A stretch of DNA of 58,299 nt from Candidatus Omnitrophota bacterium (lineage in GTDB: Bacteria; Hinthialibacterota; Hinthialibacteria; Hinthialibacterales; JAKPRU01), in the NCBI GenBank assembly GCA_029570205.1, contig JAKQSI010000076.1, positions 1 to 58,299 on the forward strand. The letters are read 5' to 3'. Under the pieces are notes generated by a model. It saw nothing but the letters and a program-made list of their open reading frames with translations. It was not told where the DNA came from and did no database searches. The translations under genes were made by a program, and so were the position numbers. Of this stretch, positions 1-58,299 are shown piece by piece (the stretch's first letter is position 1; every line of letters begins with the position of its first letter).

Positions 1-74
1 TCCTCTTCACTCCACTTCAGGACTCCCCCATCGCATTCCTCCGACCTTTCTTTTCGTCTTCTTATCATCTTCAT
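1..74 (-). CDS. Start of an unidentified gene, cut by the left edge
   Basis: A leftward open frame begins with ATG at 74 and stays open to base 1 (24 codons). The start is supported by a GGAGG ribosome-binding site on the minus strand at 81-85, six bases before the ATG. The visible peptide is very charged (M-K-M-I-R-R-R-K-E-R) and gives no family assignment. It would be divergent from the two-gene unit that begins at 125. The main evidence is the ribosome-binding site; the peptide is too short to be sure it is real. Confidence 0.4.
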   Translation of the reverse strand, partial: MKMIRRRKERSEECDGGVLKWSEE

Positions 75-124
75 CTTTAACCTCCGTTTCTACACTAATT
101 TCTCACAGGAGGTTGTCTCAGGGA

Positions 125-595
125 ATGTTGGCATAGAGGGTCAAAAGAATCTATAGTAAGAAACTCAGAGAAATCCCTGATCCCAGGCTTCGCGAAATCC
201 TATCCAAAATCGATAAGAATCCAGATATCCGCAAGAAGCTGGAATCGAGGATTTCCGAGTCCTTATCACCGCTGACTGAAGAGAAAATTGATCCCAATTA
301 TGTTATCGTCCATTCGTTTCCGATCAAATCCGTCAGAGAGAAGTCGGGAGGTAACGAAGGCTCAATAATCATTCTATCAAATGGCGTTCCAAGGAAGTTT
401 GAGGAAGAATCCTTTTTATTCAAATCGATCAGCGTAGAAGAAGAAAATCTGTTTCTTGAGGTTTATGCGCCCGTCCGCTTTCAAGATAGAAAGCAGCGAG
501 ATATAGTAAGAGATCGTTGTTCTGAAACAATCAAATCATCGCTTGACATTATGAAAAGTATTGAAAAGGATGGAATAACGGAGGAACAAAAATGA
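125..595 (+). pseudogene. Unknown gene interrupted by an early in-frame TAG
   Basis: From 137 to the TGA at 593-595 there is an open frame of 152 codons that looks like real protein: charged, helical at both ends (R-E-I-L-S-K-I-D-K-N near the N-terminus), with a beta-rich middle. It has no ATG, GTG or TTG start before the Met about 15 codons from the end. In the same frame, ATG at 125-127 is followed by TTG, GCA and a TAG at 134-136, so the frame is ATG-TTG-GCA-TAG-open. An AGGAGG lies at 108-113, rather far upstream. The stop overlaps the next gene's ATG (ATGA at 592-595), which suggests the two were translated together. I do not recognise the family. Options are a nonsense mutation, a sequencing error, TAG readthrough, or a non-canonical start. 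Confidence 0.5.
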
Positions 596-1176
596 TTCAG
601 CCAGATGAATTTGTTATGCTCGTGATCGCGGCATCCGGTGGTCAGATTCGTGGAAAGACTCTGTTACAAAAAAGGTGCTATTTTTTGTCACATTTCATGG
701 ACTACAATTTGGGTTACCGTGCGCATTATTATGGCCCGTATTCGCCGGAAGTTGACGACGCTCTCGGAAGAGTGAAGGCTCTCGGATTTGTTGATGAACA
801 CAGCGAAGGCTTTGGCATAATGAATGCTGTCGGATTCGAAGTCCGCCGTTATGATTATAGAATCAATAATGACGGGAGTATCATCGCCGAAGATCTCAAG
901 AATAAATATCCGGCTGAATGGAGCCAAATCCAAGTCCATCTTCAGCGCATGAAGAACGCCGGGGACGACGGGAATTACGTGAGCCTGTCCATCGCCGCGA
1001 AAGTGCACTATGTGTTGTTAACACAAAATCAGCCCATGACTCCTCCCAAGATTAAGGAAGTCGCTGAGAAATTTGGCTGGGAAATCGATGATAAGATGAT
1101 CGACAAGGCTGCATCGTTTTTGGAAAAGCTTGATTTGGTCAAGAACTCGGAGCCATCACCCCCGCACCCTCTCTAA
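592..1176 (+). CDS. Panacea/DUF4065-YwgA-like protein of unknown function
   Basis: A 194-residue soluble protein. Its N-terminal half has the pattern G-K-T-x-L-Q-K-R-C-Y-F-L about residues 21-32, followed by Y-Y-G-P-Y-S about residues 46-51. That layout (an L-Q-K helix, then a G-P-F/Y-S turn) resembles YwgA and the SocA/DUF4065 'Panacea' fold. The C-terminal third looks like a small winged-helix unit (P-P-K-I-K-E-V-A-E-K-F-G-W). Some Panacea proteins are antitoxins paired with varied small toxins; whether this one is cannot be decided here. Its ATG overlaps the stop of the upstream frame by the ATGA arrangement, with GGAGG about 6 bases upstream at 580-584. The last 21 bases overlap the convergent methyltransferase gene. 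Confidence 0.6.
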   Translation: MIQPDEFVMLVIAASGGQIRGKTLLQKRCYFLSHFMDYNLGYRAHYYGPYSPEVDDALGRVKALGFVDEHSEGFGIMNAVGFEVRRYDYRINNDGSIIAEDLKNKYPAEWSQIQVHLQRMKNAGDDGNYVSLSIAAKVHYVLLTQNQPMTPPKIKEVAEKFGWEIDDKMIDKAASFLEKLDLVKNSEPSPPHPL

Positions 1177-2157
1177 AACCTTCCTCTTCACCAGCAGTAC
1201 GTCGAATCGGCGGTTGATACCGATTTGGCCGTTCTTCTCGACAGTGGGAAGGTCGGGATGCTCGCGATAGATTTGCCACAAGTGGCCGTACATGGTCTCG
1301 GCGTTATCCGCCAGCACAATGGCTTCCTCCAGCGGCGGCTCCAGCATCCCCAGTTCGCGGGCCAGTTCCGGCCAGTTGTGAATCACATAAGGAATCTCAA
1401 ATTCGCCCGCGCCAACATGCGCCACCAGAGTGGGATAGGTGTTGTCGATTCCGAGCCGCAGCCGCAGGATCAGGTAATTCTTTGTCACTCGATACAGTTC
1501 CGCAATCACCTGCTTCCACTCCACGATGTGCATGGTAACATCGGTTGAAAAAACCAGGTCGAACGCATCGGTACGAAATCCGAGCCGACGGACATCCATC
1601 CGTGCAAAAGAGGCTTTGGGATAGAACCCGTGCGCTTTCTCGAGCATCATCGGGGTTAAGTCGATTCCGCAATAATCCGGTATCTCCGCAAAAAGACGCA
1701 GCATCCCATAATAGCCCGCCATCGCGCAGCCCGCTTCCAGCACACGCATTCCGGGACGGTACAGTTTGAGAATGGCATCCAGGATTGTCTTTCGAATACC
1801 GCCCCGGACAGTGGATCTCAGGAAATCCTCGTACGGAAGATATTTGTGTTTCTCGATATCGGCAAAATCATCGTAGGGAAGAACCGCGCCTTCCACATCC
1901 CACGGCGTCTTGCGGGATGGATCTTCGAACAGCGCGATATGGGACAGAATTTCGCCTTTCTCAGGATGGTTAGGATTCTCCTGCAGAGCAAGGCGAAGGT
2001 ACTCCAGCGCCATATTCGGTTGCCCCAAAAACTCATAGCAGTCCCCGATAGCCGCAGAAAAACCGGCCCGTCGACCCGGATCGGTTTCGTGTTCCCGTTC
2101 GGCCAACAGGTTGCTCACCCGCTGTTCAACGGCACGCTGTTGTTCAAGAGAATCCAT
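1156..2157 (-). CDS. TPR-containing class I SAM-dependent methyltransferase
   Basis: A 333-residue cytosolic protein. Residues about 30-75 form TPR-like helices (G-D-C-Y-E-F-L-G-Q-P-N-M-A-L-E-Y-L). The rest is a Rossmann-type methyltransferase: motif I V-L-E-A-G-C-A-M-A-G at about 139-148, an acidic residue ending strand 2 in C-G-I-D-L at about 163-167, and a motif-IV-like F-D-L-V-F-S-T-D. The target is not evident; methyltransferases with this C-terminal half often act on sugars or small molecules in surface-polysaccharide pathways, but no glycosyltransferase is adjacent. It is convergent with the Panacea-like gene and preceded by a strong inverted repeat at 2171-2213. The ATG at 2157 is the only obvious start. 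Confidence 0.7.
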   Translation of the reverse strand: MDSLEQQRAVEQRVSNLLAEREHETDPGRRAGFSAAIGDCYEFLGQPNMALEYLRLALQENPNHPEKGEILSHIALFEDPSRKTPWDVEGAVLPYDDFADIEKHKYLPYEDFLRSTVRGGIRKTILDAILKLYRPGMRVLEAGCAMAGYYGMLRLFAEIPDYCGIDLTPMMLEKAHGFYPKASFARMDVRRLGFRTDAFDLVFSTDVTMHIVEWKQVIAELYRVTKNYLILRLRLGIDNTYPTLVAHVGAGEFEIPYVIHNWPELARELGMLEPPLEEAIVLADNAETMYGHLWQIYREHPDLPTVEKNGQIGINRRFDVLLVKRKVLERVRG

Positions 2158-2170
2158 GGCCGATCATAGA

Positions 2171-2213
2171 GGAGGTCCCTCGATGACAAAACCGTCCTCC
2201 CAGAGGGACCTCC
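2171..2213. repeat. Perfect 11-bp inverted repeat with 21-base loop
   Basis: GGAGGTCCCTC at 2171-2181 is exactly complementary to GAGGGACCTCC at 2203-2213. It lies 13 bases upstream of the leftward methyltransferase start, so it would be in that gene's 5' leader or promoter. It could be an operator, an attenuator or part of a palindromic element. Confidence 0.6.
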
Positions 2214-2280
2214 GAGCATCTGACTGTGTTTCGCCAAGCTACGCCAACACCGTCCACAGGTCAATCCCTTCCGGTCGCTT

Positions 2281-2352
2281 CCAGGCAGGGACGCCTGGCC
2301 CACTGGTGGGACAGGCCCGGGAAGAACTGGTGGGACAGGCCTCTGTGCCTGT
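2281..2352. repeat. CAGGC/GCCTG palindrome cluster with direct repeats
   Basis: CCAGGC (2281-2286) pairs with GCCTGG (2293-2298). The 14-mer CTGGTGGGACAGGC occurs twice, at 2303-2316 and 2327-2340, spaced 24 bases. The second copy runs into another palindrome, ACAGGC (2335-2340) with GCCTGT (2347-2352). The same CAGGC/GCCTG theme recurs at 50645-50663, so this looks like a dispersed extragenic palindromic family rather than a gene-specific site. Confidence 0.55.
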
Positions 2353-2427
2353 TGATGGGGGCAAACGCAAGACTCCCATCGAACATACACCCGAAATCTG
2401 CAAGAATCAGATTCGGTGTTAAAGAAA

Positions 2428-3195
2428 ATGAACAAAGCGCATCTATCCAAGGTTGTAACCCATGTGGAGTTCGATGACCGGTACATCTTCGTACCGCTCT
2501 CTGGAAATCTCTTTCCATTGCGTCATTGGGTATTGGACATCGGCCCGACTGAGAAGCCTGTCTATCAATCCGGGTTCCTTCTTGCCAACTACCCGATCTC
2601 ACCGTTGTTCCTCTGCGCCGCGCAAGAGAGCATGTTGCGTTCCCCCGACGCGGAAGTCTTCTTGAACGGTCAACAAATCGGGGTCTGGGATTCGATACAG
2701 GAAGAGAATCGCGCGTTCCTGTGGGCCGATGTGAGCCGCGTGGCGCAACCGGGGCAAAACGAAATCCGCATACGGACAAGCGGAGCGCCGATGAAATTCC
2801 GAATCGAGGGGGATTTCATCGTGCGGCAATTTGGTGAGGATGAAGCGCTGTTTCCACCGCCGGACTATCTGTTTACCGGTTCCTGGACAATCCAGGGATA
2901 TCCGTACTTCTTCGGTTCGGCGGCCTATCGTCAGATTATCATGATTCCCGAAACAATGCGGTATCGCCGGTTCTTTCTGAAATTCGAGTCGGTTGCGGAT
3001 GCGGTTGAAATTCGAATCAACGGGAACTCAGTCCGAATGATGTCTTCGCCACCCTGGGAGATCGAGGTCACAGAAACCGTGCAATTCGGCAAAAACCGAT
3101 TCGAGTTTGTTGTGAGCAATTCCCGCCCGAATGAAATGGCTCTGTCTCCCGGACCATCGGGCTTGTTAGGACCGGTTGTCCTGGAAGCCCGTTGA
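2428..3195 (+). CDS. Jelly-roll protein resembling glycosidase sugar-binding domains
   Basis: A protein of about 255 residues without a clear signal peptide. Two segments look like the beta-sandwich found in GH2-type beta-galactosidases: A-E-V-F-L-N-G-Q-Q-I-G-V-W, then P-G-Q-N-E-I-R-I-R; and a later repeat A-V-E-I-R-I-N-G-N-S, then F-G-K-N-R-F-E-F-V-V, ending in G-P-S-G-L-L-G-P-V-V-L. No catalytic barrel is present, so it is at most a carbohydrate-binding or structural protein. An in-frame GTG lies at 2416, but the ATG at 2428 is preferred; neither has a strong ribosome-binding site. The 3' end is one base from the convergent GntR gene. Confidence 0.6.
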   Translation: MNKAHLSKVVTHVEFDDRYIFVPLSGNLFPLRHWVLDIGPTEKPVYQSGFLLANYPISPLFLCAAQESMLRSPDAEVFLNGQQIGVWDSIQEENRAFLWADVSRVAQPGQNEIRIRTSGAPMKFRIEGDFIVRQFGEDEALFPPPDYLFTGSWTIQGYPYFFGSAAYRQIIMIPETMRYRRFFLKFESVADAVEIRINGNSVRMMSSPPWEIEVTETVQFGKNRFEFVVSNSRPNEMALSPGPSGLLGPVVLEAR

Positions 3196-3196
3196 T

Positions 3197-4045
3197 TCAA
3201 TCGCGGATTGTGGATTCTCGCTTGAACGCAGATGTCGCCATTGCCGTTTCCCCTGCGGACTTGTTCTCCAAATATCCGCCTATCCGATCCCCATTGTCCG
3301 CCCGATCTGCCGGGGCTTGTGAAAGATAGGACGAGGTTTCCGCCGCCACACCCAGTTCGTCCAATGCTCTCTCCAGATGGCGTCTCAGCATTCCCCTGAC
3401 GTATTCCGTATCCCGTCTTTCTACTGCGCCCGCAATGGCGCGATGTTCCCAAACCGTGTTCAGCGAGATTTCCCTCCAGTGGGGATTCATCAAGACAGAA
3501 ACGCAAAAATACTCCGACAGAACACGGTGCATCCCGGTCACCAACGGATTCCGGGTCATCGCCAGGAATGTACTGTGATACTCCAGTTCGATTTGATCCG
3601 ACTTCTCATTCTGTCCGGATTGCCGAGTGACCTGCTCGAACTCCTCCGCCAATTCAGCCAGACGATTAATTTCCTCCCCGGTCGCATTCGCCACCGCAAA
3701 ATCCACCGCACCCAGCTCCAGCACATACCGCAATTCCGCCAAGGCTCTCAAATCTTCGCCATGCGCAGGGTGTGTGTGCAATATCCCCCATTGTGTGACC
3801 AATTCCACAAGGCTTGGACGGTCAACCACCAGCCCGACCCGTTGCCGACTCTTCAGTATTCCCAGTGCAGCAAGACGGCTCACAGCCTCTCGAACAATCG
3901 TCCGCGAGACCCCGTATCGTTTTGTGGCCTGTTCCAGGGTCATAAATCGCTCCCCTTCTTCCAGCCCTGAGGCCACTATCTGCGTACACATCTCGTCCGC
4001 AATTCGTTTTGCCAAAGTCTCTTTACTTAAACGTTCTCGTGTCAT
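3197..4045 (-). CDS. GntR/FadR-family transcriptional regulator (FCD domain)
   Basis: A 282-residue regulator. The N-terminal winged helix covers about residues 10-78, with recognition region Y-G-V-S-R-T-I-V-R-E-A-V-S-R-L at about 44-58. The rest is an all-helical FCD effector domain, with metal/ligand-site patterns E-Y-H-S-T-F-L and E-H-R-A-I. FadR-type regulators usually repress neighbouring catabolic genes until an organic acid such as a sugar acid binds. It is divergent from the secreted sialidase-like gene at 4222, with a 176-base shared regulatory region, so that gene is its likely target. The effector is unknown. The last 45 residues are low in predicted structure. Confidence 0.85.
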   Translation of the reverse strand: MTRERLSKETLAKRIADEMCTQIVASGLEEGERFMTLEQATKRYGVSRTIVREAVSRLAALGILKSRQRVGLVVDRPSLVELVTQWGILHTHPAHGEDLRALAELRYVLELGAVDFAVANATGEEINRLAELAEEFEQVTRQSGQNEKSDQIELEYHSTFLAMTRNPLVTGMHRVLSEYFCVSVLMNPHWREISLNTVWEHRAIAGAVERRDTEYVRGMLRRHLERALDELGVAAETSSYLSQAPADRADNGDRIGGYLENKSAGETAMATSAFKRESTIRD

Positions 4046-4150
4046 CGGATTCTCTCCTGGCCTGAATCATCATACGATTCATATCATAATACATATAGAA
4101 TCTCTTGACAAGTCTTCCATAGTTCGATTAAGGTCACATTTATTCATCAT

Positions 4151-4179
4151 TTTAATGTCGCCACTTTTCGCAGTATAAT
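4151..4179 (+). promoter_or_regulatory. Candidate promoter for the sialidase-like gene
   Basis: A perfect -10 box TATAAT is at 4174-4179, with a poor -35 (TTTAAT, 4151-4156) at 17-base spacing. Transcription would start near 4186, giving a leader of about 36 bases to the GTG at 4222. An imperfect inverted pair GAATC (4064-4068) and GATTC (4076-4080) near the regulator's own start could be an operator. A TTGACA at 4105-4110 has no convincing -10 partner. Confidence 0.4.
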
Positions 4180-4221
4180 TTGCTCACAATTCCATCAATC
4201 CGACGAAGTGAGGAGCATAAA

Positions 4222-5415
4222 GTGAAAAAAAACTGGTTCATGTTGTCACTCCTGTTTACCGCTGTTGAATTCGCCTGCGCGGAACCGTTCTATCAGGAAC
4301 AACTGATCTTTCCTTTGCAGGAGAAACACGTTCATTCCAGTTGCATCGTGGAATGCCCGAACGGGGACCTGTTGGTCTCCTGGTTCCACGGGTCCGGGGA
4401 GCGACAGGCATCGGATGTGCTGGTTCAGGGTTCCCGGCTGAAAAAGGGCAAGCAGGAATGGAGTCCGGTTTTCCCGATGGCCGATACACCGGAGTTTCCC
4501 GACTGCAACCCGGTCCTGTTTGTCGACTCGAACAAGGATTTATGGCTGTTCTGGATTGCTGTGCTTGCGGAACGATGGGAGGACTCTATGTTGAGATACC
4601 GCAAAGCCTCCGACTACCAGGGCGATGGCGCGCCGAATTGGTCCTGGCAGGATGAGATCATTCTGAAGCCGGGTGAGGAGTTTGTGGAATCGCTTGCCCG
4701 TGGGTACGAGAAGATCGCGGCGGATAATCCCGGGTTCGGCACGGATTTCGGCGGGCTTGCGGCATGCCCCATGGAGAGTCTGCTGGAAGCCGCGCGAAAC
4801 ATGAGTAACCGCCAGCGGGGATGGATGACACGGACCCACGCGCTGGTACTCCCCAGCGGGCGGATTCTGTTGCCGCTGTATTCCGACGGATTCTATGTCG
4901 GCCTGATGGCGGTCTCCGATGACCAGGGCAAAACCTGGCGCGCAAGTTCGCCGATTGTGGGAGCATGCCTGAATCAGCCGAGTGTCGTCCGGAAGCAGGA
5001 CGGAACGCTCGTGGCCTATATGCGGTCCGAGGGTGACTACAAGAAACGAATCATGCGCAGCGAGTCCACTGATGACGGCGAAACCTGGTCACCGGCAGTC
5101 GCCACGGATATGCCGAATCCCAATGCCAGTATCGAGGCAGTCGCCTTGCAGGATGGCCGCTGGGTTATGGCCTATAATGACTGCGAGAATGAACGCGAGA
5201 CGCTGGCATTAGCAATGTCGGACGACAAAGGCGCAAGCTGGAAATGGATACGGCATCTCGAACGCACCACCGGCGGCGCATTCCATTATCCATCTATCAT
5301 TCAGACCCGCGATGGTCGGATTCACATAACCTATACTTATCGCCCGGGGCCGAACTCCGCCAAGTCGATCAAACATGTGACCCTGGATGCGGAATGGATT
5401 ATCAAGGGTGACTGA
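4222..5415 (+). CDS. Secreted BNR-repeat sialidase-like protein
   Basis: About 397 residues from the GTG at 4222. This start is preferred over an ATG at 4180 because AGGAG lies at 4211-4215 and the translation then begins with a clean signal peptide (K-K-N-W-F-M-L-S-L-L-F-T-A-V). The fold is a six-bladed propeller with Asp-box motifs: S-D-D-Q-G-K-T-W, S-T-D-D-G-E-T-W and S-D-D-K-G-A-S-W. Proteins like this are annotated as exo-alpha-sialidases, and many in environmental bacteria act on other glycosides. The catalytic arginine triad was not verified, so substrate is open. The gene is monocistronic, divergent from a GntR regulator. Confidence 0.8.
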   Translation: MKKNWFMLSLLFTAVEFACAEPFYQEQLIFPLQEKHVHSSCIVECPNGDLLVSWFHGSGERQASDVLVQGSRLKKGKQEWSPVFPMADTPEFPDCNPVLFVDSNKDLWLFWIAVLAERWEDSMLRYRKASDYQGDGAPNWSWQDEIILKPGEEFVESLARGYEKIAADNPGFGTDFGGLAACPMESLLEAARNMSNRQRGWMTRTHALVLPSGRILLPLYSDGFYVGLMAVSDDQGKTWRASSPIVGACLNQPSVVRKQDGTLVAYMRSEGDYKKRIMRSESTDDGETWSPAVATDMPNPNASIEAVALQDGRWVMAYNDCENERETLALAMSDDKGASWKWIRHLERTTGGAFHYPSIIQTRDGRIHITYTYRPGPNSAKSIKHVTLDAEWIIKGD

Positions 5416-5508
5416 CGATCGTTTCGGAATGCTTCCGAGGCGGGCAGGCCGAACATACAAATCTCCGTAAATCCAAACGAGTGTCAGAAAGCTATGGAAC
5501 TTGTGCGA

Positions 5509-5837
5509 GTGTCCCGTCCCGGAAATATGTTCACAAAGTCTCTTGATTCTCTCAAGGATGGAATCGGCCGTCGCGGTCCACGCGAACGGATAACTTTTTG
5601 AATTGCCGGTCTGCACAGAACGATCGATTTTCTCGACGAGCGGGTTCACGCTCCGACACCCAACGGCAAGAGAGGCTGCGTCTTCTCCAAGGCTTGGATT
5701 TGGCTCTTCTCGTCTACGCATAACACCAGGGCGTTGTCGGGAGGATTCAGGTACAGTCCCACAATGTCGCGGACCTTTTCGACAAATAACGGATCGGTGG
5801 ACAAGTTGAAACAATTGACTCGGTGCGGATGCTTATT
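5509..5837 (-). pseudogene. IS630-family transposase remnant, internally deleted
   Basis: On the minus strand the first part reads like the middle of an IS630 transposase (K-H-P-H-R-V, then V-G-L-Y-L-N-P-P, then V-L-C-V-D-E-K-S-Q-I-Q-A-L, the first catalytic Asp region). It reaches L-P-L-G-V-G-A and a stop at 5646-5648. Immediately after, in another frame, comes the extreme C-terminus of the same family: L-V-E-K-I-D-R-S, then P-F-A-W-T-A-T-A-D-S-I-L, then R-I-K-R-L-C-E-H-I-S-G-T-G-H. The section carrying the second Asp and the Glu of the DDE triad is missing, and no N-terminus is seen. It fills most of the 436-base gap between the sialidase-like gene and the efflux permease. Confidence 0.75.
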
Positions 5838-5851
5838 CCTATCGCACAGCA

Positions 5852-7117
5852 TCATTCGTGCCGTAATGCGACAATCGGGTCGAGGTTGGATGCGCGGACA
5901 GCGGGATAGAGGCCGAAAATAATCCCGACTCCCATGCTGATCCCCAGAGAGAGAACTAAACTGTACGCATTCACAACGGTCGGCATCCCTGCGAGGAGAG
6001 TAATCATCCAGGGGATCAACAATCCGATGCCGATTCCGATCAGACCGCCGGTAGTCGAAAGGACAATGGTTTCAATCAGGAACTGAAGAACAATCTGTCT
6101 TTTTTTCGCTCCAATGGCGCGTCGAATGCCGATTTCCCGGGTACGCTCGGTAACGGAGGCCAGCATGATGTTCATAATGCCGATTCCGCCGACCAGCAGG
6201 CTGATCCCGGCAATGGATCCCAGTACAATGTTAAACGTCCGTTTGGTGGCCTCGGCCTGGCGAAGCAGGGTTAACGGAACGCTGACCCGGTAGTCTTCTT
6301 TTTTATGGAAGCGTTTCAGCATGGCCAGGATACCCGCCGCGGTCGGTTCGACCTGATCGACGGACTTCACTTCTACAATGATTTGGTGTAGTTCCACCTT
6401 TTCCCGCGTTTCGGAACCGGCAACATTTTTCACAAAGTAATCTCCGAATCGCTCACGCGCCACATTGATCGGAATATAGGCGTCGATTTCCTGGTCCGGT
6501 GTCTGGATATCTCCCCCGATGCTGCCGGCATTTTGCACGATTCCGATCACCTCGAAATACTCACTTCCAAGGCGCACGGTCTGCCCGACAGTGTTCTCTC
6601 CGGCAAGTAGTGTTCTCACCCCATGTTCCGTTAACACGACTACATTACCGTGAGCCTCGAAATCACGTGGAAGAAGCACACGCCCGCTGATAATGGGACG
6701 CTGGACCAGATCGAACCATTTCGGAGTTGTTCCCACCACGCGCAATTCCATGGATCGTTCACCGAGTCGGGCCTGTTTACGAATCTCTTTAACGGGGACG
6801 GTATTCTTTACACTGGGAAAACTCTCGGCAATTCGACGTTCATCCTCATAGAGCAATCCATAGACACTCATGCGGATGCGGACATTCGTGGCCGATTCCT
6901 CTTCGATGGACTTTGCGGAGGAGATCAGGATGTTCTGGCTGCCCAGTTTTCGAATCCGCTCCAACGCTTCCTGGCTGGCTCCCTCGCCGACGGCTAGCAT
7001 GGCGATCACACTTCCCACGCCGAACACCACGCCGAGCATAGTCAAGAACGAGCGGAGTTTATGCAGAAGAAGATTATTGATTCCGAGACGAATTTCCCGA
7101 ACGTATTTGCTCAACAT
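5852..7117 (-). CDS. MacB/FtsX-type ABC transporter permease
   Basis: A 421-residue inner-membrane protein with the standard layout: one N-terminal membrane helix (about residues 20-42), a large periplasmic MacB-type core domain, and three C-terminal helices (about 285-310, 340-370, 380-405) ending in the FtsX signature (R-T-R-E-I-G-I-R-R-A-I-G-A). It is the transmembrane half of a tripartite mechanotransmission-type exporter. Its ATG lies inside the last codons of the ATPase gene (7-base overlap), so the pair is translationally coupled. With the adaptor and TolC genes it forms one leftward operon. Confidence 0.92.
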   Translation of the reverse strand: MLSKYVREIRLGINNLLLHKLRSFLTMLGVVFGVGSVIAMLAVGEGASQEALERIRKLGSQNILISSAKSIEEESATNVRIRMSVYGLLYEDERRIAESFPSVKNTVPVKEIRKQARLGERSMELRVVGTTPKWFDLVQRPIISGRVLLPRDFEAHGNVVVLTEHGVRTLLAGENTVGQTVRLGSEYFEVIGIVQNAGSIGGDIQTPDQEIDAYIPINVARERFGDYFVKNVAGSETREKVELHQIIVEVKSVDQVEPTAAGILAMLKRFHKKEDYRVSVPLTLLRQAEATKRTFNIVLGSIAGISLLVGGIGIMNIMLASVTERTREIGIRRAIGAKKRQIVLQFLIETIVLSTTGGLIGIGIGLLIPWMITLLAGMPTVVNAYSLVLSLGISMGVGIIFGLYPAVRASNLDPIVALRHE

Positions 7118-7824
7118 GACGAATCCCCCCCTTCGATCCGTTCGATCATTCCATCTTTCATGTAAAGACGATGGGAGGCATATTCGGCCAGGGTTCGCTC
7201 ATGGGTGACCATGATAATGGTCTTGCCCTGCCGGTTGAGGTCGATCAACATCCCCATGATTTCCTTGCCGGTAGCCGAATCGAGATTCCCCGTCGGTTCG
7301 TCAGCCAGCAGGATGGACGGGTTGTTGGCGAGCGCACGAGCGATGGCGACGCGTTGCTGTTGACCGCCGGATAATTCCATCGGTCTGTGGCGCAAGCGTT
7401 CCTCCAGCCCGACTTTTCTTGCCAGATCCCGGGCGCGTTCCGCGCTATCGGCGGCATTCCATCCCAGGTAATACAAAGGCAGTTGAATGTTCTCCTCGAC
7501 CGTGGATTGCGGAAGCAGATTAAAACTCTGAAAGATGAATCCGAGGTGTCGCAGACGCATATCGCTTAATCGGTCGTCATCCAGGGTGCTGACATCATGG
7601 CCGCTTAACAGGTAACGTCCCTTGGACGGACGGTCGAGGCATCCCAGAAGGTTGAGCAAGGTACTCTTCCCGGAACCGCTCGGACCGAGTATGGCCCAAA
7701 AACTACCGGTCTGGAAAGAGATTGTTATGCCGGCAAGCGCTTTGACTACCTGTGACCCCATGTGGTAGTCCTTGTGGACATCTTCCAGCTGCGCGGCAAT
7801 GCCATTGGAGGATAAGGAACTCAT
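7111..7824 (-). CDS. ABC transporter ATPase, MacB/LolD type
   Basis: A 237-residue ATPase. Walker A G-P-S-G-S-G-K-S-T is at about 48-56, the Q-loop in F-I-F-Q-S-F-N-L, the signature L-S-G-G-Q-Q-Q-R, Walker B I-L-L-A-D-E-P-T-G-N-L-D and the H-loop H in V-T-H-E. Sequence and length place it with the LolD/MacB ATPases that power FtsX-type permeases. The gene starts four bases after the adaptor stop and overlaps the permease by 7 bases. In classical MacB the ATPase and permease are fused; here they are separate. Confidence 0.93.
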   Translation of the reverse strand: MSSLSSNGIAAQLEDVHKDYHMGSQVVKALAGITISFQTGSFWAILGPSGSGKSTLLNLLGCLDRPSKGRYLLSGHDVSTLDDDRLSDMRLRHLGFIFQSFNLLPQSTVEENIQLPLYYLGWNAADSAERARDLARKVGLEERLRHRPMELSGGQQQRVAIARALANNPSILLADEPTGNLDSATGKEIMGMLIDLNRQGKTIIMVTHERTLAEYASHRLYMKDGMIERIEGGDSSC

Positions 7825-7828
7825 TGTT

Positions 7829-9664
7829 TTATTGCTCCCTGCGGGGACCGCCTTCCCCGGGTGATTGCTCCCGATTCTGCCGGAACTGTCGTCGCATAGC
7901 CTCTCGTTCTTCCGGTGACATATTCTGGAAACGCTGCCGCATCTGTTCCCGCTGTTCGGGAGTCAGGTTCTCCCGGTTCCGCCGCCCTTCGTCGGGACGT
8001 CCTTCCTGTGGGGCGTTCTCCATATCGGCAGCCGGTCGTTCCGACTGCGCACCAGAAGGCGGTCCGACTTCTCCACGAGATGGAGACTGGGAGGCGGCCG
8101 CGGGATTCTGATTACTTTCGTTCAGAATCTTTGGAATGTCGGTCGCCTCTTTGAATCGCTCCTCGTCGGATACCTCCGCCGAAGAAAGAGGTGGTGTCAG
8201 CAATACCCGCTCGCCTTTTTTGAGGCCGCTCTTGATTTGTGCAAGGCGGTTGTTGTCCAGTCCCAGATCGACTGCGCGAGGTTCCCAACTGGTTCCATTT
8301 GCCACGAATACGGTCGGTTTATCGCCCACGCGCAACACGGCCTGAAGCGGTATATACGTAGCATCCGGAAAATAATCGACAATGATCTCTGCCTGGCACC
8401 CCATTCCGCTCCGCAATTCGTTCCCGTTTCCGTCGATGCTGATTTGCGTATCGTAGACCTTCAAATCGGGATTCATAAACATGCTTTGTGCGTTCGGCAA
8501 CGGGGCAATCGAAATCACTTTCCCCGTGAATACAACGCCGGGAAGTGCATCCACCGTAATCCGAACCGGCAGTCCAATACGGATTTTCTCCAAACTGGAC
8601 TCCGGAACTTTTACCTCCGCGATGTAAGACGAGGTCGTCGGCAGGTGAATGAGTTCCTGCCGTTCGCGGACCTGTTGTCCCTCCTGGAGCGGTTCGTTGT
8701 TCCCGCGAAAGTTCATCTGTACGCTGGTCGCGTAAACAACCAAGCCATCCATGGGCGCATAAATCTTGGCCTTTGCGATCTGATCTTCGATTTTTGCCAG
8801 TTTGCTCTTCTGCTGATCGAACTCGGACAACTTTGCCTGCAGGTCGGCGGAAGCCTGTACAATGTTGGCATTGGCCTGACGCTCTGTGCGATCCAGAGCC
8901 ATTTTTGCCTGTTCGACATCGCTGGTCAGCTGAGCAATTTGCCGCTTGTAAGTATATTTCTCTAACAGCTCCGAATCCGCTTTTGCCAATTCGAGTTGAA
9001 TTTGAGCCCGGGTCGCCGCCAGTTTGTCATTATCCAGTTCGGTCTGCGAAAGGTACTTCTCATTGAACAGGATTTCCGACCACTTCACTTTGTCTTTCGC
9101 CAGGCTCAGTTCTTCTTCCCTCTGCTTAATCATAGCGAGCGCTTCATTTTTCAGTTTCGGGAACTCCCCTTCCTGGTATTTTTTCAGATCCTGGACGGCG
9201 AAATCATAAGTCAATTTGGCCTTGTCGATATCGCTTTTCGCCTGGCTTTCGACAATAGCCAGATTTTCCCGCGCGTTGATGTACGCCGCTTCGGCATTCT
9301 GGACCTTGATTTGTTGTTCCACCTTCTGGTCGACCAATGCACTCGCGTCCAATTCCACCAGGAGGTCTCCTTTCTTGACCCGTGCGCCTTCGGGAACGAG
9401 ATACAGAATGGTGCTGGCCCCTTCCAGTTCGTTCTTGATGATGACTTTTTCGCGGGCTTGAATGGTTCCTGAAACCACCACGCTGATGGTCAACGGCCCC
9501 TGCTGCACTTCGTACACCGGCTGATTGAGCAACGGATCTTTACCGAACCGATTCCCCATGGTTGCGTAACTGATACCGGCAGCCGCTACTATGCAGACCA
9601 GCACGAGCCACACCGCAGGTCGTGAGAAGAATCGGGGTTTGGATTGACTCCTATTGGCGCTCAT
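7829..9664 (-). CDS. MacA/HlyD-type periplasmic adaptor with long coiled coil
   Basis: About 611 residues from the ATG at 9664. That start is chosen because AAGGAG lies eight bases upstream and the ATG shares its A with the TAA of the TolC gene (TAATG); an upstream Met exists 11 codons earlier. A membrane anchor covers about residues 18-36. A biotinyl/lipoyl domain split by a long alpha-helical hairpin (about 95-300) is followed by beta-barrel domains. The last 100 residues are charged and probably disordered, with repeats such as L-T-P-E-Q-R-E-Q-M-R and M-S-P-E-E-R-E-A-M-R. It links permease to outer-membrane channel. The acidic/basic tail is unusual for MacA. Confidence 0.9.
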   Translation of the reverse strand: MSANRSQSKPRFFSRPAVWLVLVCIVAAAGISYATMGNRFGKDPLLNQPVYEVQQGPLTISVVVSGTIQAREKVIIKNELEGASTILYLVPEGARVKKGDLLVELDASALVDQKVEQQIKVQNAEAAYINARENLAIVESQAKSDIDKAKLTYDFAVQDLKKYQEGEFPKLKNEALAMIKQREEELSLAKDKVKWSEILFNEKYLSQTELDNDKLAATRAQIQLELAKADSELLEKYTYKRQIAQLTSDVEQAKMALDRTERQANANIVQASADLQAKLSEFDQQKSKLAKIEDQIAKAKIYAPMDGLVVYATSVQMNFRGNNEPLQEGQQVRERQELIHLPTTSSYIAEVKVPESSLEKIRIGLPVRITVDALPGVVFTGKVISIAPLPNAQSMFMNPDLKVYDTQISIDGNGNELRSGMGCQAEIIVDYFPDATYIPLQAVLRVGDKPTVFVANGTSWEPRAVDLGLDNNRLAQIKSGLKKGERVLLTPPLSSAEVSDEERFKEATDIPKILNESNQNPAAASQSPSRGEVGPPSGAQSERPAADMENAPQEGRPDEGRRNRENLTPEQREQMRQRFQNMSPEEREAMRRQFRQNREQSPGEGGPRREQ

Positions 9665-11547
9665 TATTTTGTCTCCTTGGGAGAATACTCTTTCCACATT
9701 CCGGTTTCATTGACCTCTAACAATTCGAGGTCTCGCTGCAATTCCAATTCGGCTACACGATATCTCACCATGGCAGAGGTGAGGGCGTTTTGCGACGAGA
9801 GCAAAGCTCTTTGGGCTTCCAAGACATCGCGGATGATGACCCGCCCGGCTTGCAGGGATAGGTTCGTACTTCTAACGCGGCGCTCGGCGAGTTCGACAGC
9901 TTGGGCCTGGATTTGCAAACTTGCCCGGGAGTCCTCCAACGTGCGCAAACGGGTGCGCACATTTAGTTTTACCGAATCTTCCGCATCCTGCAAATCCCGA
10001 ACGGCCCGCTCCAATGCCAAAATGCTCTCACGATACGCGACAATTTCCCGGGTCCGTTCGATGGGCAAATCCAGACTCAATAAGCCATTATATCGCCCTT
10101 TTTCAAGATTGAGATCCGCGCTGTCGGATTGGTCGACCGTTCCCAGCCCCCGACGCTCACCCACCGAGGTACTTCCCAGCAAGGAGAGCTCCGTTCGCAG
10201 CCCGTCCGCCGCAACAACGACCCCGCGTTGCGCGTCATACACCCTGCCGAGAGCCGTGCGCAGATCGAGCCGGTTTTCCAGGGCCAATTGAAGCGCCTGA
10301 TCCTCCACCAACTCCATCGGTCCCGCGCCTTCCCGACCCAATGGAAGCAGTTCCACGGGAGCATCCGCCGGTGGAACGGTTTCCTCCGCTCTCTGCGAGG
10401 CAGGCATTTTTATAACATTCCCGGTCGATTCGGTCAGACGGGTCAACTCCTCCCGGTCCAGTTCGATCTGCGAATCCGGCGGAATGCCAAGAAGGTTCTT
10501 CAGGGAATCCAAACGACTCTGATAACTGATTTGCGCGCTGATCCACCCATTTCGCGCACTCAGCTCATCCTGGACGGACTGATCCACCTGAATCGGGGAT
10601 TGTTTCCCGGCATCGGCCAGTCGCCGAACCAGCCGCGTGGATGTGACCATCCGCCTGTAATTGGCCTCTGCATTATCAATCTGATCCAGCGCCTGCAACA
10701 CAGCCAGATACTCCGAGGCAATGGACACGGCAAATGTTTTCTTGTATCGCTCGAACGTGTAAATCACATAGAGGGCGTCGCGTTCCGCCTGGGTGAGAGG
10801 TTCGGCCACTATCTCCTTTCCCGCGCCGCGAAGCAGCGGTATCGCAATGGAGGCATCGCCGAACAAACTGGAGGACGAATCATCGTATGGATACAGGAGC
10901 TTCGCCACATCCAGGCCAATCCGCCCGGTCAGCGTGATCCCGTTCAGAAACTGACGGGAGATACCTGCAAGTCCGGTGTTGGCGGCGCCGCTATGGGTTT
11001 CATCCCCGCTCAGGTCCGCGCTCACCTCGCTGTCCAGTGAGCCGGTGAACGTGTCGCGAAACAAGTCGCGCTCCAGATCGAGACCCAAGGCCGCGCGAAA
11101 AACATTCTCCTTGCTGGTCTGATACTGGCGATTGTTGAGCGCGGCGATTTGAAGCGCGTCCATGAGGGTCAACCGGACAGGTCCTGTCGCCGAGGCCACT
11201 GTCGCAGCCTGCACTGTCTCACCTGCACTGAAATAGGTATCCTTGGGCCAATGCTCAATCGGCGGCACCAACTTGGAACTCAGGGAAGCCGGACTGGAGT
11301 AGGGAAGATTCTGGTCCAGCATCAATCGACGGCGCAACGTATCGGCAGGCGGCTCCATTGAAAACGGCTCTGTCTTTCCGAGCGCTTCCATTTGCTTCTG
11401 TTTGATGATCTTATAGGCATTCGCATCAACGCCCTCCCGACGTTCGCCCGGCGTCGCACAGGACAGCAACAGAACGAGACTGACCGCAGAAACTGCCGGT
11501 CTGCGCCTCGACCCGATTGCTACACATATTCTTCTGAAAGTATCCAT
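9664..11547 (-). CDS. TolC-family outer-membrane efflux lipoprotein
   Basis: A 627-residue protein with a signal peptide ending in a lipobox (V-L-L-L-S-C, Cys about residue 29), so it is probably lipid-anchored as in the CusC/OprM group. After a long linker (to about residue 130), two repeats of long helices and short strands form the outer-membrane barrel and periplasmic tunnel. It is longer than typical TolC (about 450-500 residues), mainly from the N-terminal extension and a proline-rich insertion near residue 390. First gene of the efflux operon. A putative promoter lies about 210 bases upstream. Confidence 0.85.
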   Translation of the reverse strand: MDTFRRICVAIGSRRRPAVSAVSLVLLLSCATPGERREGVDANAYKIIKQKQMEALGKTEPFSMEPPADTLRRRLMLDQNLPYSSPASLSSKLVPPIEHWPKDTYFSAGETVQAATVASATGPVRLTLMDALQIAALNNRQYQTSKENVFRAALGLDLERDLFRDTFTGSLDSEVSADLSGDETHSGAANTGLAGISRQFLNGITLTGRIGLDVAKLLYPYDDSSSSLFGDASIAIPLLRGAGKEIVAEPLTQAERDALYVIYTFERYKKTFAVSIASEYLAVLQALDQIDNAEANYRRMVTSTRLVRRLADAGKQSPIQVDQSVQDELSARNGWISAQISYQSRLDSLKNLLGIPPDSQIELDREELTRLTESTGNVIKMPASQRAEETVPPADAPVELLPLGREGAGPMELVEDQALQLALENRLDLRTALGRVYDAQRGVVVAADGLRTELSLLGSTSVGERRGLGTVDQSDSADLNLEKGRYNGLLSLDLPIERTREIVAYRESILALERAVRDLQDAEDSVKLNVRTRLRTLEDSRASLQIQAQAVELAERRVRSTNLSLQAGRVIIRDVLEAQRALLSSQNALTSAMVRYRVAELELQRDLELLEVNETGMWKEYSPKETK

Positions 11548-11759
11548 AGTTCGTAAACAAACGCCTCATCCGAATCTTTCAGGTTAACAGGAACCCATTC
11601 TCTGAAGGATTGTTCTCTCTTAACACAGGGGGGTTAGGGGCTTGTTTCTCGGATATGCCCCGGAAGTGATCACGAATCCTTCAGCAGGCAAACCGATTCC
11701 CTCACAGGAGCTGAAGCTCACCTACCACATAAAACGCACTCAGGTTGCGGATTATTGTC

Positions 11760-11788
11760 AATTTAACCGGAAAATGACCGTATTTCAA
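11760..11788 (-). promoter_or_regulatory. Candidate promoter for the efflux operon
   Basis: On the minus strand TTGAAA (11783-11788) is 17 bases from TAAATT (11760-11765). Spacing is ideal and the boxes are fair matches to the sigma-70 consensus. The leader to the TolC start would be about 205 bases, and it contains no evident regulatory fold. Confidence 0.3.
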
Positions 11789-11896
11789 CGAAAACTTGAC
11801 TTTCCAGGGGTAATGCAATCGTATAAGGCCCCTGCCGAACCGATTCCCATGCCAAAGATTGGAGATGGAGAGAGCGGGGTCGATAAATGGAGTAGA

Positions 11897-11967
11897 ATCA
11901 ACCCCTTCTGTATCTCGCCCAATCGTTGGGGGAGAGTGTTGCAGGCATATTCCCGGATTAGGAGACA
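11897..11967. repeat. 71-bp dispersed repeat, copy 1
   Basis: Aligns without gaps to 17626-17696, with about 55 of 71 positions identical by hand count. Conserved blocks include TTCTGTATCTC here (CTCTGTATCTC in the other copy), GCATATTC, and GGAT followed by GAGACA. The centre can fold as a hairpin (CTC-G-CCCAA with TTGGG-G-GAG). Both copies are intergenic. Confidence 0.7.
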
Positions 11968-12021
11968 ACATCGGGAGTCTTTGCTGACCGGTGTTCCCTG
12001 TTTTACCCACTGGAAAGCCTG

Positions 12022-13485
12022 TCAATTCTGCTCTTTCGGATTCGGTTCCGGCATCTGGGCGTTCACTTTCTCGCGCCAGCTCTTCAATGCCCTGTGCAGA
12101 TCACCAACCTTTTCAGGCAATTTCTCCGCCAAGTCATTTTGCTCCTGCAAGTCATCCTTGAGGTTGAACAGCTCCAGTTTACCGTCCTCGAAATGCTCCA
12201 GCAGTTTCCAGTCTCCCTGGCGGATGGCCCCGACCGGCGAGGTCTCCGGGAAGAAATAATAGTGAGGGTAATGCCAATATAGAGCCTCGCGTTTCAGGCT
12301 TGAGTTCGGATCTTTCAGCAGCGGAACAAGGCTGATTCCATCGATGTCCCGATTGTGTTTCGGATCCCCGGGCAACCCGGTCATCTCAAGAAATGTGGGA
12401 TAGAAGTCGACGGAGCAGACCGGCTCATGGCATACACTTTGCGGCTGCGTAACACCGGGCCATCGGACCATCAGCGGCACACGAATTCCGCCCTCGTATA
12501 AAGAACCTTTGCCCGACCGGAGAGGGTAATTGTCTGTGACCGGAATCCCATCCTTCTTGTTGATATATCCGCCGTTGTCTGAAAAGAAGATGACAATGGT
12601 GTTTTCTGTAATCCCCAGCGCATCAAGCTTGGCGAGCACGCGGCCTGCGTTTTCATCCAGACTGTGGACCATGGCGGCATAGCCCGGATGCCGGTGCCGC
12701 ATTCCTTCCTTGATTCTTTGTCTGTAGTACTCCACCCACTCCGGTTTCCCCTCAATTGGTGTGTGGACGGTATGATAGGCCAGGTTGAGAAAGAACGGGC
12801 CGTTGCGCATCTTCTCCATCACGGTCAGCGCCTCGCTGGTCAGGCGGTCGGTCAGGTATTCCCCCGGTTCTCCGAACTCCAGATGGGGCACATAGCGGCT
12901 TTCGCGATAATAATCGGATCCCTTGTACGGGTAGAAATACGTGTTGGGAGCGCCCCACAAGGTTCCCCCGATGTTGACATCAAATCCCTGCGTTTCGGGG
13001 TAATGCGTCGCATCGCCCAGATGCCACTTGCCGACATGGGCAGTCTGATACCCGGCCTTCTTGAACACTTCTGCGATGGTGACCTCCTCGTGGGGCAGAT
13101 CGCTCACGCACTGGGGAGGGATCAGCTTCTTCGTAAGGTCCGGATCGCTCAGTGTGTTTTCGCGCCAGGCTGTCATGTGAAGCCGTGCGGGATGCTTCCC
13201 GGTCATAATTGACGCCCGGGTCGGCGTGCAGACGGGGCTTGCCGCATAAGCGTTTGTGAAACGTGTGCATTGACTTGCGAAACGGTCGATATTCGGTGTC
13301 TCGTGGAGATCGGCGCCGTAGCAGGCCAAGTCGCTCCACCCTAAATCGTCCGCCAGGATGAACACGACATTCGGAGGATTCTTCAGGGACTCCGCTCCAA
13401 ATCCTTTTCCAGGCATTCCAAGGGCCAGTGATCCCAATCCCAATGTCTTCAAGAAGTCGCGGCGTTCAAGGTTCGTTTCCATCAT
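12022..13485 (-). CDS. Tat-exported sulfatase (arylsulfatase/sulfohydrolase family)
   Basis: A 487-residue sulfatase of the S1 type. The N-terminus has a twin-arginine signal (E-R-R-D-F-L-K-T-L-G, about residues 7-16). The active-site motif is C-T-P-T-R with Cys86, the residue converted to formylglycine, so a formylglycine-generating enzyme must exist elsewhere. Metal-binding acidic residues lie in I-L-A-D-D-L-G-W (D46, D47) and in F-F-S-D-N-G-G; the H-V-G-K-W-H-L-G-D motif is also present. Length is normal. Substrate is unknown; environmental bacteria use these on sulfated polysaccharides. It is transcribed alone. Confidence 0.93.
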   Translation of the reverse strand: MMETNLERRDFLKTLGLGSLALGMPGKGFGAESLKNPPNVVFILADDLGWSDLACYGADLHETPNIDRFASQCTRFTNAYAASPVCTPTRASIMTGKHPARLHMTAWRENTLSDPDLTKKLIPPQCVSDLPHEEVTIAEVFKKAGYQTAHVGKWHLGDATHYPETQGFDVNIGGTLWGAPNTYFYPYKGSDYYRESRYVPHLEFGEPGEYLTDRLTSEALTVMEKMRNGPFFLNLAYHTVHTPIEGKPEWVEYYRQRIKEGMRHRHPGYAAMVHSLDENAGRVLAKLDALGITENTIVIFFSDNGGYINKKDGIPVTDNYPLRSGKGSLYEGGIRVPLMVRWPGVTQPQSVCHEPVCSVDFYPTFLEMTGLPGDPKHNRDIDGISLVPLLKDPNSSLKREALYWHYPHYYFFPETSPVGAIRQGDWKLLEHFEDGKLELFNLKDDLQEQNDLAEKLPEKVGDLHRALKSWREKVNAQMPEPNPKEQN

Positions 13486-13590
13486 GGTTCATCCTTCCTG
13501 TTCTTCGTTCCGATCTTGCGCACAGGCTGGAAGTCTATCCTACAGGGAGAATCCATCATGCCAATCCTTCCGGCGGAGGAGAAACCGTTT

Positions 13591-13680
13591 ACCCTCATCC
13601 CGGTGAACGACCGAATCTCCACCGTCATCCCGGCAAATAACCGAATCTGCACCGTCATTCCGGCAGAAGCCGGAATCCAG
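13591..13680. repeat. Three tandem 30-bp REP-like palindromic units
   Basis: Three exact 30-base periods start at 13591, 13621 and 13651, each beginning ACC(C/G)TCAT(C/T)CCGG and ending CCGAATC or CGGAATC. The third is the least decayed: ATTCCGGC (13657-13664) pairs with GCCGGAAT (13669-13676). A fourth, weak unit may start at 13561. No spacers separate units, so this is not CRISPR. The same core occurs at 50674-50691 and 53559-53576. It lies upstream of the leftward sulfatase start. Confidence 0.8.
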
Positions 13681-13946
13681 GCAAATTCTCCCCTTCCCCG
13701 TCCTCAAGGAAGGAGTGGGGGATGGGGATTCTTCCTTCCGGGATGCTAATGTGCGGGGCGGTCGGGTCGTCCACTTCAAGGACCAGCCTGCCGGTGGCGA
13801 AACAGGGGCTGTCCGCGCAGAGTAACTCTACTTCAAGAGCGGTCGCCTTGCCGTTGATTCTTCCACGGTTACAATAGGTAAAGGCAATTCAGTTACAGGA
13901 CAGTAAGGTAAACCTGACAACTTCAGAAGGAGCTAATACTGTTCGT
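13681..13946. other. Intergenic sequence right of the tandem repeat
   Basis: Bases about 13686-13728 form a C-rich/G-rich imperfect inverted repeat (CCCCTTCCCC against GGGGGATGGGG), related in style to other C-rich hairpins here. The remainder to 13946 shows no recognisable gene. Confidence 0.4.
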
Positions 13947-14111
13947 ATGACAGGCGAACAGAAAATTACCCAGGAACTTGTCGAGAATATGCGCAATTTG
14001 CTTTGCAATGATTATGACGAGCAAGATTGGAGAGCCTTCTTGGAGAAGGTCCATCAGCATTTGTCCGGTGGTTCTCCAAATCGCCAGCCAAGCGGGATCC
14101 GATTACCTTAA
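13947..14111 (+). CDS. Possible small protein of 54 residues, unknown
   Basis: ATG at 13947 to TAA at 14109-14111. The first 38 residues look like two amphipathic helices (I-T-Q-E-L-V-E-N-M-R-N-L-L, then D-W-R-A-F-L-E-K-V-H-Q-H-L), followed by a polar tail. An AAGGAG is present upstream at 13926-13931, about 15 bases before the ATG, longer than ideal. It lies in an otherwise non-coding stretch before the convergent oxidoreductase gene. No family is recognised; it could also be the remnant of a longer gene. Confidence 0.35.
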   Translation: MTGEQKITQELVENMRNLLCNDYDEQDWRAFLEKVHQHLSGGSPNRQPSGIRLP

Positions 14112-14210
14112 TACGGAGACACCTTGGGGTACGGGAGCGGCAGATTCCGCCTTGGTCAAGCCGCACCACCACCACCGGAATCCGGTGTCCGAGGGCAAGA
14201 TGTCCCCGCC

Positions 14211-15506
14211 TCACACTTCCGGCAGCACAAACGGCTCTCGATATTCTTTTTTGAGATAACCGTTCGCCTCTTTGTCGTCTCCGAAGGTCTCCGTTTCCGG
14301 GTCGAACCGCAAATCCCGACCCACGTGATACTGGATATTTCCCAGATGGCAGATCAAAGTACTGACCCGCCCGATCTCCACATCGCAATTGGGCAGCCCC
14401 CGCGTTTTCATGCAGTCCAGGAAGCTCCTTATATGCGATCCGGTTGAGGCTTTTTCGCTGGGGCCTTCTTTACCGTCCTTGAACACGACTTTCCACCCAT
14501 CCCGCGTAAGCAGCAAAGAACCGTCCGAGCCGTGAAAGGCGATCCCGGTATTGACTCCCTCCAGGGGTGCATGACGCTGGAAGCTGTGCAATTCCCAAGT
14601 CAGCATCCAGTCGCCGAAATCGTAAGTCAAAACCTGGGTATCGGGAACTTCCTTGGCGTCTTTCAACCAGTAAATCCCGGCATGGCCCGAGACTGTTGTG
14701 GGAAAAACTTTGACCTTGTTTTGGATTTTCTGCATGGCCCACATACATATATCCAGCATGTGGACTCCCTGGTTGCCCTCTTCGCTGTTGCAGTAATCCC
14801 AGAAAAACCGCCAGTTGTAATGAAACCGCAGTTTGTTGAATGGGCGTTTGGGCGCAGGACCCAGCCAGGTATCGTAGTCGACCCCATCCGGCACGGGTTC
14901 ATCGGGAGGATTGCCGAGGTCGCCGCGAACCTGGCACATCCAGGCTTTCATCAGGCAAATCTTCCCCAATTTGCCGGATGCCGCGTATCCCACCGCCGAC
15001 TGCAGATAGGGCATACTTCGACGCTGGGTTCCGACCTGCACCACCCGCTTGTATTTCCGGGCTGCCGCAACCATCTGCTGTCCCTCATAAATCGTATGGC
15101 AGAGAGGTTTCTCGACATACACATCTTTTCCGGCCCGGCACGCCTGGATGGTATGAATCGCGTGCCAGTGGTCCGGGGTCGCCAGGATCACCGCGTCGAC
15201 TTCCCTGTCGTTGAGAACCTCTTCGAATTTCTGTGTTCCCTGCACGGCTTGTTTCTGGAGCGCCGTGATTTTCTCCGATTTTTCGCGGATAATTTTCAGG
15301 TCGATATCACAGAGCGTTTTGATGATTGCGCCCTGTTCAATGGCGTCTTCGGCGACCTGCATTCCGCGATTATGAGCGCCGACCAGGGCCAGCAGTACGC
15401 GCTCATTGGCTCCGAGCGCCCGGGGATTCAAGTTTACCAGCCCCGCCGCTGTGATGGCGGAGAATCCGGCTTTTTTGATAAAGGCTCGTCGGTTTTCCAG
15501 TGTCAT
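14211..15506 (-). CDS. Tat-exported Gfo/Idh/MocA-family oxidoreductase
   Basis: About 431 residues from the ATG at 15506 (an ATG 18 codons upstream is less likely, because this start places the twin-arginine signal N-R-R-A-F-I-K-K-A-G at the N-terminus). The Rossmann half begins L-L-A-L-V-G-A-H-N-R-G, and the conserved Y-V-E-K-P-L-C of the family follows, with substrate-domain residues E-E-G-N-Q-G-V-H-M-L-D. These enzymes oxidise or reduce sugars and inositols with NAD(P). Exported members are common in Planctomycetes-like bacteria and act with glycan-degrading enzymes. Cofactor use in the periplasm and substrate are not shown by sequence. Confidence 0.87.
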   Translation of the reverse strand: MTLENRRAFIKKAGFSAITAAGLVNLNPRALGANERVLLALVGAHNRGMQVAEDAIEQGAIIKTLCDIDLKIIREKSEKITALQKQAVQGTQKFEEVLNDREVDAVILATPDHWHAIHTIQACRAGKDVYVEKPLCHTIYEGQQMVAAARKYKRVVQVGTQRRSMPYLQSAVGYAASGKLGKICLMKAWMCQVRGDLGNPPDEPVPDGVDYDTWLGPAPKRPFNKLRFHYNWRFFWDYCNSEEGNQGVHMLDICMWAMQKIQNKVKVFPTTVSGHAGIYWLKDAKEVPDTQVLTYDFGDWMLTWELHSFQRHAPLEGVNTGIAFHGSDGSLLLTRDGWKVVFKDGKEGPSEKASTGSHIRSFLDCMKTRGLPNCDVEIGRVSTLICHLGNIQYHVGRDLRFDPETETFGDDKEANGYLKKEYREPFVLPEV

Positions 15507-15739
15507 GAAAGTGTCACCCACCGTGATTATGTGAGGGGGCTTGCACAGTGAATCTGCCACCCCCTTCCGTCCCCCTGCGAGGGGGAGACGCGTTTTGATC
15601 CGATCCTGTATTGGGGCAGGGGAGGGACTGGGAGATTCTCCCTACCGTCTTGTCGTGGGACGGACACCTCCGGAAGCCCACACTTCTGCCCGAGAGAATC
15701 TGCCATATCTATGATAGCAGAAGAAACGGGAGGAGGGGA

Positions 15740-15919
15740 AGAAGTTCTCTCGACAACCCGACGGGAGCGTAGAACGCATAGGGCAGGGTGAACGCCCCGG
15801 ACTGTCCCGTCGGGGTGTTGTCGGACCTCGACTTTGGCTTGCTCGAAATGATCCCGCTCGTGGGCGGGGGTCAGTTGGAATGTTTCATTGTTGTAGCGAT
15901 CTGTGTCTCCCTCCTCCAC
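15740..15919 (-). pseudogene. Remnant of a transposase C-terminus (IS481/ISNCY-like)
   Basis: The minus-strand frame reads Y-N-N-E-T-F-Q-L-T-P, then Q-A-K-V-E-V-R-Q-H-P-D-G-T, which resembles the C-terminal beta-barrel tail of integrase-type transposases (F-Q-L-x-P ... A-K-V-E-V ... L-D-G). No catalytic core remains. The frame continues into non-coding sequence toward 15527, where a perfect small hairpin TCCCCCT/AGGGGGA sits at 15570-15586. Together these fill the gap between the oxidoreductase and the HAD gene. The family assignment is tentative. Confidence 0.45.
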
Positions 15920-15923
15920 GGTC

Positions 15924-16487
15924 TCAGCCGCCTTTGAAGATTTTGATGACCGCGCTGAGGAGGTCGCGGCAGATCAGGTCAGGGGTTTTGCCGGTGACTG
16001 CGACCCGCTTGACCGTGCGAAATCCGCGTCCCGACCGAACGAGACAGAACCTGCACCCCACCTCGTCGGCTGCCTCCATGTCCGACTCCTCATCGCCGAT
16101 ATAATAAGTCTCCGCCAGGTTGACACCGCGTTCACGGGCCAGTTTTCGCAGGAGGCCCGCCTTGATTTTCGCGCTGGGAGTTGCCGGACCATCGGGCAGA
16201 CTCGCGGTTACAAACTCCCCCAAGTCGACCTCCTCAAATTCCTGCCGGACGATCTCCACGAGACGCGCATGGACCGCCTTCAGATCGGCCTCCGTCATCT
16301 TTCCTTCCCCGACAAGCGGCTCATGCACAATCACGTACGGTTTTACCCTGCACTGCGCCAGCTCGTAAAACGCCTGTGCGGAAAACGGCAATACCAGCAC
16401 CTCTTCGGGTTTCTTGATTCCGTCGGGATTGACCGCGGTAATCACGCCGTCCCGATCAAGCAGGACGGATCGATCCGTTTTCGACAT
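15924..16487 (-). CDS. HAD-superfamily phosphatase, GmhB-like but atypical
   Basis: A 187-residue HAD hydrolase. Motif I is L-L-D-R-D-G-V-I (D11, D13), a motif III lysine is in S-A-K-I-K-A-G (K107/K109), and motif IV is Y-I-G-D-E-E-S-D-M (D132, D136). This matches histidinol-phosphate/heptose-bisphosphate phosphatases (HisB-N/GmhB). Two family hallmarks are missing: the motif II T-N-Q is replaced by H-E-P at 54-56, and the zinc-binding cysteines are not evident. It may act on a different phosphoester. Its start codon lies within recF (32-base overlap), so it is probably cotranscribed with recF. Confidence 0.7.
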   Translation of the reverse strand: MSKTDRSVLLDRDGVITAVNPDGIKKPEEVLVLPFSAQAFYELAQCRVKPYVIVHEPLVGEGKMTEADLKAVHARLVEIVRQEFEEVDLGEFVTASLPDGPATPSAKIKAGLLRKLARERGVNLAETYYIGDEESDMEAADEVGCRFCLVRSGRGFRTVKRVAVTGKTPDLICRDLLSAVIKIFKGG

Positions 16488-17559
16488 GGAACATCCCTCC
16501 GCATTCGCGCGCAGCCGCCAGTTCTCGATGGTCTGTCGCAGTCACCAGCAGCTGGTAGTTCTCTGGAACTCTCGTCCAGAAACGGCCTCGCCGTTCCCGG
16601 TCCATTTCATATATCACATCGTCCACCAATAGAACAGGCGGTTCCCCGCATTCTTCCGCCAGGAGTTGCGCCTCCGACAGGCGCAAAGCCAGCGCGGATG
16701 TGCGACGCTGGCCCTGCGAGCCGAATACCGCAACCGACCGTCCGTCCAGCGTGATTGTAATATCGTCCCGGTGTGGACCGTACCCGGTCGATCCCCGCTC
16801 CACATCGGAATGCCGGTGGGTGCGCAGCAGGTCCAGAATGGAGTCTGCAATCTCTGTGGGCAAGACTCCTTCCGAGCGGCTCTCATACCCGATCTCCACG
16901 CTTTCCTGTTCCGCCAAGCCGTGATAATGCTCGCGAAGAATCGGCCCAAGTTTCCCGATGGCTGCCCGTCGCGCGGCGGCGATTTGGCCGCCGAGATTCG
17001 CAACGGAGCGGTCCCAGACCTCGAGCTGAGGGATTTCGGAATGCGACCCGTTCATTTTGAGCGAACGCAGAACCCGGTTTCGCTGCCGCAACGCTCGCCG
17101 GTATTGCTGCAAGAGCCGAACATACCCGGCCTGCATTTGCGCGATGGTCACGTCGAGAAACCTCCGCCGGTGTTCGGGGCTGCCCTGTATGATCTCCAGG
17201 TCCTCCGGCGCAAACAGGGCTACACACAGTGTTCCGTAAAGGTCCCCGACGCGAGCCAGCGGCTGCCCGTCGCGTTTCAGGAGCCTCTTGCCCGGCTCGA
17301 GGCCGCATTCCACCAAGCGCGATGTTGTGGAACCTGTGATTTCTCCGCGAATGTACGCAGTCGATTCACCCCATTGGATCAACTCCTGGTCCCGCCGTGT
17401 CCGGTGCGAGGATGCGGTGGCAAGATAATGCACACCTTCCAGAATGTTCGTCTTACCCTGAGCGTTTTGGCCGGTAAATACAGTCAGCCCCGGTCGCAGC
17501 TCCAGCGCCGCCGAGGCGATATTCCGCCAATGGATTAGTCGTAAGTGGGTCAGGATCAT
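16456..17559 (-). CDS. recF: DNA replication and repair protein RecF
   Basis: About 367 residues from the ATG at 17559; the open frame extends 46 codons further upstream through a dispersed repeat, but the conserved protein starts at M-I-L-T-H-L-R-L. Walker A is G-Q-N-A-Q-G-K-T-N at about 30-38, the ABC-type signature is F-G-S-Q-G-Q-R-R-T-S and Walker B is L-L-V-D-D-V. RecF is an SMC-like ATPase that loads RecA at single-strand gaps with RecO and RecR. Unlike the usual dnaA-dnaN-recF-gyrB setting, here it stands with a HAD phosphatase. The downstream gene overlaps by 32 bases. Confidence 0.93.
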   Translation of the reverse strand: MILTHLRLIHWRNIASAALELRPGLTVFTGQNAQGKTNILEGVHYLATASSHRTRRDQELIQWGESTAYIRGEITGSTTSRLVECGLEPGKRLLKRDGQPLARVGDLYGTLCVALFAPEDLEIIQGSPEHRRRFLDVTIAQMQAGYVRLLQQYRRALRQRNRVLRSLKMNGSHSEIPQLEVWDRSVANLGGQIAAARRAAIGKLGPILREHYHGLAEQESVEIGYESRSEGVLPTEIADSILDLLRTHRHSDVERGSTGYGPHRDDITITLDGRSVAVFGSQGQRRTSALALRLSEAQLLAEECGEPPVLLVDDVIYEMDRERRGRFWTRVPENYQLLVTATDHRELAAARECGGMFHVENGSIRPA

Positions 17560-17625
17560 AACACCAAATTGTAAGGACTTTTTTGAATTCGGGCCAGCTA
17601 GAGTGACGCTGATAACTCCTGCAAA

Positions 17626-17696
17626 TTCAACCCCCTCTGTATCTCTCCCCATCTTCGAGGGAAAGAGCTGACCGCATATTCGCGGATTGTGAGACA
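17626..17696. repeat. 71-bp dispersed repeat, copy 2
   Basis: Second copy of the element at 11897-11967, same orientation and length. It sits upstream of recF (leftward) and galU (rightward) in a 268-base intergenic region. Internal palindrome CCGC (17672-17675) with GCGG (17682-17685) around ATATTC. Its reading on the minus strand extends the recF frame artificially upstream. Confidence 0.7.
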
Positions 17697-17827
17697 CTCT
17701 CAGGCGAAACGGACAACGGCGGAATTACACAGGTTTCCTGGTCTCATTTTGCGGGACGTTTTAGTATCTTCAGGTAATCCTGATTCGTTTTCTCAGTATC
17801 CGGGACTGAAAAGGTAAGTGATATCCG

Positions 17828-18763
17828 ATGAACGATGCTGCTGTGTTGCGTCCAGGTAAATTGCCCGAGTTTCTTCCCGTGGCGAAGGCTGTCATTCCCG
17901 CTGCCGGTCTGGGAACGCGGTTTCTTCCCGCCACAAAGGTGCAACCGAAAGAGATGCTTCCGATTATCGACACACCGACCATCCAGTTTGTGGTCCAGGA
18001 AGTGGTCGATGCCGGAATCACCGATATCCTGATTATCACCGGTAAAGGCAAACGGTCCATTGAAGATCATTTCGACCGCTCCTGGGAACTGGAGGAGGCC
18101 CTGGCCAAGAACGGTCATGCAGATTTACTTCAGCAGATGCGGGATATATCAAACATGGCCAATATCCATTATATCCGCCAAAAAGAATTTGTCGGGCTTG
18201 GCGATGCGATTTATTACTCCAAGCAGCACGTTGCCGGCGAGCCGTTCGCTGTCCTCCTCGGAGATACCATCGTCGATACGCCCGGAGTCACCGCGACACG
18301 GCAGTTGATGGACTTCTACCAAGTCTGGCGATGCCCGGTGATTGCGGTGGAGGAGGTGCCTCGGGACAAGGTCTCCCGGTACGGCGTGATTCAGGGAAAA
18401 CAGATCGACGACCGGACCTATATTGTGGAGGACTTGATTGAAAAACCCACTCCCGAGGAGGCCCCATCCACGCTGGCAATCGGCGGGCGGTATGTGTTGA
18501 CTCCATCCATATTTGAGTTTATCGAACGGACACCGAAGGGGAAAGGCGGCGAGATCCAGATTACCGATGCTCTTCGGATGCTATGTAAACAGGAACGGTT
18601 GTATGCGTATCGCTTTGACGGCAAACGCCACGATATTGGCAACCGCCTGGATTACATGAAATCCAGTGTCGAGTTTGCGATTCGCAGGAAAGATATAGGC
18701 GAAGAGTTTCGAGAGTTTATTCTTGAATTGGCGGAGACACTGAGGAAGGAAGCAAGTTCATAA
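17828..18763 (+). CDS. galU: UTP--glucose-1-phosphate uridylyltransferase
   Basis: A 311-residue nucleotidyltransferase. The nucleotide-binding motif A-G-L-G-T-R-F-L-P-A-T-K (about 26-37) and K-E-M-L-P-I at about 41-46 identify GalU; later motifs I-I-T-G-K-G-K, F-V-G-L-G-D-A-I and L-L-G-D-T-I agree. It makes UDP-glucose for surface polysaccharides and glycogen-type synthesis. Length is normal. It is alone on the plus strand between recF and the asparaginase-type gene. The N-terminal extension before the fold is about 17 residues, so a later start is possible though none is obvious. Confidence 0.95.
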   Translation: MNDAAVLRPGKLPEFLPVAKAVIPAAGLGTRFLPATKVQPKEMLPIIDTPTIQFVVQEVVDAGITDILIITGKGKRSIEDHFDRSWELEEALAKNGHADLLQQMRDISNMANIHYIRQKEFVGLGDAIYYSKQHVAGEPFAVLLGDTIVDTPGVTATRQLMDFYQVWRCPVIAVEEVPRDKVSRYGVIQGKQIDDRTYIVEDLIEKPTPEEAPSTLAIGGRYVLTPSIFEFIERTPKGKGGEIQITDALRMLCKQERLYAYRFDGKRHDIGNRLDYMKSSVEFAIRRKDIGEEFREFILELAETLRKEASS

Positions 18764-18981
18764 GTTGAGCGGAATCAATCTATTCTGTGTCTCCCAATGT
18801 CAGGGAGAGAAGCACGTTTTCCAGAGTATCGATGCCTTGGCCCGGTGCGGCGGGGCGAAAGGTTCTTCACTGCATCAGGAACGGGTAGAGGCGTTTCGGA
18901 CTTGGTTGCGTATGGGCGGCCGAATCGCCACGGCAAAGTTTTGCTCGGAATAACAAAAAAAAACGGACCTGTTGTGTGGCG

Positions 18982-19848
18982 TCAGAAGTCCCCGCCAAAG
19001 AAGGGGGCGTCGATCAGGGTGTCCTGTCCCTCTTTCCAGACGGCGTACTGAAAACCTTTTCGAACGCTTGCCCCGCCGATCTCCCCTTCCCTGTTGCAGG
19101 CGATAAAGCCGCACTGAGTGGGGACCTCTCGCTGCTGATGTCGGATACACCGGCGCACGGTTTCCTGGCAGGCTTCTTGCGGAGATCGGCCTTGGCGCAT
19201 GAATTCCACAACAAGAAAGCTCCCGCAGATTTTCAAAATATCTTCCCCCACCCCCGTTGCGGCGGCAGCGCCGGCTTCGTTATCCGCATACAGACCACCA
19301 CCGATAATCGGCGAATCGCCCACCCGTCCCGGCATTTTTCCGGCAAGGCCGCTTGTGGTGCATACCGCCGCCAAGTCGCCGTTCATATCCAACGCCAGCA
19401 CGCCGATGGTGTCAAAAAAGTCTTTTTTGACCCCTGTCCGCTGAAACTCTTTGAACCAGTTTCGGGAACGCTCCGTAAGGAGATCCTGCTCTCGAAATCC
19501 GTGTTCCAGGGCGAATCGCTTTGCGCCGGGTCCCACCAGAAACACATGTCTGCCGTCGCGCATCACCGCTTCCGCAACCTGCACGGCATGAACGATGCCC
19601 TCCAGAGCGCCCACGGCTCCCGCATAGCCCGTGGGACCGTCCATAACTGCTGCGTCCAACTGCACAACCCCCGCGCTGTTGGGCAATCCGCCATAGCCCA
19701 CACTGTCTACCTCCGGGTCGGCTTCCGTGTGAGATGCCGCCGCAACTGCCGCGGCCATCGCCGTACCGCCATCCATCAGAACCTCCGAGCCGACTCGAAC
19801 TGCCGCCAGACCGAACGACCATGTTGCAACCAGAACCGGATTTGCCAT
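18982..19848 (-). CDS. Asparaginase-family Ntn hydrolase (glycosylasparaginase-like)
   Basis: A 288-residue Ntn hydrolase. Autocleavage would occur before the nucleophile Thr147 in F-D-T-I-G-V-L-A-L-D, and the companion motif G-R-V-G-D-S-P-I-I-G-G-G follows. This pattern is typical of N4-(beta-N-acetylglucosaminyl)-L-asparaginase/isoaspartyl peptidase. It is shorter than many bacterial members and has no signal peptide, so it acts in the cytosol. It is divergent from the RidA/D-amino-acid lyase pair with 90 bases between. The preceding 18764-18981 stretch holds no recognisable gene. Confidence 0.85.
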   Translation of the reverse strand: MANPVLVATWSFGLAAVRVGSEVLMDGGTAMAAAVAAASHTEADPEVDSVGYGGLPNSAGVVQLDAAVMDGPTGYAGAVGALEGIVHAVQVAEAVMRDGRHVFLVGPGAKRFALEHGFREQDLLTERSRNWFKEFQRTGVKKDFFDTIGVLALDMNGDLAAVCTTSGLAGKMPGRVGDSPIIGGGLYADNEAGAAAATGVGEDILKICGSFLVVEFMRQGRSPQEACQETVRRCIRHQQREVPTQCGFIACNREGEIGGASVRKGFQYAVWKEGQDTLIDAPFFGGDF

Positions 19849-19938
19849 TATTCACCTCGCTCCATGTCGTTTCCGGCAATATGATATCCTTTGGAGCATT
19901 CATTTCGATAGAGGATTCCGTATAGGAGATCGGCGAGG

Positions 19939-20523
19939 ATGAGTCAAGATTCCATTCCGAAACGAGGCGGGCTGATTCGCCTTCAGCGCGAAGGACGCCT
20001 GTTCCCCGTTGGGACATACAGCGATCTCGTAATCCGCGAGGAACTCACCGCGTATGTGGTCTCCGTCTCCGGCCTGGCGGCCTGCGATCCGACAACGGGC
20101 ATTGTGGCCGGGTATGAAGCACACAGCGGAGAATATGCTGCCAACGCGCTGGAACTTCAGGTGGCAGATGTGTTCTGTCAGCTGGACCGCCATTTGACGC
20201 TTCTGGCGGACAATTTGAACAGACGCTGTGTACTCGAACATGTTGAGGATGAGGCGAAAGAGGGAGATGTCTCAATGCTCAATCTCTGCAAGGTCGTTGT
20301 GTACCTGCGGGGTGATCGACCCATGGATTTCCGGCGGTTTGATGACGCCTGCCGTGCGGAATTCACCCGGCGGGGTATCGGCTCCTACCCGTGCCGAACC
20401 ACAACGATGGGACACCATTTGCCAACCGAATCGGCCTTGGTCGAAATGGATTTTGAATTGTGTATTCCAAAAGTCTCCGAAGAGATTAAGAAAACCCTTT
20501 GCGATTGGGGGATTTCGCTGTGA
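19939..20523 (+). CDS. RidA-family (YjgF/YER057c/UK114) protein
   Basis: A 194-residue RidA-like protein, longer than standard RidA (about 130) by an N-terminal part. Conserved features are V-S-V-S-G-L-A, an L-x-V-V-V-Y-L strand and the active-site arginine region Y-P-C-R-T-T-T with a later H-L-P-T-E-S-A-L-V-E-M-D. Canonical RidA hydrolyses reactive enamines/imines released by PLP-dependent dehydratases. AGGAG at 19924-19928 precedes the ATG. Its stop overlaps the GTG of the next gene (GTGA), which encodes a PLP enzyme of the type that releases such intermediates. Confidence 0.8.
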   Translation: MSQDSIPKRGGLIRLQREGRLFPVGTYSDLVIREELTAYVVSVSGLAACDPTTGIVAGYEAHSGEYAANALELQVADVFCQLDRHLTLLADNLNRRCVLEHVEDEAKEGDVSMLNLCKVVVYLRGDRPMDFRRFDDACRAEFTRRGIGSYPCRTTTMGHHLPTESALVEMDFELCIPKVSEEIKKTLCDWGISL

Positions 20524-21704
20524 ATCGTGAATTTGCCCCCGTTTGCCCGGAAGATTATCCGGTTGAGAATCTGGAGACCCTGCCGACACCGAGACCGCTG
20601 TTTTTCTTTGATAAGCTGGAAGCCAACAGGAATACACTTCTGCGGGAGACGGGCGGACCGGACAACCTTCGCTTGATGGCGAAAACGGTGAAATCCCCCG
20701 ATCTGCTTCGGATGTATGTGGATGCCGGGGTGACCCGGTTCAAGGCGAGTTCCGTTGCGGAAGCGGAAAAGGCTGTGATACCGGCGGGCGCGAAAGACAT
20801 TCTGATCAGCTATCCGCTTCTGGGGCCTTACATCTCAAATTACCTGGACTTGTGTGAGCGATTCCCGGAGGTTCGGCTATCCACGCTTGTTCCCAACCGG
20901 GAATGTGCGGATGCGCTTTCGAACGAAGCGCAGAAACATTCGCATGGAGCGGATGTTTTCCTCGATATCGACCCGTATATGCACCGCACGGGTGTCGGAT
21001 TCGGAGAAGCCTTATACCGACTGGCTGAGACCGTGCAATTTCTGCCGGGGCTGCGCATCGTGGGCCTTCATGCGTACGACGGGCACATCCATCACGACAA
21101 TCCTTATGCGCTCGATCTCTATGCCGAGAATCTTCTCCGGCAGTTGGATCAAGCCGTAAGCGAACTGGAGAAACGGGGAATCAGAGTTGAGGAAGTTGTG
21201 ACATCATCCTCCATCACTTTTGCGGCTGCCTCGGCGGCGTATCAAAGGCGGTTTCCGGCTTATCGATGGAAGCATACAGTTTCGCCGGGGACTTGTGTTC
21301 TCTGGGACTCCAACCACAACGACTTGCAGCCGGGACATTTTGAATACGCCATGGCGGTAGCCGCGCGTGTGGTGGATGTGATCGACCGTGACGGTGAGCA
21401 GATCATTACGACAGATGCCGGAGTAAAAATGGGACTGTCGCCGGATATCGGCCCGGTACACGTGACAGCGTTCGAGGGATATGCCGCATTCGGCGGTTCG
21501 GAGAGACACGGAACGTTTGTGTGGCTGGGGCATGACCGCGCGACCTGGAAGCCGCTCGATTCATCATTGCGGAAATCCGTGGGGGATGTTGTTCTCCTGT
21601 TCCCGCGTCATGTTTGTACGACACTGAACCAGTACGATTATGGGTACATGGTGCGAAACGGGCGAATTGCGGAAAAGATCAGTATTGCGGGGAGAGATGG
21701 GTAA
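20520..21704 (+). CDS. PLP-dependent D-threonine aldolase / D-serine dehydratase-like enzyme
   Basis: 394 residues from a GTG at 20520, which overlaps the RidA stop as GTGA and has GGGGGA eight bases upstream; an ATG 7 codons earlier lies within the RidA gene. The fold-type III PLP barrel has the Schiff-base lysine in M-A-K-T-V-K-S (K55) and the C-terminal metal site in F-P-R-H-V-C-T-T. Members cleave D-threonine to glycine and acetaldehyde or deaminate D-serine-type substrates. Coupling to RidA points to an enamine-forming dehydratase reaction. The cytosolic Ntn hydrolase opposite may be functionally linked, but this is only context. Confidence 0.85.
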   Translation: MNREFAPVCPEDYPVENLETLPTPRPLFFFDKLEANRNTLLRETGGPDNLRLMAKTVKSPDLLRMYVDAGVTRFKASSVAEAEKAVIPAGAKDILISYPLLGPYISNYLDLCERFPEVRLSTLVPNRECADALSNEAQKHSHGADVFLDIDPYMHRTGVGFGEALYRLAETVQFLPGLRIVGLHAYDGHIHHDNPYALDLYAENLLRQLDQAVSELEKRGIRVEEVVTSSSITFAAASAAYQRRFPAYRWKHTVSPGTCVLWDSNHNDLQPGHFEYAMAVAARVVDVIDRDGEQIITTDAGVKMGLSPDIGPVHVTAFEGYAAFGGSERHGTFVWLGHDRATWKPLDSSLRKSVGDVVLLFPRHVCTTLNQYDYGYMVRNGRIAEKISIAGRDG

Positions 21705-21734
21705 GCGGGTCATTCACAGCCTGATCATCGTATG

Positions 21735-21740
21735 TATAAT
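21735..21740 (+). promoter_or_regulatory. Candidate -10 box for the ImmA/IrrE-DUF4411 unit
   Basis: TATAAT lies 40 bases before the ATG at 21780. The -35 position (21712-21717, ATTCAC) is weak, as expected if a regulator is involved. The HTH of the first gene may bind here. Confidence 0.35.
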
Positions 21741-21779
21741 GGCTCTGTGAAAAAGAGATCAACAGGCGATTGATGTACG

Positions 21780-22976
21780 ATGGGCCAAACCGCGGCATAT
21801 ATTCAGTCCCAAGTGCTGATTTGGGCGCGAGAGAGCGCCGGATTCAGTGTTGAAGAGGCCGCAAAAAAGGTCGGGGTATCCCCTGATCGGTTTCGATTAT
21901 GGGAACGCGGGGAGACATACCCAACCATCAATCAGCTACAACGCTTGGCAAGCACTTACAGAAGGCCGTTTGCAGTTTTCTATCTGCCGACGCCACCAAA
22001 AGAAGACCTTACATTACATGACTTTCGGCGATTTCCCGGCAACAACGTCGCGTTTCGATCTCCGAATCTTCTTTTTGCCGTTCGCCAGGCGCGGTTCCGC
22101 AAGGAGATTGCCAAGGAACTATACACGGCTGTTGAAGGACCTCCGTCGCCTTTTCCTTTGAACTTTCGGATACGTGACAATCCGGAAGAAGTCGGAGTTG
22201 CCATCCGGAATGTCCTTCTCATTTCATATAAAGAGCAGGTAAGTTGGCGCAGTACCAACCAGGCGTTCAACCGTTGGCGTTCCGCGCTGGAGGAAACGGA
22301 GATTCTCGTTTTTCAAACATCCGGCATCGACTTGGATGAAATGCGGGCCTTCTCTCTAAGCGAGTTTCCCGTGCCGGTAGTGGTTCTCAATATCCGAGAT
22401 ACTTACGCCGGGCGTATTTTTTCCATGCTTCATGAAGTTGTGCATATCGGACTGCAGAAAGGTGGAATCTGCGACATCCGCGAGGATTCCGGCCAAATTG
22501 AAGCAGACCGAAAAATCGAAGTCTTCTGCAATCAAGCAGCCGGAGCTGCCCTTGTTCCGAGGGAACTTCTCCTGGAAGAAGACATTGTTATTCACAACCG
22601 GTCTGCTGACGATTGGTCTGATGAGGACATTCAGCGCCTGGCAAGTCGATATTCCGTCAGTCGAGAGGTCCTGTTGAGGCGGCTGCTGATTCAGCGCCGG
22701 ATCACCAAGCTGCTCTATGAACAGAAGCAGCGCCAGTACGAGATGGAATATCGAATTCATGTGCGGGAACGAACAAAGGAAATTCGCATTCCACATTACC
22801 GAAAGGTACTGGCTAATACCGGGTACGCCTTTGCTAGACTTGTCCTGGGGAACTACTACCAGGAGAGAATCACACCGAGCGACGTTTCAGAGTTCCTGGA
22901 TACGCGCCTGAAACACTTACCGAAAATCGAACAAGAGATCTTTGGAGCCGGCCCTCGTTCGGGAGTATCGGATTGA
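21780..22976 (+). CDS. XRE-HTH fused to ImmA/IrrE metallopeptidase
   Basis: A 398-residue protein. An XRE-type HTH covers about residues 10-62 (S-V-E-E-A-A-K-K-V-G-V, then R-L-W-E-R-G). The ImmA/IrrE (DUF955) domain has the zinc motif H-E-V-V-H at 218-222 and later E-V-F-C-N-Q-A-A-G-A-A-L-V-P. Members cleave or sense repressors and are common in mobile elements and toxin-antitoxin-like loci. It is linked by TTGA stop-start overlap to a DUF4411 PIN-type gene, a pairing seen repeatedly in bacteria. It probably autoregulates the unit. The C-terminal 110 residues are helical and uncharacterised. Confidence 0.88.
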   Translation: MGQTAAYIQSQVLIWARESAGFSVEEAAKKVGVSPDRFRLWERGETYPTINQLQRLASTYRRPFAVFYLPTPPKEDLTLHDFRRFPGNNVAFRSPNLLFAVRQARFRKEIAKELYTAVEGPPSPFPLNFRIRDNPEEVGVAIRNVLLISYKEQVSWRSTNQAFNRWRSALEETEILVFQTSGIDLDEMRAFSLSEFPVPVVVLNIRDTYAGRIFSMLHEVVHIGLQKGGICDIREDSGQIEADRKIEVFCNQAAGAALVPRELLLEEDIVIHNRSADDWSDEDIQRLASRYSVSREVLLRRLLIQRRITKLLYEQKQRQYEMEYRIHVRERTKEIRIPHYRKVLANTGYAFARLVLGNYYQERITPSDVSEFLDTRLKHLPKIEQEIFGAGPRSGVSD

Positions 22977-23434
22977 GATACAGTATCGACACCAGCTCGA
23001 TTCTTCATGCCTGGAGGAGGGCCTATCCGCCGGAGGCATTCCCGTCATTCTGGGATAAAATTGTCGGATTGATCGACAACGGAGATTTGAGGGCAAGCCA
23101 AGCCATTCTTATGGATTTGGAACGCAAAGATGATGAAGTCCTCAAATGGGGTAAAGATCACAGTGATCTTTTTGTTCCTATCGACGATGAAATCCAGTGG
23201 GTTGTGCGTGAGATTGTCGGGGAATTTCCCGATCTGGTCGACTCCGCGAGGATGCGTTCACAAGCAGATCCGTTCATTATCGCGCTGGCCACGATTGAGA
23301 AGTGTACAGTGGTCACCAATGAAATCCCATCCGGTAATGCAAGGAAACCGAAAATCCCGGATGTCTGCAATGCACTGCGGATTCCTTTTATCAGTATTCT
23401 GCAACTCATCACACAGGAAGAATGGAAATTCTGA
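22973..23434 (+). CDS. DUF4411 PIN-like putative toxin ribonuclease
   Basis: A 153-residue protein starting at TTG 22973, whose TTGA overlaps the stop of the ImmA gene. The N-terminal R-Y-S-I-D-T-S-S-I-L-H-A (Asp about 5) and later A-D-P-F-I-I-A-L-A (Asp about 101) give the acidic residues of a PIN-like nuclease; the internal V-V-T-N-E also fits DUF4411. Such proteins are predicted toxin RNases. The upstream HTH-ImmA protein would be the antitoxin/regulator. Toxicity and target RNA are not shown by sequence. Confidence 0.85.
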   Translation: MRYSIDTSSILHAWRRAYPPEAFPSFWDKIVGLIDNGDLRASQAILMDLERKDDEVLKWGKDHSDLFVPIDDEIQWVVREIVGEFPDLVDSARMRSQADPFIIALATIEKCTVVTNEIPSGNARKPKIPDVCNALRIPFISILQLITQEEWKF

Positions 23435-23453
23435 AGCTGGGATTCCCGAAAAC

Positions 23454-24266
23454 TCATTCAGGGGTTGAGGCCGACGGTAAACGGATATTTGGATTCCCAC
23501 CACAGGCGGCACAATCGGGGTCGCGAGAGATCGGGACCTCGCGGAAGGTCATTTTCAAAGCGTCATAGACCAGCAACCTGCCAACCAGCAAATCCCCCAG
23601 ACCGAGCAGGAACTTGATCGCTTCGGTGGCTTGTAAGGTCCCGATGACACCCGGAACCGCGCCCAGTATGCCTGCTTCCGCAGGCAATGGAACCGCCCCA
23701 TCCGGTGGCGGCTCCGAAAACACGCAGCGGTAGCACGGCCCCTGCCCCGGTAGAACAGTCATCACCTGGCCGCCGTACTCCGACACTCCCGCATGAACCA
23801 GCGGTTTTCGACACTGCACACAGGCATCATTCAAAAGAAACTTGGCCGCGAAATTGTCCGTACAATCGAGGACGATATCGAAACCGGTGAGGAGTTTGAT
23901 GGCATTTTCCGGGCGTATTCGTTCAATAATGGATATTACCCGGACATCGGGATTGAAGCGATTCAGCGTTTCCATCCCTGACAGCGCTTTCGGTATTCCC
24001 AACCTGCACGTGTCGTGGAGAATCTGTCGGTTAAGGTTGGAAAGATCAACCCGGTCGCTGTCGAGCAGGCCGATTCTCCCTACGCCCACCGCGGCCAGGT
24101 AAAACGCACACGGGGAACCCAGCCCTCCCGCGCCCACAATCAAAACAGAACTGCTGCGGAGACGCTCTAACCCATCCTTCCCCACTCCCGGAAGGACCAG
24201 GTGTCGAATATATCGATCTTGTTGTCGCTCACCCAATTGCGGCATGTTTTTCTCCAATCCGGACAT
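23454..24266 (-). CDS. ThiF/MoeB/HesA-family adenylyltransferase
   Basis: A 270-residue E1-like enzyme. The ATP-binding motif is G-A-G-G-L-G at 45-50, with R-Q-I-L-H in the following helix and D-C-T-D-N-F at about 134-139. Zinc cysteines are C178/C181 and C252/C255. It adenylates the C-terminal Gly-Gly of a ThiS- or MoaD-like protein for sulfur transfer. No ThiS, MoaD or rhodanese partner lies nearby, so the pathway (thiamine, molybdopterin or another) is undecided. A second ATG seven codons in (24245) has a GGAG six bases before it and could be the true start. Convergent with the DUF4411 gene. Confidence 0.88.
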   Translation of the reverse strand: MSGLEKNMPQLGERQQDRYIRHLVLPGVGKDGLERLRSSSVLIVGAGGLGSPCAFYLAAVGVGRIGLLDSDRVDLSNLNRQILHDTCRLGIPKALSGMETLNRFNPDVRVISIIERIRPENAIKLLTGFDIVLDCTDNFAAKFLLNDACVQCRKPLVHAGVSEYGGQVMTVLPGQGPCYRCVFSEPPPDGAVPLPAEAGILGAVPGVIGTLQATEAIKFLLGLGDLLVGRLLVYDALKMTFREVPISRDPDCAACGGNPNIRLPSASTPE

Positions 24267-24359
24267 AATATATTCCCTTTTCCAGGCAGTTCCTACTGCA
24301 TCTGAGCCGCTTTGGTTATACTTCGAGAGAGGGAGCTGGTGACTTAAGAAGAAAGCAAT

Positions 24360-26237
24360 TTGCAGGAAGATCGGGACCGGTCAAGCGTCGAAAATACACC
24401 GAAATGGACCCTTTTCAGCATGTGTAATCCTGTGGAGAACAGGGACCGCCTCTTACGGGAAATCGAAGACCTGCGTGTTCGGATAACCGAACTGGAGCAG
24501 TCTCGAGTGACGATCCAGGAAACGGAAAGACAACCGGAAAACGAACTGGCGGTCAGAACCGCATTGGCTGAGTTGTCCCGTTCTCTGATCGCATCCGCTC
24601 CGCTGGATGACATCTGCTTAATTGTCCTCACTCATGCAAAAAACCTTACAGGAAGCCTGTACGGATTTGTAGGATATATTGAACCTTCGACCGGCTATTT
24701 GATTTCACCGACATTGACCCGGGATATCTGGGAGAAAAAATGCGGTACTCTGGACAAGACCGTTGTTTTCCAGAAATTTTCCGGTCTCTGGGGGTGGGTT
24801 CTCAAGAACCGCAAGCCCTTGTCAACAAACAATCCGTGGAGCGATCCAAGATCGGCTGGGACCCCGGAAGGGCATATTCCCATTCGTCGTTTCCTTTCTG
24901 TTCCCGCCATGTCAGGGGATAAGTTGGTTGGGCAGATTGCTTTGGCCAATGCCGAGAGAGATTACACAAAGGACGATTTGCAGGTAGTGGAACGTCTGGC
25001 GCGGCTCTATGCGCTGGCGGTTCAGCGCGAGCAGGATGCTCAGGATCTTCTGACCGCCAAGGAAGAGGCGGAAGAAGCCAGCCGGGCCAAGTCCGAATTC
25101 CTCTCCCGAATGAGTCACGAGTTGCGAACTCCCTTGAACGCCATCCTGGGATTCGCGCAGCTGTTGGAAACCGACCCCGTCGAGCCGCTTACCGCATCGC
25201 AGCAGGAAAGCGTGCAACATATTCTCAGAAGCGGCTATCACCTGCTTGACCTGATCAACAGGGTTCTCGATCTGTCACAAATCGAGTCCGGCAGACTTCT
25301 TATTGAGATCGAACCGGTTCCCCTGATTCAGGTGCTTGATGAAACCATGGAGGTCATTGCTCCTCTCGCCGAGCGGTATGGGGTCACGGTCAACCTGCGA
25401 GTGAAACAGTATGGATCTGTCCTTGTGAAAGCAAATCGGACCCGACTCAAACAGGTCTTTTTCAACCTTGCCTCCAATGCCGTGCAATACAACAAACCCG
25501 GCGGAACCGTCACCCTTACCTGTGAGAAAAGCGCTCCCCATGCAATTCGCATCAACCTGTGCGATACCGGTCCCGGCATTCCGCCCGACCGGTGGGAATC
25601 CATCTTTGACCCGTTTACGCGCCTCAATGAAAAAGAATCCGTTGTGGACGGTCCCGGAATCGGATTGACCATCTCCAAACGGCTGATTGAATTGATGGGC
25701 GGAACCATCGGTCTGCAGAGCGCTCCCGGGCAGGGAAGCTGCTTTCATGTCGTCCTGCCGATTGCTGATGAGTACCACGAGACCGGCGATATTGTGTCCA
25801 AAACAATTCCCGCATCCGAGCGATCCGCTCCCGCATATTTGCGTACCATCCTCTACTTTGAGGATAATCCCGAACAGCTGGCTCTTGTTGCCTCCCTCCT
25901 TTCACGCAGACCCCAAGTGAAACTCCTTTCCTCACCACAGGCCAAATTGGGAATTGAACTGGCCCGTGCCCACCGACCGGATATGATCCTTTTGGATCTG
26001 AGTCTGCCGGATATAAACGGACTCGATTTGGTTCGATCACTGCGGGTCTATCCGGAAACTCGGGAGATCCCTGTTGTGGCGTTGAGCACGAATACCCTGC
26101 CGGAGGAAATCCGTCGAGCCAAAGAGGCCGGATTTCATGATTATCTGACCAAGCCGATTAACGTGAACGAATTCCTGGATTACATTGACCGGATGCTGAT
26201 CGCCGAACCGGATCGTTCAATATGGCACGCACCTTGA
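24360..26237 (+). CDS. Cytosolic GAF hybrid histidine kinase with C-terminal receiver
   Basis: About 625 residues from TTG 24360 (an alternative ATG lies at 24420; neither has a strong ribosome-binding site). A coiled coil (about 28-65) is followed by a GAF domain (about 68-220), then HisKA with S-H-E-L-R-T-P-L-N-A-I (phospho-His253), the ATPase (N-box N-L-A-S-N-A-V-Q-Y, G-boxes D-T-G-P-G-I-P and G-P-G-I-G-L), and a receiver with phospho-acceptor D546 in L-L-D-L-S-L-P-D. No membrane helices. It probably signals by phosphorelay to an unlinked HPt protein; no response regulator is adjacent. Confidence 0.92.
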   Translation: MQEDRDRSSVENTPKWTLFSMCNPVENRDRLLREIEDLRVRITELEQSRVTIQETERQPENELAVRTALAELSRSLIASAPLDDICLIVLTHAKNLTGSLYGFVGYIEPSTGYLISPTLTRDIWEKKCGTLDKTVVFQKFSGLWGWVLKNRKPLSTNNPWSDPRSAGTPEGHIPIRRFLSVPAMSGDKLVGQIALANAERDYTKDDLQVVERLARLYALAVQREQDAQDLLTAKEEAEEASRAKSEFLSRMSHELRTPLNAILGFAQLLETDPVEPLTASQQESVQHILRSGYHLLDLINRVLDLSQIESGRLLIEIEPVPLIQVLDETMEVIAPLAERYGVTVNLRVKQYGSVLVKANRTRLKQVFFNLASNAVQYNKPGGTVTLTCEKSAPHAIRINLCDTGPGIPPDRWESIFDPFTRLNEKESVVDGPGIGLTISKRLIELMGGTIGLQSAPGQGSCFHVVLPIADEYHETGDIVSKTIPASERSAPAYLRTILYFEDNPEQLALVASLLSRRPQVKLLSSPQAKLGIELARAHRPDMILLDLSLPDINGLDLVRSLRVYPETREIPVVALSTNTLPEEIRRAKEAGFHDYLTKPINVNEFLDYIDRMLIAEPDRSIWHAP

Positions 26238-26303
26238 TCCCATGATTTCCGGATTCCGGCTTGTCACGGGATGCCGGCACGAGGATTCTCCAGAATTGAC
26301 CGT

Positions 26304-26331
26304 TTGACTTTTCCCTTATTGACAATATACT
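26304..26331 (+). promoter_or_regulatory. Sigma-70-type promoter of the FlgG-like gene
   Basis: TTGACT (26304-26309) and TATACT (26326-26331) are separated by 16 bases, 30 bases before the ATG at 26361. It is a housekeeping-type promoter, not a sigma-28 or sigma-54 flagellar one. Confidence 0.6.
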
Positions 26332-26360
26332 GAACTGAGTAGAACGCAGGAGTAAGTTTG

Positions 26361-27077
26361 ATGATAGACCCTATTCAAACGGCGCTTTCAGGTCTGAATA
26401 CCTCACGGCTCAGGTCTGTGACCACTGCCAATAACCTGGCGAATCTTCAGACGCCGGGGTACAAAGCACAGCGTGCGGATTCTGCGACCGGCCCTACCGG
26501 GGACTCCGTGCAAATTTCGTGGGTCGGTCGCAGCCTTTCCCAGGGATTTCTCCGTATGACCGGCAACCCGATGGATGTGGCAATCACAGGGAACGGATTT
26601 TTCCAGGTTCAGAACGGAGAGGGGAATACCTTCTACACCCGCGCAGGGAGTTTTCAACTCGATGCAAATGGAAATCTGGTGACCGTGCAGGGATTTACGG
26701 TAGCTCCTGGTATCACGGCGCCGGCCGGGTCTCAGGTCTCGATCGGCGCGGATGGCACAGTAACCGCGCAAACCGGTAACGGCCCCTCTGGTGCAGTGGG
26801 CCAGATCCAACTCGCTTCCTTCAACAATCCCGAAGGACTGGTTCTGACCGGGGATGGGATGGCCGCGGCAACAACCGCATCCGGCCCTGCCGTTCTCGGC
26901 GCTCCGGGAACCGGCGGATATGGCGGATTGGCCTCCGGGTTTCTTGAAAGTTCCAATGTTGACCTGGTCACCGAAAGGGTCAACCAGATTGTGGAAACCC
27001 ATACATATACCGCCAATGTATCCGTAATTCGGGCGGCAGATGAAATGAACCGGGAAACACTGAATCTTCTCGCGTAA
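26361..27077 (+). CDS. FlgG/FlgF-like flagellar rod-hook family protein
   Basis: About 238 residues from ATG 26361 (AGGAG at 26348-26352; an upstream TTG at 26358 is less likely). The N-terminal motif A-N-N-L-A-N-L-Q-T-P-G-Y-K, the central G-N-G-F-F-Q-V, Y-T-R-A-G-S-F and D-A-N-G-N-L-V, and the C-terminal heptad-rich helix (S-S-N-V-D-L-V-T-E, then V-I-R-A-A-D-E-M) are typical of FlgF/FlgG rod proteins. It is slightly shorter than FlgG (about 260). No other flagellar gene is in the window. Confidence 0.85.
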   Translation: MIDPIQTALSGLNTSRLRSVTTANNLANLQTPGYKAQRADSATGPTGDSVQISWVGRSLSQGFLRMTGNPMDVAITGNGFFQVQNGEGNTFYTRAGSFQLDANGNLVTVQGFTVAPGITAPAGSQVSIGADGTVTAQTGNGPSGAVGQIQLASFNNPEGLVLTGDGMAAATTASGPAVLGAPGTGGYGGLASGFLESSNVDLVTERVNQIVETHTYTANVSVIRAADEMNRETLNLLA

Positions 27078-27156
27078 AGGTTTTTTAATTGTTGTGTAGT
27101 GAAAAAAGTCCGGGGATTGAACCGGACCACCTTATCTCACCAGGGTGGGACACCCG

Positions 27157-28470
27157 ATGTTTGATTATTTGGACCGAATCGAACAACATCTCGCGGAAGC
27201 GGGGATCAGACATTGGGAGATTTTGTGTACGCGCAGCCTCTCCACACCCGTTTCGTATGAATACGATAAGTTGAAAGCGACGGCATACCGCGAAACATCC
27301 GGGATCGGCCTGCGCGTAATCCATGACGGACGGATCGGTTTGGCCTCGACATCAAACCCGAATCGAATAACGCAACTGGTCGAAGCGGCTCGTGCAAGCG
27401 CTGTCTATGGGGAAAAGGCCGCGTTCGAGTTCCCCTCGCAGCCGACAAATGGGGCTGTGAAAACCTGTGATGAATCTATCCCCGGGTTGACCGGCGAAAG
27501 GTTAGTCGAGCGGGGAGACCACATCATTGCGGCAATCAAGGAGAAAACGCCGGAGGTACAGGTTTCGATAGAGTTCCATCCGACCGTACACAAGATAACT
27601 CTTCGGAACTCTACAGGACTGAACGGGGAATATGAGACTACAGAATTAGCGGTGTCTATAGAGGGAATTGTAGTCGAGGGAGACAGTATCTTGTCCGTGT
27701 ACGATTTACACGATTCCTGCCGGGATGACGCCCCCCTGGAGGCGATGGCGGACCGGGTGGTTGACCGAGTTTCGAAAGCGCGGACATTGTCGGATCTCTC
27801 GACCGGCGCCTACCCGGTCGTGTTCGCACCCAAAGCGGCCGCCAGTCTGCTGATTGCAATACAGATGGGGGCAAACGGCAAGATGGTACAGAAAAGAGCA
27901 TCGCCATTAACGGAACGGGTTGGCGAGCGGATTGTCGATACACGAATCAGTATTCATGACGACCCGCTGTTGGAGTTTCGACCGGGAAGCCGCCCATTCG
28001 ATGATGAAGGAATTGTGTGCCGACAAAATACGGTAGTCGAGCACGGAGTATTGAAAGGATTTCTGTTCGACTTGCAGACGGCGGGACAATTGGGAACCAT
28101 GTCCACCGGCAGCGCGGGACGAGGGATCTCCGATCCGCCTTCTCCCACATGGACCAATCTGGTCATGGAACCGGGACAGGATTCTGTTGAAGATCTCCTC
28201 GCAGGAATTAAGAAGGGGTTGTGGATTGACCAGGTATTGGGAGCGGGGCAGTCCAATCTTCTCATGGGAGAGTTCTCGCTCAATGTCAATCTCGGATTCC
28301 TTGTAGAGAACGGGGAATTTCGGGGCCGGGTAAAGAATCTGATGGTTGCGGGGAATGTCTATGAGGCACTTGCAAATGTAGAGGCGTTCAGTCGGGAGCG
28401 AGAATACAGACACGGGATGTTGCTGCCGTCGATTCTCTTCGGAAAGGTACAGGTCGCATCAAGAGCATGA
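27157..28470 (+). CDS. TldD/PmbA-family protein, probably the TldE/PmbA type
   Basis: About 437 residues from ATG 27157 (GTG 27145 is in frame but lacks a ribosome-binding site). The fold pattern of the family is present: G-I-G-L-R-V-I at about 52-58, and the C-terminal G-A-G-Q-S-N, G-E-F-S-L-N-V-N and F-R-G-R-V-K-N-L-M-V-A-G-N segments. The HExxxH metal motif of TldD is absent, as expected of PmbA/TldE, which forms a protease dimer with TldD. A TldD gene is not in the window. It may be cotranscribed with the small DUF2007-like genes downstream (18-base gap). Confidence 0.87.
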   Translation: MFDYLDRIEQHLAEAGIRHWEILCTRSLSTPVSYEYDKLKATAYRETSGIGLRVIHDGRIGLASTSNPNRITQLVEAARASAVYGEKAAFEFPSQPTNGAVKTCDESIPGLTGERLVERGDHIIAAIKEKTPEVQVSIEFHPTVHKITLRNSTGLNGEYETTELAVSIEGIVVEGDSILSVYDLHDSCRDDAPLEAMADRVVDRVSKARTLSDLSTGAYPVVFAPKAAASLLIAIQMGANGKMVQKRASPLTERVGERIVDTRISIHDDPLLEFRPGSRPFDDEGIVCRQNTVVEHGVLKGFLFDLQTAGQLGTMSTGSAGRGISDPPSPTWTNLVMEPGQDSVEDLLAGIKKGLWIDQVLGAGQSNLLMGEFSLNVNLGFLVENGEFRGRVKNLMVAGNVYEALANVEAFSREREYRHGMLLPSILFGKVQVASRA

Positions 28471-28488
28471 CAGGTACGGGAGGTTGCG

Positions 28489-28770
28489 ATGTATGAGAAT
28501 CAGGAAACAATAGCGATACATACCTGTACGGACCAATTTGAAGAGATGGAGATTGTCGCAGCCCTCGAAGAGGAAGGAATCCGGTATGCCGTTCAGTCTT
28601 TTGAAGACCAGGCTTATGACGGAGCCTTCACAATGGCAATGGGTATTCACGGATTTTCGTTCTGGAGAAAGATGTAGTACGCCGCGGAGAGGGTTGTTCA
28701 GGGTGTGGCGCAGTCATTCGAGAAATCGGGAACGGACACAAGCGAAGAAACATCGGATTCCACCAGGTAG
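28489..28770 (+). pseudogene. DUF2007-like gene broken by paired indels
   Basis: A frame of 93 codons plus stop (TAG 28768) starts at ATG 28489 (GGGAGG upstream) and is a paralogue of the next gene: M-Y-E-N-Q-E-T-I-A-I-H-T against M-Y-D-D-Q-K-T-V-T-I-H-T. It hits an in-frame TAG at 28675-28677. Beyond it, the same frame again matches the paralogue (A-E-R-V-V-Q-G-V against A-R-E-I-I-Q-P-I). Between, the paralogue's V-L-E-K-D is found in a shifted frame (bases about 28661-28675). One deletion and one insertion about 20 bases apart explain this. It is either a decayed duplicate or a sequencing error. Confidence 0.75.
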
Positions 28771-28785
28771 CGAAAGGAGACCATC

Positions 28786-29055
28786 ATGTATGATGACCAG
28801 AAGACCGTAACCATTCATACGACCGGCGGCCCCGTGGAAGAAGGCGAGATTTGCGCGGCATTGGATGATGCCGGGATCAATTACGATGTGCAACCTTTCG
28901 AGGATGATGCGCTCTCCGGGCTGCTGACAACAACCATGGGCTACTCGCGGATCTCGGTTCTCGAAAAAGATGCCGAAAAAGCCAGAGAGATTATTCAGCC
29001 GATTCTGGAAGAGTTCTCCGAACCGGAGGAGGGACAACCTGAAGAAACAACATAG
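28786..29055 (+). CDS. DUF2007-like small protein
   Basis: A 90-residue protein with a ferredoxin-like alpha/beta pattern: V-T-I-H-T-T, an E-x-x-E-I-C-A-A-L-D-D-A-G-I helix, and I-S-V-L-E-K-D-A-E-K-A. This fits DUF2007 ('putative signal-transducing protein'), whose role is unknown. AAGGAG precedes the ATG by six bases. It is the intact member of a tandem pair; the C-terminal tail is acidic (E-P-E-E-G-Q-P-E-E-T-T). Followed by a strong hairpin at 29091-29133. Confidence 0.7.
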   Translation: MYDDQKTVTIHTTGGPVEEGEICAALDDAGINYDVQPFEDDALSGLLTTTMGYSRISVLEKDAEKAREIIQPILEEFSEPEEGQPEETT

Positions 29056-29090
29056 TTTGACCACATCCGGACAAAATATCTCTGCCAATA

Positions 29091-29133
29091 ATGATATCCG
29101 CCTGAGAACGTTCGGTTCCCGGGCGGATATCAT
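29091..29133. terminator. Bidirectional terminator-like hairpin
   Basis: ATGATATCCGCC (29091-29102) is perfectly complementary to GGCGGATATCAT (29122-29133) with a 19-base loop. It lies between two convergent genes. The T-tract after the stem is poor on both strands, so Rho-independent action is plausible but not strong. Confidence 0.5.
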
Positions 29134-29152
29134 CTTGTCTCCAAAGTAGATT

Positions 29153-30121
29153 TTAGTAAAGAAACCAATCCGGCACGGGAACAACAGGGACAAAGGCTCG
29201 CCAGTCCTGCCCATCCCATTCCCAGAGATCGCTATACAGACTATCGTAAGGATATTGAGCGGGTTCGCCGCCGAAAAGCATGGCGACTCCCCGGTTTTTA
29301 TCGTACCCGAACGCGAAGAATCCCCGATCGGGATCATCCGGCGAGTGGGCCGGAGACAGTTTCGTCCAATTTGAGCCGTCCCAGGTCCACGTCTCGCCCT
29401 TTGTGAACAGGACGACTACTTGTCGCACAGAGTCATAAGTCATGCCAAAGAAACCCATATCCGTACTTGGGGATAATGCGGGATTCGCATTCGCCCAGGC
29501 GGCTCCGTTCCAAATCCAAGTTTCCGTTCCGTTAAACCACACGGCATTCTGTCTGGCTTCATCGTAGACAAACCCGACATCCATTCCTCCGGGAGGTTGT
29601 GTACTCAAGGTCAGTTTGCTCCACTGGTCGTCTTTCAATACCCAAGTCTGGTTGGCCGATCCATATTCGGCAAAACAACCAATAATTTCGTTCCTGGCGG
29701 GATCGTAAATCAATTCAGGATCAGGACCCATCATTCCGGTATTCATCGGTCCTGCGATCTGGGTCCAGGTTGTTCCATCAAATCCCAGGGTTGGCTGCTC
29801 TGTGAATACACCGCCCATCACGACAAGCCGCTGACGGGAACTGTCCCATGTGGCGGAGGTATGCGTCAGCGGTACCGGCGCAGAGGGCAAGGCGGCCCAG
29901 CCGCTTCCGGACAGCCCCCACACCTCGCTCAACGGATCCCATGTCGGTGGTCCCCAGCCACCGAGGGTTACCAAAGACTCCGTGGGCGGCAAATAAAACA
30001 GGCCACCGTCGATCCGAGGCGTCGGCTGGGCCATCACAAAGACGCTGAAGACAGCGATCAGAGCGGTCATCCTCGCTACACGTGCACCAACCGAACAAAT
30101 CGTCGATTGAACTCGAAACAT
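29153..30121 (-). CDS. Secreted Kelch-like beta-propeller protein
   Basis: About 322 residues from the ATG at 30121, chosen because AAGGAG lies seven bases upstream (an ATG ten codons earlier does not). A signal peptide ends near V-F-V-M-A-Q. The rest has at least five repeats of about 50 residues with Y-D-x-x-R/N-x-x-V-V-x-F/M-G-G and T-W-x-W-D/N-G-x-x-W, as in Kelch/galactose-oxidase-type propellers. No catalytic residues of galactose oxidase are evident. Probably a binding or structural exoprotein. Confidence 0.7.
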   Translation of the reverse strand: MFRVQSTICSVGARVARMTALIAVFSVFVMAQPTPRIDGGLFYLPPTESLVTLGGWGPPTWDPLSEVWGLSGSGWAALPSAPVPLTHTSATWDSSRQRLVVMGGVFTEQPTLGFDGTTWTQIAGPMNTGMMGPDPELIYDPARNEIIGCFAEYGSANQTWVLKDDQWSKLTLSTQPPGGMDVGFVYDEARQNAVWFNGTETWIWNGAAWANANPALSPSTDMGFFGMTYDSVRQVVVLFTKGETWTWDGSNWTKLSPAHSPDDPDRGFFAFGYDKNRGVAMLFGGEPAQYPYDSLYSDLWEWDGQDWRAFVPVVPVPDWFLY

Positions 30122-30348
30122 GACATTTCTCCTTCTGTTGTTTTCCCCCACCCCTCCATGTTAAGATTATTCAGAGACTCACGGATCTGTCAAGAGCGGA
30201 TTTGGATTCTCTTCGCCCGGATTTCTCCGTAAACCGTTCTTGTATTCCCTTTCACGAATCTATGATATCCTTATGGTTTGGATCGGGAAAAATTCGTCCC
30301 GACACAACGCAGCAATCTTGTCGCCGTATCCGGAAAGTGAGTCAGACA

Positions 30349-30903
30349 ATGCGACGCGCATTCACCCTGATCGAGCTGTTGATTGTTGTCGCCATTATCG
30401 GCATCCTGGCCGCTATCGCCGTGCCGAACTTCATTAACGCCCAGGAACGAGCAAAAGTAGCCCGCGCGAGGTCCGATCTCCGGTCAATTGTCAATGCTCT
30501 GGAAATGTACCGGCTCGATAATAATAACTACCCGCTATTCTATATGGTTGCGGGTTGGGGAAGTGGATTCAACCCGGCGCAGAATGAATGGGAGCGCCTG
30601 TATCCCTTGACCACGCCTATCGCGTATCTCTCTTCCATTCCCATGGAGGTTTTTCCTTATGTAGACGACAGCGCGGGGAAACGCACACGTGCCTACATGT
30701 ACACAGACCGCCTCGGATACGGTGAAAGCGGTTGGATCGATCTGCACGACAAACTCGGCAAGTACCAGTACGTAGTGCGCAGCATGGGGCCGGACCGAAT
30801 CGGGAATATCATCGAATCTCCCGCCTCCCCATACCTGATTCTCCCTTATGATCTGACGAACGGCCTCGCAAGTCGGGGCGACATTATTCAATACGGACCC
30901 TGA
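30349..30903 (+). CDS. Type IV pilin/type II secretion pseudopilin-like protein
   Basis: About 185 residues from ATG 30349. The prepilin leader is very short (M-R-R-A) before F-T-L-I-E-L-L-I-V-V-A-I-I-G, including the Glu at mature position 5. A hydrophobic helix is followed by A-R-S-D-L-R-S-I and a globular domain that resembles GspG/H-type proteins widespread in Planctomycetes-like bacteria. Processing by PilD-type peptidase is expected. Only one pilin-like gene is present here; it ends 15 bases before the secreted beta-helix/propeller gene, suggesting co-transcription. Confidence 0.88.
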   Translation: MRRAFTLIELLIVVAIIGILAAIAVPNFINAQERAKVARARSDLRSIVNALEMYRLDNNNYPLFYMVAGWGSGFNPAQNEWERLYPLTTPIAYLSSIPMEVFPYVDDSAGKRTRAYMYTDRLGYGESGWIDLHDKLGKYQYVVRSMGPDRIGNIIESPASPYLILPYDLTNGLASRGDIIQYGP

Positions 30904-30918
30904 TTCAAGGAGACTTTC

Positions 30919-32910
30919 ATGAAACGATTTTTCCCCCTCATTCTTGTGTTCGCGGGCGTTTTGTTTCTCGGCTCGGATATCATTCTCACCGCGGGTGCGG
31001 AACAAAAGACCGTTCCGTTGCCGAAGGTGAAGGATATCAGTAAATTTGTTTTCCCTGCCGACATCGTTCAATCTCCTCTTTCCGAAAAACGAACCATCTA
31101 CGTATCTCAGTTGGGCGACGATTCCGACGGGACATCCTGGGAACGGGCATTTCGAACCATCCAGAAAGCCGTACAGGCGATTCCAGACCGCGAGGGTGGA
31201 TATCGTGTTCTGATCCGACCCGATACCTACATGGAGGCCAACCTGTTTCCCGCGCAGCGCGGCGCACAGGGAGCCTACAACATTCTGGAAGCCGATTATG
31301 ATGGGACATGCGGTTCGGGAAGAACCGGCTATGCGGTAATCGATTCCAGCGATCCTGAAAAGGGACTGAAAAGTGTAGATTGGTGGTCGCCGTTCCGAGC
31401 CGATACGACTTTCTCAAGCATTGGTTGGGACCGATGGACATTTCGTCACATCTACGCAACCGGCGCAGAGGCGGGTATGGGATGGGACTTGACTGTCGAA
31501 GAGGGCGCGGAGTTCAGTGTCCTTGTTGAAGACTGTTTTGGTATTGGTCGCGCTTTCGGCGGGCTTGTCGGCGCTTTTAATTCCCGACCGGATGAACCTG
31601 TAACCTATCGAAGGTGCCAGTTGTGGAGCCTCGATTGGTGGGGCGATGCCGCAGGAGCCTACGTACGCGCCAACAATACGGCTATGCCCGACCGTCCCGA
31701 TGTAATCTTCGAGGACTGTACCCTTGTCGGACCGGATAATGCCCTGCAGGCGGGAAATCCAGGATATGAAGGCTATACGCGGGTTTCCCTGAAGGATTGC
31801 CGTCTCATCTCACTCAATTTCTCCCAGCCTCGCGGTACTCCCTCCACAGGGATTATCTACAGTACTATTCAGGGTAAATTGCTGCATGTCGATCTGGAGG
31901 ACTGCACACTCGTGGGATATAAAGTGTTCGGCGCGGGAGAAGGTGAAATCAGCTACCGTACAAAAGGCTCCGTGCGGGCCTACGTGCAATTCGAACAATC
32001 TGTACCCAAAGGAATGCACCGCCTGGGCTATTGGCCTCTCGATACATTTCAATCCATCCTCCCACCAATGCCGTCCGACAACCGACTTGCTTTTATGGAT
32101 AAACAACTTGTCCGTGAGAATATGTGCGAAGTATCCCCGTTCCTGTGGGAAGGGAAAATCTACCTTCTTGAATGTGTTCGCCCGGCTACTGGTGGTGATC
32201 CAAAGGAGTATTATCTAGTCATAAGGGATACTGAAACCTCAACGGAAGTCGCACGATTCGCGGAGGGATACGGTCTCGCTTGCGCAATGACACGCGAGAA
32301 AGCGTTATACGTGTTCGCGTCACGCTACGAACCAAACAACAGTTGGAACGACGTGACCCTGTTCTATTCCCCCGACTTGAAGAATTGGCAAAAGAGTGTC
32401 GTAGTCAAACAGGATGAGAAAGAACACCTCTTCAACAGTTCCGTCTGTTGGACGGGGGATCGATTTGTCATGGCCTGCGAAACGGACGATCCCGCGTATC
32501 CCGCTTTTACCGTGAAGTTTGCGTCCTCGAAAGACGGAGTAGCCTGGACCAAAATACCCGATGCGATTTTTGGCAAAGACCGCTATACTGCATGCCCCTG
32601 CATACGATTTGTCGATGGAACTTATTACCTTCTTTACCTGGAGCGTCGAAGCCCTCGTTGGTTTTTCGAGACTTGGCTGGCCCGCTCCAGGGATCTGGTC
32701 GGCTGGGAACTCAGCCGCTTCAATCCGGTACTGACCCCGCAGGGGAACAGCGAAGGAATCAATGCATCCGACCCCGATGTAGTCGAGTTCCAGGGCCGGA
32801 CACACATCTATTATTCTGTCGGCGATCAACTGACCTGGATGAATACGTTACAATGCGTCTATCCGGGATCTTTACGCGAATTGTTCCGGGCCTATTTTCC
32901 CGATCACTGA
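30919..32910 (+). CDS. Secreted protein: beta-helix plus five-bladed propeller
   Basis: A 663-residue protein with a signal peptide (to about residue 27). Residues about 60-365 look like a parallel beta-helix of the pectin-lyase fold: I-Y-V-S-Q-L-G-D-D-S-D-G-T-S-W at the entry, then repeated V-x-F-E-D-C-T-L-V and V-S-L-K-D-C-R-L-I rungs. Residues about 400-660 resemble GH43/GH32-type five-bladed propellers (T-L-F-Y-S-P-D-L-K-N-W, L-A-R-S-R-D-L-V-G-W). Such proteins bind or cleave plant or algal polysaccharides. No catalytic residues could be assigned with certainty. An AAGGAG precedes the ATG by 7 bases. Confidence 0.75.
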   Translation: MKRFFPLILVFAGVLFLGSDIILTAGAEQKTVPLPKVKDISKFVFPADIVQSPLSEKRTIYVSQLGDDSDGTSWERAFRTIQKAVQAIPDREGGYRVLIRPDTYMEANLFPAQRGAQGAYNILEADYDGTCGSGRTGYAVIDSSDPEKGLKSVDWWSPFRADTTFSSIGWDRWTFRHIYATGAEAGMGWDLTVEEGAEFSVLVEDCFGIGRAFGGLVGAFNSRPDEPVTYRRCQLWSLDWWGDAAGAYVRANNTAMPDRPDVIFEDCTLVGPDNALQAGNPGYEGYTRVSLKDCRLISLNFSQPRGTPSTGIIYSTIQGKLLHVDLEDCTLVGYKVFGAGEGEISYRTKGSVRAYVQFEQSVPKGMHRLGYWPLDTFQSILPPMPSDNRLAFMDKQLVRENMCEVSPFLWEGKIYLLECVRPATGGDPKEYYLVIRDTETSTEVARFAEGYGLACAMTREKALYVFASRYEPNNSWNDVTLFYSPDLKNWQKSVVVKQDEKEHLFNSSVCWTGDRFVMACETDDPAYPAFTVKFASSKDGVAWTKIPDAIFGKDRYTACPCIRFVDGTYYLLYLERRSPRWFFETWLARSRDLVGWELSRFNPVLTPQGNSEGINASDPDVVEFQGRTHIYYSVGDQLTWMNTLQCVYPGSLRELFRAYFPDH

Positions 32911-32955
32911 AATCGAGACGCAAGAGATTCACCCGGCACGAAGAGAGAGGCCGAG

Positions 32956-35900
32956 TTATTCGGGTTCAATTTCGATTGTCACAGAACGAATCGTTGAAGT
33001 AGCGGAATCGTGTCGGTGTCGCGCAAATAAACCGTAAAACTGCACATAATCCCCTTTCCCGGCAATGTTTAGATTTCCTTGTGCGCCGGGGACAAAACGC
33101 ATCCAGGGCATGTGGCGCAAGCCGCCTTGTTCATCCCGGTCACACCAGCGCGCGCGGACACCCAAATCGGTACCCTCCGGGATTTCGGCATCCCATGAGA
33201 GTTGTACCCGTTTCCGCTCAAACGGCCCCGCCGGAAAGAGAGCGGACGAATATCCCGCCGCAACAGGGCCGCCGTCTGAGGGCCGCTTGAACTTTACTTT
33301 GTAAAAGGAAACCGGCGCCGATCCGGTCACCGGACGAAGGATGAATGAAAACCGATCCTCTACAATATGATAGGAACCCAGCGGCTGGAAACAATAGCCT
33401 TCGCCGGAATATAGACACTCGACGGAATGAAATTCGGCGTCGTTCTTACACCGAACGGAAAAAACAGCCGTTGCCTGATTAACCCAACCGCTGGAAAACA
33501 TTTCTATAAAAACATCATACCGCCCGTTCGGCGCGGGAACGCTGAATTCAAGATCCCGATTCCCTTCCGCCGGCGTGGTAAAGCAATCGTGCTCTTTCTG
33601 CCACCACCAGTTCTTTGGCACCCGAACGGTGGAGACCGGACTCATGTCGCTTACGTATGTCGGCCGCAATTCGATGTTGTGCTCGTCCAGGTCCCCCTTG
33701 ATACCGATTCCTCGATCCGGAACCCAGCCGGTGTACTCATGGACTCCGGCCGAATACTCCGTTTCATCTTGAACATGGTATAGGAGACGGTTGTTCTCTA
33801 CTGCTGCCTGTGGCATAACCATATCCAGGTACAGATAATGGGGCTTGGAAAGATTATCTCCGATTCCTTTGTCCGTTTCCCCCTTCTCGGCAATGAGATC
33901 ATAGCGATCCAGCTGGACTTCGAGAACATTTTTCCCGGATCGGGACGGAAGAGCGGTCGCGGTTTCGAAGCGGGCTCCCGGTTCGACTCTCGGAAAGATG
34001 TATGAGTACTCCTCTCCATTGAATAACAGGCTCATACGGACGCGTTCGGCCGGACTCTCTCCACGATTATAGCCTTCCGCGCGAATAGGGATGGCCTGTC
34101 CCCATTGGGCCTCCCCGGGCGGAATCAGGTATTGCACCCCATCCCATGGGTCCACAGTCAAATGAGGGAGATCATGAATAGTCAAATGAACCTGATCTTC
34201 ATTATTCGTCTCATCAATCTCCGGGATGGCGCCTTTTGGGTCCGCGACAATTGTTACATCATGGGCGCCAAGCCCGGCAAATCCCGGCATATCCCAGCGC
34301 AGCCGAATATCTACACCATCCCCGGCGCCGATTGTAGAGATCGGTTCGGGGCTTATATAGGTTTTATTCTGAAATCTCTTGATGGTATTGTTATCATCTT
34401 TCGGCCCGTCATACGCGGCAATCTGTACATTATAGGCCGGCGCGTGCCCGATGTTGTACAGGCGGGTCGTAAGGAAGATGGACTGTCCCAGAATCGGGTG
34501 GGCCGGTTCGTATTGCAGCGTGCCGGGTGTAAAGGCCAAGTCGGGCTTTTCGCTGACCAAGACGGGTATCACGGCCACGGTAGCCTGCGGAAGATCGTCA
34601 ATGGCGGCAACTAGCGGAAGGCGGTGGTCACCGGCAGGAACATTCGGCCAAGTCCATACCTGTCGGAGTCTCTGGTCCCGATCTATAACAAAGGTAATTT
34701 GCTCCGTACCGCTCGGAAGACCCACCAGGCGGGCGGCTACAGACGCTGTAGCGGACTCGGTCCTGGCGGCAAACGGGATCGAGATCTTTGTCTCCGTGCC
34801 TTCCGACGGAAAAGACGGGACCAGGTTGATATCCCTGGTAATTGGGAACACCGCTGGGGTGCTGTCGATAACCCATTCTGTAGCGGCACGGTTATCTTCC
34901 TTATTCGATTCGCGAACCTGACCGGTCGGATCAACAAACACTTCCAGCATAGCCGTATGCGAAAGTGTTCCCATCCATAATAATTCTTTTGTGGTCCCCG
35001 AGGGGAGCGCTGGAACCTGTACAATTTCAATGAGCGGACCTGCCCAGACTCGGCATTCGGTCGCAGGCGAATCGATCGGGGACCGGTTTGTAACAACCCA
35101 CCGGACAGATCGCGCCGTGCCTTGCGCAGCGTTCTTTGGAGTAATGCTCAGCTGTTCGAGCGCCAGATTAGGAAGGGCGGTTTCCAGCGTTCGCCCCCCC
35201 CAGAAATCGGTTGTTCCGTCCTGGGATTGCGCGTAAAAACGCACTTTTAACCGCTCGCCTTCCTCCGGAACCGTGAATGTAACTGCATGAGAAAACTCGC
35301 CGGAAACTACCGAGATATCCCTCGCCGTTGCCAGTTCCCGCCCCGGCGCCATGGTCACCGCTAATGTACCGGTTCCTGTAAACTCTGAGGGTCCTTTTCC
35401 CCGGACTGTAAGTGAAACGGTTTCTCCATGCCGGACACGCTCGGGAATGAATTCGAGAGATGTCTCATAAGTCGGAAGAGACAGTCGAGTCAGCGGATCG
35501 CCGAAGGAGATATACTGCCTCAACAGTTCATTCACTTTCGAGACCAGGGAATAATCCAGTCGAGCGGCCTCAATCGCATCTCCCACGATGGTTCGATGTT
35601 CCGTGAAAATGTTTCGGGACAGGTAATGGGCCATGATCTGGTGTTGCTCCGTAGAACCCATATCACTTGGCGACCAGACCGCTATCGCGCCCTTTCGCGG
35701 CTGACGAACCAATTCCTCCGAGAGACAGACGTGAAAAGGAGGGAAATTAAAATTCACATACCCTGTCAGGCAGGACCAATTTACCAGCAGCGGAAGCCGT
35801 CCGTGCTCCTGCAATAGAAGCACTTCGCTGAGTTTCCGATCTGTCCCCATGAAAATCCGCTCATGGGACCACATCTGATTTCCGCCGTGGCCGAAGTATT

Positions 35901-38337
35901 GAAACAAAATACCGCCTTCGTCGAATGCGCGGATAATTGCATCCGTACAGGCGGGGCAATATTTCTCCTCCATTTCATACAGGTGATACAGATAGGGGCT
36001 GGTTACAAGGGGAAAATCAATCTGGTTAATATAAACGTTTTCCAGTTGGGCCGGAATGCTGATCTCCTCCGTTTCCCGCGCGTCGCGTTCGTATGTGTCA
36101 TCACTGATGAAAACGTTTCGTGCGCGCCAGGGACCGACTTCAGGATTCTGTTCAACAAGCAGAACCTTTTCAATCACATTAGCGAGTTCCGGTGTCGATC
36201 TCACGGAAATCCGGCTCAGCAGCATTTCGGGAAGCGTGTCGTCCTGGCCGCCGTAGATCAGCGCATACCACACATCCGAGGCATAGTGTTCCGGCGTATT
36301 CTCCGGTACATAAGTGGGGAGAAGATCTGCAATTCCGGTCTGGTAATTGTCGCGATGATCCCACGAGCAATCTCCGATCAGTACGACATACTGGGGCAGA
36401 GGCGGGGTCCATGCGCAGAGCGTGTAACCCAGGAAATCCTTGATCGACCTGCAGCTCGGTTGCCCGAAACTCCATTCATCATAGATATCTTGAACATCCA
36501 CTACCTGTACCCGATACCCTTGCCGGTTTCGCCATTCCAGCCATGAGTCCAGAACGGGATCGATAAACATTGCATGGCTGATGACTAACACGTCGGCGGA
36601 GTTGTCCGGTGCATGAAGAGTTGTAGCGTTATCCCGCACCACGGATTCCGGAACAGGCAGGTCCCGAGGATCAAATAGGTGAAACTCCATGCCCCCGGTT
36701 GCCGTCGCTATAAAAGAAACCAGGTTCTCCCTGTGTTCCGCTGTCCCGGTCCAGTCGATGAAGTTCCCATTAGGGGTTTCGGCAAGAAGCATGGGCTGCA
36801 CGGTCTCTGTGCAGTCGGCCACCGGCAATCGCATCGGAACACCTGTCGCCGGTGACACAAAACTGAATGCTCCATAACGCAACGTCAGGTCTCGTTGATA
36901 TTGGATTTGATAGGCGGCCAGAAACACCCGGCGGATATCATCGGTCTTTGTGTGAAGCGGAGTTGACGGCTCCTGATTCGGAGTGGCCTGGGGCAGGAAT
37001 ATTCCCACGGTGGTAGACGAAATCGCATCCGATGCGGCAATTACCAATCCAAAAATATCCTCCCGATCCGGCTGAATTGTTTCTACGGATTCGGAGCCCC
37101 CGGCTTTCAAAGTAACGGTTTGCGGAACCCGTTCGCGATTGAACAGGCGAACGCTGAAGTGGACGGGGGAATCGGCGGACCGACCGGGTGCGTGGAGTGG
37201 AACCTCATATTCCTGTCCCAAGGCGGCCCAGAACCACTCATAGTCCTGATGAGTTTTTCGACCCAGCTGATGGTCTTCTTCGAAATAGAGCGTATCGGTA
37301 ACCGATCGAACGAGGATCGCATCTCCGGTTCCTTCCAATACACCGGGGGAAGCGGCTAATTGAGGGAGATCGGTGTCGCCCCACACCAGCCAAAACACAG
37401 TATCCCTTGTGTAAGGGGAATCGGTTCGCCGCGCTCGAAAGACAATACGGGTGTCAGGCCCGAAACGATTATCTTTCGCATTTGTCGTGAGAAACGCGCA
37501 GGACTTACCCTGTGACCACAACGACAGCGTCGACAGGTCAATCGCGGCCGGTGAAAGACCGACTTTTTCGATGTCTTTCATCCCGACTGCATAAAGGCCA
37601 TCTCCACGGGTAAGGAGCTTAACCGCGTTTTCGCGTCGGACTCGTTCGCCAAGTCCGGCCTGGGGAATCCCGATGCTCCCGGACCAACCGGCTTCCAACG
37701 GGGGGGGTACATTGTCGGGTCGTGTCCGATAAAGATTGACCGATTCATGATTCAGTAGAAGATGCCGGTAGAGGGAAGGAAATCCGCCTGGAAATGACTG
37801 CTCACTTTGCGGTGGAAGAAGACTTCGCGCGGAGTTGACAAAACGGATGGTCAACTCTAATTCACGGATGAAAATCCGCTTCCCGGCATACTGGGTATTC
37901 GATACACGAGCAAGAAAGTTGGGATTTATGACTACCTTAACGACCCGGACTTCATGGAAAAAAAACTCTGTCCGTCCTGTTGTTTCTCCGGCCTGGTTCA
38001 GGATATCCTGGATTTGTTTGAGATTCTCATCCGAGGCGCTCTGGGAGTCCCCCGCGATAACTGTGCGATCACCCTGGGCCGGCCCGATTTCTACACACCA
38101 TCGGTCATAAGTAAACTCCCTCTCACCGGAGAACGGAACCGCCAGATAAACCTCTTCGGGCGGGTAGTCACTGTCCGGCCGGGGCCACTCAAAAAGCAGT
38201 CGGATCCGCTCTGCGGAAGATTCCAGTAGTCGGCAGTATTCCGGTTCGGAGAAAGCGGTGGTTCGGAATGGGTTTTGTCCGATTGCAACGGAACTCAAGA
38301 AAGGCAGGACTATCGTTGCGCACAAACCACGAAGCAT
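32956..38337 (-). CDS. Very large C25-family (gingipain-like) peptidase with CARDB repeats
   Basis: About 1,793 residues from the ATG at 38337, where the signal peptide M-L-R-G-L-C-A-T-I begins; the open frame extends 29 codons upstream into argC, and a TTG at 38349 is another option. The catalytic dyad of family C25 is visible: His817 in Y-F-G-H-G-G-N and Cys856 in N-W-S-C-L-T-G. After it come several CARDB-like beta-sandwich repeats (ending D-N-R-A-A-T-E and N-N-E-D-Q-V-H) to about residue 1500, then C-terminal beta domains. It is exported and probably acts at the cell surface. No T9SS C-terminal sorting domain was recognised. Confidence 0.82.
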   Translation of the reverse strand: MLRGLCATIVLPFLSSVAIGQNPFRTTAFSEPEYCRLLESSAERIRLLFEWPRPDSDYPPEEVYLAVPFSGEREFTYDRWCVEIGPAQGDRTVIAGDSQSASDENLKQIQDILNQAGETTGRTEFFFHEVRVVKVVINPNFLARVSNTQYAGKRIFIRELELTIRFVNSARSLLPPQSEQSFPGGFPSLYRHLLLNHESVNLYRTRPDNVPPPLEAGWSGSIGIPQAGLGERVRRENAVKLLTRGDGLYAVGMKDIEKVGLSPAAIDLSTLSLWSQGKSCAFLTTNAKDNRFGPDTRIVFRARRTDSPYTRDTVFWLVWGDTDLPQLAASPGVLEGTGDAILVRSVTDTLYFEEDHQLGRKTHQDYEWFWAALGQEYEVPLHAPGRSADSPVHFSVRLFNRERVPQTVTLKAGGSESVETIQPDREDIFGLVIAASDAISSTTVGIFLPQATPNQEPSTPLHTKTDDIRRVFLAAYQIQYQRDLTLRYGAFSFVSPATGVPMRLPVADCTETVQPMLLAETPNGNFIDWTGTAEHRENLVSFIATATGGMEFHLFDPRDLPVPESVVRDNATTLHAPDNSADVLVISHAMFIDPVLDSWLEWRNRQGYRVQVVDVQDIYDEWSFGQPSCRSIKDFLGYTLCAWTPPLPQYVVLIGDCSWDHRDNYQTGIADLLPTYVPENTPEHYASDVWYALIYGGQDDTLPEMLLSRISVRSTPELANVIEKVLLVEQNPEVGPWRARNVFISDDTYERDARETEEISIPAQLENVYINQIDFPLVTSPYLYHLYEMEEKYCPACTDAIIRAFDEGGILFQYFGHGGNQMWSHERIFMGTDRKLSEVLLLQEHGRLPLLVNWSCLTGYVNFNFPPFHVCLSEELVRQPRKGAIAVWSPSDMGSTEQHQIMAHYLSRNIFTEHRTIVGDAIEAARLDYSLVSKVNELLRQYISFGDPLTRLSLPTYETSLEFIPERVRHGETVSLTVRGKGPSEFTGTGTLAVTMAPGRELATARDISVVSGEFSHAVTFTVPEEGERLKVRFYAQSQDGTTDFWGGRTLETALPNLALEQLSITPKNAAQGTARSVRWVVTNRSPIDSPATECRVWAGPLIEIVQVPALPSGTTKELLWMGTLSHTAMLEVFVDPTGQVRESNKEDNRAATEWVIDSTPAVFPITRDINLVPSFPSEGTETKISIPFAARTESATASVAARLVGLPSGTEQITFVIDRDQRLRQVWTWPNVPAGDHRLPLVAAIDDLPQATVAVIPVLVSEKPDLAFTPGTLQYEPAHPILGQSIFLTTRLYNIGHAPAYNVQIAAYDGPKDDNNTIKRFQNKTYISPEPISTIGAGDGVDIRLRWDMPGFAGLGAHDVTIVADPKGAIPEIDETNNEDQVHLTIHDLPHLTVDPWDGVQYLIPPGEAQWGQAIPIRAEGYNRGESPAERVRMSLLFNGEEYSYIFPRVEPGARFETATALPSRSGKNVLEVQLDRYDLIAEKGETDKGIGDNLSKPHYLYLDMVMPQAAVENNRLLYHVQDETEYSAGVHEYTGWVPDRGIGIKGDLDEHNIELRPTYVSDMSPVSTVRVPKNWWWQKEHDCFTTPAEGNRDLEFSVPAPNGRYDVFIEMFSSGWVNQATAVFSVRCKNDAEFHSVECLYSGEGYCFQPLGSYHIVEDRFSFILRPVTGSAPVSFYKVKFKRPSDGGPVAAGYSSALFPAGPFERKRVQLSWDAEIPEGTDLGVRARWCDRDEQGGLRHMPWMRFVPGAQGNLNIAGKGDYVQFYGLFARHRHDSATSTIRSVTIEIEPE

Positions 38338-38389
38338 AAAACGACACAAGACGGTTATCCTCGCTTCCCTACGAGATAATGGAACCTGC

Positions 38390-39433
38390 TTACAAACGCG
38401 CAGGCCAGATTCCTGTACGCTCATCCAACCCTGCCAGAAGATTCATGTTCTGAACAGCCTGCGAAGAGGCTCCTTTGCCGGTGTTGTCCAGGGCCGCCAG
38501 GATCACCCATTTACCGGTACGCGGATCTTCGTGTACCGAGATATCGCAAAAATTGGTGAGTTGGACAGAATGCAATACCGGGGCCTCTCCCAGCGGCAAC
38601 ACGCGGACAAACGGCTCACCGGCATACGTGTCGGCATAGAGGCGGTGGAGATCATCGAGTGAATAATTCCCCGATTTCTCGCCGAACAGGGTGGCCAGTA
38701 TCCCCCGCCGAATGGGCAGGAGATGCGGCACAAAAGTCAGTCGGACCGTTCGCCCGGAAACTCGGTTTAAAATATCCTCCATCTCCGGAGTGTGACGGTG
38801 ATTCGCGATCTTGTAGGCCTTGAAGTTTTCCGCTACTTCCGGGTAGTGAAAGGCCAGGGACGGGTGTTTCCCCGCGCCGGTTACGCCGGATGCGCAGGAG
38901 GCGATCATCCCGTCCGGCTCGATTGCCCCGGCTTTCACAGCCGGATACAGGCCGAGAATCACTGTCGTTGAGTAGCAGCCCGGATTCGCCACCAGCTGCG
39001 CCCGTGGGATCTCCGCGCGAAACAGTTCCGGCAAACCGTATACCGCTTTTGCACACCATTCCGGAGAGGTATGCCTGCCCCCGTACCATTCGTCATGAAG
39101 CGCCGGATCTTTGAAACGGTAATCTCCGGCGAAATCAATGACTTGAATACCCTTTCCCAGATACGCCGGGGCCAGTTTCATAGCCACCTTGTCCGGGGTC
39201 GCCAGAAATGCAATGTCAATTCCATCGGGGATCGGCCCACCGGCGGGTTGGATTTGGACAGGGCAAAGCCCACGCAACTCGGTCCAGACGGCTCCGACAT
39301 CGGTCGGTTTGTCGACATCCGCGGCTGTCAGGGAAACAATCTCTGTGTTCGGGTGTTGCAGGAGAATCCGCAGGAGATCTCCCCCTGCGTATCCTGTCGC
39401 TCCTATAATTTGAATTCGAATTGGATTGGACAT
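38390..39433 (-). CDS. argC: N-acetyl-gamma-glutamyl-phosphate reductase
   Basis: 347 residues from the ATG at 39433, where the Rossmann motif I-I-G-A-T-G-Y-A-G starts; the longer frame upstream is not conserved-looking. Catalytic Cys is in V-A-N-P-G-C-Y-S-T and H in K-H-P-S-L-A-F-H-Y. It reduces N-acetylglutamyl phosphate in arginine synthesis. No other arg gene is in the window, so it is an isolated copy. It is followed by the C25 gene after about 52 bases. Confidence 0.95.
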   Translation of the reverse strand: MSNPIRIQIIGATGYAGGDLLRILLQHPNTEIVSLTAADVDKPTDVGAVWTELRGLCPVQIQPAGGPIPDGIDIAFLATPDKVAMKLAPAYLGKGIQVIDFAGDYRFKDPALHDEWYGGRHTSPEWCAKAVYGLPELFRAEIPRAQLVANPGCYSTTVILGLYPAVKAGAIEPDGMIASCASGVTGAGKHPSLAFHYPEVAENFKAYKIANHRHTPEMEDILNRVSGRTVRLTFVPHLLPIRRGILATLFGEKSGNYSLDDLHRLYADTYAGEPFVRVLPLGEAPVLHSVQLTNFCDISVHEDPRTGKWVILAALDNTGKGASSQAVQNMNLLAGLDERTGIWPARL

Positions 39434-39666
39434 GAATTCTCTCAGCTTCAAAAAGGAATGAAATACCAAAAACATTACTATAGGCATCGGAAATATAATT
39501 GTCAAAAGTGCCCGGAACTGTGTGTGCGACGTAAATGCAGGTAAGCGAGCCAGGCGGCACGGGAAGCCCAACATCCTTCCTATTCGCTCCCCGTACGGTC
39601 CACCCCATCCCGACCGTTTCCGGCGTTGCCTGGTCACCGGATGATTTTACAAAAGAACCGGCCTCT

Positions 39667-41097
39667 TTATTCCGGTCTGTGATATTCCTGTCCCACCGGG
39701 TTTGCATCGCCTTCCGAGCGCTGATCGAACCACTTGTCGATCTTATCCCGCAGTTCGATCCGAATGGTTTTGTGGAACGGGTCTTCGGCGACATTACGGT
39801 CCTCACGCGGATCGAGAATCATGTTGTACAATTCATGCGGGCCGCCGTCGGCGCGATGTACATATTTCCATTCCGCTGTGCGGATCATACGTGTTCGCCC
39901 GTATTCGCCGTAGATGACATCGTCCCATTCGGCGTTCTCGCCTTTCAGTAACGGTGCATAAGTGTGTCCGGCATAACGCGGTCCCTGCGGCATAGACAAT
40001 CCTGCCAGGTCCAGAATCGTCGGCATGAAATCGTACGCGCTGACTAACCGGTCCTGTACTGCCCCGGCCGGCAACATTCCGGGGCAACGGAAAATCAGTG
40101 GAATCAGCATGGATTCCTCATACATATTGCGTGGATTCGAGGCATTTCCCTTCCCCCACAATCCGTTATGCCCGCATTGGAATCCCTGGTCACTGGCATA
40201 AATTACTATCGTGTTCTTGTCGATTCCTTTCTTCGCAAGCCCCTCCATGATTCGACCCACACCGGCATCGACGGCAGAAATCGAGGCGAAATACTTCTCT
40301 AAAGTTTTGGTATCGCCGATTTGATTGATGTTTGCCGAGGCCCATGGATGCACGGGTTCCCTGGGGATGGAATCAAACGGACAATCTCGATACAGGCTTC
40401 CGAATGGTTCCGGGTGAACCGCGCTATCCCAGGGGCTGTGCGGCGCGTTGTATTGCACGCTGAGGAAGAACGGTTTCTCACAGGATTGTTCAATGAAATC
40501 CGTTGCGTGGTTGGTAATATGGTCGGTAATGTAACCTGGAACCTTTTCCGTCTTGCCCTGCCAAATCATCTCCGGATCGTTGTAAGGACTGGAGCCGCCG
40601 GGAATCGCGAACCAGTAGTCGAAACTCTTGTGCGGGTGAAGGCTGTCGCCAAGATGCCATTTACCGGACAGGCCGCAACAGTAGCCGTTCTGCGCCAGGA
40701 CCTCGGTCAGGAGAGTGAATCGATCAACTAGACATCGTGCGCGGGGGCCGACATTTTCATTTTTGATCCAGTCGTGAATGCCGTGCTGCGAGGGAATCAG
40801 CCCCGTCATAAATGTCGCCCGGCTGGGCGAGCAGACGGGGGTTGTAGCGCAGGCGTGGGAAAATCGCACCCCCTCGGCGGCGAGACGGTCGATATTGGGC
40901 GTTTGGATTTCCAGGTTACCGTAACAGCCGAGCGCCCATTGTCCCTGGTCGTCTGTCATAATGAAAACGATATTCGGGCGGTTCTCGGCCGCTTCCGAGG
41001 AAGGAGCGGAGGCCATGCGCCCCAGAGACAGGGCAAATCCGCCTGCCAATGAGGTTCCAAGGAGATCGCGACGGGATATCTGGGGGTGTTCGGTCAT
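39667..41097 (-). CDS. Tat-exported sulfatase, second copy
   Basis: A 476-residue sulfatase with twin-arginine signal (S-R-R-D-L-L-G-T). The formylglycine motif is C-S-P-S-R with Cys89, and metal ligands include M-T-D-D-Q-G (D49, D50) and Y-A-S-D-Q-G-F. The G-K-W-H-L-G-D motif is present. It differs clearly from the sulfatase at 12022-13485, so substrate likely differs. Overlap with argC is absent (233 bases between). No anaerobic or aerobic maturase gene is in the window. Confidence 0.93.
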   Translation of the reverse strand: MTEHPQISRRDLLGTSLAGGFALSLGRMASAPSSEAAENRPNIVFIMTDDQGQWALGCYGNLEIQTPNIDRLAAEGVRFSHACATTPVCSPSRATFMTGLIPSQHGIHDWIKNENVGPRARCLVDRFTLLTEVLAQNGYCCGLSGKWHLGDSLHPHKSFDYWFAIPGGSSPYNDPEMIWQGKTEKVPGYITDHITNHATDFIEQSCEKPFFLSVQYNAPHSPWDSAVHPEPFGSLYRDCPFDSIPREPVHPWASANINQIGDTKTLEKYFASISAVDAGVGRIMEGLAKKGIDKNTIVIYASDQGFQCGHNGLWGKGNASNPRNMYEESMLIPLIFRCPGMLPAGAVQDRLVSAYDFMPTILDLAGLSMPQGPRYAGHTYAPLLKGENAEWDDVIYGEYGRTRMIRTAEWKYVHRADGGPHELYNMILDPREDRNVAEDPFHKTIRIELRDKIDKWFDQRSEGDANPVGQEYHRPE

Positions 41098-41345
41098 GTT
41101 CCTGTTCTCTCTTTGAAGGATAAATGGATGGAACTATGGTTGCATAAATGCGGGGAGGGAACCACGGGGGGCTGGTTCAACAAAAGGAAATAGTTTGGAC
41201 GAGACCGATACCACACCACCGACAGGATGCCGGCGCCGCCCGGAATAAACCCTCCCCCCCAACTCTCTCCCAAAGGGGGAAAAAGAAAGTACAGTCGGAG
41301 AGAGCAAGGGAAAAAATCAGCCTCCCTCAGAGGGACAGAGCGAGA

Positions 41346-44300
41346 TTAAGCTTGCCGGAGATTCGCCTTCAGATACTCCTCACCGGCAATTGCAAAACTG
41401 CGCAATACAATCCGGTCACTGCCCCCAATGACTTCCCAGTTGATCTCACGATCCTCACGTTTGGCCTTCAGTCGCTCGTTCTCTTCCTCGCGCAAGGTAT
41501 AACGATCCCATAATCCGACACCGACATTCGGCTCAAGGTGAATAAATTTCCAATCGACTATCTCCCCCTCAAATCGGCCCTGTTCATCCTGCAAAATTAC
41601 CTTCGAACCGATTCTCTTCCCGTTTTCATCGTACTCCGGCTCAATATCTACCAGCCGTCCCCTTCGCTGGAAAACCGGCGTGGCCAGGTAATCCAGCATC
41701 AGGTACGGCGGCCACCCGTAAGAAACACCGCGCAGATCCTCGCCGACCTCCCGTCCACGCTCCTCCCGGTATGTTTTGGCGTACTTCTTAGCAAAACGCG
41801 CCATGGCCTCCATTACCTTCGGCGCTTGCTCTTCGAGTTTCGGGCGCAACTGACCGCGAAACCGCTCCTGAACCAGCTCATCCCGCAGCGGCTCCAGTGT
41901 GCCGCCGCGCCCGACATTAGTCGCCACCTGAAGGCTCATCAGGATAATGGCAAATGCGGTCTGATACGGCTCCTCCGGTTCCGAGGAGCAAACGACTATT
42001 CGCAGCGAGCAGTAAATCTGCGAGCGCGGGCAGGTGTCCCGATTTACCGGCATGTTCCATTCGAGGATCTGTCGATCCACAAACGAACGCATCAGATCGT
42101 CGCTCGCCCAGAACTCCGGCGAGGTGAGTACGGCCGCCTGAATGACTACATTCTGAGACCGCGAGACATCATAGACAAACTCGGCTGCCTGGCGGACCGT
42201 CGCCGCATCGACCCGCCCATGAGCGTCCTGCATTTCAAATACTTTCAGATTCCGAGCGCCGGATTCCGCCGCGCCTTTAATCAATACAATCGGATGTTCC
42301 TCCGCGAACTTGCGAAGCCCGATATAGCCGTCACCGGAAATCCCGTTTTCAATTCGAGCGAGGATGTCCTTCGCTGAAAGCCCTTCGTTGTAAGCCCTTT
42401 TCCAATCCATTTCCGGTGGAAGATCCACACCGCTCTTTCGGTCGTAAATCTCCGGATAAAGAGACTTGTCGTAAGTAATATCTGAAAAAATCAGCGATTG
42501 AACGGTCGCCGGAAACCCGGCATCCTCCAGTTCGCCGGATTCATAGATCGAGAGACCGTGATAGGGGATAACCGATCCCACCGTTACAGGACGGGTAAAT
42601 CGAACGGCGAGACGAATCCCCTTCGGCTGAAGCCGCCCCGATTTCTCCTCCGCCTCGAGTACCGATTTAATCTCCTCATCGGACAGCCCGCGATGCCGCC
42701 GAAGCGCCTCCGCAAATTCGTCGCGGGTGACATACAGATGCGCGCCGTCGACTACAAGGCTCGGCTTTCTAGTCCCCTGATTCGTTACAAATCGCCCGAA
42801 CCGAGTAATCAAGACATTCGCGCCGCACCTCCCCGCCTCGAGCAAATCGCGATTCAGTGTCGGCCCCTCCCGTAACGCACGCGAAACATGCGTCCGCCCT
42901 ACCGGAAACAGGAACGCGAGATTCACCCGCTCATCCGCGGCAATGATATCCGGATCGAATTTCTCAAAAACGACAGGGATCGGAAATCCATCGCTGCGCA
43001 TGAAACAGATTTCGCGCAGTTGATTGTAGGCGCGCCACCGGCGTTCTGTCGCTGTCGGTGCATCGGCCCCGATGCCCGGCAACTCGTTTGTTCCTGCGAA
43101 ATCTCCAAGCAAATGATTCCGTTCGGAGGCCGGGCAATCGGCTAATTCGGTTCGATAGATCAACAGGTTACGGATGTACTCATACAGCCGGCGATGATGT
43201 TTCACCGCCAATTCGTACCGCTCTTCAGGCGTAAGACAAAGGAATCCCGAACCGCGCGAATACGCCCAGGGCCAGTATTCGCACCGGTGATCGTTCACCG
43301 TCTCCGCGAAGAAATCGGTCAGATTTTTCCAGAATACCCTCTGGTCGTATTCGCCGCGCGCCTGATAGACAAATTCCAATGTCTGAGCCAGCGCAAATGT
43401 TACATAAAAATACTCGATGCCCTCGGCGATCATGGCTAATTTCCCCTTATCGCCTTCCGCGGCCTCCGCCACACGCGCCAAATCACCGATGTTTTCGTAT
43501 CCGCCCGCGATTTTCTTCCAGTCTTCCAGGACGATTTCCCGGCCCGAGAACACCACTCCGAGGTCCTCCGAAATGCGTTCTCGGAGTACACGATTCTCCG
43601 CAGGAACGACGGCATCCGCCAGCGCCACGAGGGCGTTACGGGTATGGGCGATTAACATTCCAAACTCGTGATTAAGGTGAGACAACCATTCAAGCGAACG
43701 GTCTCCCGCTTCCCCTCTGAGGGCCTTCTCCAGGTCGATCCCCATCCGATCCATTACCTGACGGGCCTTCTGCGAATACGAACCGAACGGCTCTTGTTGT
43801 GCGGAATCGAATGCGGATTGAAATCCTTTCTCGCGATTAGAGAACGCCTGAGCGCGCATCGCCCGCTGCTGGAGTGCGCGACGACGTTCCAGGGCTTCCG
43901 CCGCCGCTACCTCTACCGCCTTGCTGGAGGATTCAACTAACTGCTGCTGCTTGAACTGCTGCGTTTCGGGAACGTATTTGTAGCGAACCAGCGCTTTCAT
44001 CAGCCGATCCATTTCACGCGGTGTGAACGGTTCTTGAGGTGTCGAGCGCGGCCCGTCGAATACAATCGCCGGTCGGCGCTCCCGCCGCCGAATCCCTTCT
44101 ACGCCCTTTTCAAAGATCGTCCGCATTTCACAAACCCGCGCTTCCGGCTCGCCGGTCACCACAAAGATTCCGCCGATTCCCGCTATCCAGGTTCCGAAAT
44201 CCAGATGCGATAACGGAAGCCCGGCAGACAATTTTGCCGACGCCTGGCTGATAAACGCATCACCTTCACGCCAGGTTCCGTATCGCTTCAGGCGTTCCTC

Positions 44301-47300
44301 TTCTCGAAGCGCTTTACCGGCTTCATCCTCTTCCTGAATATGGTGGAGCAGCCTGCCGTAAAAGTCCTTCGCCTCTTGAATTGCCCGGTCTCGAACCGTG
44401 TTGTCTTTTGCGATCGCAACGGCTTCAATTCGACGGTACAGATTCAAAGCGCGTTCGCGTTTCCGGTGCATTTCATCGCGTAGACGTTCCACATTGGATG
44501 ATCCCAGCCCGATGGCCCGATAAGTCCCGCGCCGTCCGAATTTCTCGCACGCCGCAAAGAACGTCATAATGTCGCGATAAGTCAGAGCGCGACGTTTTTT
44601 GCCTGCGGCGCCGTCCGCAATCGCCAGCGAACTGTTCGGGTTCCCGTTCAGCATCAGGGCTACCAACTTCGGCGCATCGTCAATCAGGTCCAATAGTTCC
44701 CGGAACGGGATACCCGTATTCAGCACGTCAATGCCCTGGACATCTCTCTCGTAGTCCCGGCCCGGTCCCCGGTATTTGAGTACCAATGCGTGAATGTTGC
44801 CGGCGATATCGGCCATCAGTCGATTCCGCTGCTCTTCGGGAAGGTCCTTTATTCCGGCCCACTCCGCGAGTTTCCCGCCATAGACCTTCGCGTTCGCCGT
44901 AATCTGTTCTTCGCTCAACCCGACGTCGGCCAGTTTTGTCTTCACCGCTTCCGCTACCGCGTCCAGTTTTGTGTCCGCCGTGTAGTGCAGCACATCCTGG
45001 GTAGAGGACATGGTAATCGAGGTCATGACAATATCGGCAGGAGGTAGATGACGCGGGAAAGATTTCTTCAGCCTCTCCACGGTCGCGGGGTCGGTCAGTT
45101 TCAGATCGAAAGATGCCGCCAGTTGTTCGCGCAACCGACGCGCAACCGGATGGTGGTCCTCCGGATCAAAACCGTGCGCCATCAGGTAAACGAGGTTCTG
45201 TCCTTCCTCATCGAGACTGAATGTCAGATGCTCTCCGGTTTGAGCAAAAATCTCAAATAGCCGAAGCCCCGTCGAGTACCGGACGTCCTGAACAGGCTTA
45301 TATTCGGCAGTCAGCGCAATGCGCGCGTGCTCTTCGGTCGGGCAACGGGATTCATGCTCCCGCGCTTCCCGGATGCATTGGTAAATCATCCAGGCCTTAT
45401 AGAACACCATAAACCGGTTAACCTGCTCGGCGCAGATAATCATCTTTTCCACGCCCCACCGCGCCGCAAGATTGGCTATCAAAGTCGCCCCGTCCGCAAC
45501 CTCCGGCCACGGTCGCCCCAGCCGCACAATCGCCTTGGCGATCTTCGTGATCTGCATCACCAGGAGGCCGTCGCGTACCTCGAAAAACTCCTTCAGCGAA
45601 TCGACCGACAAAAGTTTTTCCGCCGCCCAGACCTGCCAATCCAACTCGGATTCAAAGTCGTTCTTGTGTATCAGGGCCTTTTTGGCAAGCGCCATCACGC
45701 CGGCCCGATGGTGATCCGGTATTCCGATCTGGCGCAGCTTTACCTCATTCGTTAACGAAAGCACAAAGGCCAGAAACAGGCCGTCTTTCGGCACGCAGTA
45801 GCCGCCATAGCCTTCCCCGGCGGGAAGCACCAGGCGGTCCTCGCGCAGGTTCATCTGATCGGCCATGTCCTCTTCATCGCCTTCTGTCACGGCCATAATC
45901 AGCAGCGCCAGCGCGTTGGACCCGGCGAAATGTGTAACGCAAAGCGCATTCTCGGAGGTTTTCTGTATCTCCGCATGAGCCAGGGCCGGACGTTCTTCCA
46001 CACCGCCCTCATTGACAAGGCTATAAAATTCAAATCCGGCGCGCGCCGCCGTGGCGTCCGCTCCGCCGACCCACTGCCGCCATTTCACTACCGAATCCCG
46101 CTCCCGTTCGCCCAGGTTTACACGGCTGGGTGTGTAAAGCAGGTTGTACCGTTTATTGCCCCCCACCGCCTGGTAATGGTACTTCGGATTCAGTACCAGA
46201 TGCCGCAAATCCCGTTCGGCTAATGTCTCTTTGCGGGCCGTCGACAATCCGAGACTCGTATGCCGTCGCAGATACGTCGTCACCTTTCCGGGAATACCGC
46301 GCGCCGGATTCGCCTCATGCAGCGCGTTCAATACACGCCGGCGCGCCTCAAATCGAACCAGGTTCTCCAGTTCCTCGGCATAGTCCCGGTCACTGTCGAT
46401 TACCGATCGCTGCGCCGTGTTCAAGTCGATCCCGGGATTTTCTTTCAGGAAGGCATTGACACGGTCCAGGATCAGCTGCCCGTTGTTTTCGATTACCTTG
46501 GGAACACAGCTTGTTTCCAACTCGGTCCGATGCGCTTCGATCACCCGTTCCACGGACGGAGGATCGACGATCACCTCCGCGTCCGGATTTCCTTCGGGGT
46601 CCTCTTCCAGCAGCACGGCTAATTTTGCGACCTCATTAGCTACCGGAAGAAAAGACATCACCACAGTCCCCGTGGCGCGTTCCCGGTCGATACGCTGATC
46701 CGCCATCACCTCGTCGATCACGACATCCATCGCAAACTCATGGATGACTTTCTTGCCGATCCGCGTAATCTGATTGCGATACCGGCTAAGACGATTCCGG
46801 ACTTCCTGTTCCAAACCCTCGCCCTTGACGGCGTTGTACAGCGCCATTTCCTCCTCAATCCAGGATTGCACATATCCCTCGGTCATTCCGGCAGATTCGG
46901 TAGTCAAAATATGGAGCGAGGGCAGCGGCCGAAGCCGTTCCATCCCCCGTGCGCCGAGCCGATCCGCTTCGCGCTGCAGATCGGGGTCTTTACCGACCAG
47001 GGCCTTGCAGCGTTTGTACAGGGATTCCGCATCCTTCGCGGAGGCATAAGCCGCGCCGATGCCGGAGGATTTTCCTGCTGTTTCCACCAATGCCGGGACA
47101 AGTACATCACGGCGAAGGCGCCCTGATTTCTCGACCGTTCGGTTAATATCTAAAATAGCCTTCCGCGCGGAATCGGCCACCACCGCCGCCACCGGCCCGA
47201 TATAACCGTTCAGGTCTTTCGCGGATTTCAGAACCCTCCGAATCGCTTCCGCCCGGCCCAGGGAAGGATCTTCGGCAAGCCACCGCTCCGCTTTAGCCAG

Positions 47301-49316
47301 TAAAGGAGGTTCCTTTTCCAGTAAGAGTTGACGGGCGGCAGCAATATGCTCAGAATCCATTACCTCCTCGATGTTGCGCGCCCAGAACTCCGAATGAAGT
47401 CGGAAGAAGGCTTCCATCGCCTCCTGGTCGACTTCCGTTTCGATCACCTCTACAACCCGCTCTTCCCCGCCGACCTCCACGGCCTTGCGAATCACCCGCT
47501 CGTGAATAAACAGCGGGATGGCTTCCACCCAATCCTGTACTTTGATAATCCAATGGGAATCTTCCACATCCCCGTTCGCTAAAAGGATCTTGCCGGGACC
47601 CGGTGTGGCGTACGTGTTGTGCCCGCCACGACGGGGGAGATCTTTTAAATCTTCTTCTTTTCCGGGATGAACTTCGCGAAATGCGTTCGCATTCGCCAGG
47701 TTGATTGTTTCGGCGGGGTGTGTGCGCTGCAAAAGGACGACATACGCCGCATCCCGCGCGGGCGCTTGCGCCAGTCGTCCGCGAAGTTCGCCGATCAGAT
47801 TAAAAATCCGGCCGACATCCGCAAACAGGTTTTTGCGGTCCCGCTCCGTACGCTCTTCCACGCCACCGGTCAGTAGTCGGCGGGAGGCCTCCTCCCGCTC
47901 CCGCATAATGGCCTTGAGCTCGGAGGATTGATACTTAATCAACGCCTCTTCCAGCTGATCGATAGCCCCCACCGCCGCGGAATATGAAATCTCGCCGGGG
48001 CGGCCCATCAGGCTGACCAGTCGGGTGGCAAAGGTCTCCAAGTCGCGGATGATCCGGCAATGCAAGTACAACTCTTGCGCCGTTTCCAATAGCGCCTCCT
48101 TGCCGGTCACAAGTTTACTGACCGAAAGAAGGTGCGCCTGGTTGCCGAACGCGCGTGAGAGACGTCCACCCACCAGACGCACATGATTCTCCAGCGCCCA
48201 GTCCGCAATGCGGCGGATATTCAGCCCCTCCACCCGTGGGTCATACGTGCTGACCACCGCCTCATTGACCATTGCCCGCTGCAAATCGACATCCTCACCG
48301 GGTTGATCGAGAATCGCCAGAACCCGCTCATGGTCATAAGGCAAGTCAATCCGCGACTGGCCGATCAGCCAGGTCACCCACAAATCGCGCCATTTTAGTG
48401 TCCCCTCCAGCTCGCGCATCACACGCTCGCAAGCGTGCAGGAATTCCTGCGGATGATCCGGTCCCAGACCTTCGAGGGATTCGGCGGTCTCCCGGCCCTG
48501 TTCGCCTGTCCGGTTCAAAAGACTGATAGCTTTTTGAAAAGACTTCTTGGGAATAAAAACGGTGGATTCGGGAATGGAACGGGTCAATTCCAATAAATCG
48601 TTGCCCAAGTCGCGCAATTCCTTTGCGCCCAGATGCGCATATCGTTCGATGTGGACACCTTCCATTTGCCCCGCCAGTTCCGCGTTTAAAGCGTTTTGCA
48701 GGAAGATCTGAAAAACATGACCACGGTCCACCGATTCGGCGGATCGCAGGGTCCGCCGCAGGGCATCGCGACGTTCCTGGTCCAGCAAAAACCAGAAATC
48801 CAGAACGGTATGAATCGCATCCCGCTGGGAATCGCCGGCAAGAACTGAAAGACCGAACAGCAACACAACGGAACCAAGCAGCTCCGCGCCCAAAACCGCC
48901 TGTGAATCTCCTGCGAGCGATTCATCCTCTTCCGAAACGCATACCCCCAACTCCGCAAACACGTCCGCTGCGATTCGGAGAGAATCCTCCTCTTTCACCA
49001 CATCGGCAAGAACATCGTGGCCTTGACACCAGCGGATTCGAACAGAGGCGCTTCGGATCCCTTTGAGAATCCGAATCACTCTCGGTCCCATGGTGCGCGT
49101 CAGAATGCCTTGAGCGGCGGCATTCAGAACGGCCTTGGCCGTTCGCACCCCGTCCGGGTCCTTGCGGGACTCCGGCAACTGGAGCGAGGTGATTTTCTCG
49201 GACATTTTAATGCGGTCTGTGGCAATTTCCACACCCGCGTTGCGTCGCGCCACAGGAACACGTGTTTTCGGCGCGGTCCGATCCACGCAGTGTACAGGCA
49301 GACAGATACGATCCAT
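41346..49316 (-). CDS. Giant unassigned protein (about 2,656 aa) with ATP-grasp-like C-terminus
   Basis: Starts at ATG 49316 (AGGAG 12 bases upstream; in-frame TTG codons at 49322 and 49328 are alternatives). No signal peptide and no clear membrane spans, so cytosolic. Most of the protein is Arg/Glu/Leu-rich and helical, with no family I can name. Local landmarks: G-Y-G-G-Y-C-V-P-K-D at about 1170 and F-G-T-W-I-A-G-I-G-G at about 1710. The C-terminal 300 residues have an ATP-grasp order: I-V-L-I-K-G-A-A-E-S-G-A-R (about 2342), V-V-I-Q, then I-L-E-W-N-M-P, L-R-I-V-V and T-N-V-G-R-G-G (about 2465). The frame is unbroken for 8 kb with codon use like its neighbours, so it is a real gene. Confidence 0.75.
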   Translation of the reverse strand: MDRICLPVHCVDRTAPKTRVPVARRNAGVEIATDRIKMSEKITSLQLPESRKDPDGVRTAKAVLNAAAQGILTRTMGPRVIRILKGIRSASVRIRWCQGHDVLADVVKEEDSLRIAADVFAELGVCVSEEDESLAGDSQAVLGAELLGSVVLLFGLSVLAGDSQRDAIHTVLDFWFLLDQERRDALRRTLRSAESVDRGHVFQIFLQNALNAELAGQMEGVHIERYAHLGAKELRDLGNDLLELTRSIPESTVFIPKKSFQKAISLLNRTGEQGRETAESLEGLGPDHPQEFLHACERVMRELEGTLKWRDLWVTWLIGQSRIDLPYDHERVLAILDQPGEDVDLQRAMVNEAVVSTYDPRVEGLNIRRIADWALENHVRLVGGRLSRAFGNQAHLLSVSKLVTGKEALLETAQELYLHCRIIRDLETFATRLVSLMGRPGEISYSAAVGAIDQLEEALIKYQSSELKAIMREREEASRRLLTGGVEERTERDRKNLFADVGRIFNLIGELRGRLAQAPARDAAYVVLLQRTHPAETINLANANAFREVHPGKEEDLKDLPRRGGHNTYATPGPGKILLANGDVEDSHWIIKVQDWVEAIPLFIHERVIRKAVEVGGEERVVEVIETEVDQEAMEAFFRLHSEFWARNIEEVMDSEHIAAARQLLLEKEPPLLAKAERWLAEDPSLGRAEAIRRVLKSAKDLNGYIGPVAAVVADSARKAILDINRTVEKSGRLRRDVLVPALVETAGKSSGIGAAYASAKDAESLYKRCKALVGKDPDLQREADRLGARGMERLRPLPSLHILTTESAGMTEGYVQSWIEEEMALYNAVKGEGLEQEVRNRLSRYRNQITRIGKKVIHEFAMDVVIDEVMADQRIDRERATGTVVMSFLPVANEVAKLAVLLEEDPEGNPDAEVIVDPPSVERVIEAHRTELETSCVPKVIENNGQLILDRVNAFLKENPGIDLNTAQRSVIDSDRDYAEELENLVRFEARRRVLNALHEANPARGIPGKVTTYLRRHTSLGLSTARKETLAERDLRHLVLNPKYHYQAVGGNKRYNLLYTPSRVNLGERERDSVVKWRQWVGGADATAARAGFEFYSLVNEGGVEERPALAHAEIQKTSENALCVTHFAGSNALALLIMAVTEGDEEDMADQMNLREDRLVLPAGEGYGGYCVPKDGLFLAFVLSLTNEVKLRQIGIPDHHRAGVMALAKKALIHKNDFESELDWQVWAAEKLLSVDSLKEFFEVRDGLLVMQITKIAKAIVRLGRPWPEVADGATLIANLAARWGVEKMIICAEQVNRFMVFYKAWMIYQCIREAREHESRCPTEEHARIALTAEYKPVQDVRYSTGLRLFEIFAQTGEHLTFSLDEEGQNLVYLMAHGFDPEDHHPVARRLREQLAASFDLKLTDPATVERLKKSFPRHLPPADIVMTSITMSSTQDVLHYTADTKLDAVAEAVKTKLADVGLSEEQITANAKVYGGKLAEWAGIKDLPEEQRNRLMADIAGNIHALVLKYRGPGRDYERDVQGIDVLNTGIPFRELLDLIDDAPKLVALMLNGNPNSSLAIADGAAGKKRRALTYRDIMTFFAACEKFGRRGTYRAIGLGSSNVERLRDEMHRKRERALNLYRRIEAVAIAKDNTVRDRAIQEAKDFYGRLLHHIQEEDEAGKALREEERLKRYGTWREGDAFISQASAKLSAGLPLSHLDFGTWIAGIGGIFVVTGEPEARVCEMRTIFEKGVEGIRRRERRPAIVFDGPRSTPQEPFTPREMDRLMKALVRYKYVPETQQFKQQQLVESSSKAVEVAAAEALERRRALQQRAMRAQAFSNREKGFQSAFDSAQQEPFGSYSQKARQVMDRMGIDLEKALRGEAGDRSLEWLSHLNHEFGMLIAHTRNALVALADAVVPAENRVLRERISEDLGVVFSGREIVLEDWKKIAGGYENIGDLARVAEAAEGDKGKLAMIAEGIEYFYVTFALAQTLEFVYQARGEYDQRVFWKNLTDFFAETVNDHRCEYWPWAYSRGSGFLCLTPEERYELAVKHHRRLYEYIRNLLIYRTELADCPASERNHLLGDFAGTNELPGIGADAPTATERRWRAYNQLREICFMRSDGFPIPVVFEKFDPDIIAADERVNLAFLFPVGRTHVSRALREGPTLNRDLLEAGRCGANVLITRFGRFVTNQGTRKPSLVVDGAHLYVTRDEFAEALRRHRGLSDEEIKSVLEAEEKSGRLQPKGIRLAVRFTRPVTVGSVIPYHGLSIYESGELEDAGFPATVQSLIFSDITYDKSLYPEIYDRKSGVDLPPEMDWKRAYNEGLSAKDILARIENGISGDGYIGLRKFAEEHPIVLIKGAAESGARNLKVFEMQDAHGRVDAATVRQAAEFVYDVSRSQNVVIQAAVLTSPEFWASDDLMRSFVDRQILEWNMPVNRDTCPRSQIYCSLRIVVCSSEPEEPYQTAFAIILMSLQVATNVGRGGTLEPLRDELVQERFRGQLRPKLEEQAPKVMEAMARFAKKYAKTYREERGREVGEDLRGVSYGWPPYLMLDYLATPVFQRRGRLVDIEPEYDENGKRIGSKVILQDEQGRFEGEIVDWKFIHLEPNVGVGLWDRYTLREEENERLKAKREDREINWEVIGGSDRIVLRSFAIAGEEYLKANLRQA

Positions 49317-49548
49317 GGTCAAATCCAACTCCTGGATGGGATTTCAAAGTCAGCCGACAGCAGAAATCGCGGTCGACAAATCATGCCATTTTTTTCCCTT
49401 GGTAGAAACTACCCTGACGATGGGGTTGAGGCAAGATTGCATACCTTGTCGAGATGGAAGCTGCGTCGGAACATCAAATCGCGGCCCGGGAATTTCTTTG
49501 GGAAAAAGCACGCTTCGTCAAGGAGGCGGCCTTTCCTCAGGTTTTGCA

Positions 49549-50505
49549 TCAAACCCGGTTTTTTTCCAGCCAGGCCAGAAAGAACTCCCGGTCCTTCTCG
49601 ATTTGTCGAACCAGGTCGCAAGGGTCGTTGAAAACGCGGTCCTCGCGGATGGAACAGAGAATCTCCACAAACAACTCTCGATTGTATAAATCCCCCTCCC
49701 AATCCATCAGGAAAACCTCTATCCGAACCGGCCGTTGTTCGTTCCCTGCACGAAATGAAGGAGCCGAGCCGATATACAGAAGGCTGTCGAATCCTTCCGA
49801 GGAAGCGGCATCAAAGAAAACACGAGCGCCGTAGATTCCCTCGCGGGGCAAGGTTTGTTTTCCTATGTCCAGATTGGCTGTCGGAAATCCAAGAAGGCGT
49901 CCGCGAAAATCCCCGGTAACCACCAATCCCGCAAGACGATACCGCCGCCCCAGCATGGCTTCCGCAGCGTCCAGGTTGCCCGCCTGCACCGCCTCACGAA
50001 TCCTTGTGCTGCTCAGCGGAAGACCATCGTATTTCATCATGGGGACAATATGAACCCGCTCAAACAGGCGGCCTTGATAGGATTGCAGCATCGCCGCATC
50101 CCCCCGTCCCCCTTTTCCGAATCGGAAGTTGAATCCGGCATACACATGGCGTGCCGCAAGACGTTCCCCCAGGATGGATTCCACAAACTCCCGTGGGGAG
50201 ATTTCTGCCAGAGCAAGATCGAATTGAGGCGCAATAATCAGATCGACACCGAGAGAAGCCAATATCTCCCGTTTGACCGAGTGCGGTGTCAAGAGGGACA
50301 GATTCTCATTCGGAAAAAGCACTTCCGCGGGATGATTTTGAAAGGTGAAGACCGTCGCCGTACCGCCTATTTCCCGCGCCGAGCGCACACACTCCGAGAC
50401 CAGCGCCTGATGGGCCCGATGAACGCCATCAAACACCCCCAGTGCAACCGAGACATTGTCGGCCGGATTCAGCTGAACTGCATCGAGCTCATCGATTTCG
50501 CGCAT
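49549..50505 (-). CDS. ribF: Bifunctional riboflavin kinase/FAD synthetase
   Basis: 318 residues from the ATG at 50505 (25 codons into a longer frame). The FAD synthetase nucleotidyltransferase motif is A-L-G-V-F-D-G-V-H-R-A-H, and S-S-T-R-I-R lies at its end. The flavokinase domain has G-R-L-L-G-F-P-T-A-N-L-D. It converts riboflavin to FMN and then FAD. It ends about 230 bases upstream of the giant gene, same strand. Gap 49317-49548 shows nothing beyond a short palindrome at 49401-49413. Confidence 0.95.
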   Translation of the reverse strand: MREIDELDAVQLNPADNVSVALGVFDGVHRAHQALVSECVRSAREIGGTATVFTFQNHPAEVLFPNENLSLLTPHSVKREILASLGVDLIIAPQFDLALAEISPREFVESILGERLAARHVYAGFNFRFGKGGRGDAAMLQSYQGRLFERVHIVPMMKYDGLPLSSTRIREAVQAGNLDAAEAMLGRRYRLAGLVVTGDFRGRLLGFPTANLDIGKQTLPREGIYGARVFFDAASSEGFDSLLYIGSAPSFRAGNEQRPVRIEVFLMDWEGDLYNRELFVEILCSIREDRVFNDPCDLVRQIEKDREFFLAWLEKNRV

Positions 50506-50644
50506 ATTCACCGTTCCAAATCTCGAATTGTGAAAAAGGTTATCGCTTCCGCACGATGATTCAGGGTAGCATCTTCCCATTCAAAAAACCGGTCTCCTTG
50601 CCTTCGACACGTTCGGAAGTCATGCTGGGCATCGAAACCATAGC

Positions 50645-50691
50645 CACAGGCTGGAAGCCTGTGCCACCCGTCCTTCCGGCGAAAGCCGGAA
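50645..50691. repeat. Paired extragenic palindromes (CAGGC type and REP type)
   Basis: CACAGGCT (50645-50652) pairs with AGCCTGTG (50656-50663) around GGA. Eleven bases further, TTCCGGC (50674-50680) pairs with GCCGGAA (50685-50691) around GAAA. The second unit matches those at 13657 and 53559; the first is related to 2281-2352. It lies between divergent ribF and the ATP-grasp-like gene. Confidence 0.8.
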
Positions 50692-50763
50692 TCCAGGCCA
50701 TTTCCGGGTGGCGCCGGCATCCGGCCGGTGAAATATGGCAAGAAATTCCCATTGCACTATACA

Positions 50764-52314
50764 ATGAACAATCCGCGAAACACTATTTTGGAGGCTTACA
50801 CCGACACAGCGGAATCCATCGGAAGAAAACCGTCCTGTCCCCTGTCCAATTCGGACCTCTCTCTTGTACTCAAATACGTCCTGCTGCGATGTGTAAAACA
50901 GGAAATCCCCGACATTCACCCGGGTATCGCCGATGCCGGCTCCGGCCTGGGTTTCGAAAGACTCAATTTCTTCATCCGGAATATCTGGGACCAAGACCTG
51001 GAAGACCTGCTGCGCATTCTCAAACAGGATCATGCCGTCGAGTTTTCACCGGAAGACTTGGAGCAAATCCACTCGGAAAGATATCGCCGACGAATGACCT
51101 TCCTCGTTTGGGAACAGTTGCTCGGGCAGCGTTCCGCGCCGGAATTACGGGTCTGTCCGAGTATCCTTCCCGCTACGAAGTATCGCCGCGTCGTCGGTGA
51201 AAAACCTGTTGTCCTCATCGTTTTCGAGGCATTCCCCAATATTATGAATGAATGCTTCCCGCTGTGTGTGGATGCCTGTGTCTATAACCTGGAAACATTC
51301 GGGGAACCGCGATGGCAAGTGTGCGCCTCCCATATCGCCTGGCTGGATGAGCAGTGCAGACCCACACGCGCCGCATTCTACGATCCCGCCGGGTACGCGC
51401 TCATCGAGACCGACTGCAACCCGCCGCTGTCGGTTTGCGCGATTCTTGTTCTGTGCGCCTCTCCCACTGCCCATTGCGAGGTGTCCGAGGCAGCCACCCG
51501 GCGCGGGATTCTCCAACTCAATCCCTATCGCCACGCAGCCGAAACAGCCGACAGTAAGATCGCCTGTTACGATCTGTGGAAACACGCCGCTGTTCCCACT
51601 CCCAGAACAGTCCTCATCCCGGCACAGAGTTCACCGGCAATAATTCAGTCCATTTTAAGAGAGTTCCGAGAAAACTCCCGGAAACACTCTCTCCTCTGCT
51701 CCGTCCAACCTGATTCGGGAACCGAGGGCCGCAGCGTAAATAACCTGATTCTTGAACCCGAGCGGGATTCGGATGCGATCTCCATGGTTCGGCAGATTCT
51801 CACGGAAGATGACGCCATTGTGCGTGAATGGGTGGGCAATGTCCGTTTTTATGCGGCTGGAGAGACAACGGGGCGTGTTTGTGATTTGCGGCTCAATGTC
51901 AGTTTCGACGGCCAACGACACCGCGCAGAAAGCGGTTACTTGCAGGTCGCAGGCGATGAGCAATCCATGGTGTCTTCCGCATCACGGGGCGGGATAATCC
52001 GGAAATTCAGCCGGGGAGCGATGGAAAACCTGTACGGCCCCGAAGGTCGCAAGGTCGTCTGGGATGCGGATAGGCAGACTCGAATCTGCGCAATTGCCGA
52101 GTCCGCCGCCAAAGCCTTCCCGGACCTGGCTCTTGTGGGGGTGGACTTGAAATTGGAAATATCGACAAGCGAAAAACTGGATGCACAAGTGCTGGACGCG
52201 AATCCCCGCCCTGCCGGATTAACTCATTCTGAATTCATCCCCCAACCGGGGAAAAAGCCCGAACCGGGAGTAACCCGTCACCTGTGGCGACTTGTATCAA
52301 ATCCCGGAGTTTGA
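50764..52314 (+). CDS. ATP-grasp-like ligase of unknown substrate
   Basis: 516 residues from ATG 50764; a GTG 12 codons upstream is inside the repeat. Residues about 1-240 are not recognised. From about 263 it follows ATP-grasp order: S-K-I-A-C-Y-D-L-W-K, V-P-T-P-R-T-V, V-Q-P-D-S-G-T-E-G-R-S, I-V-R-E-W-V-G (about 351), V-C-D-L-R-L-N-V (about 372), S-R-G-G, and the metal-binding end G-V-D-L-K-L-E and V-L-D-A-N-P-R-P (about 459-483). RimK or D-Ala-D-Ala-ligase-like enzymes join an acyl phosphate to an amine. Substrate is unknown. The 3' end overlaps the convergent HtrA-like gene by 18 bases. Confidence 0.75.
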   Translation: MNNPRNTILEAYTDTAESIGRKPSCPLSNSDLSLVLKYVLLRCVKQEIPDIHPGIADAGSGLGFERLNFFIRNIWDQDLEDLLRILKQDHAVEFSPEDLEQIHSERYRRRMTFLVWEQLLGQRSAPELRVCPSILPATKYRRVVGEKPVVLIVFEAFPNIMNECFPLCVDACVYNLETFGEPRWQVCASHIAWLDEQCRPTRAAFYDPAGYALIETDCNPPLSVCAILVLCASPTAHCEVSEAATRRGILQLNPYRHAAETADSKIACYDLWKHAAVPTPRTVLIPAQSSPAIIQSILREFRENSRKHSLLCSVQPDSGTEGRSVNNLILEPERDSDAISMVRQILTEDDAIVREWVGNVRFYAAGETTGRVCDLRLNVSFDGQRHRAESGYLQVAGDEQSMVSSASRGGIIRKFSRGAMENLYGPEGRKVVWDADRQTRICAIAESAAKAFPDLALVGVDLKLEISTSEKLDAQVLDANPRPAGLTHSEFIPQPGKKPEPGVTRHLWRLVSNPGV

Positions 52315-53460
52315 AACCGTATTATCCATGCTGATGACGATCTGACGGGCTTCCTGCTGCCGACGCACACGAATCTGAACATGCTGGTTCGGTCGAGTCT
52401 TAAGAACCTGGTAAAACAAATGAATGCCGCTGTTGATCGGAACCTCATTGAATGATTCGATAATATCGCCGACCTCGATTCCGGCCCGTTCCGCCGCCCC
52501 GCCTTTCTCCACACCGGTGACCTTCAGTGTCTGCCAGTCAAACTCCAACCCCAAACCGCCCCGCTCCCGTTTCCCATACAGTACCAAGTCCGTGGCCACA
52601 TCGGCAACCATCCAATCGGGAACGGCGAACGCGACACCGGGATACGGGGCCAGGCGATAGTCCAGCGCCAGAAGACCCAGCAGATTCCCCTGCAAATCGA
52701 AAATCGGCGCTCCCTCGCTGTCATGATAAACCGGCATGAGGGCCTGGAAATACTCCTCGTGATAGGCCCGCAACACATTCAGTTGATATCCGTACCCATT
52801 GAATCCGCTGTTCCCGATGGTCCCCGGTATCGGGGTCATTTGTTTGGGAGTGTAACAATGTTGAATGGAGAAAATCGGAGTGCCCGCAGGCGGCAACTCC
52901 ACTGCCGGTGTAATAGAGATCACCCGGTCAAACCGCGCCCCGAATGCTTTAACCAGCGCGATATTCGTGATCGTATCCACCGCAGTCACCGTCGCATCGT
53001 ACACGGTTTGATTCGCGTCGTAGACCTCCAGGCCCATCACGCTGGTCGAGCAGAGAATGGAGGCGTTACTGGAGACAATCAATCCGTCTCGATCCACTAC
53101 AATACCGATGCTGTTGTAAACCGGATTGCCCTCCTGCCCCCGCCGCCCTACCATTTCAAGGAAACTATTGTGAACTGCGTTAAACCGCTCATACCAGCTC
53201 TGCCAGAAGTCAATCACACGAATCGGCTGAAACTGTTGCTGGGAGAGGGAGTCACTAAAACTCTTGAGGAACTGGACCAGTTCGGCCGTATCCTGCCCCA
53301 GTTTCTGTTCGTCCGCGCCAGGAACCAGTTTGGCCGTGATCCGCACAGCCCCCCCTCGCACATCCTGATACACCTGAGAATAATCCACCGGCGCACCCTG
53401 GGTCTGTGCCGTTGGGGTAAGAGTAAAAATCACCGTCGCTGCGATCAACACACGAACCAT
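52297..53460 (-). CDS. HtrA/DegP-like PDZ protein with a degenerate catalytic triad
   Basis: About 387 residues from ATG 53460 (GGAGAGG nine bases upstream; ATG 53478 has none). Signal peptide to about residue 22. The trypsin-like region aligns to HtrA: I-V-V-D-R-D-G-L-I-V at 120-129, but the expected T-N-x-H-V is S-S-N-A-S-I, so no His; the expected T-D-L-A is T-N-I-A (N166), so no Asp; S248 is kept in H-D-S-E-G-A-P where GNSGGP is normal. A PDZ domain follows (about 300-385: G-V-E-K-G-G-A-A-E-R-A-G). It is probably a chaperone or sensor. Lies downstream of a sigma/anti-sigma pair. Confidence 0.8.
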   Translation of the reverse strand: MVRVLIAATVIFTLTPTAQTQGAPVDYSQVYQDVRGGAVRITAKLVPGADEQKLGQDTAELVQFLKSFSDSLSQQQFQPIRVIDFWQSWYERFNAVHNSFLEMVGRRGQEGNPVYNSIGIVVDRDGLIVSSNASILCSTSVMGLEVYDANQTVYDATVTAVDTITNIALVKAFGARFDRVISITPAVELPPAGTPIFSIQHCYTPKQMTPIPGTIGNSGFNGYGYQLNVLRAYHEEYFQALMPVYHDSEGAPIFDLQGNLLGLLALDYRLAPYPGVAFAVPDWMVADVATDLVLYGKRERGGLGLEFDWQTLKVTGVEKGGAAERAGIEVGDIIESFNEVPINSGIHLFYQVLKTRPNQHVQIRVRRQQEARQIVISMDNTVSNSGI

Positions 53461-53502
53461 CTGCCAGGTCCTCTCCATGGATCTGCGGACTATCCGATAA
53501 CT

Positions 53503-53580
53503 GTCATTCCGTCATAAACCCGAATCCCCCTCAACGTCATTCCGGCCTCTATTCGTCATTCCGGCGAAAGCCGGAATCCA
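53503..53580. repeat. REP-like cluster, three degenerate units
   Basis: GTCATTCC is at 53503-53510, GTCATTCCGGC at 53536-53546, and a full palindrome TTCCGGC (53559-53565) with GCCGGAA (53570-53576) around GAAA. It lies in the 146-base gap between the HtrA-like gene and the anti-sigma gene. Confidence 0.75.
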
Positions 53581-53606
53581 AGTCTTATGCGTTGTCAATC
53601 GAAGAA

Positions 53607-54293
53607 TCACAATCGACCCGATAGGGAGGCCATCGCGATATCCGTCTGCGGGCGGAAAACGGGGAGTGGCAGAGAAGGATTATTCAGCTGAGAACGAAAG
53701 TCCTCGTAGTTCCCTTTCGTTCTGATCCCGGTGAAATTCTGGAGTGTACGGATTCTTTCGGCGCTCTGGTTGATTTGCTCAAGTTCTTTTGCAATATCCA
53801 CTTCTTCTTTTACCCTTACCACCGGTCCCTGTGTCGGTTCCAACGCCGGTGTCGGTTCGAGCGCCGCTGTCGGTTTCAAAACGGCAAGAGTCTCAAGCGG
53901 TTGCATCATCGGAGGAGCCGTGAGTGTATCCATGTCCCACCAAGCCAGAATGGCTGCCAAAACCCCAACCACAGCGGCCACCGGAATGGGCCGCAAAACA
54001 CCCCAACCCCAACCGAACGATATCACATCCCACCATCTGGAAGACTTCCGGGCTGTCCCAAACCGCTCCTCCAGACCCGCACGCAGGACCTCCGGCTGAT
54101 AAGGAATCTCCGCTTCGTCAACCTCCCATTCCTCCAAAAGGCTCCAGGCCTGTTCGAATTCGTACAGATTCCGACGACAATCCCGGCAGATCCGCACATG
54201 CCGCTCCACACGCATCCGCTCCTCGACATCGCAGTCGCAGGATACATACCTCGACAAAAGATCTTGATCGAATCGGCAAGGATGTTCGTCCAT
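53607..54293 (-). CDS. Zinc-finger anti-sigma factor
   Basis: A 228-residue membrane protein. The ZAS motif H-x3-C-x2-C is visible as R-H-V-R-I-C-R-D-C (H32, C36, C39), binding the sigma factor. A hydrophobic segment at about 101-119 (P-V-A-A-V-V-G-V-L-A-A-I-L-A) is the membrane span. The periplasmic part has a Pro/Thr-rich linker (T-A-A-L-E-P-T-P-A-L-E-P-T), then a charged helix. The start lies one base beyond the stop of the sigma gene. It would release the sigma factor on regulated proteolysis. Confidence 0.87.
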   Translation of the reverse strand: MDEHPCRFDQDLLSRYVSCDCDVEERMRVERHVRICRDCRRNLYEFEQAWSLLEEWEVDEAEIPYQPEVLRAGLEERFGTARKSSRWWDVISFGWGWGVLRPIPVAAVVGVLAAILAWWDMDTLTAPPMMQPLETLAVLKPTAALEPTPALEPTQGPVVRVKEEVDIAKELEQINQSAERIRTLQNFTGIRTKGNYEDFRSQLNNPSLPLPVFRPQTDIAMASLSGRL

Positions 54294-54294
54294 G

Positions 54295-55029
54295 TTATTG
54301 ATATTCCTCCATCAACGGACGGAGAATTTGTCTCAGTTTCAAATGCGCCCGGTACGCGCGTTGTTTGATCGATTCCGGGGTGACGTTCAATATCTCGGCA
54401 ATCTCGATATATGACAACCCTTGATACTTATTCAAAATAATCACTTCCCTCTGGTCCGGCGAGAGAGAGTTGATGGCGCGCATAATGATGTCCTGATGCA
54501 CTCTCTCTGCATATTCCTCACGCGCATCCGGCCCTTTCTCCATCGTCGCGTCAATCACCGACATGGTATCCCCCGATGAATTGGTGGGCGCATCGGTGTC
54601 CCGTTGCACCAGTCGATTCCAATATCGACGCTTTTCGTCAATGCAGAGATTGCGGGCAATCCGGTACATCCAGGAGGTAAACTTCGATTTCGGCTCCCAG
54701 CGTTCCCGGCTGCCATACACCCGCATAAACGTTTCCTGTACCAGGTCTTCCGCCAATTGCCGATCCTGCACAATACGCAGGATAAACGAGAAAACCGGCC
54801 TGTAATGACGCTTATAGAGTTCTTCAAGCGCCTCCTGTTTTCCCACCCGACAGGCCATCATCAATTCTTCATCGGAAAGACCCTGCAAGTTCCGCAACGT
54901 CAGCGGCATGGATGCAAGCCTGCCGCCGCTCTCCCCGGCGTTTTTCTCCAGAGCTCGCTCCATGGTCTGCGTGCTCGCCCATAGGTTCGATCCGGCAGTC
55001 GCTGTCATACTTACTGATTGTCTGCTCAC
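54295..55029 (-). CDS. ECF-type RNA polymerase sigma factor
   Basis: A protein of up to 244 residues; start uncertain (GTG 55029 or ATG 55008). Region 2 (L-Y-K-R-H-Y, E-D-L-V-Q-E-T-F, W-M-Y-R-I-A-R-N) and region 4 (L-S-P-D-Q-R-E-V-I, L-S-Y-I-E-I-A-E-I-L, S-I-K-Q-R) are typical of the group. The N-terminal 40-50 residues are extra and low-complexity. It forms an operon with the anti-sigma factor (one-base gap) and the HtrA-like gene. A TATAAT on the minus strand lies at 55282-55287, about 250 bases upstream, with no good -35. Confidence 0.88.
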   Translation of the reverse strand: MSRQSVSMTATAGSNLWASTQTMERALEKNAGESGGRLASMPLTLRNLQGLSDEELMMACRVGKQEALEELYKRHYRPVFSFILRIVQDRQLAEDLVQETFMRVYGSRERWEPKSKFTSWMYRIARNLCIDEKRRYWNRLVQRDTDAPTNSSGDTMSVIDATMEKGPDAREEYAERVHQDIIMRAINSLSPDQREVIILNKYQGLSYIEIAEILNVTPESIKQRAYRAHLKLRQILRPLMEEYQ

Positions 55030-55438
55030 GATTCTGCTGCGCAGCCGACCTATTTCGGCTCTACTCCTTTCACATAATTACACCTCCGCACACGCTGTAA
55101 ACGAATGCCTCCTGCCTCCGGTAACATGTATTTTATACAAAAACCGCGTCCGTCGAGAATCGGTTCGATTCCACTTCCGGTCAAAGACCCTCAACTCATA
55201 CATAAACCATTGAAATTGCTGATGATACCAACGAATAACCCAATGCGGGGCAATCCTCGTTACTCAAAACCTCTTTCTTGTATTATATACCTAACCGTTT
55301 GGCAAGCCTAGCTTTACATCCATTTCACAACCACCTTTATCTCGTATCCTCGCTGCGCTTTACAGGAAATCATTTCGCCCAAGGATCGGGAGAGACACAC
55401 AGGGAGTTGAACCTGCTCAACTCGTCAACCCCCACCTT
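55030..55438. other. Leader/intergenic region upstream of the sigma gene
   Basis: No gene is supported. The only signal is a minus-strand TATAAT (55282-55287) with a poor -35, possibly the promoter of the sigma operon. A long leader of about 250 bases would result; no riboswitch-like fold was recognised. Confidence 0.4.
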
Positions 55439-55517
55439 ACCTCCCCCGATCTTCGGGGGAGGTATCAACCCTCTTATCCTTCCCCCCGAAGATCGGGGGG
55501 AATACAAGGGAGGTTGA
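55425..55517. repeat. Double C-rich hairpin element with inverted ends
   Basis: Two perfect hairpins: ACCTCCCCCGA (55439-55449) with TCGGGGGAGGT (55453-55463), and TTCCCCCCGA (55480-55489) with TCGGGGGGAA (55493-55502). They are inverted copies of each other, and the whole ends in TCAACC ... GGTTGA. It overlaps the 3' end of the YfhO gene, whose last codons come from it. Could terminate that gene's transcript. Confidence 0.75.
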
Positions 55518-57876
55518 GTTCATTAAACTTATCCAAATGCGCCCTGCCCTTCTGTCGTTTCAAGACCCAAACACACCAGACAATCACCCCAATCAGCCCC
55601 ACGGCGGTGACCATACACCCGATTCTCCACGAACCGGACACAAATCGTACACTAACTTCGTGTTCCCCAGCCGGAACACGAAATGCCGACAAAGCATGCA
55701 TTGCCCTCACAGAGGACTCTCCCCGTTCCCCGTCTATGTATGCTGTCCAGCCCGGATACCACGGCAGCGAAAGAACCAGCCAGCCCTCCCCAGTTGACTT
55801 ATATCGCAGTCGGACCTCCTGTGCTTTCCAGGACAAGACATCCGCCGATCCTGTCACATCACCTGTTTCTAAGTTACTGAATTCTATAGGATTACAATTG
55901 ATTTCCGGGCGATCCCAAGTAAGCCGCAGAAGGTCCTCCAGTGGCCTGAGGGAGCCGGTGTCCGGACGGTAATCTACTTGCTCCAATCCCACCCATCGCA
56001 CCGCACAGGGGGAACGTTCCCGCTCATACACACGAAAATATGGCCCGTCCAACAGTTTCTTAAAGGAAAGTTCACTCGCGTCTTTTGAACAGAGGAGATA
56101 CCGAACGTCAAAAAGGTCGTAAACCGGACTCTCGATTCGTTTCAGTTCCACTGAATCGACAAACCGATCCGGTTCCCAGCCTTCGCTTGCGCCCAACAGG
56201 TCCATGGTGAATCGCAGGCTCATGGGATCGTATCCGCCCAGTCCCATGAGATTCCACGGGATCGTCATATTCGGAAACGGGACGTTTCCCACCATCGCCA
56301 CTCGAAAAGGACCCGATTGCCGCTCCAGGCTCTGCAAGAACTGCGCCTCGGGCGGCGGAGTCAGCCAAACCCGCACGCGGTACGACGGAACCAGGCACCC
56401 ATCCACGTATTTGTATCCGTATAACCACAAATCCGCGCCGACCAGGATTAGCATCCCGACCGCAAAAACCGACCCGCGAAACACCCGGAATTGCCGCCCG
56501 ATCCCATACCACGAGAGCGCAACAAGCAAAAACCCGACTGCGACAAACAGGGAGGTAATCCGAACCACGGAGATGTTCTGAGCGGATTGAAACTCACGAA
56601 ATCTCACAACCAGGGACAGTCCGAATACCCCTACAAAAACCGTAAGCGCAGGCACAGCAAGGTTGCGTAAGCCTTTCTTCGCGCTTTTCAGGGATCGGAG
56701 ATGACAAACCAGCCAGTCCAACCCCCGTCCCGCAAAAAGCGCCATCGGAAGAATCATCCACGGCAGAAACTTTGCCGGCGCGCGGAAATACTTGAATCCG
56801 GGCAAGGCCAAAACCATGCGATAAAAAGGATTGTCGCGACCGCAAGCCAGGAACAGCGCAAACATCGCCGTAAGCAACAATCCAAGCTGGAGAGACCGCT
56901 TGGAGCGCCAACTCCACACACCCAGAATCGCCAGAAAAGGCGTCACCGCTCCTCCGTAAGCCGATGACCAGTAATAGAACCGATCCCAGTGATTCCCCCA
57001 GGCGTGCGAACCGAAAAACTCACCGGCAAACAGGCTGATCAGCCGATGCCAGGAAAAGGAGAACTCCGTTGCCTGCTCGAACGACAGGGCAGACCTGCGA
57101 CCGGAAAGCGGGATATACTCAAGCGTGGGAAATATCTGAAAGGCGCAAAGGATCCCGGCAATCACACCCCCGATAACGAATGCAGCCACACCGCGAACCA
57201 GCCGGTCTTGTCCGGTCGGTCCGCCGTATCCCGCAAGAAAAACCGCCGTGAAAAAGAACGCATAAAAAGCCATTTGCGGATGTCCGCACAGAATCTGCAT
57301 GGACATCAGGAGGGCAAAACAGGCGCATTGCTGCCGTCGAAGCGCGGACGCGTGAACCGCACGGATCGCCGCAAGAAACAGCGCCGGTGTCCAGGATATC
57401 GCAATGTAGGTCAGGTGATTGCCCGCCATGATGTGAATCATGACGAAGCCGTTCAACGCATAAACAAGCGCCGCAAGAGAGGCGGCCCACCGGGAGAGTC
57501 CGCAGGTCCGCCCAAGGCGTATCGTGAACCACAGGCTGATCGACAAATGAAGCAGCAGCGAAAGACCAAAAAAATACTCCAGCGGAAAGGCGAATAGAAT
57601 CAAATCCAGGGGATAAAAAACCGCCGATTGCAGGTTGGCAAGAAACGGCGCGCCGCCGTACGTATGGGGATTCCACAGGGGAACCTGCCCGGCGAACAGG
57701 TTCTCACGGGTGTAGGCTTTCCATGGGAGAAACTGATAGGGAATATCGCCGAACATCGGCTGATTCCCCAGGAAAACAATGCGCCAGGTCAGCAGAACCG
57801 GAACCAGGAAACAGAGCAAATACGGCGCAACGTTGCGGAAAATCGACTGCCGTGACCTGTTTCCGAGAAGACCCAT
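55474..57876 (-). CDS. YfhO-family membrane protein (putative GT-C-like glycosyltransferase)
   Basis: An 800-residue inner-membrane protein. A long N-terminal block of about 12 hydrophobic helices contains L-P-W-K-A-Y, P-L-W-N-P-H, N-L-Q-S-A-V-F-Y-P and the H-P-Q/G-H motifs of YfhO (G-N-H-L-T-Y, C-G-H-P-Q-M). A soluble C-terminal domain with W-Y-P-G-W-T-A-Y-I-D-G and F-R-V-P-A-G-E-H is typical of the family. YfhO proteins are implicated in glycosylation of lipoteichoic acids in Gram-positives; the role here is unknown. The last 14 or so residues (N-L-P-C-I-P-P-D-L-R-G-E-G) are read from a dispersed repeat. Confidence 0.85.
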   Translation of the reverse strand: MGLLGNRSRQSIFRNVAPYLLCFLVPVLLTWRIVFLGNQPMFGDIPYQFLPWKAYTRENLFAGQVPLWNPHTYGGAPFLANLQSAVFYPLDLILFAFPLEYFFGLSLLLHLSISLWFTIRLGRTCGLSRWAASLAALVYALNGFVMIHIMAGNHLTYIAISWTPALFLAAIRAVHASALRRQQCACFALLMSMQILCGHPQMAFYAFFFTAVFLAGYGGPTGQDRLVRGVAAFVIGGVIAGILCAFQIFPTLEYIPLSGRRSALSFEQATEFSFSWHRLISLFAGEFFGSHAWGNHWDRFYYWSSAYGGAVTPFLAILGVWSWRSKRSLQLGLLLTAMFALFLACGRDNPFYRMVLALPGFKYFRAPAKFLPWMILPMALFAGRGLDWLVCHLRSLKSAKKGLRNLAVPALTVFVGVFGLSLVVRFREFQSAQNISVVRITSLFVAVGFLLVALSWYGIGRQFRVFRGSVFAVGMLILVGADLWLYGYKYVDGCLVPSYRVRVWLTPPPEAQFLQSLERQSGPFRVAMVGNVPFPNMTIPWNLMGLGGYDPMSLRFTMDLLGASEGWEPDRFVDSVELKRIESPVYDLFDVRYLLCSKDASELSFKKLLDGPYFRVYERERSPCAVRWVGLEQVDYRPDTGSLRPLEDLLRLTWDRPEINCNPIEFSNLETGDVTGSADVLSWKAQEVRLRYKSTGEGWLVLSLPWYPGWTAYIDGERGESSVRAMHALSAFRVPAGEHEVSVRFVSGSWRIGCMVTAVGLIGVIVWCVWVLKRQKGRAHLDKFNELNLPCIPPDLRGEG

Positions 57877-57923
57877 GACGAGAATCTGTACTCTCCTGTT
57901 GATGAGTCGGAACGGCTCTCTGC

Positions 57924-57952
57924 TTGACTGGAGAACCCTCGCATGGTATCAA
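57924..57952 (+). promoter_or_regulatory. Sigma-70 promoter of the tRNA-Thr/tuf unit
   Basis: TTGACT (57924-57929) and TATCAA (57947-57952) are separated by 17 bases. Transcription would begin about 57960, roughly 55 bases before the tRNA. Region is divergent from the YfhO gene. Confidence 0.55.
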
Positions 57953-58013
57953 TTCTGACTCTAACATGAAGGCATGGATTCGGGAGGTGTGGATCAGACT
58001 CCTCCCGGAATCT

Positions 58014-58086
<73 letters not shown>

Positions 58087-58172
58087 TTGCAGTAACGGTA
58101 CATACAAGCGGCCCGGAGGAATATTCACCGGGCTGCCATTCTCATTCCAATAAAAATCAAAGGAAGAGGACG

Positions 58173-58299
58173 ATGGCGAAGAAGAAATTTGAACGAACGA
58201 AACCGCATGTGAATATCGGGACGATCGGGCATGTGGACCACGGGAAGACGACATTGACGGCGGCGATCACGATGGTGTTGAACCTGAAGGGGTTGGCGG
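58173..58299 (+). CDS. tuf: Elongation factor Tu, 5' part
   Basis: Begins at ATG 58173 with AGGAAGAGGA upstream and runs off the right edge (42 codons). The start [19 protein letters not shown] and the P-loop G-H-V-D-H-G-K-T identify EF-Tu, which delivers aminoacyl-tRNA to the ribosome. Likely cotranscribed with the tRNA-Thr. Confidence 0.97.

Follow-up and report, generated by a model that had tools for sequence, protein, structure and literature searches.

A giant protein from a Candidatus Omnitrophota bacterium combines a diverged UDP-glucose-dehydrogenase-type region with an ATP-grasp domain and is paired with a second ATP-grasp-like protein

Introduction

What kind of protein is encoded by a bacterial reading frame of ~8 kb that matches none of the families usually behind genes of this length? 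The window analyzed here, a stretch of 58,299 nt from a Candidatus Omnitrophota bacterium, carries such a frame on its minus strand (41346-49328, without interruption). The initial annotation, made from the letters alone, described a single leftward frame of about 2,656 codons lacking PKS/NRPS, helicase and repeat motifs, and proposed that the last 300 residues follow the ATP-grasp order while the preceding 2,000+ residues form a new scaffold or several unknown domains. A literature search found no description of this giant family or its pathway.

Results

The giant gene and its relatives

The frame is genuine and not a chance opening: two same-genus genomes preserve it at 89-97% identity, and genomes from the order's other genera at 51-53%. 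The starts of the orthologues (MSR/MGR/MTQ...) coincide with the residue of the in-frame ATG at 49316, from which the protein has the annotated length of 2656 aa, and an AGGAG sequence lies upstream at 49333-49329. Residue numbers below count from the TTG at 49328; the features are collected in Table 1. PKS/NRPS, helicase and repeat families gave no match on the giant, and these identities were rejected, as the annotation had it. A role in anti-phage defense was likewise rejected, the giant, its partner and the associated kinase (see below) all being without a PADLOC match. The claim that the protein has no membrane spans is less certain: the N-terminal region is otherwise soluble, but residues ~145-163 are hydrophobic (19-residue Kyte-Doolittle mean of 2.2), and this segment may be a buried helix rather than a membrane span. 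Pfam gave no convincing family for residues 1611-2131. Structure models were made for residues 340-1539 and 1461-2660.

Table 1. Features of the giant gene and of its partner in the window.
Feature	Position	Strand	Remarks
Giant gene	41346..49316	-	2656 aa from ATG; 2660 aa from TTG at 49328
N-terminal region, residues 1-381	48186..49328	-	Weak conservation, 0.40-0.53
UDP-glucose-dehydrogenase-type region, residues 382-1610	44499..48185	-	Large insertions; end near 1610 read from motifs
NAD-type Rossmann domain (predicted), residues 382-1124	45957..48185	-	Model aligned to UGDH 3-277; insertions of ~300 and ~230 residues
Catalytic core without insertions, residues 1057-1209	45702..46160	-	PF00984, 3g79 profile match, hhalign, invariant residues
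Putative C-terminal nucleotide-sugar-binding domain, residues 1295-1610	44499..45446	-	YKPxxDxRxS invariant; DG, GLG further on
Linker, residues 1611-2131	42936..44498	-	Predicted secondary structure mostly helical
ATP-grasp ligase domain with insertions, residues 2132-2651	41376..42935	-	Re-aligned model and invariant residues
Partner, second ATP-grasp-like protein	50728..52314	+	528 aa; 516 aa from internal ATG at 50764

The giant is present in 10 of the 14 genomes of its phylum at 50-97% identity, namely in every genome of the order and in one from another family of the class; some copies end at contig edges. Distant giants at ~30% identity occur in Latescibacterota, Bathyarchaeota, Zipacnadia, Elusimicrobia and UBP4, as found by a scan of the genome collection with two short peptide patterns, which will miss diverged members. 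The giant of Bathyarchaeota B26-2 lies in two overlapping frames of 1874 and 686 aa (L028 9710-9729), a split due to a frameshift or an assembly error. A shorter paralogue of ~2,480 aa is found in the same genome as the giant (L009 7390-14838) and in its two same-genus relatives, and clusters with archaeal and other short forms of the giant. At the same locus, a frame of many near-identical repeats (AARQGRLAYWV / GSCQAGTPGLL; 1033-2037) is probably an intergenic tandem repeat array.

Two other gene sets in the window may be recorded here. An 1822-aa protein (32956-38424, minus strand) carries a peptidase C25 domain (232 bits) and CARDB repeats and is related to models of PorU, the type IX secretion sortase, with scores far under their cut-offs. 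The minus-strand group at 52297-55029 (an ECF sigma factor, an adjacent zinc-finger, anti-sigma-like protein and a PDZ/trypsin-like protease) is a typical envelope-stress set.

A UDP-glucose-dehydrogenase-type region opened by insertions

The Pfam model of the UDP-glucose/GDP-mannose dehydrogenase central domain (PF00984) matches residues 1118-1187 with 27.9 bits against a cut-off of 25.4, and 9 of 20 giant members match it at E <= 0.05. The NDP-GalNAcA dehydrogenase 3g79 was retrieved (E = 5e-8) by a profile built from 20 relatives, in an alignment that brings the AExxKxxxN and GGxCxxK motifs into register. Local hhalign comparison with ordinary UDP-glucose dehydrogenases (UGDHs) gave E = 5e-9 over residues 1057-1209 and E = 4e-3 at the YKPxxDxRxS motif, the latter over residues 1295-1362 only; in this C-terminal motif Y1343, K1344, D1348, R1350 and S1352 are invariant. 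Farther on, residues 1533-1610 may form the end of the UGDH C-terminal domain, judging by a strand and the DG and GLG motifs.

The fold of the preceding part was approached through the model of residues 340-1539 (mean pLDDT of 72.4; insertions mostly helical). Plain Foldseek returned nothing at E <= 0.001 for this model, and in both 1,200-residue models the folds appeared only on re-alignment. After re-alignment, model residues 43-785 match UGDH 3-277 from strand 1 onward, and the best 12 structural matches are all UGDHs (Z of 10.8-11.5, rmsd of 3.3-4.0 over 181-190 residues). The next match is mannitol-phosphate dehydrogenase (Z of 9.1); 6-phosphogluconate dehydrogenase stands lower, separated from it by one designed protein. 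Both dehydrogenases are related to UGDH. The Rossmann assignment rests on the model, because local hhalign on residues 330-820 gave no sequence-level Rossmann signal. The N-terminal Rossmann domain of UGDH is thus predicted to be present, stretched over ~740 residues.

The spacing of the anchor motifs is near-constant across giant members: 426 residues from strand 1 to the catalytic Thr region, 257 from there to the P of the NPEFL motif, 56 from this P to the catalytic Lys, and 55 from Lys to Cys, with the C-terminal motifs following after another 166 and 228. Counted against the residue numbers of human UGDH, insertions of ~300, ~230, ~100 and ~130 residues surround an insertion-free catalytic core. 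Because these anchors spread across >1,200 residues and keep near-constant distances in all members, we rejected the idea of a contiguous UGDH simply fused to other parts. We concluded that a diverged protein of the UDP-glucose-dehydrogenase type makes up residues 382-~1610 and that insertions totalling ~750 residues, mostly helical, have opened it up; this assignment is well supported. The initial annotation was therefore largely wrong in taking everything before the C-terminal domain for new scaffold or unknown domains, since ~1,230 of these residues (382-1610) belong to this protein. No family was assigned to residues 1-381 or 1611-2131.

Kept and lost residues of the dehydrogenase active site

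The equivalents of human UGDH K220, N224 and C276 are invariant in the giants (K1123 in 25/25, N1127 in 24/24 and C1178 in 24/24 sequences). Also invariant are T810 and, in 24-25 sequences with the archaeal ones included, R1165 and K1181; position 1182 is D or E. By motif, T810, R1165 and D1182 would correspond to UGDH Thr131, Arg260 and Asp280. In UGDH, Cys276 forms the thiohemiacetal and Lys220 stabilizes the transition state, Asp280 holds the catalytic water, Arg260 reaches the glucose of the partner subunit, Thr131 is a mobile active-site residue, and the E161Q mutant has been seen with bound thiohemiacetal (PMC3184952). The catalytic loop of the giant (~1107-1203) is poorly modeled, with a pLDDT near 30, and its assignment therefore comes from sequence.

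Two features of UGDH are missing. The GxGxxG motif after strand 1 is absent, and residues 387-393 read (G/A/S...)GRxSRA in the 22 aligned members, barring single substitutions. Where UGDH has the NPEFL/PERV glutamate (human E161), 24/24 sequences have Ser, aligned opposite the E of PERV in 3g79. The loss of GxGxxG makes NAD binding in the usual mode doubtful, and since this motif and the E161 glutamate are absent in all members, we call the region UGDH-like in fold and active site and do not file it as a UGDH. The missing GxGxxG also leaves room for the main rival explanation, a non-oxidizing dehydrogenase part: the region would be a relic that binds a sugar nucleotide (or another nucleotide) and positions it for the ATP-grasp domains, and the giant would be a pure ligase acting on a sugar that is already acidic. 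Both losses speak for this explanation, as does a short subfamily of giants with low similarity to canonical dehydrogenases and no Pfam match. However, every member, bacterial or archaeal, has retained the nucleophilic Cys, the Lys, Asn and Arg, and the acidic residue that follows PK. Such retention is unexpected in a relic binding site, and we consider this explanation rather unlikely.

The C-terminal ATP-grasp domain

The model of residues 1461-2660 has a mean pLDDT of 74.9. Plain Foldseek gave no match at E < 0.001 for it, with D-Ala ligase and biotin carboxylases among the weaker matches. On VIA-align re-alignment all 50 listed matches are ATP-grasp proteins (Z of 8.0-10.3) covering residues 2132-2651, the top one being LysX/ArgX (5k2m; Z of 10.3, 5.6 A over 212 residues), followed by RimK, VanA, glutathione synthetase and Ddl. 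K2351 is invariant in 21/21 sequences, D2546 in 20/20, and E2599 and N2601 in 20/20; invariant among the members covering the region are also E2355-S-G-x-R2359, R2443 and N2471-V-G-x-G-G. Judged by motif position, K2351 would be the ATP-binding Lys, and D2546 together with the ExN motif would bind Mg. No Pfam ATP-grasp model scores above its cut-off on the giant and the C-terminal profile found no match at E <= 1 among PDB sequences; we do not take the sub-cut-off Pfam scores as evidence against the fold. Predicted fold and invariant residues together support well the assignment of residues 2132-2651 to an ATP-grasp domain of the carboxylate-amine-ligase type. Structure prediction has thus borne out the ATP-grasp reading of the C terminus, although the domain takes up ~520 residues instead of the 300 first proposed.

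The subfamily is not fixed by these matches, because less than 1 Z unit separates LysX/ArgX and RimK, at ranks 1-2, from VanA, Ddl and glutathione synthetase. The giant has NVGRGG at 2471-2476, which may correspond to the N-x-x-R-G-G segment of the RimK/LysX subfamily.

A second ATP-grasp-like protein is paired with the giant

The partner gene lies near the giant gene in the window (Table 1). Its product shows weak matches to ATP-grasp Pfam models over the C-terminal part, all below the curated cut-offs, and its profile gave chance matches only against PDB sequences; P-x-x-[GS]TEG, D461 and [DE]xN are invariant. The partner and the giant are found in the identical 13 of 290 genomes, the remaining giant-profile matches in this set being frames of ordinary UGDH length (~430-450 aa). 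Fisher's test gave 8e-23 without phylogenetic correction, a value that overstates independence because 10 of the 13 genomes share one phylum (3 are from elsewhere). Among the genomes reached via distant loci, 9 of 11 carry the partner, and the two without it are among the smaller assemblies. Genomes with two giants carry two partners, and the giant and partner trees mirror each other (Mantel r of 0.84, permutation p of 1e-4). The partner gene is directly downstream of the giant gene at loci from several phyla (L009, L022, L026, L027, L028, L032, L067, and L072). The pairing is well supported.

This constant co-occurrence bears on the idea that the giant is a large structural or scaffold protein in which all enzyme-like domains are inactive. 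Its size, helical content and weak profile scores would suit such a protein; yet the catalytic residues are invariant in both enzyme parts, and the companion that always goes with it has kept its own catalytic motif, so that we find this explanation barely credible.

In six genomes of the order (L042-L047) the partner gene is located away from the giant gene, beside a gene for a 336-aa GHMP kinase, and in 5 of the 6 also by hisH/hisF-like genes. The 336-aa kinase (A7) was considered as a third component and rejected, as giant-free genomes of the phylum carry it just as giant-bearing ones do.

A galactokinase-like kinase and other neighbors

A different, galactokinase-like GHMP kinase adjoins or lies near the giant or partner gene at L027, L028, L032, L060, L068, L072, and L073. 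It matches the GHMP family (PF00288) and has the galactose-binding signature, with scores of 132-166 bits against the NCBIfam TIGR00131 cut-off of 226.65. A strong copy (>440 bits) is present in 18 of 23 giant-bearing genomes vs. none of the 4 giant-free genomes tested; the genome studied here has one elsewhere (G000:C20), and five giant-bearing genomes (G003, G004, G008, G021, and G026) lack the kinase or show a weak match. The kinase is an associated, non-obligate component. Among the neighbors of giant loci, no gene for a nucleotidyltransferase, a glycosyltransferase or export recurs consistently, and no conserved small carrier protein is encoded beside the giant and partner genes at the loci examined.

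LysX acts on the protein LysW and RimK on S6, and the nearest ATP-grasp folds thus raise the possibility that a protein or peptide is what the giant and its partner act on, with the very large helical regions holding the macromolecule or a carrier protein and the sugar chemistry being secondary. But fold rank does not fix the substrate, the genes have no conserved small carrier protein beside them, and a small sugar molecule is what both the neighboring sugar kinase and the active site of the dehydrogenase part suggest. The dehydrogenase part and the kinase favor sugar metabolism over protein or polymer modification, and we hold such modification to be unlikely.

Two neighborhoods in the same genome carry further genes. 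At the paralogue locus L009, just downstream of the paralogue's ATP-grasp-like partner, a minus-strand gene (3829-5661) encodes a KamA-family radical SAM protein (lysine/glutamate 2,3-aminomutase-like) with an N-terminal extension; it is kept in the same-genus locus L011 and could be a source of beta-amino acid for the ligases. At L083 (G000:C2; 6447-11150, minus strand) a 1567-aa protein joins a GHMP kinase to an epimerase/dehydratase (GDP_Man_Dehyd, 206 bits) and to a C terminus with no family assignment; its gene lies near one for a sugar nucleotidyltransferase.

Discussion

The architecture of the giant and its pairing with the partner are well supported, while the chemistry is inferred. 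We propose, at about even chances, that the giant is a dehydrogenase-type/ATP-grasp fusion working with the partner and the kinase in a sugar-oxidation and amide-forming pathway. The kinase would yield a sugar-1-phosphate, which a separate enzyme would turn into a nucleotide sugar. Oxidation of C6 to the level of a thioester or an acid would fall to the dehydrogenase part, acting through C1178 together with K1123, N1127 and the D/E at position 1182. The ATP-grasp domain of the giant would convert the carboxylate with ATP to an acyl phosphate and join it to an amine or amino acid, and the partner would make the first amide or add a second unit, giving one or two amide bonds overall and a sugar-uronamide conjugate or a polymer precursor of it. 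With the steps fused in one chain, the oxidized intermediate would be kept from escaping.

A more specific version is suggested by the Ser found in every member in place of the E161 glutamate: the sugar thioester on C1178 might be handed within the chain to amide formation, with no release of free uronic acid. We think this improbable; if true, the giant would represent an integrated oxidase-ligase of a new kind, accompanied by a second ATP-grasp partner, and an undescribed sugar amide would be common to unrelated bacteria and archaea.

UGDH is a textbook enzyme fold of ~450 residues. In the giant family, which spans bacteria and archaea, this fold has been enlarged nearly threefold by insertions with the catalytic core retained. 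The giant, the ATP-grasp-like partner and the sugar kinase would constitute an unrecognized pathway in uncultured lineages, with testable chemistry.

Comparison with known systems

The neighbor kinase resembles galactokinase (TIGR00131) in its family and galactose-binding signature, but at ~470-575 aa it forms its own subfamily and scores under that cut-off. The partner resembles the YheC/D-like, sugar-transfer and ATP-grasp_3 families through its weak C-terminal matches and has the motif [DE]xNPRPAGL; it differs from them in staying under their cut-offs, in having an N-terminal half with no family assignment and in its constant pairing with the giant across the tested genomes. The ligase domain of the giant shares with LysX/ArgX and RimK (and also with Ddl/VanA and glutathione synthetase) the predicted fold, the invariant Lys, the ESG loop, the Asp and the ExN motif, whereas it lacks a Pfam match above cut-off, reaches ~520 residues with insertions and is part of a giant. 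The UDP-glucose/NDP-sugar 6-dehydrogenases (human UGDH, BceC, and 3g79) have in common with the giant the Rossmann fold from strand 1 (predicted in the giant), the central helical domain with AExxKxxxN and GGxCxPK, and the C-terminal YKPxxDxRxS. UGDH has GxGxxG and E161, whereas the giant is without the former and has Ser at the position of the latter; and where these enzymes comprise ~450 residues, the corresponding region of the giant extends over ~1,230 and is fused to a ligase.
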